From: Rubrivivax gelatinosus
Lineage (GTDB): Bacteria > Pseudomonadota > Gammaproteobacteria > Burkholderiales > Burkholderiaceae_C
Length of the DNA: 64,000 bases
NCBI RefSeq assembly: GCF_016583785.1
Contig: NZ_NRRU01000005.1
Location: 1 to 64,000 of the forward strand
Reading direction: 5' to 3'
Part shown: one piece after another, positions 1 through 64,000 of the stretch
How the letters are laid out: each line of letters starts with the position of its first letter
Position numbering within the stretch: the first letter of the stretch is position 1
The notes under the pieces: generated by a model
What the model saw: only the letters and a program-made list of their open reading frames with translations
Databases searched by the model: none
What the model was told of the DNA's origin: nothing
Position numbers and translations under genes: made by a program

Positions 1-437
1 CGGCGTTGTGGGCGGGCGGGCGGCGGCCTTTCGACGCGGAGTCGATGGCGCGGCTGGCGCCTTATCTGGGGTTCGTGCGCGTCGGTGCCGGCAAGCGCCT
101 GATCGTCCAGGACGAGCCGGGCGAGTTCATGATCGTCGTGCTCGAGGGCATGGTGGTCGTCGAACGCCAGGGCGCGGGGGCCAACGCCCGGCTGGCCGAG
201 GTGAGGCCGGGCGACGTGCTCGGCGAGATGTCGCTGCTGGACGCGGGGCCGCGGCTGTCACACTGCCGTACCGCCGAGCCCTGCGTGCTGGCGGTGCTCG
301 AGACGGCGCAGCTGCTGGCGCTGATGAACGACGATGCCCACCTGGCGCTGCTGCTGCTCGCGGCGCTGGCGCGGCGGCTGTCGCTGCGGCTGCGCCAGAC
401 CAGCACGCGGCTGTCGGCCCTGCTGGGCGACGCCTGA
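1..437 (+). CDS. Cyclic nucleotide-binding domain protein (5' truncated by window edge)
   Basis: The reading frame is open to the left edge, so the true start lies outside the window. The visible part is one cyclic nucleotide-binding (CAP_ED) beta-roll: a GEFMIVVLEGMVVVE strand pair, then GDVLGEMSLLDAGPR, which matches the phosphate-binding cassette region (G-E-[LM]-[SA]-L-x-D). A C-terminal helical segment, rich in Leu and Arg, follows. No DNA-binding domain is seen. pilU begins 18 bases downstream. In many betaproteobacteria such a CNB gene sits between pilT and pilU, so pilT probably lies just to the left (inference). Likely role: nucleotide-responsive accessory of type IV pilus retraction. 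Whether it binds cAMP or c-di-GMP cannot be read from the sequence. Confidence 0.85.
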   Translation, partial: ALWAGGRRPFDAESMARLAPYLGFVRVGAGKRLIVQDEPGEFMIVVLEGMVVVERQGAGANARLAEVRPGDVLGEMSLLDAGPRLSHCRTAEPCVLAVLETAQLLALMNDDAHLALLLLAALARRLSLRLRQTSTRLSALLGDA

Positions 438-455
438 TCGATACCGGGAGAACAC

Positions 456-1592
456 ATGGAACGCGACCAGGCCTCGAAGTTCGTCAACGACCTGTTGAGG
501 CTGATGATCACGCGCAGCGGCTCAGACCTGTTCCTGACGGCCGAGTTTCCGCCGGCGATCAAGGTCGACGGCAAGGTCACCAAGGTCTCGCCGCAGCCGC
601 TGACCGGGCAGCACACGCTGCAGCTGGCGCGCGCGGTGATGAACGACAAGCAGGCCGCCGAGTTCGAGCGCACCAAGGAGTGCAACTTCGCGATCAGCCC
701 GCAGGGCGTGGGGCGCTTCCGCGTCAACGCCTTCATGCAGCAGGGCCAGGTCGGGCTGGTGCTGCGCACGATCCCGCAGACGCTGCCGACGATCGACACG
801 CTGGGCCTGCCGAAGGTGCTCAAGGACATCGCGATGTCCAAACGCGGCCTGGTGATCTTCGTCGGCGCCACCGGCTCGGGCAAAAGCACCTCGCTGGCGG
901 CGATGGTGGACTGGCGCAACGAGAACTCCTACGGCCACATCATCACCGTCGAGGACCCGATCGAGTTCGTGCACCCGCACAAGAACTGCATCGTCACGCA
1001 GCGCGAGGTCGGCGTCGACACCGACGGCTGGGAGCAGGCGCTGAAGAACACGCTGCGCCAGGCGCCCGACGTGATCCTGATGGGCGAGATCCGCGACCGC
1101 GAGACCATGGAGCACGCGGTCGCGTTCTCCGAGACCGGCCACCTGTGCATGGCCACGCTGCACGCCAACAGCGCCAACCAGGCGCTGGACCGCATCATCA
1201 ACTTCTTCCCCGAGGAGCGCCGCGGCCAGCTGCTGATGGACCTGTCGCTGAACCTGAAGGCGCTGGTCAGCCAGCGCCTGCTGCCGCGCGAGCAGGGGCG
1301 CGGGCGCATCGCGGCGGTGGAGATCATGCTGAACACGCCGCTGGTCTCGGACATGATCTTCAAGGGCGAGATCGGCGACATCAAGGAGCTGATGAAGCGC
1401 TCGCGCGAGCTCGGCATGCAGACCTTCGACCAGTCGCTGTTCGACCTCTACGAAGCCGGCGCCGTCACCTACGAGGACGCGCTGCGCAACGCCGACTCGC
1501 TCAACGACCTGCGGCTGCAGATCAAGCTCAACAGCAAACGCGCGCGCAACACCGACCTCGCGGCCGGCACCGAGAACATGCGCGTGATCTGA
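456..1592 (+). CDS. pilU: PilU-type type IVa pilus retraction ATPase
   Basis: The 378-residue product has the PilT/PilU secretion-ATPase layout: an N-terminal PAS-like domain (1-100) and a RecA-like ATPase core. Walker A is GATGSGKS at 137-144, the Walker B region VILMGEIRD is at 206-214, and the His-box HLCMATLHANSA starts at 229. The long C-terminal tail after residue 345, ending near NTDLAAGTENMRVI, is longer than in PilT (about 345) and fits PilU (about 380). PilU is an accessory motor that works with PilT at the inner-membrane base of the pilus to depolymerise pilin. The upstream CNB gene supports the pilT-cnb-pilU arrangement. A perfect 18-bp GC palindrome (1595-1612) follows the stop codon. 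Confidence 0.95.
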   Translation: MERDQASKFVNDLLRLMITRSGSDLFLTAEFPPAIKVDGKVTKVSPQPLTGQHTLQLARAVMNDKQAAEFERTKECNFAISPQGVGRFRVNAFMQQGQVGLVLRTIPQTLPTIDTLGLPKVLKDIAMSKRGLVIFVGATGSGKSTSLAAMVDWRNENSYGHIITVEDPIEFVHPHKNCIVTQREVGVDTDGWEQALKNTLRQAPDVILMGEIRDRETMEHAVAFSETGHLCMATLHANSANQALDRIINFFPEERRGQLLMDLSLNLKALVSQRLLPREQGRGRIAAVEIMLNTPLVSDMIFKGEIGDIKELMKRSRELGMQTFDQSLFDLYEAGAVTYEDALRNADSLNDLRLQIKLNSKRARNTDLAAGTENMRVI

Positions 1593-1648
1593 GCGCCGCC
1601 GGCGCCGGCGGCAGAATCGGCCTTCCCCAGCCGAACCGAGAGCCGCCG

Positions 1649-2539
1649 ATGAGCAAGACCTACGACCCGACCCCGCCGCGCACCGTCGCCTTCATCGGCC
1701 TGGGCGTGATGGGCTACCCGATGGCCGGCCACCTGGCACGCGCCGGCCACCGCGTCACGGTCTACAACCGCAGTGCCGCCAAAGCCGCCGCCTGGGTCGC
1801 CGAACACGGTGGCCAGAGCGCACCGACGCCGGCCGCAGCCGCCGCCGGTGCCGAGTTCGTCTTCGCCTGCGTCGGCAACGACGACGACCTGCGTGCCGTC
1901 ACCACCGGCGACGACGGCGCCTTCGCCGGCATGGCGCCGGGCGCGGTCTTCGTCGACCACACCACCGCCTCGGCCGAGGTCGCGCGCGAGCTGCACGGCG
2001 TCGCCGCGGCACGGGGCCTGCACTTCGTCGACGCCCCGGTCTCGGGCGGCCAGGCCGGCGCCGTCAACGGCGTGCTGACGGTGATGTGCGGCGGCGACGA
2101 AGCGCCGTTCGAAGCGATGAAGCCGGTGGCGCTGGCCTTCTCGCGCGCGGTCACGCGCATCGGCGCGAGCGGCGCCGGTCAGCTGGCGAAGATGGTCAAC
2201 CAGGTCGCGATCGCCGGCCTGGTCCAGGGCCTGGCCGAGGCCATCGCCTTCGGCCAGCACGCCGGGCTGGACATGCCGCTGGTGCTCGACGTCATCGGCA
2301 AGGGCGCGGCGCAAAGCTGGCAGCTGGACAACCGCGGCCGCACGATGGTCGAAGGCAAGTTCGACTTCGGCTTCGCCGTCGACTGGATGCGCAAGGACCT
2401 GGGTCTGGTGCTCGACGAAGCGCGGCGCAACGGCGCACGCGTGCCGGTGACGGCGCTCGTCGACCAGTTCTACGCCGACATCCAGCAGCAGGGCGGCCGG
2501 CGCTGGGACACCTCCAGCCTGATCAAGCGGCTGGGGTGA
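1649..2539 (+). CDS. NAD(P)-dependent beta-hydroxyacid dehydrogenase (3-hydroxyisobutyrate dehydrogenase family)
   Basis: The 296-residue product begins with a Rossmann fold carrying GLGVMG at 17-22. The substrate-binding signature DAPVSGG lies at 128-134 and the catalytic lysine is K181 in GQLAKMVNQ. An all-helical C-terminal dimerisation domain follows. Length and motifs match 3-hydroxyisobutyrate, tartronate semialdehyde and related reductases (GarR/MmsB/GlyR1 class); the actual substrate is not resolvable. The ATG at 1649 was chosen over longer in-frame extensions because the Rossmann fold begins immediately after it. It stands alone: pilU is upstream and the next genes are on the other strand. 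A CAGAAT hexamer (1612-1617) could be its -10 box. Confidence 0.9.
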   Translation: MSKTYDPTPPRTVAFIGLGVMGYPMAGHLARAGHRVTVYNRSAAKAAAWVAEHGGQSAPTPAAAAAGAEFVFACVGNDDDLRAVTTGDDGAFAGMAPGAVFVDHTTASAEVARELHGVAAARGLHFVDAPVSGGQAGAVNGVLTVMCGGDEAPFEAMKPVALAFSRAVTRIGASGAGQLAKMVNQVAIAGLVQGLAEAIAFGQHAGLDMPLVLDVIGKGAAQSWQLDNRGRTMVEGKFDFGFAVDWMRKDLGLVLDEARRNGARVPVTALVDQFYADIQQQGGRRWDTSSLIKRLG

Positions 2540-2579
2540 ACGTGAGCAGCGGCGGGCGACCAGCCCGCCGCCGACTGCG

Positions 2580-3230
2580 TCAGCGCGAGCCCGATGCGGG
2601 CGTCGAAGCCTGGGTGGCTTTCTGCAGGTTGGCCAGTTCGGCCTCGGAGATCATCTCGAAGACACGCACGACCTTGTTCACGCCCGAGACCGAACGCGCC
2701 AGGTCGGAGGCGCGCGTCGCTTCGCGTTCGGTGACGCGGCCCATCAGGTAGACGACGGCGCGTTCGGTGGTCACCTTGATCGACGGCGACTGCAGGTCCT
2801 TGGCGTCGACGAAGGTCGCCTTGACCTTGCTCGTCAGGATCGAGTCGTTGGAGCGCGAGCCCAGCGAGCTGTTGCCGGCGACGACGAGCTCGTTCGTGAC
2901 CTGGCGCACGTTCTCGACGCGGCGCACCGCGTTCTCGACGCGCGCGCGGTCCTCTTCGGCCGGCACCTCGCCGGTCAGCAGCACCATGCGGTTGTAGCTG
3001 GTGACGTTGACGTGGCCGAGCGTGGCCAGGTCGCGCACCGCGGACGCGCCCTTGAGCTCGATGGCCTGGTCCTCGACCTGGGCGCCCGAGGTGCGGCGGT
3101 CGATCACCATCAGGCTGCCACCGACCATGGCGCCGCCGACGATCAGCGGCGCGCAGGCCGACAGCGAAGCAGCGGCGGCGCAGGCGGCCAGGGTCAGCGC
3201 CAGCGGGCGCATCACGAAACGAATGTTCAC
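2580..3230 (-). CDS. dolP: Dual BON-domain outer-membrane lipoprotein, DolP (YraP) family
   Basis: The 216-residue product has a lipoprotein signal peptide with lipobox LSAC (23-26) and two BON domains (about 50-115 and 128-195). This is the architecture of E. coli DolP, a phospholipid-binding protein that supports outer-membrane integrity and the BAM machinery. The chosen GTG start (3230-3228) overlaps the TGA stop of the upstream SIS gene as GTGA, implying translational coupling. An ATG at 3212 is an alternative and would leave a shorter signal peptide. The order yraN-like, diaA-like, dolP on one strand with rsmI divergent reproduces the enterobacterial rsmI-(lpoA)-yraN-diaA-dolP neighbourhood without lpoA. 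The tail beyond BON2 is Ala/Ser/Thr rich. Confidence 0.88.
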   Translation of the reverse strand: MNIRFVMRPLALTLAACAAAASLSACAPLIVGGAMVGGSLMVIDRRTSGAQVEDQAIELKGASAVRDLATLGHVNVTSYNRMVLLTGEVPAEEDRARVENAVRRVENVRQVTNELVVAGNSSLGSRSNDSILTSKVKATFVDAKDLQSPSIKVTTERAVVYLMGRVTEREATRASDLARSVSGVNKVVRVFEMISEAELANLQKATQASTPASGSR

Positions 3231-3784
3231 GGGTCCAGTTCTCCCATCAGTTGCAGGTCGATCGCGTCGCACAGGCAGTGCAGCACGAGCAGCTCGAGTT
3301 CGAGCGCGCGGCCGCCGCGGGCGTGCGGGATCGCCACCTTGACGTCGGTTTCGGCGAGCTGCCCGGCGACGGCAGCGGCCGCGGGGCCGGTGCCGGCGGT
3401 CAGGCCCGCCACGGTCATGTCCTTGTCGTGCGCGGCGGCGATGGCGGCGCTCGCGGCGACGCCATCGCCGTCGGCGGGCTCGATCCAGAACAGCACGTCG
3501 CCGGGATGGCCCAGTGCCTGGATCTGCTGCGCCGCGTCGGCACCGAGCACCATCGCCGGCAGCGGCGGGCGTTCACGTTCGTAGCTGCCGACCAGTCGCT
3601 GCGCGAAGTGCAGCGCCAGCGCCGAAGCGGCACCGCCGCCGCCGATCATCAGCTTGCCGCCGGAGGTGACGGCGCCGATCAGCGCGCCGCAGGCTTCGGC
3701 GACCGGGCGCGACAGCGTCTCGGCGGTCTGGTACTTCAGGTCGGCGCTGTCGAAGAATTGTTGCTGAATACGCTGCTCTAGCAT
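3227..3784 (-). CDS. diaA: SIS-domain protein, DiaA-like (phosphoheptose isomerase superfamily)
   Basis: The 185-residue SIS-fold protein aligns by eye with DiaA/GmhA along its length: an N-terminal helix, a GGKLMIGGGG strand-loop, HFAQRLVGSYERERPPLPA, QALGHPGDVLFWI and a C-terminal CLCDAID helix. Two things differ from a working sedoheptulose-7-phosphate isomerase. The CGNGGSAA phosphate loop is replaced by GGGGAASA, and the STSGNS-like sugar-phosphate loop is replaced by IEPADGD. About 20 residues between LPAMVL and QALGH are also missing. GmhA zinc ligands (HxxxE) are not conserved. It is therefore more likely a DiaA-type DnaA-binding factor than an isomerase. Position between yraN and dolP supports diaA. 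The gene ends overlapping the dolP start. Confidence 0.75.
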   Translation of the reverse strand: MLEQRIQQQFFDSADLKYQTAETLSRPVAEACGALIGAVTSGGKLMIGGGGAASALALHFAQRLVGSYERERPPLPAMVLGADAAQQIQALGHPGDVLFWIEPADGDGVAASAAIAAAHDKDMTVAGLTAGTGPAAAAVAGQLAETDVKVAIPHARGGRALELELLVLHCLCDAIDLQLMGELDP

Positions 3785-3800
3785 GGCGCGGCGATCATAA

Positions 3801-3827
3801 GCCCCGGGTCCGGGGCGACCCCGGGGC
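3801..3827. other. GC-rich hairpin between yraN and diaA-like gene
   Basis: GCCCCGG (3801-3807) pairs with CCGGGGC (3821-3827) across a 13-base loop. It lies downstream of yraN's stop and upstream of the diaA-like start. No T-run follows on either strand, so it may be an mRNA processing or stability structure rather than an intrinsic terminator. Confidence 0.4.
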
Positions 3828-3835
3828 GCGCGGGT

Positions 3836-4225
3836 TCAAGCGGCGTCGAACGCCGCCTGCAGCCATTCGATGCGGCCGTCCTCCAGCACGACGACGTCGA
3901 AGCGGCAGGGCGGCGGTGCGCGCCAGCGCATCAGGTAGTGCTGCGCCGCATAGATCAGGCGCGCGCGCTTGGCCGCACCGATGCTGGCGGCGGCACCGCC
4001 GAAGCCGCGTCCGGCGCGCGAGCGCACCTCGACGAAGACCAGCGTGCCGTCGCGGTCGCGCAGGATCAGGTCGACTTCGCCGCCGCGCGCGTGCGGGCCG
4101 CGTGCGACCCGATAATTGCGCTCCAGCAGTGTCAGGCCGCGCGTTTGCAGCCAGGCCAGCGCCCGAGTCTCGGCGGCATCGCCGAGCGCCTTCGTCCCCT
4201 GCCCGCCCGCGCCCTTGAACATCAC
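3836..4225 (-). CDS. yraN: YraN/UPF0102 endonuclease-fold protein
   Basis: The 129-residue protein shows the UPF0102 signature of a restriction-endonuclease-like fold: LGDAAETRALAWL near the N-terminus, ERNYRVARG, then GGEVDLILRD and LVFVEVRSR. The E-x-D and E-V-R positions correspond to the PD-(D/E)XK metal site, with Arg in place of the usual Lys. YraN proteins are small nuclease-like proteins of poorly defined role, often linked to DNA uptake or repair. The start codon region overlaps the divergent rsmI start by about 11 bases, leaving no intergenic promoter space. An ATG at 4222 is an alternative start. Confidence 0.88.
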   Translation of the reverse strand: MMFKGAGGQGTKALGDAAETRALAWLQTRGLTLLERNYRVARGPHARGGEVDLILRDRDGTLVFVEVRSRAGRGFGGAAASIGAAKRARLIYAAQHYLMRWRAPPPCRFDVVVLEDGRIEWLQAAFDAA

Positions 4226-5114
4226 GCCCTCCGCGCTGCTCGCAGCGGCCGCCGCCGCCGCCGGCGGCCAGCAGTTCCCGCCCGGCGCACTCTACGTCGT
4301 CGCCACGCCGATCGGCAATCTCGCCGACCTGACGCTGCGTGCGGTGCACGTGCTTGCCCGCGCCGACGCGGTCGCCTGCGAGGACACGCGTGTCGGCGCG
4401 CAACTGCTGCGCCACCTGGGGCTGGACAAGCCGCTGGTCGCGCTGCACGCCCACAACGAACACGACGCGAGCGCAGGCCTGCTGTCGCGCCTGGCGGCCG
4501 GGCAGGCCGTGGCCTACGTCAGCGACGCCGGCACGCCGGCGGTTTCGGACCCGGGTGCGGTGCTGGTCGCGGCCGCGGCTGCGGCCGGCCACAAGGTGGT
4601 GCCGGTGCCGGGCGCGAGCAGCGCGGTGGCGGCGCTGAGCGTCGCCGGCGACACCGTCGGCACGGGTTTCGAGTTCGTCGGTTTCCTGGCGTCGCGCGGC
4701 GGCGAACGGCGCGAGGCGCTCGCCGCCAGCCTGGCCAAGCACACGACGCAGGTGCTGTTCGAAGCCCCGCACCGCATCGAGGCGCTGGCCCAGGCGCTGG
4801 CCGAAGGCGCGCCCGAGCGCCGGGTCACGCTGTGCCGCGAGCTGACCAAGCAGTTCGAGACCGTCGCGACGATGGCGGCGGCCGAGCTGCCCGGCTGGCT
4901 GGCGGCGGATGCGAACCGCGTGCGGGGGGAGTTCGTGCTGGTGCTGCATGCGCTGGCGACCGTGGCCGAAGAAGCGCTGCCGGCGGCGGCGCTGCATGCA
5001 CTGGAGGTGTTGATGCGCGAGCTGCCGCTGAAGCAGGCCGTCGCGCTCGCCGCCGAGATCAGCGGCGCGCCGCGCAACGCGCTGTACCAGGAGGCCTTGG
5101 CGCGGCGCGGCTGA
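4215..5114 (+). CDS. rsmI: 16S rRNA (cytidine1402-2'-O)-methyltransferase RsmI
   Basis: The product is a SAM-dependent tetrapyrrole-methylase-fold enzyme: LYVVATPIGNLADLTLRA near the N-terminus, CEDTRVGAQLL, YVSDAGTPAVSDPG and VPVPGASSAVAAL, followed by ESPHR-like FEAPHRIEAL and CRELTKQFET. These are the RsmI hallmark blocks. RsmI 2'-O-methylates C1402 in the ribosomal P-site together with RsmH. No ATG lies close to the conserved region; TTG at 4215 gives 299 residues, near the usual 280-300. An upstream ATG at 4116 would bury the start deep inside yraN. The start is therefore uncertain, but the gene is not. Confidence 0.93.
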   Translation: MNITPSALLAAAAAAAGGQQFPPGALYVVATPIGNLADLTLRAVHVLARADAVACEDTRVGAQLLRHLGLDKPLVALHAHNEHDASAGLLSRLAAGQAVAYVSDAGTPAVSDPGAVLVAAAAAAGHKVVPVPGASSAVAALSVAGDTVGTGFEFVGFLASRGGERREALAASLAKHTTQVLFEAPHRIEALAQALAEGAPERRVTLCRELTKQFETVATMAAAELPGWLAADANRVRGEFVLVLHALATVAEEALPAAALHALEVLMRELPLKQAVALAAEISGAPRNALYQEALARRG

Positions 5115-5119
5115 AGGTC

Positions 5120-5344
5120 TTACTTCGCGACCGCTTCCGAAGCTGCGGCAGCCGGCGTGGCGGCCTTGGCCTTGGTGGCCTTGTGCTTGGCGGCATGCTT
5201 GGCCGGCTTGGCAGGGGCGGAGGCGGTGGCGGCAGCCGGTTCCGGGGTCGCGGCGGGCGCGGCCGGGGCAGCGGTCTGGGCGAACGCACCGGCGGCGGCA
5301 AGCGTCAGACCGGCAGCAGCAAGCAGGGTGCGAATCGAGGTCAT
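5120..5344 (-). CDS. Small secreted Ala/Pro/Lys-rich protein
   Basis: The 74-residue product has a clear signal peptide: a basic start (MTSIR), a hydrophobic Ala/Leu core and a likely AFA|Q cleavage near residue 22. The mature part is low-complexity, Ala/Pro/Thr in its first half then Lys/His-rich (KPAKHAAKHKATKAKAA), resembling histone H1-type tails. Similar short Lys/Ala proteins are common in Burkholderiales with no assigned role. An AAAGGAA ribosome-binding site precedes the ATG by about 6 bases. It is convergent with rsmI (5-base gap) and divergent from tldD. I cannot assign a function. Confidence 0.75.
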   Translation of the reverse strand: MTSIRTLLAAAGLTLAAAGAFAQTAAPAAPAATPEPAAATASAPAKPAKHAAKHKATKAKAATPAAAASEAVAK

Positions 5345-5434
5345 TCAGTGTTCCTTTGAGGTTCGCGGTGGGCCAACATGGCCTCCGCCCTCAGAACAAC
5401 GCGCCGGCCCAGACCGCTGCGCACCGCAGTTTGG

Positions 5435-5448
5435 TTACTGGGCCGTAA
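5435..5448. promoter_or_regulatory. Candidate regulator site TTAC-N6-GTAA
   Basis: A short inverted repeat, TTACTGGGCCGTAA, sits in the divergent region between the small secreted protein gene and tldD, about 90 bases from the former's start. It resembles two-component or TetR-type half-sites. Which gene it serves, and whether it is used, is unknown. Confidence 0.3.
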
Positions 5449-5495
5449 AGAAACGTGAAGCGCCATCGGCCCGCGAGGGGGTACGGGGCGACTTC

Positions 5496-5501
5496 TACAA
5501 T
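5496..5501 (+). promoter_or_regulatory. Probable -10 element of tldD
   Basis: TACAAT lies 25 bases before the tldD ATG (5527) in otherwise GC-rich sequence and matches the sigma-70 -10 consensus at five of six positions. No strong -35 box is visible at the expected spacing. Confidence 0.5.
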
Positions 5502-5526
5502 TTCCCCATCCACGACAAGGCAGCCG

Positions 5527-6990
5527 ATGATCACTCGCGAACCCACCCTCGAACGCCTGGCGATCGCGCAGTCCTCGCTGCTCGAACCCGCCGGCATCAG
5601 CGAAACGACGCTGGCGCGTGCGCTGGCGACGATCCGCGAGCACCGCGTCGACGACGCCGACCTGTACTTCCAGACCACGCGCCACGAAGGCTGGAGCCTG
5701 GAGGAAGGCATCGTCAAGGGCGGCAGCTTCAGCATCGACCAGGGTGTCGGCGTGCGCGCCGTCGCCGGCGAGAAGACCGCCTTCGCCTACAGCGACGACC
5801 TGTCCGAAGCCGCGCTGCTGGACGCCGCACGCACCGTGCGCACGATCGCCGCGGCCGGCCAGAACAAACGCGTCAAGCTCGCGCGCGCGCCGCGCATCGC
5901 CGTCAGCCGCGCGCTGTATGCGCCGATGGACCCGATCGCGACGCTGGACAGCGCGCAGAAGGTGGCGCTGCTCGAACGCATCGAGAAGCTGGCGCGTGCC
6001 AAGGACCCGCGGGTCGTCCAGGTGATGGCCGGCCTGGCGGCCGAGTACGACCTGATCTTCGTCGCACGCGCCGACGGCACACGCGCCGCCGACGTGCGCC
6101 CGCTGGTGCGGCTGTCGATCACCGTGATCGCCGAACAGGACGGCCGGCGCGAAGTCGGCAGCGGCGGCGGCGGCGGGCGTTTCGGCCTGGGCTACTTCAG
6201 CGACAAGGTGCTGGAGGAGTACGCGCAGCAGGCGGTCAACGCTGCGCTGACCAACCTCGAGAGCCGGCCGGTGCCGGCCGGCGAAATGACCGTCGTGCTC
6301 GGCCCGGGCTGGCCCGGCGTGCTGCTGCACGAGGCCGTCGGCCACGGGCTGGAGGGCGACTTCAACCGCAAGGGTTCGAGCGCGTTCTCGGGCCGGCTGG
6401 GCCAGCGTGTCGCCGCCGCTGGCGTCACCGTGCTCGACGACGGCACTCTGCCCGACCGCCGCGGCTCGCTCAACGTCGACGACGAAGGCGTGGCCTCGCA
6501 GCGCAACGTGCTGATCGAGGACGGCATCCTCGTCGGCTACATCCAGGACAGCCTGAACGCGCGCCTGATGGGCGTGAAGCCCACCGGCAACGGCCGCCGC
6601 GAAAGCTACGCCCACCTGCCGATGCCGCGCATGACCAACACCTACATGCTGGCCGGCGACAAGACGCGCGACGAGATCGTCGCGTCGATGAAGCGCGGCC
6701 TGTATGCGACCAACTTCGGCGGCGGCCAGGTCGACATCACCAGCGGCAAGTTCGTGTTCTCGGCGAGCGAGGCCTTCTGGGTCGAGAAGGGCAAGATCCA
6801 GTACCCGGTCAAGGGCGCGACCATCATCGGCAGCGGGCCGGAGGCGCTCAAGCGCGTCAGCATGATCGGCAACGACCTCGAACTCGACACCGGCGTCGGC
6901 ACCTGCGGCAAGGAAGGCCAGAGCGTGCCGGTAGGCGTGGGCCAGCCGACGCTGCGCATCGAACGCCTGACCGTCGGGGGTACCGCCTGA
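5527..6990 (+). CDS. tldD: Metalloprotease TldD
   Basis: The 487-residue product matches TldD (E. coli 481). It carries the metalloprotease motif HEAVGH at 268-273 in LLHEAVGHGLEGDFNRKG, and the family's C-terminal GGGQVDITSG and GTCGKEGQSVPVG blocks. With PmbA/TldE, TldD forms a heterodimeric zinc protease that degrades unfolded peptides (for example CcdA, and leader peptides of modified peptides). pmbA is not in this window. The ATG at 5527 follows TACAAT and starts where family members start; the frame extends upstream without support. The stop overlaps the next gene's ATG by one base (TGATG), so the threonine deaminase is co-transcribed. Confidence 0.95.
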   Translation: MITREPTLERLAIAQSSLLEPAGISETTLARALATIREHRVDDADLYFQTTRHEGWSLEEGIVKGGSFSIDQGVGVRAVAGEKTAFAYSDDLSEAALLDAARTVRTIAAAGQNKRVKLARAPRIAVSRALYAPMDPIATLDSAQKVALLERIEKLARAKDPRVVQVMAGLAAEYDLIFVARADGTRAADVRPLVRLSITVIAEQDGRREVGSGGGGGRFGLGYFSDKVLEEYAQQAVNAALTNLESRPVPAGEMTVVLGPGWPGVLLHEAVGHGLEGDFNRKGSSAFSGRLGQRVAAAGVTVLDDGTLPDRRGSLNVDDEGVASQRNVLIEDGILVGYIQDSLNARLMGVKPTGNGRRESYAHLPMPRMTNTYMLAGDKTRDEIVASMKRGLYATNFGGGQVDITSGKFVFSASEAFWVEKGKIQYPVKGATIIGSGPEALKRVSMIGNDLELDTGVGTCGKEGQSVPVGVGQPTLRIERLTVGGTA

Positions 6991-8192
6991 TGGCCGCCGT
7001 CGAATACGCCGACATCGAAGCCGCCGCCGGCCGCCTGGCCGGCCACGTGCTGGACACGCCCTGCGTCGAGAGCCGCACGATCGGCCAGATCATCGGCGCG
7101 CAGGTCTTCCTGAAGTTCGAGAACCTGCAGTTCACCGCTTCGTTCAAGGAACGCGGTGCGCTGAACAAGCTGCTGGCGCTGGCCAAACAAGGCGTCGCCG
7201 GCGTCGTCGCCGCGTCCGCCGGCAACCACGCGCAAGGCGTCGCGCACCACGCGCAGCGCCTGGGGCTGCGCGCCGTCATCGTGATGCCGGTGCACACGCC
7301 GACGGTGAAGGTCGAGCGCACGCTGGGTTTCGGTGCCGAAGTGGTGCTGCACGGCGAGAGCTTCGACGAGGCGCGCGATCGTGCGCTGGCGATCGCCGAA
7401 GAGCAGAAGCTGGCTTTCGTGCACCCCTTCGACGACCCGCTGGTCATCGCCGGCCAGGGCACGATAGGCCTGGAGATGCTGCGCGCCCAGCCCGAGCTGG
7501 ACACGCTGGTGATCGCCGTCGGCGGCGGCGGGCTGATCAGCGGCATCGCCACCGCGGTGCGCGCCGTGCGTCCTGACATCCGCATCATCGGCGTGCAGAC
7601 CGCGCGTTTCCCAGCGATGGTCAACGCGGTCAAGGGAACGCAGCACCCGCAGGGGCTGACGACGATCGCCGAAGGCATCGCCGTCGGCCAGCCGGGCGAG
7701 ATCACGCGTGCGCTGATCGCCGAGCGTGTCGACGACCTGGTGCTGGTCGACGAAGGCGACATCGAGCAGGCGATCGTGATGCTGCTCGAGATCGAGAAGA
7801 CGCTGGTCGAAGGCGCCGGCGCCGCCGGGCTGGCGGCGCTGCTGAAGGAGCCCGAGCGCTACGCCGGGCGCAAGGTCGGCCTGGTGCTCTGCGGCGGCAA
7901 CATCGACCCGATGCTGCTGTCGGCCATCATCGGCCGCGGCATGGTGCGCGCCGGGCGCCTGGCGCGCATCCGCGTCGGCGCACGCGACACGCCGGGCGTG
8001 CTGGCCAAGATCACCTCGGTCGTCGCCCAGGCCGGCGCCAACATCGACGAGGTCCACCACCAGCGTGCGTTCTCGACGCTGTCGGCGCAGAACGTCGAGG
8101 TCGAGCTGGTGCTGCAGACACGCAACCCGCGCCATGTCGCCGACGTCGTCGCTGCGTTGCAAACGGCCGGTTTCGGCGCCCAGGCTTACTGA
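6990..8192 (+). CDS. ilvA: Threonine ammonia-lyase (biodegradative-size, with C-terminal ACT domain)
   Basis: The 400-residue product is a fold-type II PLP enzyme. The PLP lysine is K53 in TASFKERGA, the Gly-rich phosphate loop is GGGGLISGIA, and a C-terminal ACT-like domain (about 325-400, from RIRVGARDTPGVL) follows. It converts threonine to 2-oxobutyrate and ammonia, the entry to isoleucine synthesis. At 400 residues with one ACT it is the short class, not the 500-residue E. coli IlvA with two ACT-like domains, so regulation by isoleucine is likely but may differ. It overlaps tldD by one base. aroG lies downstream behind its own leader. Confidence 0.92.
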   Translation: MAAVEYADIEAAAGRLAGHVLDTPCVESRTIGQIIGAQVFLKFENLQFTASFKERGALNKLLALAKQGVAGVVAASAGNHAQGVAHHAQRLGLRAVIVMPVHTPTVKVERTLGFGAEVVLHGESFDEARDRALAIAEEQKLAFVHPFDDPLVIAGQGTIGLEMLRAQPELDTLVIAVGGGGLISGIATAVRAVRPDIRIIGVQTARFPAMVNAVKGTQHPQGLTTIAEGIAVGQPGEITRALIAERVDDLVLVDEGDIEQAIVMLLEIEKTLVEGAGAAGLAALLKEPERYAGRKVGLVLCGGNIDPMLLSAIIGRGMVRAGRLARIRVGARDTPGVLAKITSVVAQAGANIDEVHHQRAFSTLSAQNVEVELVLQTRNPRHVADVVAALQTAGFGAQAY

Positions 8193-8222
8193 GGCGTCAG
8201 CGCAGCGTCAAAACAGGCGTGC

Positions 8223-8228
8223 TACATT
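8223..8228 (+). promoter_or_regulatory. Probable -10 element for the aroG leader transcript
   Basis: TACATT lies 8 bases before the ATG of the Phe-rich leader peptide. No Shine-Dalgarno sequence separates them, so the transcript may start at or next to the leader ATG. The -35 region is unclear. Confidence 0.4.
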
Positions 8229-8236
8229 CGACCCCG

Positions 8237-8311
8237 ATGCGTTCCTTCGCCTATTTCTTTGCGTTCTTCTGGTTCTCGCCCCGTCCGGCGGCTGGAGAGG
8301 CAAACGCGTAG
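8237..8311 (+). CDS. Phe/Tyr/Trp-rich leader peptide of aroG
   Basis: A 24-codon reading frame (ATG 8237, TAG 8309-8311) encodes a peptide whose residues 4-13 read FAYFFAFFWF: six Phe plus Tyr and Trp in ten codons. It lies just upstream of an intrinsic terminator and then aroG (first step of aromatic amino acid synthesis). The composition resembles the E. coli pheA leader peptide, whose ribosome stalls on Phe codons during starvation. This strongly suggests transcription attenuation of aroG by charged tRNA-Phe. No ribosome-binding site is visible, which fits leaderless translation. It is too short to be called by usual gene finders. Confidence 0.8.
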   Translation: MRSFAYFFAFFWFSPRPAAGEANA

Positions 8312-8343
8312 ACGCAACGCACCCGAACCCAGAAAACCGCCGG
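8285..8343 (+). promoter_or_regulatory. Candidate antiterminator pairing in the aroG leader
   Basis: CCGGCGG at 8285-8291, inside the leader peptide frame just after the Phe run, is the exact complement of CCGCCGG at 8337-8343, the left arm of the terminator. It is identical to the terminator's right arm (8349-8355). The two pairings are mutually exclusive, as needed for an attenuator switch. A second possible helix is TTGCGT (8259-8264) with ACGCAA (8312-8317). The structures were found by eye, not folded. Confidence 0.55.
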
Positions 8344-8363
8344 CAGCCCCGGCGGTTTTTTTT
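8336..8363 (+). terminator. Intrinsic terminator (attenuator) before aroG
   Basis: ACCGCCGG (8336-8343), a five-base loop CAGCC, then CCGGCGGT (8349-8356) form a perfect 8-bp stem ending in eight T residues. It lies 25 bases after the leader peptide stop and 32 bases before the aroG ATG, so it would end transcription before aroG unless the upstream antiterminator forms. Confidence 0.85.
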
Positions 8364-8394
8364 CGCCCGCACCCGATCCACAGGAAGCACCGTC

Positions 8395-9558
8395 ATGAGC
8401 CCGAAATCCGCCGCAGCCGCCGAAGGGCGCTACGCGCTGAGCGAGAAGACCAGCCAGACCGACGACCAGCGCATCCGCGACGTCACGCCGCTGCCGCCGC
8501 CGGACCACCTGATCCGCTTCTTCCCGATCGCCGGCACGCCGGTCGAGACCCTGGTTTCGGGCACGCGGCAGAAGATCCGCGACATCATGGCCGGCCACGA
8601 CGACCGGCTGCTGGTCATCGTCGGCCCGTGTTCGATCCACGACCCGGCCGCGGCGCTTGAGTACGCACGGCGCCTGCGTGTCGAACGCGAGCGCCACGCA
8701 GGCGAGCTCGAGATCGTGATGCGCGTCTATTTCGAGAAACCGCGCACCACGGTCGGCTGGAAGGGCCTGATCAACGACCCCTACCTCGACGAGAGCTTCC
8801 GTATAGACGAAGGCCTGCGCATCGCGCGCCAGCTGCTCGTCGACATCAACCGCCAGGGCGTGCCGGCGGCCAGCGAGTTCCTCGACGTGATCTCGCCGCA
8901 GTACATCGGCGACCTGATCGCCTGGGGCGCGATCGGCGCGCGCACGACCGAAAGCCAGGTGCACCGCGAACTGGCTTCGGGACTGTCGGCGCCGGTGGGC
9001 TTCAAGAACGGCACCGACGGCAACATCAAGATCGCGACCGACGCGATCCAGGCCGCGGCGCGGCCGCACCACTTCCTGTCGGTGCACAAGAACGGCCAGG
9101 TGGCGATCGTCGAGACCCGCGGCAACAAGGACTGCCACGTCATCCTGCGCGGCGGCAAGGCGCCGAACTACGACGCCGCCAGCGTCGCCGCGGCCTGCGC
9201 CGAGATCGAGGCGAGCAAGCTGCCGTGCCGGCTGATGATCGACGCCAGCCACGCCAACAGCAGCAAGCAGCACCAGCGCCAGATCGAGGTGATGCGCGAC
9301 GTCGGCGCCCAGCTCGCCGCCGGCAACCGCTGCATCTTCGGCGTCATGGTCGAGAGCCACCTGAAGGCCGGCGCGCAGAAGTTCAGCGCCGGCAAGGACC
9401 GGGCGGCGGCGCTGGATTACGGCGTCAGCATCACCGACGCCTGCATCGGCTGGGACGATTCGGTCGGCGTGCTCGACGGTCTGGCCGCAGCCGTGAAGGC
9501 GCGCCGCGCTCGGCTTGCCGCCGGGCATCAGCCGGCGCCGGCGGTGCAGGCTCTCTGA
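8395..9558 (+). CDS. aroG: 3-deoxy-7-phosphoheptulonate (DAHP) synthase, class I
   Basis: The 387-residue product is a class I (AroG/AroF/AroH-type) DAHP synthase: LLVIVGPCSIHDP, MRVYFEKPRTTVGWKGL, GARTTESQVHRELASGLS and IDASHANSSKQ are the family's PEP, metal and erythrose-4-phosphate binding blocks. It condenses phosphoenolpyruvate with erythrose 4-phosphate, committing carbon to Phe, Tyr and Trp. It is about 35 residues longer than E. coli AroG, split between an N-terminal extension and an Ala-rich tail. The ATG at 8395 has AGGAAG 9 bases upstream. Control is probably by Phe-specific attenuation (leader at 8237-8363), in addition to feedback inhibition. Confidence 0.95.
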   Translation: MSPKSAAAAEGRYALSEKTSQTDDQRIRDVTPLPPPDHLIRFFPIAGTPVETLVSGTRQKIRDIMAGHDDRLLVIVGPCSIHDPAAALEYARRLRVERERHAGELEIVMRVYFEKPRTTVGWKGLINDPYLDESFRIDEGLRIARQLLVDINRQGVPAASEFLDVISPQYIGDLIAWGAIGARTTESQVHRELASGLSAPVGFKNGTDGNIKIATDAIQAAARPHHFLSVHKNGQVAIVETRGNKDCHVILRGGKAPNYDAASVAAACAEIEASKLPCRLMIDASHANSSKQHQRQIEVMRDVGAQLAAGNRCIFGVMVESHLKAGAQKFSAGKDRAAALDYGVSITDACIGWDDSVGVLDGLAAAVKARRARLAAGHQPAPAVQAL

Positions 9559-9635
9559 GCGGATGTGAGCGTTTGCTCTCTCGTCACCAGGCGCCGCGCT
9601 TGCCGGTGCCCGGGACCGCAGCCCGAGGAGCAGCC

Positions 9636-9926
9636 GTGAAACCCAGCCTCTTGCCGCTGCAGCGCGCCGTCGTCGGCGCGCTGCTGGGCGCCGCGGCCGC
9701 CGTCGTGGCGGCCCAGGACAGCCCGCACCCGCCGGCCGACCCGGTGCGTGCCGCCTACGACCGCGCCGACACCGACCGCGACGGCAGGCTCTCGCGCGCC
9801 GAAGCGGCGCGGCTGCCGACCGTCGGCAGCAAGTTCGAGCAATACGACGAGAACCGCGACGGTTACCTGAGCTTCGAGGAATACCGCACCGGCTTCCCGG
9901 TGACGGTCAGCCGGCCTGGCGCCTGA
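9636..9926 (+). CDS. Small secreted or periplasmic EF-hand calcium-binding protein
   Basis: The 96-residue product has an N-terminal signal peptide or anchor (hydrophobic Ala/Val core to about residue 26, VAAQ) and two EF-hand loops: DTDRDGRLSRAE and DENRDGYLSFEE. Both have Asp/Asn at positions 1, 3 and 5 and Glu at position 12, so both should bind calcium. The start is GTG at 9636 preceded by GAGGAG. Such small EF-hand proteins in Gram-negatives are calcium sensors or buffers in the periplasm. Neighbours (aroG, a glycolate oxidase-type gene) give no functional hint. Confidence 0.8.
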   Translation: MKPSLLPLQRAVVGALLGAAAAVVAAQDSPHPPADPVRAAYDRADTDRDGRLSRAEAARLPTVGSKFEQYDENRDGYLSFEEYRTGFPVTVSRPGA

Positions 9927-9962
9927 GGCGCTCGCTGCGTCGGCTGACTTCGCCGCCGCTCC

Positions 9963-9968
9963 TAGAAT
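9963..9968 (+). promoter_or_regulatory. Probable -10 element of the FAD-linked oxidase gene
   Basis: TAGAAT stands out in GC-rich sequence 55 bases before the chosen GTG start (10023) and 9 bases before an in-frame ATG at 9978. No clear -35 was seen. Confidence 0.4.
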
Positions 9969-10022
9969 GCCGGGCCCATGGTTTTGTGGCCGCGGCCCCG
10001 CGCCACGCACGAGGAGAAGGCC

Positions 10023-11441
10023 GTGAGCGCCCTGACCCACGATGGCGCGGCAAGCGCGCCGCGCAGGCCCCTGCCCGAGGCGATGAGCGTCGCGCTGCAG
10101 GCCTTGTTCGGCCCGCGCCTGAGCAGCGCCGAAGCCGTGCGGCTGCAGCACGGCCGCGACGAGTCGCCGTTTCCGACGACACCGCCCGACGCCGTGGTGT
10201 TCTGCGAAACCACAGAGGAAGTGGCGGCTGTCGTCCGGCTGGCTGCCGAGCACCGCGTGCCGGTGATCCCCTACGGAGCCGGTTCCTCGCTCGAAGGCCA
10301 GCTGCTGGCGGTGCAGGGCGGCGTCAGCATCGACCTGTCGCGCATGACGCGCATCCTGCGCATCGCCGCCGAAGACCTGACGGCGACGGTCCAGGCCGGC
10401 GTCACGCGCGAGCAGCTGAACGCCGAGCTGCGTTCGCTGGGCCTGTTCTTCCCGGTCGATCCGGGCGCCAACGCGTCGATCGGTGGCATGGCCGCGACAC
10501 GCGCCAGCGGCACGAACGCGGTGCGCTACGGCACGATGCGCGAGAACGTGCTCGCGCTCACGGTCGTCACCGGCCGCGGCGAGGTCGTGCGCACCGGCAC
10601 ACGGGCGCGCAAGTCGGCCGCGGGCTACGACCTGACGCGGCTGTTCGTCGGCAGCGAAGGCACGCTGGGCGTGATGACCGAGATCACCGTGCGCCTGTAT
10701 CCGCTGCCCGAGGCGGTGAGCGCGGCGGTCTGCCACTTCGCCGACGTCGCCTCGGCGGTGCGGGCGACGATCCAGACGATCCAGCTCGGCGTGCCGATCG
10801 CACGCTGCGAGCTGCTGGACGTGAACGCGGTGCGCGCCGTCAACCGCCAGTCGGGGCTGGCGCTGCGCGAGGCGCCGATGCTGCTGATGGAGTTCCACGG
10901 CAGCCCCGCGGGCGTGAAGGAGCAGGCCGAGGCGGTGCAGGCGATTGCCGCCGAACTCGGCGGCGAGGACTTCGAGTGGGCGAGCACGCCCGAAGAACGC
11001 AGCCGGCTGTGGGCGGCGCGCCACCGCGCCTACTTCGCCGGCCTGCAGCAGCATCCCGGCACACGCTCGGTGACGACCGACACCTGCGTACCGATCTCGC
11101 ACCTGGCCGAGATCGTCGAAGCCTCGGTCGCCGACGCCGAGGCCTCGGGCCTGCCCTACTACATCGTCGGCCACGTCGGCGACGGCAACTTCCACCTCGC
11201 CTATCTGGTGAAGGACGGCGACGCGGCCGAGCGTGCGACGGCCGAAGCGATGAGCGAACGCATGGTGCGGCTCGCGATCGCGCTCGAAGGCAGCTGCAGC
11301 GGCGAACACGGCATCGGCCTGCACAAGATCGGCTTTCTCGAGGAGGAAGCCGGGCCCGGCGGTATCGCGCTGATGCGCGCGATCAAGCAGGCGCTGGACC
11401 CGCTGGACATCCTGAACCCGGGCAAGATCTTCCTGCGCTGA
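10023..11441 (+). CDS. FAD-linked oxidase, GlcD / D-lactate dehydrogenase (cytochrome) family
   Basis: The 472-residue product has an N-terminal PCMH-type FAD domain (IPYGAGSSLEGQ, VDPGANASIGGMAATRASG) and the C-terminal cap of the FAD-linked oxidase C family, including YYIVGHVGDGNFHLAYLV and GEHGIGLHKIGFL. It oxidises a 2-hydroxyacid, probably D-lactate or glycolate, passing electrons to the respiratory chain. glcE/glcF partners are absent, which favours a single-subunit D-lactate or D-2-hydroxyacid dehydrogenase. GTG at 10023 was preferred to ATG 9978 because GAGGAG lies 6 bases before it. It is convergent with spoVR. Confidence 0.9.
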   Translation: MSALTHDGAASAPRRPLPEAMSVALQALFGPRLSSAEAVRLQHGRDESPFPTTPPDAVVFCETTEEVAAVVRLAAEHRVPVIPYGAGSSLEGQLLAVQGGVSIDLSRMTRILRIAAEDLTATVQAGVTREQLNAELRSLGLFFPVDPGANASIGGMAATRASGTNAVRYGTMRENVLALTVVTGRGEVVRTGTRARKSAAGYDLTRLFVGSEGTLGVMTEITVRLYPLPEAVSAAVCHFADVASAVRATIQTIQLGVPIARCELLDVNAVRAVNRQSGLALREAPMLLMEFHGSPAGVKEQAEAVQAIAAELGGEDFEWASTPEERSRLWAARHRAYFAGLQQHPGTRSVTTDTCVPISHLAEIVEASVADAEASGLPYYIVGHVGDGNFHLAYLVKDGDAAERATAEAMSERMVRLAIALEGSCSGEHGIGLHKIGFLEEEAGPGGIALMRAIKQALDPLDILNPGKIFLR

Positions 11442-11472
11442 GCACCCGCGCGACAGGCCCGGCGCACCGGGT

Positions 11473-13029
11473 TCAGGCCGGCGCGGTGACGCTCCAGCGT
11501 TTGGTGACGTCGCTGCGCCCGTTGACGCTCTCCAGGTGCACCGCAAAACCCCAGAGCCGGGCGACGTGTTTCAGGACCTCGTTCGCGCTCTCGTGCAGCG
11601 GCCGGTCGTTGTGCTGGAAGTGGCGCAGCGTCAACGAACGGTCGCCGCGCAGGTTGACGTTCCAGACCTGGATGTTGGGCTCGCGCGTGCCCAGGTCGTA
11701 CTGGTGCGAGAGGGATTCGCGCACGCGCCGGTAGCCGGCTTCGTCGTGGATCGCGCTGATCTCGAGTTCGTTCTGCTTCTCGTCGTCGAGGATGGTGAAC
11801 AGCCGCAGGTCGCGCATCAGCTTGGGGCTCAGGTACTGGCCGACGAAGCTCTCGTCCTTGAAGTTGCGCATCGCCTGGTCGAGCGCCGGCAGCCAGGGCG
11901 TGCCGGCGATCTCGGGGAACCACTGGCGGTCCTCGTCTGTCGGCTTCTCGCAGATGCGCTGGATGTCGTTGTACATCGCGAAGCCGAGCGCGTACGGGTT
12001 GATGCCGCTGTAGGCGCGGTGGCCGACCGGCGGTTGGTAGATGACGTTGGTGTGCGACTTCAGCCACTCGATCATCACGCCGTCGGTCAGGTAGCCGTCG
12101 TCGTACATCTGGTTGAGCAGCTTGTAGTGCCAGAAGGTGGCCCAGCCTTCGTTCATCACCTGGGTCTGGCGCTGCGGATAGAAGTACTGGGCGACCTTGC
12201 GCACGATGCGCACGATCTCGCGCTGCCAGGGTTCGAGCAGCGGCGCGTTCTTCTCGATGAAGTACAGCAGGTTCTCCTGCGGCTCTTCGGGGAAACGTTT
12301 GTTCTCGGCCGCCGGCGAGTCCTTCTCGGCGCGCCGCGGCAGCGTGCGCCACAGGTCGTTGACCTGCTGCTGCACGTAGGCCTCGCGGTCCAGGCGCTCG
12401 GCCAGTTCCTGCGCCAGCGACTTGCGGCTGGGCCGGCGGTAGCGGTCGACGCCGTGATTGGCGAGCGCGTGGCAGCTGTCGAGAAAGGTCTCGACCGCGT
12501 CCAGGCCGTGTTTCTCCTCGCACTTGGCGACATAGTCCTTGGCGTAGACCAGGTAGTCGATGATCGACGACGCGTCGGTCCACATCCGGAACAGGTAGTT
12601 GCCCTTGAAGAAGCTGTTGTGGCCGTAGGCGGCATGGGCGATGACGAGCGCCTGCATCGCCATCGTGTTCTCCTCCATCAGGTAGCTGATGCAGGGGTTG
12701 GAGTTGATGACGATCTCGTAGGCCAGGCCCATGTGGCCGCGCTTGTAGTTCTTCTCGGTGGAGATGAACTCCTTGCCGTAGCTCCAGTGGCGGTAGTTCA
12801 CCGGCATGCCGACCGACGCGTAGGCGTCCATCATCTGCTCGGCGGTGATGATCTCGAGCTGGTTCGGGTAGGTGTCCAGGCCGAAACGCGCCGCGGTCGC
12901 GCGGATGATCGCGTGGTACTTGTCGACCAGCTCGAAGGACCAGTCGCTAGGCCCCGGCAGCGCCTCGCCCGGGCGTTCGGCGATCGGGATCGGCTCGGTG
13001 AGCAGCGTGCGTGCGCTTGCGTGTCTCAT
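11473..13029 (-). CDS. SpoVR family protein (YcgB-like)
   Basis: The 518-residue product matches the SpoVR/YcgB family along its length: WSFELVDKYHAIIRA near the N-terminus, GHMGLAYEIVINSNPCISYLMEEN, AYGHNSFFKGNYLF, MNEGWATFWHYKL with clustered His/Glu, and GINPYALGFAMYNDI. The ATG (13029) overlaps the yeaH TGA as ATGA. It completes the conserved prkA-yeaH-spoVR trio found across proteobacteria and linked to nitrogen starvation, stationary phase and stress. The biochemical role of SpoVR is unknown; the conserved HxxE/H-rich segments suggest a metal site (inference). Confidence 0.93.
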   Translation of the reverse strand: MRHASARTLLTEPIPIAERPGEALPGPSDWSFELVDKYHAIIRATAARFGLDTYPNQLEIITAEQMMDAYASVGMPVNYRHWSYGKEFISTEKNYKRGHMGLAYEIVINSNPCISYLMEENTMAMQALVIAHAAYGHNSFFKGNYLFRMWTDASSIIDYLVYAKDYVAKCEEKHGLDAVETFLDSCHALANHGVDRYRRPSRKSLAQELAERLDREAYVQQQVNDLWRTLPRRAEKDSPAAENKRFPEEPQENLLYFIEKNAPLLEPWQREIVRIVRKVAQYFYPQRQTQVMNEGWATFWHYKLLNQMYDDGYLTDGVMIEWLKSHTNVIYQPPVGHRAYSGINPYALGFAMYNDIQRICEKPTDEDRQWFPEIAGTPWLPALDQAMRNFKDESFVGQYLSPKLMRDLRLFTILDDEKQNELEISAIHDEAGYRRVRESLSHQYDLGTREPNIQVWNVNLRGDRSLTLRHFQHNDRPLHESANEVLKHVARLWGFAVHLESVNGRSDVTKRWSVTAPA

Positions 13030-14315
13030 GCCGCCTGCGCCCCTTCCTTCTTGAACAGGTCGCGGAAGACCGGGTAGATCTGGTCGGCGCTGGTGGCCTT
13101 GCGCATCGCGAAGTGGCGGTTGGCGGCCTGCAGCTGGGTGTATTCCTCCCAGAGGTTCTGCTCTTCCTCGGCCACCTGGACGTAGGCGTAGTAGCGCACC
13201 AGCGGCAGCAGCTTGTCGCCCAGCAGCTCGCGGCAGCGGCCGCTGTCGTGGTGCCAGTTGTCGCCGTCGCTGGCCTGGGCGCCGTAGATGTTCCACTCGC
13301 TCGGGCTGTAGCGCGCGCGGATGATCTCTTCCATCAGCACCAGCGCGCTCGACACCACGGTGCCGCCGGTCTCGCGGGCGTGGAAGAAGTCGTGTTCGTC
13401 GACCTCCTGCGCCTGCGTGTGGTGGCGGATGAAGACGAGTTCGATCTTGTCGTAGTGCCGCGTCAGGAAGAGGTAGAGCAGGATGAAGAAACGCTTGGAC
13501 AGCTCCTTGCGCGCCTCGTCCATCGACCCCGAGACGTCCATCAGGCAGAACATCACCGCCTTGCTGGTCGGCACCGGCACGCGCACGCGGTTGCGAAAGC
13601 GCAGGTCAATCGGATCCAGGTAGGGGATGCGCTCGATCCTGGCGCGCAACAGCGCGATCTCCTCCTCGAGCGCCTTGATCTCGCCTTCGCCGGCCAGATC
13701 CCCGGGCTGGACTTCAGCTTTCAGCGTCGCCAGCCGCTCCTCGAGTTCGCGCAGACCACGCCGCGAGGCCGCGCCGATCGCGATGCGCCGGCCGATCGCC
13801 CCGCGCATCGAGCGCACGACGTGCAGGTTGTTCGGCGTGCCGTCGTTGGTGAAGCCGGCGCGGTGGCTCTTCCACTCGGGCACCTCGGCGAGCTGGGTGC
13901 GCACCAGGTGCGGCAGCGCCAGGTCCTCGAAGAAGACCTGCATGAACTCTTCCTTGGACAGCGCGAAGACGAAGTCGTCCTCGCCTTCGCCCTGGTCGCT
14001 GGCCTGGCCGCTGCCCGACCCGCCACCCGCGCCGCCGCCCTTCGGACGTTCGATGCGGTCGCCGCGGATGTACTCCTGGTTGCCCGGATGCACGATCTCG
14101 CGCACCCCGCCCTGGCCGTGGCCGAACACCGGCTCGGACAGGTCCTTCTTCGGGATGTGGATCTCCTCGCCGCGTTCGATGTCGCGGATGCCGCGGCCGT
14201 CGATCGCACGTTTGACCGCCTCGCGGATCTGGTCCTTGTGGCGGCGCAGGAAACGCTCGCGGTTGCCGATCGACTTGTTCTTGCCGGCGAGCCTGCGGTC
14301 AATGATTTGCTGCAT
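13026..14315 (-). CDS. yeaH: YeaH/DUF444 family protein with von Willebrand A domain
   Basis: The 429-residue product is a UPF0229/DUF444 protein. N-terminal DRRLAGKNKSIGNRERFLRRH, a Gly/Ser/Gln linker near 92-110, a coiled-coil-like stretch (about 195-230) and a C-terminal vWA domain with MIDAS motif DVSGSM at 260-265 are visible. It partners genetically with the PrkA kinase (YeaG) and SpoVR. In E. coli yeaGH is expressed under nitrogen limitation from a sigma-54 promoter. The vWA domain suggests a metal-dependent protein-binding adaptor for the AAA-type kinase. Translationally coupled to spoVR; 112 bases separate it from prkA, containing a repeat-like element. Confidence 0.93.
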   Translation of the reverse strand: MQQIIDRRLAGKNKSIGNRERFLRRHKDQIREAVKRAIDGRGIRDIERGEEIHIPKKDLSEPVFGHGQGGVREIVHPGNQEYIRGDRIERPKGGGAGGGSGSGQASDQGEGEDDFVFALSKEEFMQVFFEDLALPHLVRTQLAEVPEWKSHRAGFTNDGTPNNLHVVRSMRGAIGRRIAIGAASRRGLRELEERLATLKAEVQPGDLAGEGEIKALEEEIALLRARIERIPYLDPIDLRFRNRVRVPVPTSKAVMFCLMDVSGSMDEARKELSKRFFILLYLFLTRHYDKIELVFIRHHTQAQEVDEHDFFHARETGGTVVSSALVLMEEIIRARYSPSEWNIYGAQASDGDNWHHDSGRCRELLGDKLLPLVRYYAYVQVAEEEQNLWEEYTQLQAANRHFAMRKATSADQIYPVFRDLFKKEGAQAA

Positions 14316-14349
14316 CCTCGGCCTCAGCCTATGCGATCAAGCTTCCCGC

Positions 14350-14425
14350 CGCGGATCCGGCTTCGCCGGGCCGCAGGCGGACGGCCCCCTTGGGGGGTAG
14401 CGAGCGAAAGCGAGCTCGGGGGCAC
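14350..14425. repeat. REP-like palindromic intergenic element
   Basis: The prkA-yeaH gap holds a compact set of hairpins: CCGGC-TTC-GCCGG (14357-14369), CCCCC-TT-GGGGG (14385-14396) and GAGC-N8-GCTC (about 14403-14418), ending in GGGGGC. The string resembles a dispersed intergenic element I recall from Burkholderiales genomes (GGATCCGG... then CCCCCTTGGGGGG then AGCGAGCG). Only one copy is in this window, so dispersal is recall, not observation. It could act as an mRNA processing or stability element between cistrons. Confidence 0.5.
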
Positions 14426-14427
14426 CA

Positions 14428-16350
14428 TCAGCTACTCTTTCTGACGCGCAGGTACCACTCGCACAGCAGCCGCACCTGCTTGGGCGTGTAGCCCTTGGCG
14501 ACCATGCGGGTGACGAAGTCCTCGTGCTTCTTGGCTTCGTCGGCGCTGGCCTTGGCGTTGAAGCTGATGACCGGCAGCAACTCCTCGGTGTTCGAGAACA
14601 TCTTCTTCTCGATCACGGTGCGCAGCTTCTCGTAGCTGGTCCAGACCGGGTTCTTGCCCTGGTTGTTGGCGCGCGCACGCAGCACGAAGTTGACGATCTC
14701 GTTGCGGAAGTCCTTCGGGTTGGCGATGCCGGCGGGTTTCTCGATCTTCTCGAGTTCGCCGTTGAGCGCGGCGCGGTCGAAGACCTCGCCGGTGTCGGTG
14801 TCGCGGTACTCGTGGTCCTGGATCCAGTAGTCGGCGTAGGTGACGTAGCGGTCGAAGATGTTCTGACCGTATTCGGAGTAGCTCTCCAGGTACGCGGTCT
14901 GGATCTCCTTGCCGATGAACTCGGCGTACTTCGGCGCCAGCAGTTCCTTGATGAATCCGGTGTACTTCTGCTCGAACTCGGCCGGGAACTGCTCGCGCTC
15001 GATCTGCTGCTCCAGCACGTACATCAGGTGCACCGGGTTGGCGGCAACTTCGGTGCTGTCGAAGTTGAAGACCTTGGACAGGATCTTGTAGGCGAAGCGC
15101 GTCGAGACGCCGCTCATGCCTTCGTCGACGCCGGCGTAGTCGCGGTACTCCTGGTAGCTCTTGGCGCGCGGGTCGGTGTCCTTCAGGTTCTCGCCGTCGT
15201 AGACCAGCATCTTGCTGAACAGCGACGAGTTCTCGGGCTCCTTCAGCCGCGTGAGGATGGCGAACTGGCTCATCATCTTCAGCGTGCCGGGCGCGCAGGT
15301 GGCCTGGGCCAGCGACGAGTTGCGCAGCAGCTTCTCGTAGATCTTGACCTCTTCGCTGACGCGCAGGCAGTACGGCACCTTGACGATGTAGATGCGGTCG
15401 AGGAAAGCCTCGTTGTTCTTGTTGTTGCGGAAGGCCTTCCACTCGCTCTCGTTGCTGTGCGCGAGAACGACGCCGTCGAAGGGGATCGCGCCGAAACCTT
15501 CGGTGCCCTTGAAGTTGCCTTCCTGGGTGGCCGTCAGCAGCGGGTGCAGCACCTTGATCGGCGCCTTGAACATCTCGACGAACTCGAGCAAACCCTGGTT
15601 GGACAGGCACAGGCCGCCGGAATAGCTGTAGGCGTCGGGGTCGTCCTGGGAGTAGGTCTCGAGCCGGCGGATGTCGACCTTGCCGACCAGCGAGCTGATG
15701 TCCTGGTTGTTCTCGTCGCCCGGCTCGGTCTTGCTGATGCCGACCTGGCGCAGGATGGACGGGAAGCGCTTGACGACCTTGAAGCGGCGGATGTCGCCGC
15801 CGAACTCCTCCAGCCGCTTCACCGCCCACGGGCTCATGATGCGGTTCAGGTAGCGGCGCGGGATGCCGAACTCGCTCTCGAGGATGGGGCCGTCCTCGTC
15901 GGGGTCGAACAGGCCCAGCGGCGACTCGTTCACCGGCGAGCCCTTGATCGCGTAGAACGGCACCTCCTGCATCAGCTGCTTCAGGCGCTCGGCGATCGAG
16001 CTCTTGCCGCCGCCGACGGGGCCCAGCAGATACAGGATCTGCTTCTTCTCCTCCAGCCCCTGCGCCGCGTGCCGGAAGTAGGACACGACCTGCTCGATCG
16101 CGTCTTCCATGCCGTAGAACTCGGCGAAGGCCGGGTAGACCTTGATGATCTTGTTGGCGAAGATGCGCGACAGCCGCGTGTCGTTGCGGGTGTCGATGCT
16201 CGTCGGCTCACCGATCGCGCGGAGCATGCGCTCGGCGGCGGTGGCATAGGCCAGCGGGTTGCGCTTGCACTCCGCGAGGTAGTCCTCGAGCGACAGCTCC
16301 TCCGCACTGAGGCGTTCGTAGCGCGCCTTCAGGTTGCCGATCACGTCCAT
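14428..16350 (-). CDS. prkA: PrkA-family serine protein kinase (YeaG)
   Basis: The 640-residue product has an AAA-like N-terminal domain with Walker A GPVGGGKSS near 110-118 and a C-terminal PrkA kinase domain. It matches YeaG/PrkA by length and by blocks such as ILYLLGPVGGGKS, GIPRRYLNRIMSPW and FDGVVLAHSNESEW. PrkA proteins are AAA+ Ser/Thr kinases or proteases of stress and sporulation pathways. It is the first gene of prkA-yeaH-spoVR. The ATG has AGGAGA just upstream. A canonical sigma-54 promoter 240 bases upstream (16600-16617) suggests NtrC-type nitrogen control, as known for E. coli yeaGH. Confidence 0.95.
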   Translation of the reverse strand: MDVIGNLKARYERLSAEELSLEDYLAECKRNPLAYATAAERMLRAIGEPTSIDTRNDTRLSRIFANKIIKVYPAFAEFYGMEDAIEQVVSYFRHAAQGLEEKKQILYLLGPVGGGKSSIAERLKQLMQEVPFYAIKGSPVNESPLGLFDPDEDGPILESEFGIPRRYLNRIMSPWAVKRLEEFGGDIRRFKVVKRFPSILRQVGISKTEPGDENNQDISSLVGKVDIRRLETYSQDDPDAYSYSGGLCLSNQGLLEFVEMFKAPIKVLHPLLTATQEGNFKGTEGFGAIPFDGVVLAHSNESEWKAFRNNKNNEAFLDRIYIVKVPYCLRVSEEVKIYEKLLRNSSLAQATCAPGTLKMMSQFAILTRLKEPENSSLFSKMLVYDGENLKDTDPRAKSYQEYRDYAGVDEGMSGVSTRFAYKILSKVFNFDSTEVAANPVHLMYVLEQQIEREQFPAEFEQKYTGFIKELLAPKYAEFIGKEIQTAYLESYSEYGQNIFDRYVTYADYWIQDHEYRDTDTGEVFDRAALNGELEKIEKPAGIANPKDFRNEIVNFVLRARANNQGKNPVWTSYEKLRTVIEKKMFSNTEELLPVISFNAKASADEAKKHEDFVTRMVAKGYTPKQVRLLCEWYLRVRKSS

Positions 16351-16817
16351 GCGATCTCCTGGTCGGGTAGCGGCACGGGCGGCGGGGTCGTGTGCGATCC
16401 CATCCGTCTGCGCCTGGGAAGTTCTGATGAAGTCCCGGCTGTACGGGCCCAGGCTCCATCAGAGCTTTCCGTCTCTCGCCAGTGGTGCATGACCACCGTC
16501 TCGGCAGGCAGGTCCATCCTGCCCGTGGCTGGCAACGTTTTCCACCGGGTTTGGCCTGTCATCGACCGCCTGTTCCGAGGAATCCGTCTCACCCCTGCAT
16601 TGCAAGAGATGTGCCCTGCCGGCGCTGCCGACGCCGCGCTGCGTTTTCGGCTGCGTCGGCCGTGCCGGATTGCACGCCACCCGCCAACCACGCACCGATG
16701 ATGCGACGACGGCGATAAGCCTGTCGGGGCATCGGCCTTCGGACTGGGGGGCGGTAAGGGTATGCGGGCCGTTGCCGGCCGGCGACGACGCACCGGCCGG
16801 GTGCGCCGTGGAGCGCG
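16351..16817. other. 467-base intergenic region upstream of prkA
   Basis: No convincing gene is seen; reading frames here lack family resemblance. It holds a sigma-54 promoter for prkA (16600-16617, minus strand), a GGCAGG-TCCAT-CCTGCC hairpin (near 16507-16523) that would lie in the prkA 5' untranslated region, and room upstream for activator sites. No perfect NtrC dyad was found by eye. Confidence 0.6.
16600..16617 (-). promoter_or_regulatory. Sigma-54 (-24/-12) promoter of the prkA-yeaH-spoVR operon
   Basis: On the minus strand the sequence reads GGGCACATCTCTTGCA. It has GGCAC at -24, TTGCA at -12 and exactly ten bases between the invariant GG and GC. The consensus is TGGCACG-N4-TTGCW. 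Transcription would start near 16590, giving a 240-base leader. E. coli yeaGH is a known sigma-54/NtrC target, so the match is functionally sensible. Confidence 0.8.
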
Positions 16818-17702
16818 CTACTCCTCGGCCAGGCCGAGGCGTTCCAGCAGGCCGCCCAGCTCGTCGAGCGAACCGAAGCTGATCGTGATGTCACCCGCCT
16901 GGCGCTTGCCGCGCGCACGCACGCGGATCTCGACACTGGCCGAGAGCGCGTCGGCCAGGCGTTCCTCCAGCCGCACGATGTCGCGCGACTTGGCCGGCGC
17001 CGCCTTCGCGCGCTCGGCCGATTCGGGCTGCGACTGGCGCTGCACCAGCTTCTCGGCTTCGCGCACGCTCAGCTTGCGCGAGCTGATCTCGTGCGCTGCC
17101 ATGACCTGAGGCGCCGCTTCCAGCGCCAGCAGGGCGCGGGCATGACCCATGTCAAGATCGCCCGCCAGCAGCATCTGCTGCACCGGCGGCGCCAGGTTCA
17201 GCAGGCGCAGCAGGTTGCTCGCCGCGCTGCGCGAGCGGCCGACGGCCTGCGCCGCCTGCTCGTGCGTCAGCCCGAACTCGTGGATCAGGCGCTGCAGGCC
17301 CTGGGCTTCTTCGAGCGCATTCAGGTCTTCGCGCTGGATGTTCTCGATCAGCGCCATCACCGCGGCAGCTTCGTCGGGAACGGGCTTGACCAGCACCGGC
17401 ACCGTGTCCAGGCCCGCGAGGCGGGCGGCGCGGAAACGGCGCTCGCCGGCGATGATCTCCCAGCGCCCCGGGCCGACCGGGCGCACGAGGATGGGTTGCA
17501 TCACGCCCTGGCTCTTGATGCTCTCGGCGAGCTCGTAGAGCGAGCCCTCGTCCATGCGCGTGCGCGGCTGGTAGCGGCCGGGCTCGAGCTGGTCGAGGCG
17601 CAGCGTGCTCGGCTGGCCGTCGCCGGCCGGTGCATCGGAGACTTTGGGGCCAAGCAGCGCTTCGAGGCCCAGGCCCAGCCCCTTCGGTTTTTTTGTCGCC
17701 AT
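16818..17702 (-). CDS. parB: Chromosome-partitioning protein ParB
   Basis: The 294-residue product has an N-terminal ParA-interacting segment (KGLGLGLEALLG, 7-18), the ParB/Spo0J CTPase domain with GERRFRAAR at 86-94, a helix-turn-helix (about 130-160, HEQAAQAVGRSRSAASNLL) and a C-terminal dimerisation domain. ParB binds parS, clamps DNA using CTP and works with ParA to segregate origins. Three parS sites lie 2-4.3 kb away. Unlike the usual parAB operon, parA is 2.4 kb upstream and separated by three genes. The hydrolase gene upstream ends 11 bases before the ATG. Confidence 0.97.
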   Translation of the reverse strand: MATKKPKGLGLGLEALLGPKVSDAPAGDGQPSTLRLDQLEPGRYQPRTRMDEGSLYELAESIKSQGVMQPILVRPVGPGRWEIIAGERRFRAARLAGLDTVPVLVKPVPDEAAAVMALIENIQREDLNALEEAQGLQRLIHEFGLTHEQAAQAVGRSRSAASNLLRLLNLAPPVQQMLLAGDLDMGHARALLALEAAPQVMAAHEISSRKLSVREAEKLVQRQSQPESAERAKAAPAKSRDIVRLEERLADALSASVEIRVRARGKRQAGDITISFGSLDELGGLLERLGLAEE

Positions 17703-17713
17703 GGTGGTGATTG

Positions 17714-18256
17714 TCACCGAGCGGCGAGTGCAGCCAGCCGAGCGACACCCTCGGGCCAGTCGCCCAGGCCCGATTCGGCGTTCAGATGGCCGCGGGCACC
17801 CAGGCTTTCGGCCACAGCGCCCCAGTCGGCGGCGAGCCCGCGCGAAGCCTCGGGCGTGGCGAAGGGATCGTCGTCGCTGTAGAGCACCCGCGCCGGAAAC
17901 GGCAAGGCTTGCCGCAAGGCCGGCCGCCAGCGCGCGACCGGCAGCGGCGTTTCGTCGCGCTCCAGGTCGGGCGGCGCGACCAGCAGGGCGCCGGCGATGC
18001 GCGCCGTGTGCCGCGAATGCGCCGCCCAGGCGCTGACGAGATGGCAGCCCAGGCTGTGCGCCGCCAGCCGCACCGGCCCCGGTGCCGCCAGCACCGCGTC
18101 CTCCAGCTGCGCCATCCAGTCGCCGCGCAGCGGCCATTCCCAGTCCGACTGCTGCACACGCACGAAGCCGTGCAGCGCCTCCCAGCGGCTCTGCCAGTGC
18201 TGCGGGCCCGATCCCAGCCAGCCCGGCAGCACCAGCACACGTTCATCCAAGGTCAT
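17714..18256 (-). CDS. RBBP9/YdeN-type small alpha/beta hydrolase
   Basis: The 180-residue product has the compact RBBP9/YdeN fold: [20 protein letters not shown] at the start, nucleophile Ser in [10 protein letters not shown], Asp in [10 protein letters not shown] and catalytic His in [17 protein letters not shown]. The complete Ser-Asp-His triad suggests an active serine hydrolase; substrates of this family are largely unknown. It lies 11 bases upstream of parB on the same strand and is probably co-transcribed with it. I recall this gene next to parB in some other Burkholderiales (not checked here). It is divergent from argC, with about 54 bases between starts. Confidence 0.88.
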
Positions 18257-18310
18257 CGCCTTGCCTTATCCTCGCCCGTTCACTCCATGGATTGTGCGCG
18301 AGAGGCAGAG

Positions 18311-19249
18311 ATGACATACACGGTCTACGTCGACGGGCAGGAAGGCACGACGGGCCTGCGTATCCACGAATACCTGGCGGGCCGCGGCGACGTCGAGCTG
18401 CTGAAGATCGCGCCCGACCTGCGCAAGGACGCCGCCGAACGCGCGCGCCTGCTCAACGCCGCCGACGTCGCCTTCCTCTGCCTGCCCGACGCCGCCGCGC
18501 GCGAAGCGGTGGCGCTGGTGAACAACCCCGACACCTGCGTCATCGACGCCAGCACCGCGCACCGTACCGCGCCGGGCTGGACCTACGGCTTCCCCGAGCT
18601 GGCGCCGGGCCAGCGCGACGCGCTGCGCAGCGCCAAACGCATCACCAACCCCGGCTGCCACGCCACCGCCTTCGTCGCGCTGCTTCGCCCGCTGCTCGAC
18701 GCCGGCCTGGTGCCGGCCGCGCTGCCGGTCAGCGCGACGTCGATCACCGGTTACTCCGGCGGCGGCAAGAAGATGATCGAGCAGTACGAGGCCGGCGGGA
18801 ACCCGGAACTCGCTGCGCCGCGCCCCTATGCGCTGGGCCTGGCGCACAAGCACCTGCCTGAGATGAAGGCACACACCGGGCTGGCTGCGGCGCCGCTGTT
18901 CGTGCCCGTCGTCGGCCCGTTCTACAAGGGCCTGGCGCTGTCGGTGCCGCTGCACCTGTCCCAGCTGCCGGGCGTGACGCCCGAGGCCATCCAGGCCGCC
19001 TACGAGGCGCACTACGCCGGCGAACGTTTCATCCGCGTGCTGCCGCTGCGCGACAGCGCGACGCTGGAACACGGTTTCCTCGATGTGCAGGCCAACAACG
19101 AGAGCAACCGCATCGACATCCTCGTCTTCGCCAACGGCGAGCAGCTGCTGCTGGTCGCGCGCCTGGACAACCTTGGCAAGGGCGCCAGCGGCGCCGCGGT
19201 GCAGGCGATGAACCTGCATCTGGGCCTGGACGAAGGCCTCGGTCTCTAG
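18311..19249 (+). CDS. argC: N-acetyl-gamma-glutamyl-phosphate reductase (short type)
   Basis: The 312-residue product has the type-2 (short) ArgC architecture: an NADP-binding start ([18 protein letters not shown]), catalytic Cys116 in [24 protein letters not shown], and HKHLPEM with the catalytic-region His. It reduces N-acetyl-glutamyl phosphate to the semialdehyde in arginine synthesis. It has GAGGCAGAG immediately before the ATG. It is the only rightward gene embedded between the leftward hydrolase-parB pair and the GNAT-parA cluster, so it separates the par genes. A strong terminator follows (19271-19302). Confidence 0.94.
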
Positions 19250-19270
19250 GCCGACCACGCCCGCCCGTGC

Positions 19271-19302
19271 AACGGCGCCCCGCGGGGCGCCGTTCTCGTT
19301 TT
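19271..19302. terminator. Intrinsic terminator between argC and the GNAT gene
   Basis: AACGGCGCCC (19271-19280), loop CGCG, GGGCGCCGTT (19285-19294) forms a perfect 10-bp stem followed by CTCGTTTT on the plus strand. It ends argC. On the minus strand the trailing sequence has no T-run, so it works mainly rightward. Confidence 0.75.
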
Positions 19303-20081
19303 CAGACCCCGGGCGCCTGCCGGTAGTGGTAGGCGAAGGCGTCGGCAAAACCGAGCCGGCGGTAGATCGCACGTGCCGGCAGGTTGTCGGCCTCGACCTG
19401 CAGGTAGCCGACGCGTGCACCCTGCCCCATGGCCAGCCCCAGCAGCCGCCGGCACAGCCGTGACGCATGGCCCTGGCCGCGTGCGGCCGGCGCGCTGAAG
19501 ACGTCGTACAGCCCCGCGAACTCGGCTTCGACCGCGACCTGGCCGCAGGCGACGATGGCGCCGTCGGCCTGGCGCACCAGCGCCAGCGCGCTGTACGGCA
19601 CCGGGGAGCCCGCGAGGCGCTGGGCCTGGGCGATGCGCTGCGACGCCGGCGAACCCCGCAGCTCACCGATCGCTTCGGCAAAATCTTCGGCGGCCAGCCT
19701 GTTCCACGTGAAACCATCCGGCGCAGGCGCCTCGGCCTCGTGCACCAGCTCCGGCGCCAAAGCCGGCGCCAGCATCACCCGGGTGTCGTCCAGGCTGGCC
19801 CAGCCACGCGCCGCCAGATCCGCATCCAGCGACGGCGGCTGGGTATACGGTGTGATGCGCACGAACATCGGCAGCCCGGCGTCGCGATACACCGCGGCGG
19901 CGAGCGCGATGCGTTCGTCCAGCGCCAGCCGGCCTTCGGCGACGGCGTTGATGCAGCGTGCACGTTTGGCCTTGCCCGGCGAGTAGCGCACGAGCCAGCC
20001 GTCCAGCCAGCGCTGCTCGCGCGGCGCTGCGGCGTTCAGCCCGGCGTCCTCGGCGCGGGCCGCCAGCGTCTCAGCCGACAC
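19302..20081 (-). CDS. GNAT family N-acetyltransferase
   Basis: The product (259 residues from GTG 20081) has a C-terminal GNAT domain: IVACGQVAVEAEFAGLYDVFS, the acetyl-CoA loop APAARGQGHASRL and VEADNLPARAIYRRLGF. The N-terminal half (EQRWLDGWLVRYSPGKAKRARC) resembles a second, degenerate GNAT unit as in other double-GNAT proteins. GTG 20081 overlaps the parA stop by 11 bases; an ATG at 20102 is the alternative. The substrate is unknown. The gene body contains a parS site (19700-19715), so ParB may cover it. Confidence 0.85.
   Translation of the reverse strand: MSAETLAARAEDAGLNAAAPREQRWLDGWLVRYSPGKAKRARCINAVAEGRLALDERIALAAAVYRDAGLPMFVRITPYTQPPSLDADLAARGWASLDDTRVMLAPALAPELVHEAEAPAPDGFTWNRLAAEDFAEAIGELRGSPASQRIAQAQRLAGSPVPYSALALVRQADGAIVACGQVAVEAEFAGLYDVFSAPAARGQGHASRLCRRLLGLAMGQGARVGYLQVEADNLPARAIYRRLGFADAFAYHYRQAPGV
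19700..19715. other. parS site (inside the GNAT gene)
   Basis: TGTTCCACGTGAAACC matches the bacterial parS consensus TGTTNCACGTGNAACA at all but the last base. It is the least symmetric of the three sites here. It lies 2 kb upstream of parB's start. Confidence 0.85.
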
Positions 20082-20829
20082 GCAGCACCATCTCGCGCGC
20101 AAACTCGACGAAAGCCTGTGCGCCCTTGCTGGCCGGGTCGAAGGTGACGCCCGGCTGGCCGTAGCTCGGCGCCTCTGCCAGGCGCACGTTGCGCGGGATC
20201 ACCGTGTTGAACACCTTGTCGCCGAAGTGCGCCTTCAGCTGCTCGGCCACCTGCTGCTGCAGCGTGATGCGCGGGTCGAACATCACACGCAGCAGGCCGA
20301 TCAGCTTCAGCTCCGGGTTCAGGTTGGCGTGCACCTGCTTGATCGTGTTGACCAGGTCGGACAGGCCTTCGAGCGCGAAGTACTCGCACTGCATCGGCAC
20401 GACGACACCGTGTGCGGCGCACAAGCCGTTCAGCGTCAGCAGGCTGAGCGAGGGCGGGCAGTCGATCAGCACGAAGTCGTAGTCGGCTTCGGCCGCGGCC
20501 AGCGCCAGCTTCAGCCGGCGCTCACGGCGCTCCAGCTTCACCAGCTCAACTTCGGCTCCGGCCAGCTCGCGGTTCGCGCCGAGCACATCGTAGTCGGCGA
20601 CGCTGCGCTGGCGCGCTTCGGCGACGCTGGCGCTTTCCAGCAGCACGTCGTAGACCGACAGCGCCAAGGCTCGCTTGTCGACGCCCGAGCCCATGGTCGC
20701 GTTGCCCTGCGGGTCCAGATCGACGACGAGCACACGTTGGCCCACCTGGGCCAGGCCGGCGGCGAGGTTGACGGTGGTCGTCGTCTTGCCGACGCCGCCT
20801 TTCTGGTTCGCGATACAGAAGATGCGCAT
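20071..20829 (-). CDS. parA: Chromosome-partitioning ATPase ParA (Soj)
   Basis: The 252-residue product is a deviant Walker A ATPase: MRIFCIANQKGGVGKTTT with KGGVGKTT at 10-17, Walker A' VDLDPQGNAT and Walker B FVLIDCPPSLSLLT. It has no N-terminal HTH, so it is the chromosomal (type Ib-size) ParA/Soj class. ParA-ATP coats the nucleoid and is stimulated by ParB-parS to move origins. It lies about 150 bases downstream of rsmG on the same strand. GNAT overlaps its 3' end. parB is not adjacent. Confidence 0.96.
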   Translation of the reverse strand: MRIFCIANQKGGVGKTTTTVNLAAGLAQVGQRVLVVDLDPQGNATMGSGVDKRALALSVYDVLLESASVAEARQRSVADYDVLGANRELAGAEVELVKLERRERRLKLALAAAEADYDFVLIDCPPSLSLLTLNGLCAAHGVVVPMQCEYFALEGLSDLVNTIKQVHANLNPELKLIGLLRVMFDPRITLQQQVAEQLKAHFGDKVFNTVIPRNVRLAEAPSYGQPGVTFDPASKGAQAFVEFAREMVLRVG

Positions 20830-20980
20830 GCTCGACGCGACTAAGCGCGCTTCGAAGAGGTTCGTGAATGACCGGTCGGCGTTCGGCGCAGTGTGCGGCG
20901 CGAATCCCGTCGCGAGGACGGTTGCGTTTCCGGTGCCGCCGAGCGTAGCGCAGATTGCGCCCTCGGCGCCCGGCAGACGC

Positions 20981-21655
20981 TCAGCGTTTGCGCATCCAGA
21001 CCAGGCAGCGCTGCGCGTCCAGGCCCGGCACCGCCAGTTGTTCCACGTGGAACACCTCGATGTCGGCCGGCAGCGCCGCAATCTCGTCCTCGGGCAGCCT
21101 GCCCTTCATCGCCATCCAGCAGCCGCCCGGCTTCAGATGCGAGCCGGTCAACGTGACAAAGTCAGCCAGCGAGGCGAAGGCGCGCGAGGTGATCAGGTCG
21201 AAGGCCGGCGCGCGCCACTGTTCGACGCGCGAATGCACCGCATGCAGCTTGGCCAGCCGCAGCTCGGCCGCGACCTGGCGGATGAAAGCCGCCTTCTTGC
21301 CGACGGTGTCGACGCAGGAAACGTCCCAGCCCATGACGGCGAGCACGACACCCGGCAGGCCACCGCCGCTGCCGACGTCGAGCACGCGCCCGGCCGGCAG
21401 GCGTTGCGCCAGCGGCTTCACGACGGCCAGACAGTCGGCCAGGTGCTGCGTCAGCATCTGCTCGGGGTCGCGCACCGCCGTCAGGTTGTAGGTGCTGTTC
21501 CAGCGCCGCAGCAGCGCCAGATAGCGGTCGAGCGCGTCGAGCTGCGCCGCCGTCGCCGCGAGCCCGAGCGCGGCGCAGACCGTGGCCGCGGCGCTCATTG
21601 GGGCCGCCACGCCGGCAGCCGCAGCCGCAGCCGCAGCCAAGTCCTCTTCGCTCAT
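20981..21655 (-). CDS. rsmG: 16S rRNA (guanine527-N7)-methyltransferase RsmG (GidB)
   Basis: The 224-residue product contains the SAM-binding [12 protein letters not shown] at 91-102, [15 protein letters not shown] at 53-67 and [11 protein letters not shown], all RsmG blocks. It methylates G527 in 16S rRNA. The N-terminus has an unusual run of alanines (residues 7-14); an in-frame ATG at codon 20 is another possible start. Its start overlaps the mnmG stop by 4 bases (ATGA), a conserved coupling. A perfect palindromic parS site lies inside its 3' part (21039-21054). Confidence 0.95.
21039..21054. other. parS site (inside rsmG)
   Basis: TGTTCCACGTGGAACA is a perfect 16-bp palindrome and an exact match to the parS consensus. 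It is embedded in codons near the 3' end of rsmG. Confidence 0.95.
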
Positions 21656-23601
21656 GCCGCCTCGTCCTGCGTGAAGCCCTTGAACCGGCCCTTCTTCAGA
21701 TGCACCAGCAGCAGCGAAATCGCCGCCGGCGTGACGCCGGAGATGCGCGAAGCCTGGCCCAGCGTCTCGGGGCGGTGGCGCGTCAGCTTCTGCCGCACCT
21801 CGAAGGACAGCGCGGTGACCTGGGCGTAGTCCAGGTCCTCGGGCAGCTTCATCTGCTCGTAGTGCGCGGCGCGCTGCACCTCGTCGACCTGCTTGTCGAT
21901 GTAGCCGGCGTACTTGATGCCGATCTCGGCCTGCTCGATCACAGCGTCGGCTTCACGCGCGCCGTACTCGGCGCGCAGTGTTTCACGTGAAACAGCGTCG
22001 GCGACCCCGGCCGCCGCGGCAGCGGCCCAAACGGCGTCGAAGTCGACACCGGGGCGGCGCAGCAGGTCGGCGAGCTTGTATTCGTGTTCCAGCGCCTTGC
22101 CGATCAGGCGTTCGGCGTCGGCCGCGGCCAGCGTCGCCGGGCGCACCCAGGTGCTGTTCAGCCGCTGCTGTTCACGCTCCAGGCGTTCGCGCTTGCGGCA
22201 GAAGGCGTCCCAACGTGCGTCGCCGACGAGGCCCAGCGCCCGCCCGGCCGCCGTCAGCCGCAGGTCGGCGTTGTCTTCGCGCAGCTGCAGCCGGTACTCG
22301 GCGCGGCTGGTGAACATGCGGTAGGGCTCGGTGATGCCCTTGGTCGTGAGATCGTCGACGAGCACGCCGAGATAGGCCTCGTCGCGTCGCGGCGTCCAGG
22401 GCTCGCGGCCCTGCGCCTGCAGCGCGGCATTCGCGCCAGCGAACAGACCCTGCGCCGCGGCTTCTTCGTAGCCCGTGGTGCCGTTGATCTGGCCGGCGAA
22501 GAACAGCCCGCCTATCGCCTTGGTCTCGAAGCTCGCCTTCAGTTCGCGCGGGTCGAAGTAGTCGTACTCGATCGCGTAGCCGGGGCGCAGGATGTGCGTG
22601 TTCTCCAGCCCGACCATCGAGCGGATCGCGGCGAGCTGGATGTCGAAGGGCAGCGAGGTCGAAACGCCGTTCGGATAGAACTCGTTCGTCGTCAGGCCCT
22701 CGGGCTCCAGAAAGATCTGGTGCGAGTTCTTGTCGGCGAAGCGGTTGATCTTGTCTTCGATGCTCGGGCAGTAGCGCGGGCCCACGCCTTCGATGACGCC
22801 GGTGAACATCGGGCTGCGGTCGAAACCGCTGCGGATGATCGCGTGCGTGCGTTCGTTGGTGTGCGTGATCCAGCACGGCAACTGGCGCGGGTGCATCTCG
22901 GGCCTGCCGAGGAAACCGAACACCGGCACCGGGTCCAGGTCGCCGGGCTGCTCTTCCAGGCGCGAGAAGTCGATCGTGCGCCCGTCCAGCCGCGGCGGCG
23001 TGCCGGTCTTCAGCCGGCCCTGCGGCAGCTTCAGCTCCTTCAGCCGTGCCGACAGCGTCGTCGCCGCCGGGTCGCCGGCGCGGCCGGCGCGGTAGTTCTC
23101 CAGCCCGACGTGCACCCGGCCGTCGAGGAAGGTGCCGGCGGTCAGCACGACCGCGCGCGCGCTGAAGCGCAGCCCGATCTCGGTGACGACGCCGGTGACA
23201 CGGTCGCCCTCGACGACCAGGTCATCGCAGGCCTGCTGGAACAGCCACAGATTGGGCTGGTTCTCCAGCCGCTGGCGGATCGCGGCCTTGTAGAGCACGC
23301 GGTCGGCCTGGGCGCGTGTGGCGCGCACGGCGGGGCCCTTGCTGCCGTTGAGGATGCGGAACTGGATGCCGGCTTCGTCGGTGGCCTCGGCCATCGCGCC
23401 ACCGAGTGCATCGACTTCCTTGACCAGGTGGCCTTTGCCGATGCCGCCGATCGACGGGTTGCAGCTCATCTGCCCCAACGTCTCGATGTTGTGGCTGAGC
23501 AGCAGCGTCGCGCAGCCCATGCGGGCGGCGGCGAGTGCAGCTTCGGTACCGGCGTGACCGCCGCCGACGACGATGACGTCGAACGCTTGGGGATGCAGCA
23601 T
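21652..23601 (-). CDS. mnmG: tRNA uridine-5-carboxymethylaminomethyl modification enzyme MnmG (GidA)
   Basis: The 649-residue product begins with the FAD-binding [19 protein letters not shown] (GGGHAG 13-18), has the catalytic-region [14 protein letters not shown] with Cys47, and continues through the conserved [11 protein letters not shown] and the C-terminal MnmE-binding domain. With MnmE it builds cmnm5U34 at the wobble position of several tRNAs. Length is typical (about 630). The mnmG-rsmG-parA order is the classic origin-proximal cluster. It contains a perfect parS site (21979-21994). Divergent from nothing; the next leftward gene begins 200 bases upstream. Confidence 0.97.
21979..21994. 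other. parS site (inside mnmG)
   Basis: TGTTTCACGTGAAACA is a perfect 16-bp palindrome, the exact classical parS sequence. It lies in the 3' third of mnmG. Confidence 0.96.
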
Positions 23602-23614
23602 GAAGCTGCGGATT

Positions 23615-23809
23615 TTACGAGGGCAGCGCCACCCGGGCCCGCTCGCGGCGCTGATCCCACCACCGGTCGAAGAAGTAGTGCGCGATCGTGTTCGCCACCG
23701 GCTCGATCAGCGTCATCGCACCGGCGATCGCGAGGCTGCCGGTGAGCGCATAACCGATAGCGAACGAGATACCCACGTGCATCACGCCGAACGCAGCAGA
23801 CTTGGCCAT
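23615..23809 (-). CDS. Small DUF2061-type membrane protein
   Basis: The 64-residue product has two hydrophobic segments (about 5-22 and 25-42) followed by [21 protein letters not shown], the amphipathic basic tail typical of DUF2061 proteins. AGGAGA lies 5 bases before the ATG (23809). The function is unknown. It is leftward, 13 bases upstream of mnmG, and may share its transcript. Confidence 0.75.
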
Positions 23810-23899
23810 CACGATCTCCTTGTTGCGAATGACTCGTATTCTGGCCAGGCCCAGCTGCCGCCGGGATCGAATGTCGGCATCGCCGCGATAGCATCGGCC

Positions 23900-24178
23900 A
23901 TGCCCTGTACCGTATCCGCCGCCAGCTGCCGCCCGGGCTGCGGCGCCTGCTGCATCGCGCCGTCGATCACGAGCGCGATTCCCGGCATGCCGCGCGGCAA
24001 GACCGCCGGCACGCGCTGCGTGCAGCTCGACGACGAGCAACGCTGCCGCCTCTTCGGCCAGCCCGAGCGCCCGGCCTTCTGCGCCGGGCTGCAGCCCTCG
24101 GCCGAGATGTGCGGCGACTCGCGCGAAGCCGCCTTCGCCTGGCTCACCCGCCTCGAACACGCCACCACGCCGACGTGA
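23900..24178 (+). CDS. YkgJ-family cysteine cluster protein
   Basis: The 92-residue product is Cys-rich: C10, C14, C17 and C18 in CRPGCGACC, then C40, C49, C61 and C71. This is the YkgJ (CxCxxCC-type, zinc/iron-chelating) signature: an N-terminal CxxxCxxCC, a middle [16 protein letters not shown] and a C-terminal [12 protein letters not shown]. Such proteins bind a metal or a cluster and have no firm role. The stop overlaps the start of the Crp/Fnr gene as GTGA, so the two are translationally coupled. The ATG at 23900 puts the Cys motif at the expected distance from the N-terminus. Confidence 0.85.
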
Positions 24179-24867
24179 ACACCGCCACCGCCCCGAGCCT
24201 GCGCGAACGCCTCGCCGCGCTGTACCCGATGCTGGCCGCGCTGCCGGCGGCCGAAGCCGACGCCGTGCTCGCGCACGACGCGATGCGGCTGGACGCACCC
24301 GCCGGCATGCTGCTGTTCGACGAAGGAGCCCCCTGCGGCGGGTTCCCGATGGTGCTGACCGGCTCGGTGCGCGTGGCACGTGGCTCGCCCGGCGGGCGCT
24401 CGCTCGAGCTGTACCGCGTGACGCCGGGCGAACTCTGCGTCGTCTCGGCGTCCTGCCTGTTCGGCCACGCCGCGATGTCGGCGCACGGCATTGCGGCCGA
24501 GCCCACCGAACTGGTGCTGCTGACGCCGGCCGGTTTCGAGCGCTGGTGCGCCCACACCGCCTTCCGCCAGTACGTCTTCGGCATCTTCGCCGACCGCCTG
24601 GCCGACCTGATGGCGCTGGCCGAGGCGGTAGCCTTCCAGCGCCTGGACCAGCGCCTGGCCGCCACGCTGCTGGGCCACGGCGCGGTGCTGCACGCCACCC
24701 ACCAGAGCCTGGCCGACGAACTGGGCACGGTGCGCGAGATCGTCAGCCGGCTGCTCAAACGTTTCGAGCGCCAGGGCTGGATCGCCGTCGGCCGCGAACG
24801 AATCGACCTGCTCGACAGCGCCGCGCTGCGGGCACTCGCTGCCGGTGAGGCGCCCCGGCCCGTGTGA
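24175..24867 (+). CDS. Crp/Fnr family transcriptional regulator
   Basis: The 230-residue product has an N-terminal cyclic-nucleotide-binding-like beta-roll and a C-terminal winged helix with recognition region [27 protein letters not shown]. The FNR-type N-terminal Cys set is absent, so it is not an FNR-type iron-sulfur sensor. Two internal Cys (in [14 protein letters not shown]) could be redox-active. GTG start overlaps the YkgJ gene. A DUF2892 membrane protein gene follows 82 bases downstream and is the likely target. The arrangement recalls sulfide or oxygen-responsive Crp/Fnr-DUF2892 pairs (inference). Confidence 0.9.
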
Positions 24868-24949
24868 CCGCGGTCACCGACGCGGCGCCAGCCCGCCGCC
24901 CACACTCTCCTGCACGGCATTCCCGCCGTCACATCGTCAGGAGCGACCC

Positions 24950-25141
24950 ATGAAATCCAATGTCGGCGGCATCGACCGCATTCTCCGCATCGTCCTCGGG
25001 CTGGCCCTGATCGCGATGATGCTGGCCGGCTTCATCGGCGTCTGGGGCTGGATCGGCGTCGTGCCGCTGCTCACCGGCGCGATCGGCTTCTGCCCGCTCT
25101 ACCCGTTGATCGGCTTCAACACCTGCCCGGTCAAACGCTGA
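24950..25141 (+). CDS. DUF2892 (YgaP-like) inner-membrane protein
   Basis: The 63-residue product has two transmembrane segments (about 12-30 and 32-50), starts MKSNVGGIDRILRIVLG and ends with PLYPLIGFNTCPVKR. Both ends match the YgaP transmembrane (DUF2892) family, which may bind or transport small sulfur or cyanide species. CAGGAG lies 8 bases before the ATG. The preceding gene encodes a Crp/Fnr regulator. It is convergent with the ABC permease gene (2-base gap). Confidence 0.88.
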   Translation: MKSNVGGIDRILRIVLGLALIAMMLAGFIGVWGWIGVVPLLTGAIGFCPLYPLIGFNTCPVKR

Positions 25142-25142
25142 G

Positions 25143-26314
25143 TCACTTCAGAGCCGCAGTCCTCAGCGTGCGGGCGACGTAGGCGATCGCGAGCGCGCTG
25201 ATCAGTGCGCACACCAGCACCGGCGGCAGCAGTGCTGCCGCGTCCAGCGCCTCGCCGCGCAGCACGCGGCCCATCAGCGTCACCTGGGCCAGCGCCGGCA
25301 CCCAGACGTGCCAGGGCGCCTCGCCGCCCTGGTTGAACAGCGTCACCAGCGGCGCCAGCGTCACCGCGAGCACGACTACCGTCGTGTTCGCCTGCGCCTC
25401 CTTGAAGCTGCGGCAGCGGATCGCCACCGCCATCAGCAGCGCCGCCAGCGCCGCCGCCAGCGGCAGCAACAGCACGACGAAGGCCAGCGCCTCGGCCGGC
25501 CCGTAACGGAACATCACCGCCAGGGTGTCGCTGCGCAGCAGCCACTGCCCGGGCAGGAAACTCGCCGCGCTGAGCACGGCGATCATCATGCCGACGGCGG
25601 CGACCGCGCCCCATTTGCCCAGCACCAGCGCCGTGCGCGCCGCCGGGTTGCACAGCAGCGGCTCCAGCGAGCCACGCTCGCGTTCACCCGCCGTCGTGTC
25701 CAGAGCCGCGTTCAGCGCGCCGTAGACCACCGCCATCAGCACGAACAGCGGCAGCATGCCCAGCAGCTGCGCCGCGCGGGCCGCCGCGTCGGCCAGGTCG
25801 CGCTCCTCGATGCGCGCCACCTGCAGCAGCTGCGGTGCGACACCACGCAGCGCCAGCCGCAGCGTGCCCTGCTCCTGCACGAAACCCTGCACCAGCCGCT
25901 GCACGCGCGCGCTGCCGGTCGCCGCGCGCGTGTTCGCGCTGCTGCTCACCAGCTCCAGCACCGCCGGTTCGCCGCGCAGCAACTTCTGTTCGAAGTCGGC
26001 CGGCAGCACCAGCACCGGGTCGCCCAGCGTGCGGGCGCGCAGCTGGGCCTCGTAGTCGGCCGGCGCCTCGCGCAGCGTCCAGGCCTGGCGCTCGACGTAG
26101 TTGCGCAGCGTCGGCGCCGCGGCGATGTCGTGCACCAGCAGCTCGCGCGCCTCGGCACGCTCTTCCAGCGAAGACACCAGCACCGACAGCAGCACCAGCA
26201 CCAGCGGCCCCATCGCGACCGAACTGAGCAGCACGGTGAGCAGCGTGCGCCGGTCGCGCAGCGCGTCGACCAGCTCCTTGCGGAACACCGTCCAGGCCGA
26301 ACGCAGCAATGCGC

Positions 26315-26318
<4 letters not shown>
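25143..26318 (-). CDS. NatB-type ABC exporter permease
   Basis: The 391-residue product has the ABC-2/NatB topology: one N-terminal membrane segment (about 28-50), a large extracytoplasmic domain (50-185) and five C-terminal membrane segments, with the conserved ERERGSLEPLLCNPA loop. It belongs to the sodium-exporter/ABC-2 permease class, but the substrate is unknown. Its ATG overlaps the ATPase gene stop as ATGA. It is the last gene of a five-gene leftward operon that also encodes thioredoxin-like, glutaredoxin-like and peptidase proteins. Confidence 0.9.
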
Positions 26319-27072
<754 letters not shown>

Positions 27073-27076
<4 letters not shown>

Positions 27077-28521
27077 CGCGGCGCTCCCGGCGGCATGAAG
27101 GCACCGGGCCGCGGCAGCTTCGCGACGCAGCCGAAGTCGACCGCCAGCGCGGCGGCATCGGTCTCGGCATCGACGAAGCGGAACACCGCGTCGCGCACGC
27201 AGCCGATGGCCATGGTGCCGTGGCCGGCGTTGGGCACGACGACGTGCCGCGCCAGCGGCCCGAGCGCGGCCGCCGTGTGTTCGCCGTGGCGCGGCGGCGT
27301 CACCGGGTCGGCACTGCCCGACAGCAGCAGCGCCGCCACCGGCGAGCGGCCCATGCGGTAGAAGCCGGCCGGCACCTCGCCACGCGGCCAGTCGCGGCAG
27401 ACGGCGGCGTAGTCGTCGGCCAGCGCACGGCCGAAGTCGCGGCCCGTCGCCTCGCCCGGCGGCGCCAGCCGCGGCACATCCTCGGCGCAGATCACCGAGA
27501 AATGCAGCCCCTGGGCGATGCCGCGCCCGGACAGGTCGATGCCGGCCGACGCCAGCCCGAACAAACCATCGAAGCGCCCGGCTGCCGCCTCGCTGATAGC
27601 CGCCGGCAGCGCCGAACTCCAGGCCGGCAGGTACAGCGCCTGGCGCACCAGGCCGAGCACCAGCTCGCGCGACAGCAGCACGTTCTGGCGCCGGCCGGTG
27701 AACGGGTGCGTGACCTCGGCCTGGCGCGGCAGGCCGGCCAGCAGCGTCGCCCACGACGCCGTCAGCGCCGGGAAACGTGCGCGGCAGCCGGGCTCGAGTT
27801 CGCAGGCGGCGAGCACCGCGTCCAGCGCCGCCTGCGCGTCCAGCGACGCCGCCGCCGGCAGCACCATGTCCGGCGGCGCGACACCGTCCAGCACCAGGCG
27901 CCGCACCGCCTGCGGGAACTGGCGCTGGTACTCGATCGCGGCGCGGGTGCCGTAGGACACGCCGGCCAGGTCGATGCGTTCGGCGCCGAGCGCACGCCGC
28001 ACGGCGTCGACGTCCTGCACCGCCAGCGTCGTCGTGTAGAAACGCAGGTCGCCCAGCGGCGACTTCTGCAGCCGCTCGCGGCAGGCTTTCAGCGAAGCCA
28101 GCCGGCGCGACGGTTCGGCCTCGGTCAGCATCGACGCCAGCGCGTCGCCATCGTCGCAGTCCAGCGCCGCGCTGCGGCCGGTGCCACGCAGGTCGACGAG
28201 CACGATGTCGCGCCGGCTGCCCAGGCGCCCGAGCAGCCGCTCGACGCCGCCAGCGATGTCGATCGCGCCCTGCCCCGGGCCGCCAGCGAGGAACAGCACC
28301 GGGTCGGGCCGCGGCCGCCGCGCCTGCGCCGGCAGCACCGCGTACTGCACCACGATCGTCGGGCCGCCCGGTTTTGCCGGATCGAGCGGGCGCTTGATGC
28401 TGCCGCAGCGCGCCTCGTGTTCGACACCGGGCAGGCGGCAGGCCGTCGTCTGGGCCCAGGCCGGGCCGGCCAGCAGCGCGACGCCCAGCGCCGCCAGCCG
28501 CAGCAGCACGCCGGCGCTCAC
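27073..28521 (-). CDS. Secreted alpha/beta-hydrolase peptidase (tripeptidyl/prolyl aminopeptidase, TAP-like)
   Basis: The 482-residue product has a signal peptide (GTG start, Leu/Ala core, cleavage near AWA|Q at 22). The alpha/beta hydrolase fold carries the oxyanion FLAGGPGQGA, DLRGTGRS, nucleophile Ser in GVSYGTR, Asp in SGSADPVTP and His in PNAGHG. The C-terminal region is TAP-like. This is the S33 family of tripeptidyl or prolyl aminopeptidases acting in the periplasm. GTG at 28521 overlaps the stop of the preceding gene (GTGA). Co-transcription with an ABC exporter suggests peptide handling (inference). Confidence 0.88.
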
Positions 28522-28883
28522 GCCAGCAGCCGGCGCAGTTCGCCGCTGTCGTGAAGCGCTTTCAGCTCGTCGAAACCGCCGACGAGCACGCCGCGCACGA
28601 AGACCATCGGGAAGGTCGGCCAGCCGCTCCACATCTTCAGCGCATTGCGCCGCCGCCACTGGCTGAAGTAGCTGCCGTACTCGAGGTAGCGGTAGCGGAT
28701 GCCGGCGGCGTCGAGCAGGCGCCGCGCGCGGCGCGGGAACGGGTTCTGCGCCATGCCGACGACGACCACGGCCTCGGCCGCGAGCGCCGCCTGCACCTCG
28801 TGCACGATGCCGGCATGCAGGGCCGCGACACGTTCGCGGATCGCGGGGTGCAGGTGGTCGTCGTCCAGGGTGGCGCGCGGCAT
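28518..28883 (-). CDS. Glutaredoxin-fold protein lacking catalytic cysteine
   Basis: The 121-residue product has a glutaredoxin C-terminal half: WPTFPMVFVRGVLVGGFDEL (88-107, cis-Pro and GG-D motif as in Grx4) and a preceding RYRYLEYG strand. The expected active site CPFC/CGFS is NPFP at 47-50, and no Cys occurs anywhere in the protein. It cannot do dithiol or monothiol chemistry, so it may be a binding or regulatory adaptor. A TTG at 28901 could add six residues; the ATG at 28883 was chosen. It sits between a thioredoxin-domain protein and a secreted peptidase. Confidence 0.75.
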   Translation of the reverse strand: MPRATLDDDHLHPAIRERVAALHAGIVHEVQAALAAEAVVVVGMAQNPFPRRARRLLDAAGIRYRYLEYGSYFSQWRRRNALKMWSGWPTFPMVFVRGVLVGGFDELKALHDSGELRRLLA

Positions 28884-28953
28884 CGGGGACGAGGTTAACA
28901 AAGCCTGTGCGCCGCCGCCGTGCCGGCTTTAGGCCGGCGGACGGATGGTGGCC

Positions 28954-30513
28954 TCAACCGGCAGCGCGCGGCTGCAGCAGCGTGCGGCAGGTCTCGCGGG
29001 CACCGTCGGCGGCGTCGACCTTGCGGCAGACGCCGTCGAGCCGCGCCTGCAGCCGCTTCAGCGCCGCCGCGTGGCGGCCGCCTTGGTTCCAGGCGGCGAG
29101 CTTGGCGCCCAGGCGCTGCAGCGAGCGCACGCTGCGGCCCTGGAAGGCGCCAGCGTCGCGGCCGGCTTCGTCCAGCAGCTGCGCGGCGGTCTTCTCGATG
29201 CGCGCGCCGTCCTGCGGCGCCAGCTCGATCAGCGCGGCGACGTAGCCGCCGCCCCACTGCAGCCGCGTCGCCGGGCCTTCGCTCTTCTCGAAGGCCTGGC
29301 GGTACCAGCCGAGCGCGTCGTCGGTGCGGCCGAGCTTGCGCGCGTTGCCGCCGAGCTGGCTCATCAGGTAGTAGGGCGAATGGCTCTTGGTCAGGTTGGC
29401 CTTGAGCAGCGCGTCGCTCTCGGCCCAGAGGCCGGCGCGCGCCAGCAGGTGGGCGTCGCCGGTGATCACCGCCTGGCGTTCGTAACCGTCGCTGATCTCG
29501 CGCTCGTCGCGTGCCGCCTGCTCGCGCACCAGCTGCAGCAGCGCCGGCGCCAGCTCGACCTTGACGGCGTCCTCGGGCACGGCCAGGCGCGCCAGCTCGA
29601 CACGCGAGCCGAGCGCACCCTGGCGGTCGGCGCGCGACAGGCTGGCATCGGCGGCCAGCTTCTGCAGCGCGGCGTCGAACAGCGGCACCAGCGGCGAGCG
29701 CTCCGGCGCCTGGCCATCGGCCAACGCCCGCACCAGGTCGGCGGCGCTCCAGACGAAGACGTCGGCATGGCGCCGCGCCAGCGCCGGGTCGGCGGCGACG
29801 CGGCGCACACGTTCCCGCAGCGCCGCGTCGGCCTTGACGGCCCCCTTGCCTTCGTCGGCCACCAGCGCCTTCAGCCACAGCCGGGTCGTGGTCTCGTCGT
29901 CGGCCGCCGGCGCTGCGGCGGCCAGCCGGGCCAGCAGCGCGGCGCGTTCGGACAGCGCGACGACGCGGCCGTCGTCGACGTCCCAGGCGTAGAAGGCGAG
30001 TGCACGCCACTCGTTGGCGGCGAGCGTGCGGCCGGCGAGCGCGTCGGCGACCAGCGCCTTCACCGGCCGGCCGCCGGCCAGCGCCTGCTGCAGCAGCGCC
30101 AGCACCTGTTCGGGCTCGGCTTCGCCGGGCAGGCGCGTGATCTCGTGGCCGTCGGGTGCGAACAGCACCAGCGTCGGATAGGCGCTGACGCCGAAACGTT
30201 TGCCCAGCTTCTGTGCGCCGGGGCGGTCGCCGTCGACGTGCACGGCGACGAAGTTGCGCGCCTGCACGGCGAAATCCTGGCGGTTGAACAGCGTCGCCTT
30301 CAGCTGGTTGCACGGCGGGCACCAGGTCGCGCCCCAGTACAGCAGCACCGGCTTGTTCTCGGCGCGGGCGCGCACGAACGCGCGGTCGACGTCGGCGTCG
30401 GCCGCGGCCGGCACCCAGGCGACGTTCTTCGACGGCAGGCCCGGCGCGGCAGCGGCGGGCCCGGCGCCGACGAGGCAGACGGCAAGACAGCAGGCGGCGA
30501 GAGCGTGTTTCAT
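28954..30513 (-). CDS. Periplasmic thioredoxin-domain protein with helical repeats
   Basis: The 519-residue product has a signal peptide (residues 1-23), a thioredoxin domain with active site WCPPC at 64-68 in LLYWGATWCPPCNQL and cis-Pro AYPTLVLF, and a long alpha-helical C-terminal region (about 170-500) with TPR-like repeats (TDDALGWYRQAFEKSEG). The periplasmic placement suggests thiol-disulfide exchange on a repeat-bound client (inference). Length is unusual for a TlpA-type protein. It is the first gene of the leftward operon that continues with the Cys-less glutaredoxin-like gene 70 bases downstream. Divergent from prsT. Confidence 0.87.
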   Translation of the reverse strand: MKHALAACCLAVCLVGAGPAAAAPGLPSKNVAWVPAAADADVDRAFVRARAENKPVLLYWGATWCPPCNQLKATLFNRQDFAVQARNFVAVHVDGDRPGAQKLGKRFGVSAYPTLVLFAPDGHEITRLPGEAEPEQVLALLQQALAGGRPVKALVADALAGRTLAANEWRALAFYAWDVDDGRVVALSERAALLARLAAAAPAADDETTTRLWLKALVADEGKGAVKADAALRERVRRVAADPALARRHADVFVWSAADLVRALADGQAPERSPLVPLFDAALQKLAADASLSRADRQGALGSRVELARLAVPEDAVKVELAPALLQLVREQAARDEREISDGYERQAVITGDAHLLARAGLWAESDALLKANLTKSHSPYYLMSQLGGNARKLGRTDDALGWYRQAFEKSEGPATRLQWGGGYVAALIELAPQDGARIEKTAAQLLDEAGRDAGAFQGRSVRSLQRLGAKLAAWNQGGRHAAALKRLQARLDGVCRKVDAADGARETCRTLLQPRAAG

Positions 30514-30668
30514 CCGGCGGCGATGGGTAACGGGGACGGCGGATTGTGCGCCGGGGGCCACGCGCACACCCCCCGTGTCGCGGGGGCCGGGCCGGTGGCG
30601 GGGCCATCGGCCACGGCATGAAGTCACGACCCGCCGGCCGCGGGGTGCCCGGCGGTGGCGCACTCTTC

Positions 30669-30674
30669 TACGAT
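30669..30674 (+). promoter_or_regulatory. Possible -10 element of prsT
   Basis: TACGAT lies 6 bases before the GTG start of prsT. A weak GCGGGA overlaps the start region. A transcript from here would begin near the start codon (leaderless). Confidence 0.35.
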
Positions 30675-30680
30675 GCGGGA

Positions 30681-33485
30681 GTGAAAATTCGTAACGCCTT
30701 TGTCCCGATGCGGCCGGCGCTGTTCGCTCTGGCGTTCACGGCGGCCGTGGCCGCGCACGCGGCCGACATGAAGTCGGCGCGCTTCTACGAAGACGCGCTC
30801 TCGCGCTACGAGAAACGCGACTACGCCGGCGCCGTCGTGCAGCTGAAGAACGCGCTGAAGACGGACAAGACCCAGCTGCCGGTGCACGTGCTGCTGGGCA
30901 AGGCGCTGCTGGCCAACGGCGACGCCGTCGGTGCGCAGGTCGCCTTCGAAGAGGCGCTGCGCCTGGGCGTCAACCGCGCCGAGGTGGTGCTGCCGCTGGC
31001 CCAGGCGATGGTCGGCCAGGGCAAGCCCCAGGCGCTGCTGGAGCAGCCGCGTTTCGCGCCGGCCGGGCTGCCGACCGAGCTGCGCGCGGCGATGACGGTG
31101 ATGCGCGCCGACGCCAGCGCCGACACCGGCGACGCCCGCAGCGCGCTGCAGCTGCTCGACGAGGCCAAGGCGCTGGCGCCGCGCGATCCCGGCCCCTGGC
31201 TGGCGGAAGTGACGCTGCGTTTGCGCACCGGCCTGCCCAACGAGGCCCAGGCCGCGGCCGACAAGGCGCTGGCACTGGCGCCGGGCCTGGCCCAGGCGCA
31301 CTACCTGCGCGGCACCGTCGCCCACGCCAGAGGGCAGTTCCAGGCCGCGCTCGACAGCTACGGCCGCGCGCTCGGCATCGATCCGGCGCAGGTCGAGGCG
31401 CTGGTCTCGCGCGCCGGCCTGCTGCTGGACCTGCAGCGCACGGCCGATGCCCAGCGCGACGTCGATCGCCTGCGCAAAGCCGCGCCGGCCGATCCTCGCG
31501 GCGCCTACCTGCAGGCGCTGCTGGCCGAAAAGGCCGGCCGCGGTACCGAGTCGCGCGCCGCGCTGCGCGACGTCACCGGGCTGCTGGACCCGGTGCCGAT
31601 GGAATACCTGCGCTACCGGCCGCAGCTGCTGATGCTCGGCGGTCTGGCCCACTACGGCCTGGGCGAGCAGGAGAAGGCCCTGCCCTACCTCGAGGCCGTG
31701 CAACGTGCGCTGCCCGGCACCGGTGCCGCCAAGCTGATCGCCCAGATCCAGCTGACGCAGAACAACGTCGACCGAGCGATCGAGTCGCTCGAGACCTACC
31801 TGCGCCGTCACCCCCAGGACAGCCAGGCGACGCTGCTGCTGGCCGCGGCGCAGATGGCGCAGGGCCGCCACGCCCGTGCCGCGGCGATCGCCGAGGAGGC
31901 GCTGCGCCAAGGCGACTCGCCGCAGATGCGCGGCCTGCTCGGACTCAGCCTGGCCGCCGGCGGCAAGATGCCGGACGCGGTGCAGGCGCTGGAAGCCGCG
32001 TTCAAGGCCGACCCGAAACAGCTGCCGGCCGGCATCGCGCTGGCGCAGATCCGGCTGCAGTCGGGCGACGCCCGCCGCGCCGCGCAAATCGTGCAGACGC
32101 TGCTGCAGAACCACCCGCGCCAGCCCGGCCTGCTCAACCTGCTGGGCAGTGCCAAGGCGCGGCTGGGCGACAGCTCGGGCGCACGCCAGGCCTTCGAGCA
32201 GGCGCTGGCGCTGGACCCGCGTTTCGTCGCGCCGCAGGTGCAGCTGGCCCGGCTGGATGCCGCCGCCGGCAAGCCCGACGCCGCGCAGCAGCGGCTGCAG
32301 CAGGCTCTGGCGCAGGACGACAAAGCGCTCGAGCCGACGCTCGAGATGGCCCGTCTGTCCGAGCGCCGCGGCCGCCTGGACGACGCGCGCCGCTGGTACG
32401 AGAAGGCCGACGACGTCGCCGGCCCCAACCTCTTCGACGCCGCGCTCGAACTGGTCGACTTCCATCTGCGCCACGACCAGCCGGAGGCGGCGCGCGAAGC
32501 CGCCAAGCGGCTGACGACCCGCGCCCCGGAGGCGGTGCCGGTGCTGATCACGCTGGCGCGTGTCTCGCTGGCCAACGACGACCTCCCGGCCGCCCGCACC
32601 GGTCTGACGCGGGCCTCGACGCTGGCCGACCACGACGTCGGCGCGCTGGTGCGCATCGCGCTGCTGCAGCTGGCCGCCAACCACGCCCAGGGCGCGCAGC
32701 ACACGCTGAACAAGGCGCTGGCCGAGCGCCCGGACTCGGTCCCGGTGCAGGCGCTGATGGTCGACGCCGAGATCCGCGGCGGCGACGTCGCCGCCGCCGA
32801 CAAACGCGCCCGTTCCCTGGCGGCGCAATATCCGAAGCTGGCCGTCGGCCAGGCGCTGCTGGGTGACGTCGCGCTGGCGCGCGGGCAGACAGCGGCGGCG
32901 GTGGAGGCCTACCGCGGCGCGCACCGGCTGCAGCCCAGCTCCGAGAGCCTGCTGCGCCTGTACCGTGTGCTCGCGCCCCGAGAGCCGGCCGCGGCGCAGA
33001 CGCTGCTCGAGCACTGGCTGGCGACGAACCCGCGCGACCTGGTCGTGCGCCGCACGCTGGCCGACGGCTACGCCCGCGCCGGCCAGTGGCCCGCCGCCGC
33101 CAGCGCCTACCAGGCGCTGCTGAAGCAGACGCCGGACGACGCCGAAGCGTTGAACAACCTCGCGCAGGTGCAGATCCGTCAGAAGGATGCGGCAGCGCTG
33201 CAGACCGCCGAACGAGCCCTAGCGCTCAAACCCGGCGCGCCGCACATCCTGGGCACCGCCGGCTGGGCCGCCTTCCAGGCCGGACAGACCGACAAGGCGC
33301 TGCAGCGGCTGCGCGACGCGCGCCTGCGCGACCCGGGCAATGCGAGCACGCGCTATTACCTCGCGACCGTACTCGCGCGCTCCGGCCGCACGGCCGAAGC
33401 GCGTGAGGAAGTGCAGGCCGCGCTGCGCACACCGTCTTTTGCCGAGGCGAAAGACGCCCAGACGCTGCTGCAGGCCCTCAAGTGA
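30681..33485 (+). CDS. prsT: PEP-CTERM system TPR-repeat protein PrsT
   Basis: The 934-residue product has a signal peptide (basic start, hydrophobic core ending AAHAA) and then almost continuous TPR repeats, for example ALSRYEKRDYAGAVVQLKNAL and AEALNNLAQVQIRQKDAAALQ. Size and architecture match PrsT, the TPR protein of the exosortase (XrtA/PEP-CTERM) system, which associates with exopolysaccharide and protein sorting. It starts at GTG 30681; the frame extends upstream without support. The next gene is a PEP-CTERM cargo protein, supporting the call. xrtA, prsK and prsR are not in the window. Confidence 0.9.
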   Translation: MKIRNAFVPMRPALFALAFTAAVAAHAADMKSARFYEDALSRYEKRDYAGAVVQLKNALKTDKTQLPVHVLLGKALLANGDAVGAQVAFEEALRLGVNRAEVVLPLAQAMVGQGKPQALLEQPRFAPAGLPTELRAAMTVMRADASADTGDARSALQLLDEAKALAPRDPGPWLAEVTLRLRTGLPNEAQAAADKALALAPGLAQAHYLRGTVAHARGQFQAALDSYGRALGIDPAQVEALVSRAGLLLDLQRTADAQRDVDRLRKAAPADPRGAYLQALLAEKAGRGTESRAALRDVTGLLDPVPMEYLRYRPQLLMLGGLAHYGLGEQEKALPYLEAVQRALPGTGAAKLIAQIQLTQNNVDRAIESLETYLRRHPQDSQATLLLAAAQMAQGRHARAAAIAEEALRQGDSPQMRGLLGLSLAAGGKMPDAVQALEAAFKADPKQLPAGIALAQIRLQSGDARRAAQIVQTLLQNHPRQPGLLNLLGSAKARLGDSSGARQAFEQALALDPRFVAPQVQLARLDAAAGKPDAAQQRLQQALAQDDKALEPTLEMARLSERRGRLDDARRWYEKADDVAGPNLFDAALELVDFHLRHDQPEAAREAAKRLTTRAPEAVPVLITLARVSLANDDLPAARTGLTRASTLADHDVGALVRIALLQLAANHAQGAQHTLNKALAERPDSVPVQALMVDAEIRGGDVAAADKRARSLAAQYPKLAVGQALLGDVALARGQTAAAVEAYRGAHRLQPSSESLLRLYRVLAPREPAAAQTLLEHWLATNPRDLVVRRTLADGYARAGQWPAAASAYQALLKQTPDDAEALNNLAQVQIRQKDAAALQTAERALALKPGAPHILGTAGWAAFQAGQTDKALQRLRDARLRDPGNASTRYYLATVLARSGRTAEAREEVQAALRTPSFAEAKDAQTLLQALK

Positions 33486-33514
33486 GGGAGGTGCCGGGTG
33501 TCGCAACTTCTTAC

Positions 33515-33542
33515 ATCCACCGCGACGTACTACGCGGATGGC
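33515..33542. promoter_or_regulatory. Imperfect inverted repeat upstream of the PEP-CTERM promoter
   Basis: CCACCGCG and CGCGGATGG form an imperfect dyad around ACGTACTA, 35-60 bases upstream of the sigma-54 promoter. This is a suitable place for an enhancer-binding protein such as PrsR. It has no T-run, so it is unlikely to be the prsT terminator. Confidence 0.4.
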
Positions 33543-33576
33543 ATGCAAGTCATTGATGGGATTCAGAAAATCTGGC

Positions 33577-33592
33577 TGGCGCGAGGTTTGCT
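33577..33592 (+). promoter_or_regulatory. Sigma-54 promoter of the PEP-CTERM cargo gene
   Basis: TGGCGCGAGGTTTGCT matches TGGCACG-N4-TTGCW with one change and has exactly ten bases between the GG (-24) and GC (-12). Transcription would begin near 33604, 44 bases before the ATG. PEP-CTERM systems commonly use the sigma-54 activator PrsR, so this site fits. Confidence 0.85.
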
Positions 33593-33647
33593 TGGAGCCA
33601 CGGCAAGTGGCGGCGGAAACGGTGCCGGTGTATTCGAAGGAAATCCG

Positions 33648-34457
33648 ATGAAAACGAAAGCAAGACAGATCACCACCGCGGCGCTGATGGCCGTGGGCCT
33701 CGGATTCGCCGGCGCGGCATCGGCGCAGAGCACCTGGAACCTGTCGACCGACGCCTGCGACCCCAACGGCCTGAACCCCGGCGCCGCCGGCTGCACGATC
33801 GGCGGCGTCACCGCCACCGTCACCGCCTGGGGCAACAGCGGCAGCGGCGGCACCTTCGTCGCCGCCAAGATCACCGACCAGAGCAGCAGCGGCGTCGGCG
33901 CGACGAGCTCCTACGGCGGCAAGACCGAAGTCAGCAACGACGGCAAGAACCACGCGATCGACAACGTCGGCGGCTCCGGCAGCCTGGGCGCGAGCACGGA
34001 ACTGGTGATGGTCCAGTTCAGCAGCGCGCTGATCCTGAACCAGTTCTCGATCGGCTGGTACTACAGCTACGGCGACGCCGACGTCTCGGTGCTGCGCTGG
34101 GACGGCACCGGCACGCCCGACCTGGCCACCACCTCGCTGACCAACTACGCCTCCAAGGGCTGGACGCTGGTGTCCAGCAGCGATCTGGTGCCGGACAAGA
34201 CCGCCAAGGTGACGGGCTCGACGGCTTCGAGCTGGTGGCTGATCAGCAGCTACTTCGGCGCCACGACGACCGCCGCCGACGGCTCGGGCGCGCTCGACAA
34301 GGGCAACGACTACTTCAAGCTGCTGTCGTTCACCGCGACGGCCTCCACTGGTGGCGGCGGCGGTGGCGCCGCCCCGGAACCGGGTTCGCTCGCGCTGGCC
34401 GGCCTGGCACTCGTCGGCCTGGTGGGCGCGCAGCGCCGCCGTGCGCGCAAGCTCTGA
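33648..34457 (+). CDS. PEP-CTERM sorting domain-containing exported protein
   Basis: The 269-residue product has a signal peptide (MKTKARQ start, cleavage near ASA|Q at 27). A secreted domain is rich in Ser, Thr, Gly, Asp and Asn, and the C-terminal sorting signal is PEP at about 243, a hydrophobic stretch and RRRARKL. Exosortase A recognises this tail and cleaves it, releasing the protein to the surface matrix. The mature domain contains the SIGWYYSYGDADVSVLRWDG block typical of exosortase-dependent surface proteins (EDSAP); no enzyme motif is seen. SD sequence GAAGGA precedes the ATG. It follows prsT and has its own sigma-54 promoter. Confidence 0.92.
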   Translation: MKTKARQITTAALMAVGLGFAGAASAQSTWNLSTDACDPNGLNPGAAGCTIGGVTATVTAWGNSGSGGTFVAAKITDQSSSGVGATSSYGGKTEVSNDGKNHAIDNVGGSGSLGASTELVMVQFSSALILNQFSIGWYYSYGDADVSVLRWDGTGTPDLATTSLTNYASKGWTLVSSSDLVPDKTAKVTGSTASSWWLISSYFGATTTAADGSGALDKGNDYFKLLSFTATASTGGGGGGAAPEPGSLALAGLALVGLVGAQRRRARKL

Positions 34458-34479
34458 GTCCCGCACAACTTCGTCCGTC

Positions 34480-34506
34480 GGGCCGGCACTGCCGGCCCGT
34501 TTTTTT
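34480..34506 (+). terminator. Intrinsic terminator after the PEP-CTERM gene
   Basis: GGGCCGGC (34480-34487), loop ACT, GCCGGCCC (34491-34498) and then GTTTTTTT form a strong terminator 23 bases after the stop codon. The T-run abuts the stop of the convergent downstream gene. Confidence 0.9.
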
Positions 34507-35219
34507 CAGGCCGGCGCTTCGTCCGCACCGCCCAGCCAGGTCTGGCCACCGTCCTCGTCGCCCGGCTCGGCATTCGCACGCGCCAGCGCCATCCAGACCG
34601 CGAACGGCACCCGCGCCGCACGCCGCGGAGCGGCGCGGGCGACCTCCAGCCGGCCGTCCTCCGCCGCCAGCATCACGCCGTAACACGCCGGCACCTCGTC
34701 GACGGTCGCGATGCCTTCGCGCAGCACATACCAGCACTGGCTGGCCAGCGCCCGGTAGGCCGCGCCCTTGTCGGGCCGGCGCAAATCGGCCAGCAGGTCG
34801 GCGCGGCGCACCTTGATCTCGTGCACCAACGGCTCGGCGTAGTCCTCGACCGTGGTGTGGCGGATCGAGAACACATCGGGCATCGCCACCACCCAGCGCG
34901 CCGCGCCGTGCTCGCCGTCCAGCGGCGCGCGCAGCGCCAGGCCGCGCCAGACGATGCGCCCGGCGCGCTGCATCTCGCGCGCGATGCGCCCGACCAGCGC
35001 CTCGTGGGCGTCGAAGGCCCCGCGGTTGCGCTGCAGCGTCGCCGCCAGCAGCGCGACACCGGTGTCGCTGACGATCAGCGTCTCGCGCCCGGCCTCGTCC
35101 CAGCGGCGCTGCAGCAGGCCGGCGGCGAGCAGGTCGATCTCGATCGCGTCGCGGCAGGGCCAGCCGGCCGAGCGCCAGATCTCGCGCAGGCGCCGCCGGT
35201 GGGCGGCACTGGGCTCCAC
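34506..35219 (-). CDS. MmcB-like PD-(D/E)XK nuclease-fold protein
   Basis: The 237-residue product has an N-terminal region of about 100 residues with a winged-helix look (IEIDLLAAGLLQRRW, TLIVSDTGVALLAATLQRNR) and a C-terminal segment with a classic PD-(D/E)XK layout: PD at 114-115, then E134-I-K136 in VHEIKVRRADLLADLRR. The EIK-x2-RADxLxD segment resembles MmcB, a damage-inducible DNA repair protein, but I cannot claim family membership. It is the last gene of the egtB-egtD-DUF427 transcript with a 1-base gap. Role unknown; a repair or nuclease function is inference. Confidence 0.7.
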   Translation of the reverse strand: MEPSAAHRRRLREIWRSAGWPCRDAIEIDLLAAGLLQRRWDEAGRETLIVSDTGVALLAATLQRNRGAFDAHEALVGRIAREMQRAGRIVWRGLALRAPLDGEHGAARWVVAMPDVFSIRHTTVEDYAEPLVHEIKVRRADLLADLRRPDKGAAYRALASQCWYVLREGIATVDEVPACYGVMLAAEDGRLEVARAAPRRAARVPFAVWMALARANAEPGDEDGGQTWLGGADEAPA

Positions 35220-35220
35220 C

Positions 35221-35520
35221 TCAGTCGACGACCTGCACGCCCTTCCAGAACGCGATCCGGCCCTTGATCTCGGCCGCCGCTTCCTTCGGCTCGGGGTAGT
35301 ACCAGGCGGCGTCGGGGTTGGCGTCGCCGTCGACGAACAGCGTGTGATACCGCGCCTCGCCCTTCCACGAGCACATCGTGCGCGTGTTGCTCGGCAGCAG
35401 GTACTGCGTCTTTACCGCCTCGGCCGGGAAATAGTGGTTGCCTTCGACCACCACGGTGTCGTCGCTCTCGGCGACGACGCTGCCTCTCCAGATCGCCTTC
35501 ATTTCGTTCCTCTCGCTCAT
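35221..35520 (-). CDS. DUF427 domain protein
   Basis: The 99-residue product matches the DUF427 (small beta-rich) family: VVAESDDTVVVEGNHYFPAEAV, LLPSNTRTMCSWKGEARYHTLFVDG and AAWYYPEPKEAAAEIKGRIAFWKGV. The last block is highly conserved in the family. The ATG (35520) overlaps the egtD stop as ATGA. An ATG six codons in (35502) is possible. Function unknown, but the tight linkage to ergothioneine genes is notable. Confidence 0.88.
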   Translation of the reverse strand: MSERNEMKAIWRGSVVAESDDTVVVEGNHYFPAEAVKTQYLLPSNTRTMCSWKGEARYHTLFVDGDANPDAAWYYPEPKEAAAEIKGRIAFWKGVQVVD

Positions 35521-36428
35521 GCCGGGTTCGCCGGCTCCAGCCAGTGCAGCGAAAAACGTCGCGCCGCATCGGTCCAGACGGGGCCGGGTTCGAACCCGGC
35601 GCGCCGCGCGAGGGCCCGGAAACCCTCGACGCCGTACTTGTACGAATTCTCCGTGTGCAGGCTGTCGCCTTCGTCGAATTCGAAGCGCTCGCCACCGACC
35701 TGCAGCACCTGGCGCCGGCGGCTGACCAGGTGCATCTCGATGCGGCGCAAAGGCGGATGGTAGAACGCCGCGTGCGCCCAGGCGCCGAGATCGATGTCGG
35801 CGCCCAGCTCCCGGTTGGCACGCGCCAGCAGGTTGAGGTTGAACGCCGCGGTGACACCCTGCGCGTCGTTGTAGGCCGCGTGCAGTTCGGCCGGCTCCTT
35901 GAACAGGTCGACGCCGATCAGCAGCGCGCCGCCGTCCAGCCACTGGCGAAAGCGCGCCAGCAGCGCCTGCGCCGCCTCGGGCTCGAAGTTGCCGATCGAG
36001 CTGCCGGGAAAGAAGCCGATGCGCCGCCCCGCCGCCGGCGGCAGCACCAGGTCACGCGTGAAGTCGCCAGCCAGCGGCTCGACGGCCAGCCCGGGATAGT
36101 CGGCGCGCAAGGTGGCGGCGGCTTCGGCCAGGTACTCGCCGGAGATGTCGATCGGCACGAAACGCCGCGGCGACTCCAGCGCATCCAGCAGCAGCCGCAC
36201 CTTGACGCTGGCACCGGCACCGAACTCGACGATCTCGGCGCCGGTGCCGATGCGGGCCGCGAACTCGGGTGCGTGCCGGTCCAGCAGCGCGAGCTCGGTG
36301 CGCGTCGGGTAGTACTCGGGCAGCAGGCAGATGCGCTCGAACAGGCGCGAGCCTTCGGCGTCGTAGAACCACTTGGGCGCGATGTGGCGGGTGCGCAGCC
36401 CCGCGACGAACTCCTCGGCGAAGCTCAT
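35517..36428 (-). CDS. egtD: L-histidine N-alpha-methyltransferase EgtD
   Basis: The 303-residue product matches EgtD: PKWFYDAEGSRLFERIC at the start, EYYPTRTELALLD, SAM-binding EIVEFGAGASVKVRLLLD and FFPGSSIGNFEP, and C-terminal SLHTENSYKYGVEGF. It trimethylates histidine to hercynine, the first step of ergothioneine synthesis. ATG (36428) overlaps the egtB stop (ATGA). Confidence 0.95.
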   Translation of the reverse strand: MSFAEEFVAGLRTRHIAPKWFYDAEGSRLFERICLLPEYYPTRTELALLDRHAPEFAARIGTGAEIVEFGAGASVKVRLLLDALESPRRFVPIDISGEYLAEAAATLRADYPGLAVEPLAGDFTRDLVLPPAAGRRIGFFPGSSIGNFEPEAAQALLARFRQWLDGGALLIGVDLFKEPAELHAAYNDAQGVTAAFNLNLLARANRELGADIDLGAWAHAAFYHPPLRRIEMHLVSRRRQVLQVGGERFEFDEGDSLHTENSYKYGVEGFRALARRAGFEPGPVWTDAARRFSLHWLEPANPA

Positions 36429-37606
36429 GCGTCGAGCGCGAGCCGCAGGCCGCTGTACTGCCAGCGTGCCGCCGGCGGGAAGAAGTTGCGGTAGCTGGCG
36501 CGTGCATGCCCCGCCGGCGTCGCCACCGAACTGCCGCGCAGCACGATCTGGCCGACCATGAACTTGCCGTTGTATTCGCCGACGGCACCGGCCAGCGGCC
36601 GGAACCGTGGATACGGGTCGTAGGACGAGCGCGTCCACTGCCAGACGGCGCCGAAACACTGCGCCGGCGGTGTCGCCGACGTCGCCGCGTGCTCCCACTC
36701 GGCTTCGCTTGGCAGCCGCGCGCCGGCCCATTCGGCGAAGGCCGCCGCCTCGTAGAACGACAGGTGGCGCACCGGGGCCTCCGGCTGGCGTTCACGTTCG
36801 CCGTACAGCGTGAACTCGAGGCCGCCGTCGCGCCAGTACAGCGGCGCCGTCCAGCCCTGGGCCTGCACCACCGCCCAGCCGTCCGACAACCACAGCGCCG
36901 CGCGCCGGTAGCCTGCGTCGTCGACGAATGCCTGGTACTCGGCGTTGCTCACGAGCCGGTTCGCGAGCCGGTAGGGCTGCAGCAGCACGCGGTGGCGCGG
37001 CGTCTCGTTGTCGAAGGCGAAACCGCCGCCGCCGTGGCCGATCTCGACGCTGCCGCCGGCGTAGTCCAGCCAGCCGGGCTCGGCGGCCACCACCGGCGGC
37101 GGTTCGCCCGGCCAGGCGGCCGGGGCCAGCGGGTTCAGCGCCAGCGCCGCCAGCAGGTCGGTCTGGATCAGCTCCTGGTGCTGCTGCTCGTGCTGCAGGC
37201 CAAGCTCGATCAGCGGCCAGGCGCGCGCGCGCGTGTCGGCGTCGGCCCCGGCGATGAAGGCGGCCAGCGCCTCGTCGACCGCATGCCGCCACGGCAGCAC
37301 CTCGGCCAGCGAGGGCCGCGACAACATGCCGCGCTGCGGCCGCGGGTGGCGCGGCCCCAGGCTCTCGTAATAGGAGTTGAACAGCCGCGCCCAGCGTTCG
37401 TCGTGCGGCCGGAAACCCGGCGCGTGCGGGCCGAGCACGATGGCCTCGAAGAACCAGCTGGTGTGGGCCAGATGCCATTTGGTCGGACTGGCGTCGGGCA
37501 TGGCTTGCAGCGCCTGGTCTTCGGGCGAGAGCGGCGCCGCGAGCGCCTCGCTGTGTGCTCGCACCCGCCGCAGGCGTGCGCCCAGGCTCTGATCGTCGTC
37601 GGACAT
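36425..37606 (-). CDS. egtB: Ergothioneine sulfoxide synthase EgtB
   Basis: The 393-residue product has an N-terminal DinB-like domain with the iron-binding histidines (WHLAHTSWFFE, and HEQQH at 139-143) and a C-terminal formylglycine-generating-enzyme-type (FGE-sulfatase) domain with LPSEAEWEHAA, QWTRSSYDPYPRF and RGSSVATP. EgtB is a non-haem iron enzyme joining hercynine with gamma-glutamyl-cysteine or cysteine. egtA, egtC and egtE are absent nearby, so the sulfur donor may be cysteine (inference). ATG 37606 was chosen because AGGAG lies 8 bases upstream. Confidence 0.93.
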   Translation of the reverse strand: MSDDDQSLGARLRRVRAHSEALAAPLSPEDQALQAMPDASPTKWHLAHTSWFFEAIVLGPHAPGFRPHDERWARLFNSYYESLGPRHPRPQRGMLSRPSLAEVLPWRHAVDEALAAFIAGADADTRARAWPLIELGLQHEQQHQELIQTDLLAALALNPLAPAAWPGEPPPVVAAEPGWLDYAGGSVEIGHGGGGFAFDNETPRHRVLLQPYRLANRLVSNAEYQAFVDDAGYRRAALWLSDGWAVVQAQGWTAPLYWRDGGLEFTLYGERERQPEAPVRHLSFYEAAAFAEWAGARLPSEAEWEHAATSATPPAQCFGAVWQWTRSSYDPYPRFRPLAGAVGEYNGKFMVGQIVLRGSSVATPAGHARASYRNFFPPAARWQYSGLRLALDA

Positions 37607-37767
37607 CGGCGGGGCTCCTGCGGCCGGTCGGTGAATCATTCTGGTCTGGGCTCGTGTCGGTTACCCCTTCGGGCAAGCCCCGTACCGTGTGTGCAGCTGT
37701 AAGCGGCGCACACGCCGGCCGAACGCTGCGTGCAGCCCCGCTGAAACACCGCTCAAGCCCTGCCGCC

Positions 37768-37773
37768 TACAGT
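37768..37773 (+). promoter_or_regulatory. Possible -10 element of the pirin gene
   Basis: TACAGT ends 7 bases before the ATG (37781). A transcript from here would begin at or next to the start codon. No Shine-Dalgarno sequence is present. Confidence 0.35.
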
Positions 37774-37780
37774 GGCTGCC

Positions 37781-38644
37781 ATGGACAGCAGCACCCTCAG
37801 CCCCAGCGTCACCACCCCGCGCAGCATCGAACGCCTGGTCGCCGGCCAGCCGACGAGCGACGGTGCCGGCGTGCGCCTCGTGCGCCTGCTGACGCAGGAC
37901 CTGCAGCGCCGGCTCGACCCCTTCCTGATGCTGGACAACTTCGGCACCGACCGGCCCGAGGACTACATCGCCGGTTTCCCCGACCACCCGCACCGCGGTT
38001 TCGAGACCGTCACCGTGATGGTCCAGGGCCGCATGCGCCACCGCGACAGCGCCGGCCACGAAGGCAGCGTCGGGCCCGGCGGCGTGCAGTGGATGAGCAC
38101 CGGCCGCGGCCTGGTGCACAGCGAGATGCCCGAGCAGCAGGACGGCGCGATGGAAGGTTTCCAGCTCTGGCTGAACCTGCCGGCGCGCACGAAGATGGGC
38201 GAACCCTGGTACCGCGACATTGACGCCGCCGCGGTGCCGGTGTGGCAGGGCGAAGGCGTGCGCGCGCGCGTCGTCGCCGGCCGCACGCACGGTGTCGCCG
38301 GTGCGGTCGAACGCGACACGACCGAGCCGCTGATCCTGGACCTGGAACTGGCCGCCGGCGCGCGTTTCGAGCAGCCGCTGCCGGCTGCGCACAACGCCTT
38401 CGTCGTCGTCTACCGCGGCAGCGCGCTGCTCGGCGGGCGTGAACTGGCGCGCGGGCCGATGGTGATCCTGGCCAACGGCGGCGACGGCATCGTGCTCGAA
38501 GGCGGCGCCGCCGGCGCGCGTGTGCTGCTGGTGGCGGGCCAGCCGCTGGGCGAGCCGATCGCGCAGTACGGCCCGTTCGTGATGAACAGCAACCAGGAGA
38601 TCTTCGAGGCGGTCGAAGACTTCCGCGCCGGCCGCCTGGCCTGA
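37781..38644 (+). CDS. Pirin family protein
   Basis: The 287-residue product is a bicupin of the pirin family: FPDHPHRGFET with metal ligands H69 and H71, and LVHSEMPE with H113 and E115. They correspond to human pirin H56, H58, H101 and E103, so the metal site is intact. Pirins bind iron; some oxidise quercetin, others act as redox-linked regulators. GTG at 37772 is an alternative start three codons upstream. Confidence 0.9.
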   Translation: MDSSTLSPSVTTPRSIERLVAGQPTSDGAGVRLVRLLTQDLQRRLDPFLMLDNFGTDRPEDYIAGFPDHPHRGFETVTVMVQGRMRHRDSAGHEGSVGPGGVQWMSTGRGLVHSEMPEQQDGAMEGFQLWLNLPARTKMGEPWYRDIDAAAVPVWQGEGVRARVVAGRTHGVAGAVERDTTEPLILDLELAAGARFEQPLPAAHNAFVVVYRGSALLGGRELARGPMVILANGGDGIVLEGGAAGARVLLVAGQPLGEPIAQYGPFVMNSNQEIFEAVEDFRAGRLA

Positions 38645-38652
38645 GAACGGAC

Positions 38653-38676
38653 CTGCGGCGCCGCAAGGCGCCGCAG
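38653..38676. terminator. Hairpin between the convergent pirin and creA genes
   Basis: CTGCGGCGCC (38653-38662), loop GCAA, GGCGCCGCAG (38667-38676): a perfect 10-bp stem with a GNRA-type loop, 9 bases after the pirin stop. No T-run follows on either strand, so factor-assisted termination or mRNA 3' protection is likely. Confidence 0.5.
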
Positions 38677-38702
38677 ATCGGGCTCGGGCCAGCTCGGCAG
38701 CG

Positions 38703-39191
38703 TCAGCGCTTGAGCGGGATCGGCGTCGTGCGCTCGACCGGCACCGCCGTCACCGCGTTCTGCGGCGACCCTTCGATCACACGGTCGGAATAGGTCAGGT
38801 AGACCAGCGTGTTGCGCGCCGCGTCGACCATGCGCACCACGTGCAGGCGCTTGAAGACCAGCGAGATGCGTTCGCTGAACATGTCTTCCTGCTGCGGCAG
38901 CGGCTTCGGGAACGAGATCGGCCCGGTCTGGCGGCAGGCGATCGAGGCGTCCGATTTGTCTTCGGCCAGCCCGAGCCCACCCTTGATGCCGCCGGTCTTG
39001 GCGCGCGAGACGTAGCAGGTGATGCCCTTGACGCCAGGGTCGTCGTAAGCGTCGACGACGATCTTGTGGTCCGGGCCGATCAGCTTGAAGACGGTGTCGA
39101 CTTCGCCGACCGGCTCGGCCGCGGCGGCGCCGGCGCACAGCACGAGCACCGCTGCGGCCGCCGCCCGCAGGTGCCAGCGGGTATGAGTCAC
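38703..39191 (-). CDS. creA: CreA family periplasmic protein
   Basis: The 162-residue product has a signal peptide (cleavage near AAA|E at 25) and the CreA family core: [75 protein letters not shown]. CreA is a conserved periplasmic protein of unknown function. It lies 2 bases downstream of the DUF4397 lipoprotein gene on the same strand, likely the same transcript. Confidence 0.9.
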
Positions 39192-39193
39192 CG

Positions 39194-40483
39194 TCAGTGG
39201 TCCTCGACCAGGTCGCCGGCGGGTGCGGCGGCGCTGCCGCCGACCAGCACCGTGTACACCTTGCCGGCCTCGATCACCTGCTCGGTCAGCGACAGCACCG
39301 AGCCGGTCACGACCGGCGAGGTGACGATCAGCGTGCCGCTGCTGGCGGTCGAGACGTCGACGTAGGCCGACGCAGTACCGACCGCGACGCTGGTCACCAG
39401 CTGCGAGGACCCGAGCTTCAGCGACAGCGTCGAACCCAGGTCGCTGATGGCGTTGATGAGCCGGATCTTGCCCTTGCTGCTGTCGGTCGACAGCGTGTTG
39501 TCGTCCGTCAGCCAGACGGCCGCCGGCGCGCCCGCGCTGCCGTAGACCAGCAGCGTGTAGTCGGTGCCGGCCACCAGCGTGCCGCTGGGCAGCGAGCTGC
39601 TGACGTCGGTGCTGCCGATGGCGACCGCCACCGTCGGCGTGCCGGCGTCGACGAGCGCGTAGTCGCTGACCACCGGCGAGCCCGAGGACAGCAGTTCGGT
39701 CCCGTCGACGGTGGCGGTGACGGTCGCATTCGCCGCCGCCGCCGCCGCGACGCGCACGCGGGCATCGGTGACGTCGATGCGGGTCAGCGTGCTCTTTTCC
39801 TCGCGCAGCAGCAGGCCGTTGACGAGCACGCCGCTGGCCGCCGCGGTCAGCGCCAGCGTGTAGACCTTGCCATCGCCGAAGACGATGTCGGAGACGTCCA
39901 GGCGGACATCGCTCTTGCTGCCCGAGGCGGTGACGACCACGCGCCAGGTGCCGGAATCGATCTTGATGAAGTCGTTGAGCGTGCCCACCGCGGCCGCCGA
40001 CTGCGTCGCGACCGAGTCGGCCAGCGTGTCGTCGGCGCCCATCACGTAGACGTCCAGCACGCCAGCATCGGTGGCGCCGTTGAAGACCCGCACCTTGCTC
40101 TGGTCGTCGTCCGGGTCGGAGGTGGTCTCATCGAGCTGCAGCCAGTCGAGATCACCGACCGGGCCCCAGGCGAGGATGGTGTAGTAGTCGTCCTCGCTCA
40201 GCGAGGGCGTGAAGGTCGACACCAGTGCCGAGGCCGAGCCGCTGCGCGAGATCGTCGAGTCGCAGTCGCCCGGGTCGACGTCCTTGTACTTCGTCTCGAT
40301 GCCGTAAGCGATCGAGCTGAACAGGTTGTCGCCGTCGACCTTCAGCGTCAGCGAGTCGTACGAGCTGGCGTTGATGAAACGGACATGGGCCTTGGTCGTG
40401 TCCTCGCCGCCGCCGCAGCCGGCGAGCACCACCGGCGACGACAGCGCCAGCGAGAGCCAGCGCCTGCGGTTGATCTGCTGCAT
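39194..40483 (-). CDS. DUF4397 domain lipoprotein
   Basis: The 429-residue product has a lipoprotein signal peptide with NRRRWL then lipobox VLAGC near residue 22. Two DUF4397-like repeats follow (roughly 30-190 and 245-425; blocks [20 protein letters not shown] and [21 protein letters not shown]), each of beta strands rich in Thr, Val, Ser and Asp. It is probably anchored to the outer membrane or surface. ATG 40483 was chosen because AGGAG lies just upstream; longer frames extend to 40531. Function unknown. The protein is acidic and Ser/Thr-rich, unlike its neighbours. Confidence 0.85.
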
Positions 40484-40595
40484 CGAAGTCTCCTGCGCGC
40501 CAGCGCGAGCGGCCGGCAAAGACGACATCATCGCCCAGTCGCGTTGCGCTGTTGCGTCCGGCGATGACGTCGTCGCGTCGATGCTGCAGCCGCGA

Positions 40596-41483
40596 TCAGG
40601 TCGCGGGCTTGTCCGACAGCGCCTTCAGGTTGTCCTGAAGCTCCTTGCCCATCGGCGCATTCAGGGTAATGCCCTTGGGCGGGATCGGCGCCAGGAACCA
40701 CTTGCGGTAGAGCTTCTCGAACTCGCCGCTCTTCATCAGCCTGGCGACGACGCCGTCGACCAGATGCTTGAACGCCGGGTCGTCCTTGCGCAGCATGATC
40801 GCGTAGGGCTCGACCTGGATCGGATCGCCGACGACGGCCAGTTCGGCCGGGTTCGCCGAACTCGCACGCAGGCCGTACAGCAGGATGTCGTCCATGCCGA
40901 AGGCGGCGGCGCGGCCGCTCTGCACCAGCAGCGCGGCCTCGGCGTGGTCCTTGGCGCCGATCAACTCGATCGGCAGCTTGTTCTCGCTGATCAGGTTGCG
41001 CAGGATGCGGTAGTTGGTGGTGCCGGTGGTCGACACCAGCACCTTGCCGTGCAGATCGGCGAGCGACTTGATGCCCGAGTCGGAGCGCACCAGGAAGCGT
41101 GTGCCGGTGTAGAAGTAGTTGACCGCGAACGCCACCTGCTTGGCGCGGTCGCTGTTGTTCGTCGTCGAGCCGCATTCGATGTCGATGGTGCCGTTGACCA
41201 GCAGCGGGATGCGGTTGGCGCTGGTCACCGGCTGCAGGTTCACCTTCAGGTCGGCACGGCCGGTGGCCTTCTTCACCTCGTCGACGATGCGGCCGCAGAT
41301 CTCGTAGCCGAAGCCGACCGGCTGCGCCTTGTCGTCGAGGTAGGAAAAGGGGATCGAGGACTCGCGGTAGGCGACACCGATGCTGCCGCTGGCCTTGACC
41401 TTCTCCAGCGTGGTCTGGGCTGCGGCCGCACCGGCGACGACGGCGAGGGTCAGGACGGCAAGATGGCGCACGATCTGGGGCAT
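40596..41483 (-). CDS. Periplasmic amino-acid-binding protein (GltI/glutamate-aspartate type)
   Basis: The 295-residue product has a signal peptide (1-22, cleavage AAA|Q) and a family 3 solute-binding domain: IPFSYLDDKAQPVGFGYEIC, IDIECGSTTNNSDR, LVSTTGTTNYRIL and FGMDDILLYGLR. The layout is that of GltI-type glutamate/aspartate receptors of ABC importers. No permease or ATPase gene lies nearby, so it is an orphan receptor. ATG (41483) is preceded by GGAGGA-like sequence. Confidence 0.9.
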   Translation of the reverse strand: MPQIVRHLAVLTLAVVAGAAAAQTTLEKVKASGSIGVAYRESSIPFSYLDDKAQPVGFGYEICGRIVDEVKKATGRADLKVNLQPVTSANRIPLLVNGTIDIECGSTTNNSDRAKQVAFAVNYFYTGTRFLVRSDSGIKSLADLHGKVLVSTTGTTNYRILRNLISENKLPIELIGAKDHAEAALLVQSGRAAAFGMDDILLYGLRASSANPAELAVVGDPIQVEPYAIMLRKDDPAFKHLVDGVVARLMKSGEFEKLYRKWFLAPIPPKGITLNAPMGKELQDNLKALSDKPAT

Positions 41484-41579
41484 GGAGGACTCCGTGTCGA
41501 GAGGTGGAGACCAGCTTAAGCAAAGCGGCTGCCAGCGTGACTCCGCATGAACACCCGGAGTCTGGCGCGCCACAAACGA

Positions 41580-41605
41580 CGACGCCCGGCAACAGCCGGG
41601 CGTCG
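41580..41605 (-). terminator. Intrinsic terminator for the 48-residue protein gene
   Basis: CGACGCCCGGC (41580-41590), loop AACA, then GCCGGGCGTCG (41595-41605) form a perfect 11-bp stem. On the minus strand it is followed by TCGTTTGTGG, a weak T tract. It lies 20 bases past the stop of the minus-strand small gene. Confidence 0.6.
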
Positions 41606-41625
41606 CGAGGGGGTACCGGCCGCGT

Positions 41626-41772
41626 TCAGACGCGGGCAGCAGCGGCGCTCTGCGCGACGATGCTCGACGCGCCGTCCTGCGAAGCCAGCGAGTCGATGCC
41701 GGAGAGCATCACGACGGTGAAGAAGGCCGCGCTGGCCAGCGCGATCAGGCGGGGGGCGAAGCGGGTGGTCAT
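41626..41772 (-). CDS. Small exported or membrane peptide (48 residues)
   Basis: The product has one hydrophobic segment (LIALASAAFFTVVMLSGIDSLAS) that reads as a membrane anchor or signal, then a short Ser/Ala/Gln tail. A GGAGCCCACG context with AAGGAG 6 bases before the ATG (41772) supports translation. A clear hairpin terminator follows the stop. I do not recognise a function. Length and context suggest a real small gene. Confidence 0.6.
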   Translation of the reverse strand: MTTRFAPRLIALASAAFFTVVMLSGIDSLASQDGASSIVAQSAAAARV

Positions 41773-41902
41773 CGTGGGCTCCTTCGGGTTGCGTGCTGCG
41801 ATGGAGTCCACTGTAGGCAGCGCCCCCGGCGGCCGCGAGCGGCTTGCGACGACCGGCGCCGGCAGGCGACGAAGCGCCTGCGGCGGCGACGGGCTGCAGC
41901 GC

Positions 41903-42142
41903 TCAGCCGGCGTCGCCTGGGTTGCGCGACGGCTGCGAAAGCGCTTGCGGCCACTCGGGCGCGCCGAACTCGTCAAGCTCGGCGTGTTCCGTGACCGCCA
42001 GGCCCTGCATCAGTTCGAGGCTGGACTCGTACCAGCCGCAGGCAGCCCCGGCACGTGTGCCGGCCGCGGCCGCCTCGCCCGGCGAAGCAGGCCAGTCCGG
42101 CGAGCCGTTGCGGCGGCGGCGATGCGAGAACAGTGCAGGCAT
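41903..42142 (-). CDS. Small hypothetical protein (79 residues)
   Basis: The product has a basic N-terminus and a core CGWYESSLELMQGLAVTEHA, followed by an acidic Pro/Ser-rich tail. AAGGAG lies 7 bases before the ATG (42142), and its spacing from the next small gene suggests an operon of two short genes. I know no function. The core looks conserved in style (aromatic, Ser, Glu, Leu) but was not compared to a database. Confidence 0.5.
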   Translation of the reverse strand: MPALFSHRRRRNGSPDWPASPGEAAAAGTRAGAACGWYESSLELMQGLAVTEHAELDEFGAPEWPQALSQPSRNPGDAG

Positions 42143-42312
42143 GGACGGCTCCTTCCACTCTCCCCTTCGCGTCGAGCAGGGGTGCCGGCAAATGGTGATC
42201 CGGCGACGGTCATCCGACCATCACCCGAACGGCTCCACCAGCCGGGTAGGAGCCCGCTCCCCCGCGAACGGGTGATGCAGCGTTCACGGCCCGCCAGAGG
42301 CCCGGCAGCCGG

Positions 42313-42894
42313 CTAGCGGCCCAGAGGCGCGACGCCGAAGAGCCAGGCGTGGGCCCAGAACGCGAACACCGCCCAGGCGGCGGCGCCGACGACGACGGTC
42401 AGCACGGTGCGCGAGGCCGTGCCCGGCGCATAGACGGTGCCGGCCGCGGCATCACGCCGACGCGACGAGCGGTAGTCGAACACCGCCCAGACCATGAAGC
42501 TGCCGAACAGCAGCACGTCGGCCAGCGTGTGGTTCGCCAGCAGGTGGGCGAAGGCCCAGAGCTTGACGCCCAGGATCATCGGGTGGTGCAGCTTGGCCTT
42601 GATCTGGTTGCCGGGCACATAGGCGGCGACGTTCAGGATGAAGGCCAGCAGCACCAGCAGCGAGGCCAGGTGCCGCGCCCAGAGCATCGGCGTCCACAGC
42701 GCCACCGGGTCCAGCCGCGCCTCGCCGTAGCCGCGCACGATCAGCACCAGGCCGACGAGCGAGAGCACCGAATACAGGCCCTTGAAGCCGTTCTCGCCCA
42801 GCCGCGAACGCAGCCGCGTGCGCCAGTCGTCGGCGACGATGCGCACCGAATGCACGGCCAGGAACAGCACGAGGCCCAGTATCAGTTGCGTCAT
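42313..42894 (-). CDS. nnrU: NnrU family membrane protein
   Basis: The 193-residue product has about six hydrophobic segments and the NnrU blocks VLFLAVHSVRI, GFKGLYSVLSLVGL, PMLWARHLASLLVLLAFI and HPMILGVKLWAFAHLLANHTLADVLLF. NnrU proteins are membrane proteins linked to nitrite or NO metabolism and isoprenoid-related reductases; no denitrification genes are present here. It starts 63 bases from the divergent MaoC gene. Confidence 0.88.
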   Translation of the reverse strand: MTQLILGLVLFLAVHSVRIVADDWRTRLRSRLGENGFKGLYSVLSLVGLVLIVRGYGEARLDPVALWTPMLWARHLASLLVLLAFILNVAAYVPGNQIKAKLHHPMILGVKLWAFAHLLANHTLADVLLFGSFMVWAVFDYRSSRRRDAAAGTVYAPGTASRTVLTVVVGAAAWAVFAFWAHAWLFGVAPLGR

Positions 42895-42943
42895 GGGTGA
42901 CAGGGGGAAGTCGGGACCGGGCGCATTGTCGCCGCTCGCCCGC

Positions 42944-42949
42944 TATCCT
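42944..42949 (+). promoter_or_regulatory. Possible -10 element of the MaoC-family gene
   Basis: TATCCT ends 8 bases before the ATG (42958). No Shine-Dalgarno sequence lies between them, so a leaderless transcript is likely if this is the promoter. Confidence 0.35.
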
Positions 42950-42957
42950 GCCCGGCC

Positions 42958-43431
42958 ATGAACAAGCGCTACTTCTGGGAAGATTTCGCCGCCGGCAGCG
43001 TCCGCGAGTTCGGCGCCACCACCGTCACGCGCGAGGCCATCCTGGCCTTCGCCGGCCAGTTCGACCCGCAGCCCTTCCACCTCGACGAGGAAGCGGCGAA
43101 ACACTCGCTCTTCAAGGGCTTGTGCGCCAGCGGCTGGCACACCGCGGCGATGACGATGCGCATGATGTGCGACGAGTACCTGCTCGACGCCGCCAGCCTG
43201 GGCTCGCCGGGCCTGGAGAACATCCGCTGGAAGAAGCCCGTCTACCCGGGCGACACGCTGTCGGTGCGCATGGAGATCCTCGAATCGCGGCCGATGGCCA
43301 GCCGGCCGCAGGTGGGCCTGGTGCGCTCGAGCTGGACGGTGCTGAACCAACATGCCGAGCCGGTGATGACGATGGAAGGTTGGGCGATGTTCAGCCGGCG
43401 CGAGCCGGCGGTCGGCGAAAATCCGGGCTGA
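42958..43431 (+). CDS. MaoC-like hotdog-fold dehydratase
   Basis: The 157-residue product matches the MaoC dehydratase family: YFWEDFAAGSVREFGATTVTREAILAFAGQFDPQPFHLDEE at the start (the F-D-P-Q-P-F-H catalytic motif includes the conserved Asp and His), and IRWKKPVYPGDTLSVRMEILE. These enzymes hydrate enoyl-CoA esters. It is followed by a polyamine-binding protein gene with its own Shine-Dalgarno. Confidence 0.9.
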   Translation: MNKRYFWEDFAAGSVREFGATTVTREAILAFAGQFDPQPFHLDEEAAKHSLFKGLCASGWHTAAMTMRMMCDEYLLDAASLGSPGLENIRWKKPVYPGDTLSVRMEILESRPMASRPQVGLVRSSWTVLNQHAEPVMTMEGWAMFSRREPAVGENPG

Positions 43432-43474
43432 ACCCTTGCCGTCTGGCGCTCACCGTCTTCGGAGGAAATCCTTC

Positions 43475-44593
43475 ATGTCCCGTACTTCCCGTGTCCTGCG
43501 TTCGCTGCTCGCTGCCGGCGCCGCCACCGTGGCCTTCGCCGCGGGCGCGCAGGGCGCCGAGCCCAAGGTCCTGAACATCTACAACTGGGCCGAGTACATC
43601 GCCGAAGACACGCTCAAGAACTTCGAGAAGGAAACCGGCATCAAGGTCCGGTACGACATCTTCGACAGCAACGAGATCCTGCACGCCAAGCTGGTGGCCG
43701 GGAAGACGGGCTACGACATCGTCGTGCCGGGCGCGCACTTCGCGAAGGCGCAGATCGAAGGCGGCCTGTTCCAGAAGCTCGACAAGTCGCTGCTGCCGAA
43801 CTGGAAGAACCTGGACCCGGCGGTGCTCGAGCAGATGGCCAAGGTCGACCCGGGCAACCAGTACCTCGTCGACTGGCTCTGGGGCTACGTCACCGTCGGC
43901 ATCAACGTGAAGAAGGTGAAGGCCGCACTCGGCTCGACGCCGCTGCCGGCCAACGCCTGGGACCTGCTGTTCAAGCCCGAGTACGCAAGCAAGCTGAAGG
44001 GCTGCGGCGTCAGCATGCTGGACTCGGCCTCCGAGGTGCTGCCGGTGGCGATGATCTACGCCGGCAAGCCGGCCTACAGCCACGCCGCCAAGGACTACGA
44101 CGCCGCGCGCGCGGCGCTCGCCAAGGCGCGCCCGAACATCACGCGCTTCTCGTCCTCGGGCTACATCGACGAGATGGCCAACGGCTCGCTGTGCCTGGTG
44201 ATGGGCTACGCCGGCGACATGAACATCGCACGCCAGCGTGCGATCGACAGCAAGACGGGCGTCGAGATCCAGGTGCTGATCCCGCCCAGCGGCGCGACGA
44301 TGTTCTTCGACTCGATGGCGATCCCCAAGGACGCCGAGCACCCGAAGAACGCGCACCTCTTCATCAACTACATCCTGCGCCCCGAGGTGCACGCCAGCCT
44401 GACGAACAAGGTCTTCTACGCCAACCCGAACGCGGCGTCGAAGAAGTTCGTGAAGAAGGACGTGGCGTCCAACCCGACGGTCTTCCTGTCGGCCGATGAC
44501 ATGAAGAAGCTGACATCGCCGGACGCCGTGCCGCAGGACATCCGCCGCGTGCAGACGCGCATCTTCACGGCCTTCAAAGCGGGGGCGAAATAA
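43475..44593 (+). CDS. potF: Spermidine/putrescine-type periplasmic binding protein (PotF family)
   Basis: The 372-residue product has a signal peptide (1-28, ending QGA|EP) and the family 1-like PotD/PotF blocks: KVLNIYNWAEYIAEDTLKNFEKETGI, VRYDIFDSNEIL, YDIVVPGAHF, WGYVTVGINVKKV, and NGSLCLVMGYAGD near the polyamine contacts. GGAGGAAATC lies 5 bases before the ATG. It is probably a putrescine or other polyamine receptor. No Pot permease genes follow; the next gene is a DUF924 protein. Its TAA overlaps the downstream start region. Confidence 0.92.
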   Translation: MSRTSRVLRSLLAAGAATVAFAAGAQGAEPKVLNIYNWAEYIAEDTLKNFEKETGIKVRYDIFDSNEILHAKLVAGKTGYDIVVPGAHFAKAQIEGGLFQKLDKSLLPNWKNLDPAVLEQMAKVDPGNQYLVDWLWGYVTVGINVKKVKAALGSTPLPANAWDLLFKPEYASKLKGCGVSMLDSASEVLPVAMIYAGKPAYSHAAKDYDAARAALAKARPNITRFSSSGYIDEMANGSLCLVMGYAGDMNIARQRAIDSKTGVEIQVLIPPSGATMFFDSMAIPKDAEHPKNAHLFINYILRPEVHASLTNKVFYANPNAASKKFVKKDVASNPTVFLSADDMKKLTSPDAVPQDIRRVQTRIFTAFKAGAK

Positions 44594-45150
44594 GCTCCCC
44601 GGCCGCGGTCATCGGCTTCTGGTTCGGCCCGCCGCCCTACGAGCAGCGGGCCGGCTGGTTCCGCAAGAGCGAGGCCTTCGACCGCCTGGTGGCCGAACGT
44701 TTCGGCGCCGAGGTCGAAGCCGCGCTCGCCGGCACGCTGGCGCAGGTCTGGGCGGCCGAGCCGCTGGCCGAGATCCTGCTGCTCGACCAGTTCACGCGCA
44801 ACATCTTCCGCGGCAGCGCGCGCGCCTTCGCCGGCGACGCCCGCGCGCTGCAGCTGGCGCAGCAGCTGGTGGCGAGCGGCGAACACCTCGATCTGCCACC
44901 GATGCAGCGCTGGTTCGCCTACCTGCCCTTCGAACACGCCGAAGACCTGGCGCTGCAGGACGAATCGGTGCGCCTGTTCGGCGCGCTGGCGGCCGAGGAC
45001 CCGGGCCTGGCCGGAGCGCTCGACTACGCGCAGCGCCATCACGAGGTGATCCGTCGTTTCGGCCGCTTCCCGCATCGCAACGCGCTGCTGGGGCGCAGCG
45101 ACACCGCTGCCGAGATCGAATACCTGGCCCAGCCGGGCGCCGGTTTCTGA
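44590..45150 (+). CDS. DUF924 family protein with non-canonical (ATA) start
   Basis: The 186-residue product (from ATA 44590) matches DUF924: N-terminal SSPAAVIGFWFGPPP, GWFRKSEAFDRLV, LLLDQFTRNIFRGSARAFAGD, and the C-terminal RRFGRFPHRNALLGRSDT. No ATG, GTG or TTG is in frame upstream of the conserved N-terminus; the first is GTG 44689, which would lose about 33 residues including the GFWFG block. ATA at 44590 overlaps potF's TAA and sits exactly where ATGA coupling would put an ATG. Likely either a rare AUA start, a mutation, or a sequence error. Role unknown. Confidence 0.8.
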   Translation: MSSPAAVIGFWFGPPPYEQRAGWFRKSEAFDRLVAERFGAEVEAALAGTLAQVWAAEPLAEILLLDQFTRNIFRGSARAFAGDARALQLAQQLVASGEHLDLPPMQRWFAYLPFEHAEDLALQDESVRLFGALAAEDPGLAGALDYAQRHHEVIRRFGRFPHRNALLGRSDTAAEIEYLAQPGAGF

Positions 45151-45192
45151 ACCGGCGCCAGACGGCGTGAGCGCCCGGCTCTCGCCCCCCTC

Positions 45193-45519
45193 TCAGTGGT
45201 CCTCGAGCCGGGTGTGCACGCCTTCGGCGGGTTCACCGGTGTCCGGGTCCAGCCAGTCGGCGATGCCGATCTCCTGCTCGGCTTCGAACAAGGTCTCGCA
45301 GGGTTCGATCTCGCCGTCGCTGGCGGCTTCCATCGCCGCCAGGGCCTCGTCCTCGCTGGCGTAGGGGCCGAACTGCTGCCGGCCGGCGTCGGCCAGCCAG
45401 TACCAGCCGTCGGGCCGTTGCACGAGTTCACCGTCGCCCGGAGGGGTGGCGTCCAGCGACGCCTCATCCTCGATTGCGGCCGGCACGAATCGCGTGGGGG
45501 TCTGGACTTGCGGCTTCAT
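45193..45519 (-). CDS. Acidic hypothetical protein (108 residues)
   Basis: The product is acidic (many Asp and Glu) with a central GWYWLADAGRQQFGPYASEDEALAAM block of aromatic and Gly residues resembling a small all-beta or SH3-like fold, then DWLDPDTGEPAEGVHTRLEDH. Start ATG 45519 is preceded by GAGGAG. I do not recognise a family by name. It flanks the putative oriC on the left. Confidence 0.7.
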   Translation of the reverse strand: MKPQVQTPTRFVPAAIEDEASLDATPPGDGELVQRPDGWYWLADAGRQQFGPYASEDEALAAMEAASDGEIEPCETLFEAEQEIGIADWLDPDTGEPAEGVHTRLEDH

Positions 45520-45814
45520 CACTCGTACTCCTCTTGGACGAAGCCATTCTGAACCTCGCACCGGGCGGCGCAAGGTGCCCGACAAGCGCGTGGCAGCAAG
45601 GCTGTCCGGGGCCGCCAAAGCCTGCTAAGGTCTGAGATCGATCCGCTGCACACCCGCTGCAGCAGACCCGGCCGCCGCAACCGGCGGCCGACACGGCAGC
45701 CACGCTGCTGCCGTCCGTTTAGGCGCGCACCGCGCCTGCCACCGCCGCATCCAGCCGCGGCCAGCACCCGATTTTTCGCCCCAGGCCCGCGCCATCGTCA
45801 ACGCTGACGGCGAC

Positions 45815-45823
45815 TTTTCCACA
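45815..45823 (+). other. DnaA box variant TTTTCCACA
   Basis: TTTTCCACA differs from the consensus TTATCCACA at one base. Leftmost box in the cluster. Confidence 0.6.
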
Positions 45824-45868
45824 GCTTGTTCTCAACGCATCTGCCGTCACCGAGCCCGAATGCCGTCT

Positions 45869-45877
45869 TGTGGACAA
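45869..45877 (-). other. DnaA box variant TTGTCCACA
   Basis: TGTGGACAA on the plus strand equals TTGTCCACA on the minus strand, one mismatch from TTATCCACA. It is the only minus-oriented box. Confidence 0.65.
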
Positions 45878-45908
45878 ACCTGGGGACGGATGGCGAACAA
45901 GTCATGGC

Positions 45909-45917
45909 TTATCCACA
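45909..45917 (+). other. DnaA box TTATCCACA (perfect)
   Basis: Exact match to the high-affinity DnaA consensus, embedded in GGCTTATCCACAGGCC. Confidence 0.85.
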
Positions 45918-45938
45918 GGCCGATCGCGTCCGCCGGAC

Positions 45939-45947
45939 TTGTCCAGA
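45939..45947 (+). other. DnaA box variant TTGTCCAGA
   Basis: Two mismatches from TTATCCACA; oriented like the perfect box. Confidence 0.5.
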
Positions 45948-46026
45948 AACACGAACGCCGGCAAAAGTGCCCGGCCCACAGCGTTTGCGGCGCTGCAAGC
46001 CATTGAAAACAAAGAAGAAGTCAGGC

Positions 46027-46035
46027 TTGTCCCCA
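46027..46035 (+). other. DnaA box variant TTGTCCCCA (proximal to the trio)
   Basis: Two mismatches from the consensus. It sits 6 bases before the GC block and 15 bases before the trio, the position expected for the box that loads DnaA onto the single strand. Confidence 0.5.
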
Positions 46036-46264
46036 GAACAGGCCGGCCCCTACTACGACTACCAGTTAGAAAGATGAAGCTAATACTGAATAACAGCCGC
46101 GGTGCGCGCGCGTTTTTCCGGGGTGCCGGCGCTGCATCGCGGCGGCCGCGAAAAATCGCGTTGTGAACGGGAAAGAAGAGCGCCGTCAGGAAGACAGCGC
46201 CGTCTGCGCGTTGGCAGCGGCGGCTTCGAAGACGATGAAGCGCGGAGCGGGCGCTGCGCGCCGG

Positions 46265-47113
46265 CTACTGGATGTCCGAGGCCTCGGCCCAGGTCTCGTG
46301 GCGCGGGGTCTCGCCGTTGGCCAGCTCGAAGGCCCAGCGCGACGCGAGTACACGCACACGTTCGACGTTGGCCGGCAATGGCGTGCCGCAGACCGTGCGG
46401 CCCAGCCAGTCGCTGTCTTCGCCTTCGGCGTCGACATGGGTCGAACCGGCACCCATGCTCACGCCGACGAAGCCCTCGTGGCCCGCGGCCAGCGACTCGG
46501 CACGCAACTGCCGCAGCACCGGCATCGCGCTCTGCTCGGCGTTGCAGCCGCTGGCCGCGGCCGCGATCGCGAGGATCGGGCGCTCGCCAGCGCGCGAAAT
46601 GGCACGCAGCTGTTCAGCAAAGCCCTTGACCGGCACTGGATCGAGCAGCAGCGCACCGGCCAGGCGGTCCGGAGCGGCCGCGTCCAGACGCCAGCCCAGG
46701 CGTGCGGCGAAGGCGGCACCCGCCGAATGCCCGCCGACGACGATGCGCTGCGGGATAGCGCGGCCGTCGGGCAGGCGCAGGCCGGCCAGCAGCGCGGTCG
46801 CCATCGTGTCGGCCAGGTCGGGGTTGCCGTAGGCCATGTCGGCGTCCACGCACAGCGTCGCCAGGCCTTGTTTCGCGATGCGGCGTGTGGTCTCGCGCAG
46901 ATTGGCGCAGCTGCGCGTGAAGCCGTGCTGCAGCACCAGCAGCGCGGTCGGTTCGCCCACCGGCAGCGCCCATTCGGCGGCGTAGCTGCGGCCACCCAGT
47001 TCGAGCGCTGGTGTCGGCGTGATGCTTCCGGTCGTCGGCCCTGGCACGCTCGCACAACCGGTCAGACCGATGGTGAGCGCACGGACCAGCAGACGCTTGA
47101 AGGACTTGAACAC
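46265..47113 (-). CDS. Alpha/beta-hydrolase lipoprotein
   Basis: The 282-residue product (GTG 47113) has a lipoprotein signal (FKSFKRLLVRALTIGLTGC, lipobox LTGC) and an alpha/beta hydrolase core: LLVLQHGFTRS, Ser nucleophile in VVGGHSAGAAFAARLG, and a late AEGEDSDW region with conserved acidic residues. GHSAG supports a serine hydrolase or dienelactone-type enzyme. Start choice is uncertain: the frame continues to 47212 but only the GTG places the lipobox near the N-terminus. It flanks the putative oriC on the right. Confidence 0.82.
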   Translation of the reverse strand: MFKSFKRLLVRALTIGLTGCASVPGPTTGSITPTPALELGGRSYAAEWALPVGEPTALLVLQHGFTRSCANLRETTRRIAKQGLATLCVDADMAYGNPDLADTMATALLAGLRLPDGRAIPQRIVVGGHSAGAAFAARLGWRLDAAAPDRLAGALLLDPVPVKGFAEQLRAISRAGERPILAIAAAASGCNAEQSAMPVLRQLRAESLAAGHEGFVGVSMGAGSTHVDAEGEDSDWLGRTVCGTPLPANVERVRVLASRWAFELANGETPRHETWAEASDIQ

Positions 47114-47461
47114 GCGAGGGGCTCGGGCCGCGACGGGCGACGCCGGCAGGGCCGCAAGGCAAGCCGGATTCCCGGTGGCGTCGTGGTCGGCGGTGTCGGT
47201 GGTGGGCGGCATGGCGGCTCGAGTTCCTGATTCTCTTCATCGGCTATTTGCCCTGTGCGAATCAGTGCGAAATGGCAATTTCGGTGTGAACTGATACACG
47301 CAGGCCACGGCTGATCCCCTGAACCCGGGGGGTGAACGCTGGAATACCCGAATCTGGCTCAAGGCTTGCGACAGCGGGCGTCCGCAACATCCACCCGGGG
47401 CCGGATCACCCGGCAGTTCAACGCGTCGGTCACGCGTGTCACGCCGCCGCCCCAGGGGGAG
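47114..47461. other. 348-base divergent intergenic region
   Basis: No gene is seen. It contains a less GC-rich portion (about 47223-47300) with a direct repeat GTGCGAA at 47255-47261 and 47265-47271 (10-base period), which could be a regulator site for the lipoprotein hydrolase or the GGDEF gene. No convincing promoter consensus. Confidence 0.4.
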
Positions 47462-48955
47462 ATGAGATTGAGACCGGAAACCATCGTCTGGATCGTTCCA
47501 GACGACATGGGCGACGCCGACGCGTCGCCGGCCGCGCTGCGTGCGCTCGGCTATACCGTCATCGAAGCGCCACTGGCCACCGCACCGCGGCTGGCTGCCG
47601 ACCTGCGCGTGCTGCCGACCTCACCGCTGGCGGACGAAGCCGCGCTGCGCGCCGCCTGTGCCGGCGACCGCCGGCCGACGCTGGTGCTGGCCCACGACGC
47701 CGGCTGCGAAGCGATCGCACTCGAGGTCAGCGACCTGCGCGACGAGGTCGTGCGTCTGCCGCAGTCGCCCGAACACCTGGCCGCGCGCATAGACCGGCTG
47801 GTGCGCCGTGACCGCGACTCGGCCTGGCTGCACCGCGACATCCTCACCGGGCTGCTGAACCGGCGCGCATTCGGCCAGCGGCTGCGCAAGGTGCTGGAGG
47901 AGATGCTGCCGGGCGAGGTCCGCGGCCTGGTGCTGCTGGATCTGGACCATTTCAAGCGCATCAACGAACAGTTCGGCCATTCGGTCGGCGACCAGCTGCT
48001 GCGCAGCGCCGCCGAGACCCTGGCCGCCGGCTCCTCGCCCGACGACCCGATAGGCCGCCTCGGTGGCGACGAGTTCGTGCTGCTGCTGACACGCTACGAC
48101 ACCCAGACGCTGCTGAACGACGCCCGTGCGCTGCTGCGCCGGCTGTCCACGCCGCTGCAGGTGCCGTCGATCGGCGACAGCGTCGTGCTGACGGCCAGCG
48201 CCGGCCTGACGCTGCTGCGCCCGCATCTGACCGAAGGCGAGGTCATGCGCCAGGCTGACGCCGCGATGTACGAGGCCAAAGGATCGGGGCGCAACCGGCT
48301 GATGTGTTTCGAAGCCAGCGCCTCCTGCCCGTCGGCACCGGACATCGACGCCGACCTGGAACGTTTCAACGAGGTCACCAAGGTCTTCAGTGACCGCCTG
48401 GCGCGCATCGTCGGCGACATGGGGCGGCGCCTGGTCGAAGGTGCGCGCCGCCAGGCGCTGCAGGACGCGCTGACCGGCGCCCACAACCGGCGCTACTTCG
48501 ACGAACGCCTGGCGCGCGAGGTCACGCAGGCGCAGCGCAACGGCCGGCCGCTGGCGCTGGCGCTGATGGACATCGACGACTTCCACGGCGTCAACGCCGG
48601 CTTCGGCTGGCCTTCGGGCGACGCCGTGCTGCGCGAGTTCGCGACCCTGGCCACCGGCAACGTGCGCCTGGTGGACTGGCTGGCGCGTTACGGCGGCGAG
48701 GAGTTCTGCGTCGTGCTGCCCGACACCGGAATCGACGCCGCGCTGGCGGTGATGGAACGCATCCGCGCGGCCGTCGCCGGCTACCAGTTCCACGCCATCG
48801 ACGGCCGCACGATCCCGGTGACCGTCAGCGTCGGCGTCGCCGCGCTCGGGCCCGAGGACAACACGCCGATCACGCTGGTCGACCGTGCCGGCCGCGCCTG
48901 CCTGCGCGCCAAGGCCGCAGGCAAGGACCGGGTCGTCGCCGCCGGCAGCGCCTGA
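47462..48955 (+). CDS. Diguanylate cyclase with receiver-like N-terminus and two GGDEF domains
   Basis: The 497-residue product has an N-terminal 120-residue domain with receiver-like alternation but no clear phospho-acceptor Asp triad, a first GGDEF domain with the motif at 201-205 (RLGGDEFVLLL), and a second with GGEEF at 411-415 (RYGGEEFCVVL). The second has an RxxD inhibitory site, RLVD at 402-405, five residues before GGEEF; the first lacks one. Both look catalytically plausible, so it may make c-di-GMP from one or both units. GGGGGAG precedes the ATG. It is convergent with the aminopeptidase gene, with a 1-base gap. Confidence 0.9.
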   Translation: MRLRPETIVWIVPDDMGDADASPAALRALGYTVIEAPLATAPRLAADLRVLPTSPLADEAALRAACAGDRRPTLVLAHDAGCEAIALEVSDLRDEVVRLPQSPEHLAARIDRLVRRDRDSAWLHRDILTGLLNRRAFGQRLRKVLEEMLPGEVRGLVLLDLDHFKRINEQFGHSVGDQLLRSAAETLAAGSSPDDPIGRLGGDEFVLLLTRYDTQTLLNDARALLRRLSTPLQVPSIGDSVVLTASAGLTLLRPHLTEGEVMRQADAAMYEAKGSGRNRLMCFEASASCPSAPDIDADLERFNEVTKVFSDRLARIVGDMGRRLVEGARRQALQDALTGAHNRRYFDERLAREVTQAQRNGRPLALALMDIDDFHGVNAGFGWPSGDAVLREFATLATGNVRLVDWLARYGGEEFCVVLPDTGIDAALAVMERIRAAVAGYQFHAIDGRTIPVTVSVGVAALGPEDNTPITLVDRAGRACLRAKAAGKDRVVAAGSA

Positions 48956-48956
48956 T

Positions 48957-51665
48957 TCAGCGCGCCGCCAGGCGTGCGGCGAAGGCTTCCAGCGCCGGCT
49001 GCAGGCGCAGCGCTTCGGCCGCACGCACCCGCGCCTTGAGCTCGATGCGGGTCGCGACACGTTCCGCCGGTGCCTTGCCGGGCGCACCGACCAGCCGCTG
49101 CTGGTCGGCACGCAGCCGGTCCGCCGCCGCCTGCTGGTCGAAACCGGCGGCGCTGCCCGGCAGCAGCCAGGCGCGCGCGCCGAACATCGGCCCGGCCAGT
49201 TCCGCCAGGCGCGGGAACTGCTCGACGACGAAACCGTAGGCCAGTGCCGTGTGCCGCGGCGAGCTGCCCACCAGCTGCGGCAGCGAGGTCGCGATGTTGG
49301 CGGGCAGCGAGCCGTCCAGCGACAGCGCCAGCAGCCGGCGCACGAGTGCCGGCTCGGGCGCCTGTGCCGCCGCCGACGCGTAGAGCCAGCGGTCTTCCTC
49401 GGACGTGGCCGCTTTCAGCCGGCCCAACAGGATCTCGAACCGTGCCGTGTCGGCATGCCTGCCGACGGCCTGGACGACGGCACCTCGCAGTGCCGCCGGC
49501 AGCGGCTGGCGGCCCGAGGCGTCGGCGTCGAAGAGCAGACGCGCCTGTTCCAGCGTCGCCGTGTCGCCGTGCTGCGCGAGATCGGTGATCAGGCCGCTGC
49601 GCAGCGCCTCGATCTCGCTGCTTTCGTACTCAAGGGGCTGCCAGCCGAGGGTGGCGAGTTCCGGTGCCAGCAAGGCGCGAGCAGCCGCGTGCAGCGCCGC
49701 TTCGGCCGGGCTGCCGGCCAGCGTCTCGTCGAGGAAGCCGATCGCCCGCCGCGCCTGGGCGACGAGCGCCGGCCGGCCCGCGCCCTGCACCCGCGGCAGC
49801 TCGGCCAGCAGATCCAGCAGCGCCGCCATCGGCACGCGCCCGGCCTGGGCCAGCGCCAGCGTGTCGGCCAGCAGCGTGGCCTGCGCGGTGGCGGGCAGGC
49901 GGGGGAAGGACTTCAGCAGCGCGGCCTGCGTCGCCGGTGCATAGGCGACGCGGTAGAAACCTTCGCCGCCGGGGTTCAGCAGCGTCGGCGTGTCCGGGCA
50001 GCCAGGCAGCATGAGCGTGCTGCGCTCGCTGTCCATGAGCAGTGCCTGGGTGCTGTCGCCATGGCGCAGCACCAGCGGCAGCTTCCACAGCCCGGGCGCC
50101 GGCCGGCCGTCGAGCATGAAGCGCTGCTGGCTCAGCTCCAGCCGGGTGCGCCCGTTTTCGCAGCGTTCGCTCGCTTCGACCAGCGGGAAACCGGGCTGGT
50201 CGGTCCAGCTTGCCGCGACCGCCGTGACGTCCTCGCCCGAGGCGCGGCCGATGTGGTGCCAGAGGTCGCCGGCGGTCGCGTTCGAGAAGCGGCGCTCGGC
50301 CATGTAGGCGGCCAGCCCGCGCTGGAACGCCTGCGGCCCTATCCACTGCTCGAGCATCGCCAGCACCGCCCCGCCCTTGACGTAGGTGATGTCGTCGAAG
50401 ACGTCGAAGACGCGGTCCTCGGGCACCGCGCCGGAGCGGATCGCACGCGTCGAGCTGCCGGCGTCGCGTGTCATCGCATCGTCTATCGGTCCGCGGCGGC
50501 GCAGCGCGATGTTCCAGTCGGGGTTGAAGCGCTCGGTCGCTTTTTCCTCCATCCAGGTGGCGAAGGCCTCGTTGAGCCAGATCTCCTCCCAGGACGCGGC
50601 GGTCACGAGGTTGCCGAACCACTGGTGCGCGACTTCGTGCGCAACGGTCGAGAAGATGCGCCGGCGCGTGAAGGTGTTGCTGCGCGCCGGGTCGAACAGC
50701 AGCGTGCTCTCGGCGTAGGAGATCAGGCCCCAGTCCTCCATCGCGCCGAAGCGGGTGCTGGGCACCGCCAACTGGTCGAGCTTGGGCAGTGCGTAGGGCA
50801 GACCGAAGTACTCGGTGTAGTAGGGCAGCACCTGCTGCGTGACCGACAGCGCGTAGGCGCCCTGGGCAGCCTTGCCGGGCGCGGTCAGGATGCGCAGCGG
50901 CACGCCGGCGGCCTGGCCGGCGAGCGCATCGAAACGCCCGACCGCCAGCGCGACGAGGTAGCTCGGCATCGGCGGTGTCGGCGCGAAGCGGTGCAGGCGT
51001 TTGCTGCCTTCGTCGACGGTGGCGATCTCGCTGGTGTTGGCGAGCACCTGCAGTTCCGCTGGCGCACGCACCGAGAGTTCGAAGACGGCACGAAACGAGG
51101 GTTCGTCGAAGGCCGGGAAGACCATGCGTGCAAACACCGCTTCGAGCTGGGTCGCGAGCATCGCCCCGGGCTGGCTGCCGCCGTAAGGTGCCCGGAACAG
51201 GCCCGAGCCGCTGCGCTGCACCGCGCCGTCCCAGGCGACTTCCAGCGTGGCGTCGCCGGCGGCCAGCGGCAGGCCGTCTTCGGGCGCGAGACGCCAGGTC
51301 TGGGCCTGGCTGTCGGCCTGCACCACGAGCCGGCGGTCGCCGCCGCTGGTGCGCAGCGTCACGCCTTGGGCAGTCAGCTCATGGGCGTGCAGCAGGATCG
51401 CGGGCACGGTCTCGCGCAGCCGCAGCGTGATCGTCGCCTTGCCGCTGAAACGTTCGGCCGCCGGGTCCAGGTCGAGCACGATCGTGTAGCGCGAAGGCAG
51501 CACCGTCTTGGGCAGATGGCCGGGCGTGCGGTCGAAATCGAAGCGCGGCTGGGCCGGTGCGGCGGCGGCCAGCATCAGCAGCGCGCAGGCCGCGGCGGCG
51601 CGGCGCAGCAGGCAGGCGGATCGGCCGATGCAGGTGCGGATGCGGACGGGACCGAAGTGCGTCAT
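48957..51665 (-). CDS. M1 family periplasmic aminopeptidase (GAMED variant)
   Basis: The 902-residue product has a signal peptide (basic RRAAAACALLMLAAAAPAQ) and the M1 fold: GAMED at 307-311 in place of GAMEN, zinc ligands H343 and H347 in HEVAHQWFG and E366 in WLNEAFATW, and a C-terminal ERAP1-like domain. It removes N-terminal amino acids from peptides in the periplasm. The GAMEN Asn is Asp here, which may alter substrate binding. The ATG (51665) is preceded by GGAGCCCACG. It is convergent with the GGDEF gene. Confidence 0.92.
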   Translation of the reverse strand: MTHFGPVRIRTCIGRSACLLRRAAAACALLMLAAAAPAQPRFDFDRTPGHLPKTVLPSRYTIVLDLDPAAERFSGKATITLRLRETVPAILLHAHELTAQGVTLRTSGGDRRLVVQADSQAQTWRLAPEDGLPLAAGDATLEVAWDGAVQRSGSGLFRAPYGGSQPGAMLATQLEAVFARMVFPAFDEPSFRAVFELSVRAPAELQVLANTSEIATVDEGSKRLHRFAPTPPMPSYLVALAVGRFDALAGQAAGVPLRILTAPGKAAQGAYALSVTQQVLPYYTEYFGLPYALPKLDQLAVPSTRFGAMEDWGLISYAESTLLFDPARSNTFTRRRIFSTVAHEVAHQWFGNLVTAASWEEIWLNEAFATWMEEKATERFNPDWNIALRRRGPIDDAMTRDAGSSTRAIRSGAVPEDRVFDVFDDITYVKGGAVLAMLEQWIGPQAFQRGLAAYMAERRFSNATAGDLWHHIGRASGEDVTAVAASWTDQPGFPLVEASERCENGRTRLELSQQRFMLDGRPAPGLWKLPLVLRHGDSTQALLMDSERSTLMLPGCPDTPTLLNPGGEGFYRVAYAPATQAALLKSFPRLPATAQATLLADTLALAQAGRVPMAALLDLLAELPRVQGAGRPALVAQARRAIGFLDETLAGSPAEAALHAAARALLAPELATLGWQPLEYESSEIEALRSGLITDLAQHGDTATLEQARLLFDADASGRQPLPAALRGAVVQAVGRHADTARFEILLGRLKAATSEEDRWLYASAAAQAPEPALVRRLLALSLDGSLPANIATSLPQLVGSSPRHTALAYGFVVEQFPRLAELAGPMFGARAWLLPGSAAGFDQQAAADRLRADQQRLVGAPGKAPAERVATRIELKARVRAAEALRLQPALEAFAARLAAR

Positions 51666-51766
51666 CGTGGGCTCCGAAGGGCTGAACGACGACTCTAACG
51701 GCAGCCGATCGCCGTGAATCGCCGCCGGCTTGCGCCGGCCATGCGCACACCGGCTTCTGCTGCGGC

Positions 51767-51772
51767 GACAAT
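51767..51772 (+). promoter_or_regulatory. Possible -10 element of the ProQ-family gene
   Basis: GACAAT lies 26 bases before the ATG (51799) in the short gap to the aminopeptidase gene. Confidence 0.4.
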
Positions 51773-51798
51773 CCCCAACCTTTTCCGCGCTGCCTCCC

Positions 51799-52776
51799 AT
51801 GCCTGACGACGATCAAATTCCGCCCGAATCCGGTGCGGAGCCCGCGAACCTGCCGCCTGCCGCACCTGCGGCCGATGCGGCCCCGGAGGTGGCGACCGAA
51901 CCCGTTGCCCAGCCTGAGGGCGAAGCCGTGCCCGAGGCCGAAGCCGAAGCCGATGCGCCGGCACCGGCCGAGGCCGCTGGCGCCAAGGCCGTGCCCGAGC
52001 TGTCGCCGGCGGAGTGCGCCGCGCGCCTGGCCGAGCTCTTCCCGGCCCTGTTCGGTGCTGCGCCCAAGCCACTGAAGCTGCGCATCCAGGCCGACATCCA
52101 GCAGCGCGCGCCGGGCATCTTCACGCGCCGCACGCTGTCGGTATTCCTGCACCGCCACACGACGTCCAACGCCTATCTGAGCGCGCTGACGCGCTCCGAG
52201 CAGCGTTTCGACCTCGACGGCCAGCCCGCCGGCGAGCTGAGCGCCGAACACCGCGAGCTCGCGACCGCCGAACTGGCGCGCCGCCGCGGTGTGCACGAGC
52301 AACGCCGCGCCGCCGAACGTGCTGCCGCGCGTGCCGCCGAGGCCCAGAGCCGCGAGCAGCAGAACGCCGAGCACGAAGCGCGGCGCGAACGTGCCGGGCT
52401 GCTGCGTGCCTTCGAGACGACGACGCTGACGCGCGCCAACTTCTGCGCCTTGAAGGGCATCGCCGACGCCGAACTCGACGCCGTGCTCGAACGCGCGCGC
52501 CAGGAACGGGCCGAACGCCCGGCTTTGCCGCCGCGTGACGCCCATCCGGGCCGTCCCGACAATCGGCCTGAGCGCCGCGGCCAGCGGCCGCAAGGCCACG
52601 ACCGCCGCCCCGGCGGCCCGCGGCCCGAAGGCGGCGAACGCCCCGATCGTGGCCCGCGCCCTCAGGGTGAACGACGTGCCGAAGGCGCACCGGCCGACGG
52701 TGCACCGCGTCCCAAGGGTCCGCGTCCCGAACGTGGCCCGCGCCCCGAAGGCCAGGGCCGGCCGCCCAAGCGCTGA
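51799..52776 (+). CDS. ProQ/FinO-family RNA chaperone with long low-complexity tails
   Basis: The 325-residue product has a Pro/Ala/Glu-rich N-terminal tail (1-67), a ProQ/FinO domain (about 68-175: PAECAARLAELFPALFG, PLKLRIQADIQQRAPGIFTRRTLSVFLHRHTTSNAYL), a charged helix rich in Arg/Ala/Glu (175-240) and an Arg/Pro/Gly-rich tail (240-325) with repeated RPEG-type units (GPRPEGGERPDRGPRPQGERR style). ProQ-type proteins bind structured sRNAs and mRNA ends. The ProQ core is complete. The Arg-rich tail could mediate RNA binding or phase-separated assembly (inference). Confidence 0.9.
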   Translation: MPDDDQIPPESGAEPANLPPAAPAADAAPEVATEPVAQPEGEAVPEAEAEADAPAPAEAAGAKAVPELSPAECAARLAELFPALFGAAPKPLKLRIQADIQQRAPGIFTRRTLSVFLHRHTTSNAYLSALTRSEQRFDLDGQPAGELSAEHRELATAELARRRGVHEQRRAAERAAARAAEAQSREQQNAEHEARRERAGLLRAFETTTLTRANFCALKGIADAELDAVLERARQERAERPALPPRDAHPGRPDNRPERRGQRPQGHDRRPGGPRPEGGERPDRGPRPQGERRAEGAPADGAPRPKGPRPERGPRPEGQGRPPKR

Positions 52777-52780
52777 CAGC

Positions 52781-52803
52781 CGCGGCGCCCCGGCGCCGCG
52801 CTT
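52781..52803. terminator. Hairpin between ProQ-family and M16 genes
   Basis: CGCGGCGC (52781-52788) pairs with GCGCCGCG (52793-52800) around a short CCCG loop, followed by CTTT. It lies 5 bases after the ProQ-family stop and just past the M16 stop, so it could serve both convergent genes. Confidence 0.5.
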
Positions 52804-54093
52804 TCAGGACGACGCGAGGATCGTGCGCACGCGCTCGCCGGCGGCACGCGGCAGTTCGCCGGCGAGCGCGATCGTCGGCCCGGCGGCGAGCAAACGTTCG
52901 AACGCCGCACGCACCGTCTCGGCCGGCACCGCGGCGATCGTCGAGCACCACTCGGCGCTGTCGCGCACGCGGCCGATCGCGTACAGGTCCAGCACCGCGT
53001 CTTCCAGGCGCCGGTACGGGCGCTCGTGCGAGCGCAGCCGGCGCACCTCGAGCTGCGCCTTGGCGCGCTCCAGATCCTCGGCCTCGACACGCTGGGCCTG
53101 GGTCTTCAGCAGCTTGAGGGTTTCGGCCAGCAGTTCGTCCAGCTGCTCGGGCGCGGTCGAGGCCTCGACGACGAACTGGCCGGCGATGTCGAGTACGTCG
53201 GCCGAACAGGCGGTGTAGTAGGCCAGGCCGCGCTGCTCGCGGATGCGGTCCATCAGCGGCGAGCTCATGCCTTCGCCGAAGACCGCGGCCGCCAGAACCC
53301 CGGCCGGACAGCCGGCCGACAGCCCCGGCAGCGGGAAACCCAGCACCAGGTGCGCCTGGCTGCTGCCCGACAGGCGCTTGGTCGCGACGCCGCCGGCATA
53401 GACCGGCGCGGCGACCAGGTTCTCGCTGCCGGCCGGCATGCTGCCGAAGGCGGCGGTGACGGCGGCTTCGAAAGCCGGCACGTCGATGTCGCCGGCGGCA
53501 CCGACGACGACGTTGGCGCCGGTGTACTGGCGGCGCAGGTAGTCGACGAGCGCGTCGCGCGTGAAACGTTCGATGTTGCGCCGCGGCCCGATCACCGACT
53601 GCGCCAGCGCATGCGTGCCCCAGCAGGCCTTGTCGAAGAGCTTGAACGCGGTCGACAGCGGGTCGTCCTCGTCCTCGGTGCATTCGTGCAGCAGCACCTG
53701 GCGCTCGCGCTCCAGCTCCTCGGCCGGGAAGGTGGGGTGGCGCACCAGGTCGGCGAGCATGTCCACCAGCTGCGGCAGGTCGCCGGGGCGGCCGTGCATC
53801 GTGTAGCCGGTGTGGTCCTTGTCGGTGTGGGCGTTGACCTCGGCACCCAGGCGCTCGGCGTCCAGGTTGATGCGGCGCGCGTCGCGCATCAGCGTGCCCT
53901 TGAACACCATGTGCTCGACGAAGTGGCTGATGCCGTTGTCGAGCCGGCTCTCGTGCGCGCTGCCGCTGCGCACGAAGACGCCGATGCTGGCGGTGTGCAC
54001 GTGCGGCATGCGGATGGTGACGATGCGCACGCCGTTGGCGAGCGTGGCGACGCGGGTGTCGTCGCGGGAGGTGTCGATACGGGAGACGGGCAT
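52804..54093 (-). CDS. M16 family zinc metalloprotease (pitrilysin type)
   Basis: The 429-residue product carries the inverted zinc motif HFVEH at 57-61 and a third ligand E137 exactly 76 residues after the second histidine. The N-terminal MPP/insulinase-like domain is followed by the R/Y-containing C-terminal M16 domain (EQRGLAYYTACSADVLD, ERAKAQLEVRRLRSHE). The whole HxxEH-x76-E signature is present, so it is catalytically competent. ATG 54093 was used; an ATG at 54126 would add 11 residues. Closest to YmxG/PqqL-style bacterial processing peptidases. Confidence 0.92.
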   Translation of the reverse strand: MPVSRIDTSRDDTRVATLANGVRIVTIRMPHVHTASIGVFVRSGSAHESRLDNGISHFVEHMVFKGTLMRDARRINLDAERLGAEVNAHTDKDHTGYTMHGRPGDLPQLVDMLADLVRHPTFPAEELERERQVLLHECTEDEDDPLSTAFKLFDKACWGTHALAQSVIGPRRNIERFTRDALVDYLRRQYTGANVVVGAAGDIDVPAFEAAVTAAFGSMPAGSENLVAAPVYAGGVATKRLSGSSQAHLVLGFPLPGLSAGCPAGVLAAAVFGEGMSSPLMDRIREQRGLAYYTACSADVLDIAGQFVVEASTAPEQLDELLAETLKLLKTQAQRVEAEDLERAKAQLEVRRLRSHERPYRRLEDAVLDLYAIGRVRDSAEWCSTIAAVPAETVRAAFERLLAAGPTIALAGELPRAAGERVRTILASS

Positions 54094-54333
54094 GCGGCAA
54101 AAAACGGGAGCGCGGTCGGCGAGCATAGGCCAAGCGCAGGGCCGGCGTCGCCGGGCCGGGCCGCCGGCGGCAGCCACCACCGACCGGTCTGCATTGCTGC
54201 CCGCGCCGATCAGCCGGACCCGACATCCGACCACCAGCCTCGTGCATCGGCTCGCCGCCGGCAGCCGCGTTGGCCCCGGAGTAGGCTGGCCGGACCGACA
54301 TGAGTCGGGAAAGCCCCATGAGCCAGTTGTCTG

Positions 54334-55095
54334 ATGTCCGATAAGCTGAAACCGATGTTGACCGCCAGCCACGACCCGATGCCCAGCCGCCGCCGCCTGC
54401 GCTCTCTGGCCGACGGTGTCGTCGAAGCGCTGGTCGATCGCATCCGCAGCGGCCGCATCCCGACGGGTGACCGGCTGCCCACCGAATCGGCGCTGGTCGC
54501 GGAGTTCGGCGTCAGCCGCACCGTCGTGCGCGAGGCGATCTCCAAGCTCCAGGCCGGCAGCCTGGTCGAGACGCGCCACGGCATCGGCAGCTTCGTGCGG
54601 GCCGCGGGCGAGGGTGCGGCCTACCAGGTGCGGCCCGACCAGCTCGAGACGCTGCAGGACGTGATCGCCGTGCTCGAGCTGCGCATCGCCGTCGAGACCG
54701 AAGCCGCCGGGCTCGCCGCCCTGCGCCGGGACGACGGGAACATCAGCGTCATGCGCAAAACGATCGCCGACTTCGATGCCGCGGTCGAAGAAGGCGGCGA
54801 CGCCGTCGGTGCCGACTTCGCCTTCCACCGCGAGCTTGCCCGGGCGACGCGCAACCCGCATTTCGAGAACCTGTTCGCCGCGCTCGGCACCGGCGCGATC
54901 CCGCGTGCGCGCCTGCCGGGCACGGTGCCGGACGCCGAGCAACAGGCCTATCTGCGCCGCGTCAACGTCGAACACACGAGCATCGTCGACGCCATCGCCG
55001 CGGGCGACGCCGACGCCGCTCGCGCCGCGATGCGCACCCATCTCGCCAACAGCCGCGAACGCCGCCGCCGCGCCGCGGCCGCCGCCGGCGGCTGA
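54334..55095 (+). CDS. GntR family (FadR subfamily) transcriptional regulator
   Basis: The 253-residue product has an N-terminal winged helix (LADGVVEALVDRIRSG, TESALVAEFGVSRTVVREAISKLQAGSLVETRHGIGSFV) and a C-terminal FadR-type (FCD) all-helical ligand domain with HREL/HTS metal-ligand-like residues (FAFHRELARATRNPHFE, VNVEHTSIVDAI). It probably controls the adjacent glycerate 2-kinase gene, 1 base downstream, and responds to a small acid. The start is ATG 54334, which follows an SD-poor sequence. Confidence 0.9.
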   Translation: MSDKLKPMLTASHDPMPSRRRLRSLADGVVEALVDRIRSGRIPTGDRLPTESALVAEFGVSRTVVREAISKLQAGSLVETRHGIGSFVRAAGEGAAYQVRPDQLETLQDVIAVLELRIAVETEAAGLAALRRDDGNISVMRKTIADFDAAVEEGGDAVGADFAFHRELARATRNPHFENLFAALGTGAIPRARLPGTVPDAEQQAYLRRVNVEHTSIVDAIAAGDADAARAAMRTHLANSRERRRRAAAAAGG

Positions 55096-55096
55096 C

Positions 55097-56398
55097 GTGA
55101 ACACGCCCGACCCCCGGCAGGACCCGCGCGCCTTTCTGCGTGCGCTCTACGACGCCGCAGTGCGGCGGGCGCTGCCCGAGTTCGTCATCGCGCCCTTCCT
55201 GCCGCCACCGCCGCGTGGGCGCACGCTGGTGCTGGGCGCCGGCAAGGCCGGCGGCGCGATGGCCGCGGCGGTCGACGCGCTCTGGCCGGCCGACGCGCCG
55301 CTGTCGGGCCTGGTCGTCACGCGTTACGGCCATGTGCCGCCGGCCTACCGCAGCAGCGGCGGCCGCATCGAGCTGGTCGAAGCCGCGCACCCCGTGCCCG
55401 ACGCTGCCGGCCGCGCCGCGGCGGCGCGCATCGCCGGCCTGGCGCAAGGCCTGGGCCCGGACGACCTGGTGCTGGCGCTGATCTCCGGCGGCGGCTCGGC
55501 GCTGCTGTCGCTGCCGGCGCCGGGGCTGAGGCTGGAAGACAAGCAGGCGATCAACCGCGCGCTGCTGCTGAGCGGCGCCTCGATCGGCGAGATGAACTGC
55601 GTGCGCAAGCACCTCTCGGCGATCAAGGGCGGGCGCCTGGCAGCGCTGGCGGCACCGGCGCCGCTGTGCTCGCTGCTGATCAGCGACGTGCCGGGCGACG
55701 ACCCGGGCGTCATCGCCAGCGGCCCGACCGTGCCCGACGCGACGAGTTGCGCCGACGCGCTGGCGATCTGCCGGCGCTACCGCCTGGACCTGCCGCCGGC
55801 CGCGCGCGAAGGCCTGGATAGCGGCGCCTTCGAGACACCCAAACCCGGCGACGCCTGTTTCGCCGGCCAGACCCTGCACCTGATCGCAACACCGCAGCAA
55901 AGCCTGGAAGCCGCCGCCACGCTGGCGCGTGCCGCCGGTGTAGAGGCCCACGTGCTGAGCGACGAAATCGAAGGCGAGAGCCGCGAGGTCGGCAAGGTGC
56001 ACGCGGCGCTGGCGCGTGCCGTCGCGCGCCGTGGCCAGCCCTTCGCCCGGCCCTGCGTGCTGCTGTCGGGCGGCGAGACCACCGTGACGATCAGGAACAA
56101 GGGCGGCCGCGGCGGCCGCGCCGGCGAGTTCCTGCTCGGCTGCGCGCTCGCGCTGCAGGGCGAGCCCGGCGTGCACGCGCTCGCCGCCGACACCGACGGC
56201 ATCGACGGCGTCGAGGACAACGCCGGCGCCGTCGTCACCCCCGACACGCTGGCGCGCGCCGCGGCGCTGGGGCTGCGCCCCGCCGAGGCGCTGGACCTGC
56301 ACGACAGCTACCCGCTGTTCGAGGCCCTGGGCGACCTGCTCGTCACCGGGCCCAGCTACACCAACGTCAACGACTTCCGGGCGCTGCTGGTCGTCTGA
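55097..56398 (+). CDS. Glycerate 2-kinase (GckA/TtuD, MOFRL family)
   Basis: The 433-residue product matches the glycerate 2-kinase/MOFRL family: RGRTLVLGAGKAGGAMAAAV, EAAHPVPDAAGRAAA, LALISGGGSALLSLPAPGL, LCSLLISDVPGDDPGVIASGPT and the C-terminal MOFRL DTDGIDGVEDNAGAVV. It phosphorylates glycerate to 2-phosphoglycerate in the tartronate or glyoxylate route, consistent with the GntR regulator and the beta-hydroxyacid dehydrogenase at 1649 (inference). It starts at GTG 55097, 1 base after the GntR stop. Confidence 0.92.
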   Translation: MNTPDPRQDPRAFLRALYDAAVRRALPEFVIAPFLPPPPRGRTLVLGAGKAGGAMAAAVDALWPADAPLSGLVVTRYGHVPPAYRSSGGRIELVEAAHPVPDAAGRAAAARIAGLAQGLGPDDLVLALISGGGSALLSLPAPGLRLEDKQAINRALLLSGASIGEMNCVRKHLSAIKGGRLAALAAPAPLCSLLISDVPGDDPGVIASGPTVPDATSCADALAICRRYRLDLPPAAREGLDSGAFETPKPGDACFAGQTLHLIATPQQSLEAAATLARAAGVEAHVLSDEIEGESREVGKVHAALARAVARRGQPFARPCVLLSGGETTVTIRNKGGRGGRAGEFLLGCALALQGEPGVHALAADTDGIDGVEDNAGAVVTPDTLARAAALGLRPAEALDLHDSYPLFEALGDLLVTGPSYTNVNDFRALLVV

Positions 56399-56409
56399 GA
56401 AGCAGCGAT

Positions 56410-56429
56410 GCGGCGGCTCCTGCCGCCGC
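56410..56429. terminator. Hairpin after the glycerate kinase gene
   Basis: GCGGCGGC (56410-56417), loop TCCT, GCCGCCGC (56422-56429) is a perfect 8-bp stem 11 bases after the stop. No T-run follows, so termination efficiency is unclear. Confidence 0.45.
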
Positions 56430-56572
56430 GTGACGACCGGCCGTGCCGGCCTCCGCACAGACCCGGGCATCGCGGGCAAGCCCGGATGCCGCCTGCGCTC
56501 CGCTGATGCGTAATGCCGGGCGCCGCCTGCCGGACCGCCGCCGCGGCGAACCACGACCACGAGGAGGAAACG

Positions 56573-57514
56573 ATGAAGCCGAGCCCGCGCATCCGTGTTC
56601 GCTGTGCGTCGCTGCTGATCGCCGCAGCCGCGGCGCTCCTGCCGGCCGCAGCCAGCGCCGACACCTACACCCAGACGCGCTACCCCATCGTGCTGGTGCA
56701 CGGCATGCTGGGTTTCGGCGCCATCGGCCCGGTCGACTACTTCTACGGCGTGCCGGCGGCGCTGCGTTCCGGCGGTGCGCTCGTCTACACGCCGTCGGTG
56801 TCGGCGCTGGAAAGCAGCGAGGCGCGCGGCGAGCAACTGCTGGCCCAGCTGCGTCAGCTGCAGGCGGCCTACGGCTACCGCAAGTTCAACCTCGTCGGTC
56901 ACAGCCACGGCGGCCCGACCGCACGCTACGTGGCCGCGGTGGCACCCGAGCTGGTGGCCTCGGTGACGACCGTCGGCTCGCCGCACACCGGCTCGCCGGT
57001 GGCCGACGGCATCCAGGCACTGGCCGAAGCGACCGGCCTGACCCGGCTGGTGGCCGCCATCGTCGACGCGCTCGGCGTCGTGATCTCTTGGATCTCGGGT
57101 GCGTCGCAGCTGCCGCAGGACGCGCTGGGCTCGCTCACCTCGCTGAACAGCGCCGGCGCGGCCGCGTTCAACACTCGCTTCCCGCAAGGTGCGCCGACGA
57201 CGAGCTGCGGCCAGGGCCCGGCCAGCGTCAACGGCGTGCGCTACTACTCGGCCGGCGGCACCAGCGTCGTCACCAACATCCTCGACCCCGGCGACGCCTT
57301 CCTGGCGCTGGGTGCGGCCTTCTTCGGCGGCCAGGCCAACGACGGCTTGGTGGGCCGCTGCTCCTCGCACTGGGGCATGGTGCTGCGTGACGACTACGGC
57401 TGGAACCACCTCGACGAGGTCAACCAGGCGCTGGGCCTGCGCAACCTGTTCGCGTCGGACCCGGTGGCGTTCTACCGCAGCCAGGCCAACCGGCTGAAGC
57501 AGGCCGGGCTGTGA
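56573..57514 (+). CDS. lipA: Secreted triacylglycerol lipase (family I.1/I.2)
   Basis: The 313-residue product has a signal peptide (29 residues, ASA|D) and the Burkholderia/Pseudomonas lipase blocks: YPIVLVHGMLGFG, nucleophile S111 in LVGHSHGGPTARYVA, NDGLVGRCSSHWG with the catalytic His, and the C-terminal HLDEVNQALGLRNLF. These match lipases that need a specific foldase, and the next gene encodes it. GAGGAGG lies 6 bases before the ATG. Secretion is probably by a type II system. Confidence 0.95.
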   Translation: MKPSPRIRVRCASLLIAAAAALLPAAASADTYTQTRYPIVLVHGMLGFGAIGPVDYFYGVPAALRSGGALVYTPSVSALESSEARGEQLLAQLRQLQAAYGYRKFNLVGHSHGGPTARYVAAVAPELVASVTTVGSPHTGSPVADGIQALAEATGLTRLVAAIVDALGVVISWISGASQLPQDALGSLTSLNSAGAAAFNTRFPQGAPTTSCGQGPASVNGVRYYSAGGTSVVTNILDPGDAFLALGAAFFGGQANDGLVGRCSSHWGMVLRDDYGWNHLDEVNQALGLRNLFASDPVAFYRSQANRLKQAGL

Positions 57515-58386
57515 GCGGCGGCGCGCCAGCGCGCGCTGCGCTGGCCCTGGGTGCCGCAGCGCTGGCCGTGCTGTCGGTGACGGCGCTGGGCTGGCGCCCC
57601 GGCACCCAGACCCGCGACGCGGCGGCGGCGCCCGGCGTCGCGCCGACGGCGGCGCCGGTGGCCGCGGCTGCCCGGCCCCCGCCCGTGCTGCGGCCGGAGC
57701 TGCCGCCGGACTTCGTGAGCTGGCTGCTGCAGCACAGCGCGCTGCGCGGCAGCACGCGCGATGGCGGCTGGGGCACGGCCGCTGGCGGCCGGCTGCAGCC
57801 TTCGCGCGAGCTGCGCCGGCTTTTCGACCATTTGCTGCAGCTGGAGGGCCAGGTGCCGGTCGACACGATCGGTGCGTGGCTGCAGCAGATGGCACGCGCC
57901 GAACTGCAGCCCGAGGTGGCGGCCGAAGTCGGGCGTATCTGGCAGGCCTATCTCGGCCTGCTGGCCGCTCCGGTGCGTACGCCACCGCGGCTGGACGACC
58001 CGGCCGCCATCGCCGCGGCACTGGACGAGCGCCACCGCCAGCGGGTGCAGTGGCTGGGGCCGGCCTGGGCTCACGCCTTCTACGGCGACGAGGAGGCGGC
58101 GATCCGCCAGACGCTGGCCGGCCCGGTGGCAGCGGACCCGCCGCAGCTGATCGACCGTAGCCGGCTCGACGCTGCCGCGCTGCAGCGCCTGGTCGAACTC
58201 GATGCCGAGCAGGCGCGCTGGCAGCAGCGCATCGCCGACGCGCGTGCCGATCTCGAGCGCATGCGCCAGGCGCCGGAACTCAGCGCGCTGCAGCGCGCCG
58301 AAGCGGCCGAGCGCCTGGTCAGCGAACGGTTCGAAGCCGGCGGCGAGCGGCTGCGGGCTCGCGCGCTGCTGCGGCTCGCGCCCTGA
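57511..58386 (+). CDS. lif: Lipase-specific foldase Lif
   Basis: The 291-residue product has a membrane anchor near the N-terminus, an Ala/Pro-rich linker (to about 60) and the Lif core with the diagnostic RxxFD motif RRLFD (102-106), then long helices wrapping the lipase. GTG 57511 overlaps the lipA stop (GTGA), a conserved lipA-lif coupling. Lif folds the periplasmic lipase before secretion. The chaperone is about 50 residues shorter than the Pseudomonas LipB/Lif type (near 340). Confidence 0.92.
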   Translation: MSGGAPARAALALGAAALAVLSVTALGWRPGTQTRDAAAAPGVAPTAAPVAAAARPPPVLRPELPPDFVSWLLQHSALRGSTRDGGWGTAAGGRLQPSRELRRLFDHLLQLEGQVPVDTIGAWLQQMARAELQPEVAAEVGRIWQAYLGLLAAPVRTPPRLDDPAAIAAALDERHRQRVQWLGPAWAHAFYGDEEAAIRQTLAGPVAADPPQLIDRSRLDAAALQRLVELDAEQARWQQRIADARADLERMRQAPELSALQRAEAAERLVSERFEAGGERLRARALLRLAP

Positions 58387-58498
58387 GCCGGCTACGGCGG
58401 TCGCCGGAACACCGTCGCAGCGGCGCCGTACACGGCGCTCGTGGTCGATGTTTCACGCTCCGGCCGACCTTGTTTGCGCATCGTGGTGTCGCAGCACG

Positions 58499-58504
58499 GA
58501 TAAT
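58499..58504 (+). promoter_or_regulatory. Possible -10 element before the 110-residue protein gene
   Basis: GATAAT ends 6 bases before the ATG (58511). TTGCGC at 58474-58479 is a weak -35 with a 19-base spacer. A leaderless transcript is likely. Confidence 0.35.
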
Positions 58505-58510
58505 CCACGG

Positions 58511-58843
58511 ATGAAACAGACCGATTTGCTTGCCGTCCACCAGCAGGAGCCGCTGGCGGCCCGCTGGTTCAGCCTCGCCAGTTATTGCCTGGAGAGCGGC
58601 TGCAACATCGTCACCTACGCGCCCGACAGCTTCCGCGCCGAAGTCGGCGACGTCGAAGAAGGCCAGTCGCGCCTCACCGGCTTCTTCGAAGCAAAGGTGC
58701 AGGAAGACGGCAGCGCCCGCTGGACCTGGGCCTGGACCGAAGACGACGCGCCCGCCGGCGCCGTGCTCAGCGAAGACGACGGCCGCAGCGAGTCCTGGAC
58801 CCGCGTGCTGTCGGACTGGCGCGAACGGGCCTTCCCGGCCTGA
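58511..58843 (+). CDS. Hypothetical protein (110 residues)
   Basis: The product is acidic and Trp-rich (WTWAWTEDDAPAG, SESWTRVLSDWRERAFPA), with LAARWFSLASYCLESGCNIVTYAP near the N-terminus. No known domain is recognised. It has no Shine-Dalgarno sequence but has a -10-like hexamer 6 bases before the ATG. It is convergent with the LysR gene. Confidence 0.7.
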   Translation: MKQTDLLAVHQQEPLAARWFSLASYCLESGCNIVTYAPDSFRAEVGDVEEGQSRLTGFFEAKVQEDGSARWTWAWTEDDAPAGAVLSEDDGRSESWTRVLSDWRERAFPA

Positions 58844-58859
58844 TCGCGGCCCTCGAGAC

Positions 58860-59999
58860 CTAGCCCGCCTGATCCAGGCCGACGCCGGCCCCCGCGCCTG
58901 AACCGGCGCGCAGCTCCAGCGCGGCCGCCTCGCCGAAACGCAGCGGCGCCAGCGCCTGCGCGGTCGCTTCCTGGGCGGACTTGAAAACCAGGTGCTCGGC
59001 TTCCAGCCGCTCGTACCAGGCGGAGATCTCGACGCACGAAGCCGGCGGGTTGCCGGCTTCGTCGACGCAGCAGGCAGCCAGCAGCTGCTGCTCGGCGTCG
59101 GTGTGGCGCGCGAACAGCTCGGCCACCCAGTCGACGAAGACACGCAGCTTGGTGCTCAGGTGCCGGTTGGGCGGGTAGACCACGTACATCGGCAGCGGGT
59201 CGGTGTCCCAGTCGCACAGCAGCGGCACCAGTTCGCCCGAGTCCATGTGCGGGCGCAGCGTGAAGTACGGGATCTGCACGATGCCCAGGCCGTTGATCGC
59301 CGCGGTCAGGAAGGCGTTGCCGTCGTTGACCGAGAGCCGGTAGCGGCCCTGGACCTCGATGCGTTCGCCGTCGCGGTTGAAGTCGAACGGGAAGTGCCGC
59401 CCGGTCTGCGACGAAAAATAGCTCACCACCCTGTGCTCGCCGCTCTCCAGCTCGCGCGGATGGCGCGGCAGCCCGTGGCGGCGGATGTAGCCGGGCGAGG
59501 CCGCGCAGACGAAGCGCCATGAGCCCACCCGGCGCGCCACCAGCGACGGGTCGGTGATCTCGCCGGCGCGCAGCACGCAGTCGACCTTGTCGCCGACCAG
59601 GTCCACCGGCCGGTCGCTGACGCCCAGGTCGATCTGGATCTCGGGGTACTGCTCGTGGAACTGCGGCAGCGCCGGGATCAGCAGCAGCCGCGCCACCGCG
59701 GACGACACGTCGACCCGGATGCGGCCCTTGGGCGTCACGCGCGCATGCGTCAGCGAGCCTTCGAGCTCGTCCAGGTCGTTCAGCAGCCGGCTGACACGCT
59801 CGTAGTACGCCGCACCGTCGGGCGTGACGGTGACGCGCCGCGTCGTGCGGTTCAGCAGCCTGGTGCGCAACTGCTCCTCCAGCCCCTGGATCAGCCGCGT
59901 GACCGCGGCCTTGGGCAGGCCCATCGAATCGGCGGCCTTGGTGAAGGTGCCGGCTTCGACGACCCGGGTGAAGGCCTGCATCGCGCTGAGCTTGTCCAT
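58860..59999 (-). CDS. LysR-family transcriptional regulator with extended C-terminus
   Basis: The 379-residue product has the LysR N-terminal winged helix (MDKLSAMQAFTRVVEAGTFTKAAD then LPKAAVTRLIQGLEEQLRTRLLNRTTRRV) and a substrate-binding domain. The C-terminal 70-odd residues (DEAGNPPASCVEISAWYERLEAEH...) are an addition absent from typical 300-residue LysRs. ATG 59999 has GGAGA upstream. It is divergent from the degenerate hydrolase gene and the RND pump and probably regulates them; a dyad lies between (60035-60059). Confidence 0.9.
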   Translation of the reverse strand: MDKLSAMQAFTRVVEAGTFTKAADSMGLPKAAVTRLIQGLEEQLRTRLLNRTTRRVTVTPDGAAYYERVSRLLNDLDELEGSLTHARVTPKGRIRVDVSSAVARLLLIPALPQFHEQYPEIQIDLGVSDRPVDLVGDKVDCVLRAGEITDPSLVARRVGSWRFVCAASPGYIRRHGLPRHPRELESGEHRVVSYFSSQTGRHFPFDFNRDGERIEVQGRYRLSVNDGNAFLTAAINGLGIVQIPYFTLRPHMDSGELVPLLCDWDTDPLPMYVVYPPNRHLSTKLRVFVDWVAELFARHTDAEQQLLAACCVDEAGNPPASCVEISAWYERLEAEHLVFKSAQEATAQALAPLRFGEAAALELRAGSGAGAGVGLDQAG

Positions 60000-60034
60000 C
60001 GGTTTTCTCCGGCTGCTGAAGGGGCATTGTTTCA

Positions 60035-60059
60035 TTTGCAGAAAAACTGTGTCTGCCAA
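60035..60059. promoter_or_regulatory. Candidate LysR operator in the divergent region
   Basis: TTTGCAGA (60035-60042) and TCTGCCAA (60052-60059) form an 8-bp inverted repeat with one mismatch around a 9-base spacer. It is 36 bases upstream of the LysR ATG and 79 bases upstream of the hydrolase ATG, the usual place for LysR autoregulation and divergent control. Confidence 0.6.
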
Positions 60060-60137
60060 TCGGCTGTTTATCTCTCGTCAAGCAACGCCTATCGTTCAGT
60101 CCAACGCTGAAAGCCTCGTCTGCCTGCCGTCCACCCG

Positions 60138-61037
60138 ATGAACACGATCGCCCCCACCCGCACTGCCGCCTGGCGCGACCACCAGGTCGACGCCGGCCTG
60201 GGCGAGCCGCTGGCGGTGCGGGTCCATGCGGCGGTGGCCGACGGTGCCGAGCTGCCGGCGCGCTGCCCTCTGGTGCTGCACCTGCCGGGTGGCGCCTTCA
60301 TCGGCGGCGATCTGGACAGCGGCCTGCCGACCGCACGCCTGCTGGCCGAAAGCGGCAGCGTCGTCGTCTCGCTGGACTATCCGAAGGCGCCGGCGCGGCC
60401 CTTCCCGGCGGCGCTGCAGGCCGCGGCCGCCCTGCTGCGCTGGCTGCTGCGCATGCGCGGCCGGCTCGCCGGCACCGGCAGCGCGATCTGGGTGGCGGGC
60501 GAGGAAGCCGGCGCCAACCTGGCCGCCGGCCTGGCGCTGTGGGCACGTGACCAGCGCCTGCCGCTGGCCGGGCAGCTGCTGATCTCGCCGCTGCTGGACC
60601 CGCGTATGGCCAGCGCCTCGCTGCGTGCCGCCGGCCAGGGCTGCGCCGACTGCACGATCGCACGCGGCTGGCACGCCTTCCTCGGCCGCGAAGGCGAACA
60701 CCCGTATGCCGCGCCGCTGTACGCGGCCCGGCTCGCCCACGTGGCCCCGGCTTTCGTCGCCGTGGCCGAAGACGACCCGTTGCGCGACGAGGGCCTGGCT
60801 TATGCCGCGGCCTTGCGCGCCGCCGGTGTCGCGGTGCAGACGCAGCGCCTGGCCGGCCCGACCGGCTGGCCGCAGGCGCTCGCCCGCCTGGCCAGCCTGC
60901 AGTCGCCCTGGGCGGCCGAGCTGCGCTGTTCGTTGCGGGCCTTCCTCGCCGAAGGGCTGGCCTGCTGTCCGATCGTCCGGCGCCCGTCGCGGCGCGCCGG
61001 ACCTGCAGAGCCGGAGGCGGGCGCCAGCGCCGCCTGA
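60138..61037 (+). CDS. Alpha/beta-hydrolase-fold protein lacking catalytic Ser and His
   Basis: The 299-residue product follows the hormone-sensitive-lipase-like alpha/beta hydrolase-3 layout, but key residues are changed. The oxyanion HGGG motif is HLPGGA (48-53), the nucleophile motif GDSAG is GEEAG (121-125), and the C-terminal His motif is GPTGWPQAL; only the acidic element AEDDPLRDEG remains. It is likely a pseudoenzyme or ligand-binding protein. It precedes the RND adaptor gene by 106 bases and is divergent from the LysR gene. Confidence 0.8.
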   Translation: MNTIAPTRTAAWRDHQVDAGLGEPLAVRVHAAVADGAELPARCPLVLHLPGGAFIGGDLDSGLPTARLLAESGSVVVSLDYPKAPARPFPAALQAAAALLRWLLRMRGRLAGTGSAIWVAGEEAGANLAAGLALWARDQRLPLAGQLLISPLLDPRMASASLRAAGQGCADCTIARGWHAFLGREGEHPYAAPLYAARLAHVAPAFVAVAEDDPLRDEGLAYAAALRAAGVAVQTQRLAGPTGWPQALARLASLQSPWAAELRCSLRAFLAEGLACCPIVRRPSRRAGPAEPEAGASAA

Positions 61038-61143
61038 GTTCCCTCTTTCCCCCGGGCCCGCCGTGGCCCGACCGTGGCCGCCTCGTGGGCGGCCCGGGAT
61101 GGTTTTGTCTCTCTTTTCCCGTGCCTGTCCGGAGGACCCCACC

Positions 61144-62334
61144 ATGTCGTTCCTTTCCACCTATTCGCGCCGTCCCGGCCCGCTGGCGCTGACGGCGCTC
61201 GTCGCCGCTCTCGGACTCGGCGGCGCCGCGCTGCTCGCCACCCACGACGCCGGCGCCGAAGCCGCAGCGACCGCCATGCCGGCGATGCCGGTATCGGTCG
61301 CCGCGGTGCTGCAGCAGGACGTGGCGCCCTGGTCGGCCTTCTCCGGCCGGCTCGAGGCGGTCGAACACGTCGAGCTGCGTGCCCGCGTCTCCGGCACCGT
61401 GCTCGCCAGCCACTTCCGCGAAGGCGCGCTGGTCAAGGCCGGCGAGCTGCTCTTCAGCATCGACCCGGCGCCCTACGCGGCCGAAGTCGAACGTGCCCAG
61501 GCCCAGGTGCTGGCGGCGCAGGCGCGCCTGAACTACACGCGCAGCGAGCTCGAACGCGCCAAGCGCCTGTGGGACGAACAGGCCATCGCGCAGCGCGAGC
61601 TGGACGAACGCGACAACGCCGCACGCGAAGCCGAAGCCAACCAGCGCGCCGCCCAGGCCGCGCTGCAATCGGCGAAGCTGAACCTGGGTTACACGCAGGT
61701 GCGGGCGCCGGTGTCAGGGCGGGTCGGCCGGCGCGAGGTCACGGTCGGCAACCTGGTGGCCGCCGGCCCGGGCGCGCCGGTGCTGACGACGCTGGTCTCG
61801 GTGAACCCGATCTACGCCAGCTTCGACGCCGACGAAGCCACCGTGACGCGTGCGCTCGCCGGCCTGCCCGGCGGCGGCCAGCGCCAGATCGAGCGCCTGC
61901 CGGTGCTGCTGGGCAGCGGCGAGGGCGCACGCACCGGCCGGCTGCAGCTGGTGGACAACCAGGTCGACGCGCGCAGCGGCACGGTGCGCCTGCGCGCCGT
62001 CTTCGACAACGCCGACGGCGTGCTGATGCCGGGCCAGTTCGCCGAGCTGCAGCTGGGCCAGGTGCGCAAAGCCAGCGCGCTGCTGGTCGACGAACGCGCT
62101 GTCGGCACCGACCAGAACAAGCGCTACGTCTGGGTCGTCGGCGCCGACCACAAGGCGGCCTACCGCGAGGTCAAGCTGGGCGCCGCCGTCGGCGGCCTGC
62201 GCGTCGTCAGCTCGGGCCTGAAGGCCGGCGAGCAGATCGTCGTCAACGGCCTGCAGCGGGTGCGTCCCGGTGCTGAAGTGGCGCCCCAGGTCGTGCCGAT
62301 GGGCGCCACGGCCGACACGCCGGCGCGCTCCTGA
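61144..62334 (+). CDS. RND efflux periplasmic adaptor (membrane fusion protein)
   Basis: The 396-residue product has an N-terminal membrane segment (about 11-35), then beta-barrel/lipoyl/alpha-hairpin MFP architecture: VEHVELRARVSGTVLASHFREGALVKAGELLFSIDPAPYAAEVE, a coiled-coil hairpin (about 110-175) and RAPVSGRVGRREVTVGNLV. It connects the RND pump to an outer-membrane channel. It is followed 29 bases later by the RND gene; no TolC-type gene is visible before the edge. Confidence 0.94.
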   Translation: MSFLSTYSRRPGPLALTALVAALGLGGAALLATHDAGAEAAATAMPAMPVSVAAVLQQDVAPWSAFSGRLEAVEHVELRARVSGTVLASHFREGALVKAGELLFSIDPAPYAAEVERAQAQVLAAQARLNYTRSELERAKRLWDEQAIAQRELDERDNAAREAEANQRAAQAALQSAKLNLGYTQVRAPVSGRVGRREVTVGNLVAAGPGAPVLTTLVSVNPIYASFDADEATVTRALAGLPGGGQRQIERLPVLLGSGEGARTGRLQLVDNQVDARSGTVRLRAVFDNADGVLMPGQFAELQLGQVRKASALLVDERAVGTDQNKRYVWVVGADHKAAYREVKLGAAVGGLRVVSSGLKAGEQIVVNGLQRVRPGAEVAPQVVPMGATADTPARS

Positions 62335-62363
62335 GCCGTCACCCGCTTTCCGGGAACCACCCC

Positions 62364-64000
62364 ATGAACCTGTCCAAATTCTTCATCGACCGGCCGATCT
62401 TCGCCGGCGTGCTCTCGCTGCTGATCTTCCTCGGCGGCCTGATCGCGGTGCGTGGGCTGCCGATCTCGGAATACCCCGAGGTCGTGCCGCCGTCCATCGT
62501 CGTGCGCGCCAACTACCCCGGCGCCAACCCCAAGGTCATCGCCGAGACGGTGGCGACACCGATCGAGGAGCAGATCAACGGCGTCGAAGGCATGCTCTAC
62601 ATGAGCAGCCAGGCCACGACCGACGGCCTGATGACGCTGACCGTCACCTTCAAGCTCGGCACCGACCCCGACAAGGCGCAGCAGCTGGTGCAGAACCGCG
62701 TCGCACGTGCCGAGCCACGCCTGCCCGAGGAGGTGCGCCGGCTGGGCATCACGACGGTCAAGTCCTCGGTCGACCTGACCATGGTCGTGCACCTGCTGTC
62801 GCCCAGCGGCCGCTACGACATGACCTATCTGCGCAACTACGCGGTGCTCAACGTCAAGGACCGCCTGGCGCGGGTGCAGGGTGTCGGCGACGTGCAGCTC
62901 TTCGGCTCGGGCGACTACGCGATGCGCATCTGGCTGGACCCGCAGAAGGTGGCCGCGCACGGGCTGTCGGCCGGCGACGTGGTGGCCGCGATCCGCGAGC
63001 AGAACGTGCAGGCCGCCGCCGGCATCGTCGGCGCGTCGCCAGGCGTGCAGGGCATCTCGGTGCAGCTGCCGCTGAACGCACGCGGCCGGCTGCAGACCGA
63101 GGAGGAGTTCGCCGACATCGTCGTGCGCACCGGCGCCGGCGGCGCGGTGACGCGGCTGCGCGACGTCGCACGCATCGAGCTCGGCGCCGCCGACTACGCG
63201 CTGCGCTCGATGCTCGACGGCAAGGACGCGGTGGCGGTGCCGATCTTCGCCGCGCCGGGCTCGAACGCGATCGCCATTTCCGACGGCGTGCGCGCGACCA
63301 TGGCCGAGATCGCCAAGGCGATGCCCGAGGGTGTCAGCTACGAGATCGTCTACGACCCGACGCAGTTCGTGCGCGCCTCGATCGAGTCGGTGGTGCACAC
63401 GCTGCTGGAGGCGATCGCACTCGTCGTGCTGGTCGTGATCCTGTTCCTGCAGACCTGGCGCGCGTCCATCATCCCGCTGCTGGCGGTGCCGGTGGCGGTG
63501 GTCGGCACCTTCGGCGTGATGGCGCTGTTTGGCTTCTCGATCAACGCGCTGTCGCTGTTCGGGCTGGTGCTGGCGATCGGCATCGTCGTCGACGACGCCA
63601 TCGTCGTGGTCGAGAACGTCGAGCGCAACATCGAGGGCGGCCTGAGCCCACGCCAGGCGACCTACCGCGCGATGCGCGAGGTGTCGGGGCCGATCATCGC
63701 CATCGCGCTGGTGCTGGTGGCGGTGTTCGTGCCGCTGGCCTTCATCAGCGGCCTCACGGGGCAGTTCTACCGCCAGTTCGCGCTGACGATCGCGATCTCG
63801 ACGGTGATCTCGGCGATCAACTCGCTGACGCTGTCGCCGGCGCTGGCCGCGCTGCTGCTCAAGGGCCACGGCGAACCGCCGGACCGGCTGACGCGAGGCA
63901 TGGACCGCGTGCTGGGCGGTTTCTTCCGCGGCTTCAACCGCATGTTCCACCGTGGCGCCGAGCGCTACAGCGGCGGCGTGCGCGGCGCGATCTCGCGCAA
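62364..64000 (+). CDS. RND efflux pump (HAE1 family), C-terminus cut by window edge
   Basis: The 545 visible residues of a roughly 1040-residue pump begin MNLSKFFIDRPIFAGVLSLLIFLGG and include the first transmembrane helix, the porter-domain halves, the cluster FGLVLAIGIVVDDAIVVVENVERN (proton-relay Asp pair), and the TM region to about TM6. It belongs to the MexB/AcrB type hydrophobe/amphiphile exporters. ATG 62364 has a GGGAACCACC context and lies 29 bases after the adaptor gene. The gene continues past the right edge. Confidence 0.95.
   Translation, partial: MNLSKFFIDRPIFAGVLSLLIFLGGLIAVRGLPISEYPEVVPPSIVVRANYPGANPKVIAETVATPIEEQINGVEGMLYMSSQATTDGLMTLTVTFKLGTDPDKAQQLVQNRVARAEPRLPEEVRRLGITTVKSSVDLTMVVHLLSPSGRYDMTYLRNYAVLNVKDRLARVQGVGDVQLFGSGDYAMRIWLDPQKVAAHGLSAGDVVAAIREQNVQAAAGIVGASPGVQGISVQLPLNARGRLQTEEEFADIVVRTGAGGAVTRLRDVARIELGAADYALRSMLDGKDAVAVPIFAAPGSNAIAISDGVRATMAEIAKAMPEGVSYEIVYDPTQFVRASIESVVHTLLEAIALVVLVVILFLQTWRASIIPLLAVPVAVVGTFGVMALFGFSINALSLFGLVLAIGIVVDDAIVVVENVERNIEGGLSPRQATYRAMREVSGPIIAIALVLVAVFVPLAFISGLTGQFYRQFALTIAISTVISAINSLTLSPALAALLLKGHGEPPDRLTRGMDRVLGGFFRGFNRMFHRGAERYSGGVRGAISR

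Follow-up and report, generated by a model that had tools for sequence, protein, structure and literature searches.

A probable displaced replication origin and its homologue in the dnaA-dnaN gap of Rubrivivax gelatinosus

Genes and sequence features of the ori2 locus

The window, a 64-kb stretch of Rubrivivax gelatinosus DNA, forms the first part of an 88.7-kb contig in a genome that is present as 247 contigs. It includes a non-coding gap of 745 bp (45520-46264), which extends from the ATG of a gene for a 108-aa protein to the end of the next gene and contains a conserved module, here termed ori2, with a series of DnaA boxes, a GC-rich spacer, a DnaA-trio-like sequence, and an AT-rich stretch (Table 1). 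A GGDEF gene is also found among the neighbors of ori2. The one perfect and four near-match DnaA boxes that a first-pass annotation had reported in this gap were all verified, as was the order in which the last box is followed by a GC block (a 14-nt spacer), the trio sequence CTACTACGACTACCA, and an AT-rich stretch.

Table 1. Coordinates of the genes and sites discussed, in window positions
Feature	Position	Strand	Basis or remark
Three parS-like sites	19700, 21039, 21979 (19700..21994)		Pattern search; the genome's only ones by the pattern used
ParA-type ATPase gene	20071-21081	-	PF13614; among the parS-like sites
mnmG	21652-23601	-	PF01134; among the parS-like sites
DUF924 gene, flanking	44689..45150	+	PF06041, E 7e-51
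Gene for 108-aa small protein, flanking	45193..45519	-	Beside ori2 in 4/4 genomes; no Pfam match at 1e-5
DnaA box TTTTCCACA	45815..45823	+	1 mismatch
Conserved origin module ori2	45863..46100	+	From -181 box to AT-rich stretch; four-genome identity and profile R1
DnaA box TTGTCCACA (-181 box)	45869..45877	-	1 mismatch
DnaA box TTATCCACA (-141 box)	45909..45917	+	Perfect
DnaA box TTGTCCAGA (-111 box)	45939..45947	+	Identical in 8/8 clade modules
DnaA box TTGTCCCCA (-23 box), adjoining the spacer	46027..46035	+	At most 2 mismatches
GC-rich spacer, 14 nt	46036..46049	+	
DnaA-trio-like CTACTACGACTACCA	46050..46064	+	Within the 30-column block of highest identity in the module (0.81)
AT-rich stretch, probable unwinding element	46057..46100	+	Low-GC 36-mers
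Flanking gene, no assigned family; hydrolase-like by reading only	46265..47212	-	Beside ori2 in 4/4 genomes; no Pfam match at 1e-5

The limits of ori2 were set by comparison of the four genomes that carry it. Identity in 30-column blocks was 55-81% across the module, compared to 32-40% in the six blocks of the left flank (45683-45862) and 39-49% in the two blocks of the right flank (46101-46159). The -181 box was found at the matching place in the other three genomes, with 1-2 mismatches, and the box at 45815 lies at the same distance in one of these three (G062, 2 mismatches). The AT-rich stretch terminates in a block, TA.TG.ATAACAG, that is common to all four ori2 copies.

The clustering of the boxes exceeded that of simulated sequence, a check that had been named beforehand. 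The window contains three boxes with at most one mismatch, all within 103 bp (45815-45917), whereas 100 first-order Markov sequences gave a maximum of one such box per 110 bp. The five boxes with at most two mismatches in 240 bp are the maximum of the window; four were reached once in the simulations, and otherwise no more than three. The pattern CTACTA...CTA occurs once per strand in the window (simulated mean, 0.00). The lowest-GC 36-mers of the entire window start at 46058 and 46060 (11/36 GC), and nine of the ten listed 36-mers with the least GC begin within 46056-46064, overlapping the trio-like stretch. The perfect box alone is not special, with seven occurrences genome-wide, equal to the seven of a reversed control pattern.

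The features of ori2 were compared with published descriptions of bacterial origins. At least three DnaA boxes with no more than one mismatch, as required by Gao 2015, are present, and the AT-rich unwinding element expected of an oriC is represented, at the sequence level, by the lowest-GC 36-mer of the window; no replication-related gene adjoins ori2 in the sense of Gao 2015, as dnaA lies 34 kb and mnmG 22 kb away. The BUS search rule (PMC8287927) allows a box with up to two mismatches and a spacer of up to 16 nt, a range that includes TTGTCCCCA with its 14 nt, and asks for at least three consecutive NAN trios. The trio run at ori2 reads CTA CTA CGA CTA CCA and contains two consecutive 3'-NAN-5' trios, as do the other three copies; thus, the trio claimed by the first-pass annotation holds for the perfect, consecutive CTA-CTA, but the CGA breaks the published pattern. 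In the last 60 nt of 48 Rubrivivax dnaA-dnaN gaps, the longest trio run was two or fewer in 36 and at least three in 12. The basal unwinding system of Bacillus subtilis and others shares with ori2 the box, the spacer of up to 16 nt, and the trio-like strand, and differs from it in that only two consecutive trios of ori2 fit the NAN pattern (PMC8287927).

A homologous module in the dnaA-dnaN gap

It had been noted that dnaA, dnaN, rpmH, and rnpA are absent around the putative origin. None of them was seen in the window, but all four occur farther along the same contig, at a distance of about 33-36 kb rightward of ori2 (rpmH and rnpA were recognized by reading). The dnaA gene (PF00308, E 5.6e-61), the genome's one full-length match, is found about 34 kb rightward of ori2, outside the window. 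The dnaA-dnaN gap of this genome contains the arrangement TTGTCCCCAGAAG-spacer-CTACTACGACCACCAAG, 33.7 kb from ori2 and on the opposite strand, and the two modules align over about 180 bp with their boxes in register. A BLAST DNA search of 61 genomes matched the element in four others; the match lay in the dnaA-dnaN gap in three, and in G024 at two places including that gap.

A profile (R1) was built from 12 sequences, using sequence only, over 182 positions. It matched the window copy, which belongs to the training set, at 45903-46077 (E 1.1e-32, positions 4-179 of 182), and found a match at E ≤ 0.01 in 67 of 81 genomes of the genus, one of them (G067) weak. A second strong copy (E < 1e-30) was present in only four of the 81, all other second matches having E ≥ 4e-4; strict filters and mostly draft genomes were used, and a very divergent or unassembled second copy could escape such a search. 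The two modules are separated by 33.7 kb in the window genome (G000), 33.1 kb in G063 (a complete relative, assembled as a single contig of 5,043,253 bp), 27.9 kb in G024, and 15.7 kb in G062. The carriers of ori2 include R. gelatinosus DSM 1709 and R. benzoatilyticus JA2. Both cores, consisting of box, spacer, and trio-like stretch, are present in all four species. The modules of other Rubrivivax share the box register, spacer, and trio-like core of ori2; they sit in the dnaA-dnaN gap, with no strong second copy found, whereas ori2 is displaced.

In a tree of dnaA+dnaN from 48 genomes, the four two-copy genomes group as a single clade (SH-aLRT 99), and the ori2 copies form one group in the module tree (99/96); the four genomes represent one evolutionary event, not four. 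Boxes were compared in the dnaA-dnaN gaps of 48 of the 67 genus genomes with dnaN (four from the clade and 44 others). The -111 box TTGTCCAGA is shared by all eight clade modules, compared to one of the 44 other gaps. A -141 box with at most one mismatch is present in 4/4 ori2 copies, 0/4 dnaA-dnaN copies of the clade, and 36/44 dnaA-dnaN gaps outside the clade; the corresponding position in the clade's gaps reads TTGTGCACA, TTGTCCACG (twice), and TTGTCCCCG. This weak -141 box of the old copy fits relaxed selection after the new copy would have taken over loading; as counter-evidence, 8 of the 44 relatives also have no good -141 box, yet carry no ori2. Acquisition of ori2 by transfer from another lineage was considered and rejected, since the -111 box ties the two modules together; the module tree did not place the two copies as sisters, yet sisterhood of ori2 with the clade's own copy was not rejected (p-AU 0.397).

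The tree paths of the dnaA-dnaN copy are 2.4-4.7 times shorter than those of ori2 (0.075 vs 0.35 for G063-G062; 0.21 vs 0.51 for G000-G063). The faster evolution of ori2 would be expected if it were a chance or decaying sequence without function, but the conservation of some 240 bp at 55-81% identity, against 32-49% in the flanks, and a box register maintained in four species make this explanation very improbable. From its homology, its conserved block, and its box clustering, ori2 is, with high confidence, judged to be a genuine origin-type module.

Position of the module across the family

The module was sought in 200 genomes of the family, representing 141 genera, at a threshold of E ≤ 0.001, and was present in 180. 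Of 178 matched genomes outside the genus, 123 were placed relative to dnaN, the sole reference gene, and 55 were not placed; the 123 comprise all 57 genomes with at least two matches and 66 with a single, stronger match, and are not a random sample. The module was found only just upstream of dnaN in 51 (49, to which G166 and G277, each with a pair of modules within 0.8 kb, were added), only away from dnaN in 70, and at both positions in two, G235 and G262. In 26 of the 70 it was located wholly on other contigs, and in the remainder at least one copy was on the contig of dnaN, 6.5-616 kb away. The second copy of G235 is 24.4 kb away on the opposite strand, as in the window genome, while the two modules of G262 lie within 0.5 kb. 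A laxer search of 39 displaced-only genomes, together with G235, revealed no module beside dnaN in any of the 39, among the matches listed (E up to about 0.29), indicating that the core is not kept there merely for the sake of dnaN.

Displaced modules occupy several distinct gene neighborhoods (20 loci in 19 genomes). A single displaced site shared by the family was rejected, given these several contexts and the finding that 0/20 loci had the DUF924 or 108-aa neighbors among the matches to window genes. At 17 of the 19 displaced loci analyzed, GC skew increased from the left to the right side of the module (sign test, p 0.001); against the background of 0.61 from the arms of G063, in which skew rises at 61% of random points, P was 0.007. 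The third-codon GC term, right minus left of the displaced module, was 0.075 (sd 0.019), and T/A rises across 12/19. The 19 loci include the displaced copy of G235 and exclude a third module of G108 (L172, 69335-69510), which overlaps a long called ORF. Two or three matches were found in 57 out-of-genus genomes, many of them 0.2-5 kb apart.

These findings suggest that the origin in this family is marked by the module rather than by dnaA, and that the module appears to have relocated on several occasions; the Rubrivivax clade and G235, in which both copies are present, resemble stages of such a move. An origin away from dnaA, which the first-pass annotation had regarded as unusual, seems not to be so: besides the 70 of 123 placed genomes, chromosome 1 of Cupriavidus metallidurans CH34 has been described with its skew transition at a DnaA-box cluster some 90 kb away from dnaA-dnaN-gyrB (PMC2864759). 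The C. metallidurans locus is comparable to ori2 in its box cluster away from dnaA and in its transition, which for ori2 is a putative one, and differs in that its cluster consists of three perfect boxes in 213 nt (PMC2864759).

Strand asymmetry around the two modules

Third-codon T/A asymmetry, corrected for gene strand, was used to ask where the strands switch. Third-codon GC skew was discarded as a discriminator because it did not separate the sampled arms of G063 (+0.009 and 0.000), and T/A alone was used; its term was +0.083 (sd 0.017) in the right arm and -0.106 (sd 0.022) in the left arm. Between the modules, the four genomes gave -0.103, -0.078, -0.137, and -0.015 (pooled -0.071, sd 0.025), which is left-arm-like, and the region up to 60 kb beyond ori2 on the right gave +0.090 (sd 0.021), which is right-arm-like. 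The corresponding values in five relatives lacking ori2 were +0.039 (sd 0.022; 0.001, 0.012, 0.069, 0.063, and 0.044) for the 34 kb rightward of dnaN and -0.125 (sd 0.018) for the 40 kb leftward of it.

A T/A switch at ori2 was better than one at dnaA-dnaN by chi2 values of 11.8, 6.7, 6.0, and 1.0 in the four genomes, the window genome giving the 1.0. Fitted breakpoints were at 32.5, 29.8, 18.6, and 24.2 kb, for ori2 positions of 33.1, 27.9, 15.7, and 33.75 kb, respectively; the best switch of the window genome is thus at 24.2 kb, not 33.75 kb. Three of the five controls favored dnaA-dnaN over a point at +33 kb (by 9.4, 9.1, and 3.8), and two were flat. The third-codon T/A asymmetry favors a switch at the window copy in 4/4 genomes, though barely in the window genome itself; such a switch is a further oriC criterion of Gao 2015, and the KOPS counts and dnaN+gyrB, described next, lend it no support at ori2.

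Other measures did not follow this pattern. The T/A shift is absent from dnaN+gyrB, which adjoin the old site and served as markers that could not have changed position, in comparison with 45 other genomes (p 0.88; dnaN alone, p 0.03); two of the 45 comparison rows (G078 and G104) may have been read in a wrong frame, to judge from their T+A counts. KOPS-like GGGNAGGG sites between the modules number 10:4 rightward, the polarity predicted for a divide at the old site, and 21:1 to the right of ori2, with 19:2 and 2:16 in the sampled arms of G063; the controls are off expectation left of dnaA (19:8) and uninformative. KOPS and data-driven k-mers were not counted as support for ori2, since the interval was intermediate or right-like and the controls misbehaved. 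Cumulative GC skew, which had been proposed as a check, was examined in G063: its lowest point within 0-200 kb is at 34.7 kb, at ori2, but it falls lower to the left of dnaA (-269 at -71 kb), and this measure, weak and noisy in this lineage, was not accepted as proof. The raw skew difference is at least 0 at ori2 in 4/4 genomes (three of them at the widest flank), but was not taken as decisive because the measure misses the dnaA-dnaN site of the control genomes.

The interval between the modules has been rearranged relative to the controls, and for this reason its asymmetry may be partly inherited and could mislead. Apart from dnaN-gyrB, most of its genes lack an orthologue in the 40 kb around dnaA in the five relatives. 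In three of these (G064, G103, and G077), the block beyond ori2 (window positions of about 28950-44600) is found in inverted orientation on the opposite side of dnaA, consistent with an inversion across the origin region. Eight called genes of the interval (contig positions of about 67270-75405, past the window) have no reciprocal-best match in the fetched stretches of three sister genomes and constitute a variable insert.

One possibility is that initiation occurs at the dnaA-dnaN module alone, and that ori2 either binds DnaA as a regulatory locus, with an effect like that of datA/DARS, or persists as a dormant origin. The slower evolution of the old copy, the 10:4 KOPS count, and the lack of a T/A shift in dnaN+gyrB would agree with this. 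A titration site, however, would presumably have no need of a trio-like core and an AT-rich element, the T/A switch is nearer ori2, and in the family, homologous displaced modules are the sole ones in 70/123 placed genomes, with GC skew rising across 17/19; the possibility is regarded as improbable.

Use of the two modules

The best explanation, held with moderate confidence, is that 45863-46100 is a working DnaA-dependent oriC, a duplicate of the ancestral dnaA-dnaN module, and probably the main site of initiation today. As for the first-pass claim that this is the chromosome origin, an oriC-type element is strongly supported, but its role as the origin is only probable, with a homologous module 33.7 kb away. 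Confidence in a main origin at ori2 was limited by the KOPS counts, dnaN+gyrB, the slow evolution of the old copy, and the rearranged interval; the first three of these also speak against a full hand-over to ori2.

In the proposed mechanism, the ancestral module in the dnaA-dnaN gap would have been duplicated to give rise to ori2 before the four Rubrivivax species diverged. DnaA is predicted to load on the strong box or boxes, above all that at 45909, to spread across the weaker boxes to 46027, and to pass the GC spacer onto the trio-like strand at 46050, whereupon the AT-rich stretch would be opened. The dnaA-dnaN copy, which retains the core without a strong box, may be secondary, conditional, or on its way out.

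Alternatively, both modules may fire, either as separate functional origins at a distance of 16-34 kb or as the two parts of a single bipartite origin with wide spacing. Both cores are kept in 4/4 species, the old copy is the slower-evolving one, and the 39 displaced-only genomes have no module beside dnaN among the matches listed; on the other side, the old copy is without a strong -141 box in 4/4, and two close origins would usually be expected to make one redundant. Joint firing is considered unlikely. The more specific suggestion, that chromosomes of the R. gelatinosus clade naturally use two homologous origins, 16-34 kb from each other, and thereby show a transitional state in the repeated departure of oriC from the dnaA-dnaN gap in this family, is tentative and likewise rather doubtful.

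Precedents differ from the Rubrivivax arrangement in several respects. The putative double origins of A. fermentans, Dehalobacter, R. pickettii 12D, and O. anthropi likewise have two oriC-like regions per chromosome (Gao 2015, PMC4403523), but are single-genome cases, whereas the Rubrivivax copies are homologous, have the same gene setting in four species, and have been placed on a tree. The bipartite origins of B. subtilis and H. pylori also have two DnaA-box clusters near dnaA, with the parts close together (PMC4403523), whereas the Rubrivivax copies, 16-34 kb apart, each have their own unwinding core. For B. cenocepacia, the main origin was left uncertain, and a second box cluster was described (PMC4948915). 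Among the matches listed in a search of the open-access literature, by titles and abstract openings, no study of a Rubrivivax origin or of repeated oriC displacement in the family was found.

As of Gao 2015, there was no evidence for a natural bacterial chromosome using two origins (PMC4403523). The Rubrivivax clade seems to represent a stage at which one chromosome carries both an older origin and a newer one. The two modules are short, well delimited, and homologous, and they occur in named strains, which permits direct deletion and marker-frequency tests. On the basis of the family survey, it seems that an origin can be duplicated, yield its function to the new copy, and then disappear from the old site; this would account for an origin that adjoins dnaN in some relatives and is tens of kilobases away in others.

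Additional sites on the contig

The parS-like sites are separated from ori2 by 24-26 kb and from dnaA-dnaN by about 58-60 kb. A further perfect TTATCCACA, one of the seven in the genome, is found at contig positions 81493-81501, where dnaA begins (inside the 5' end of its longest called ORF), and may possibly serve in dnaA autoregulation.
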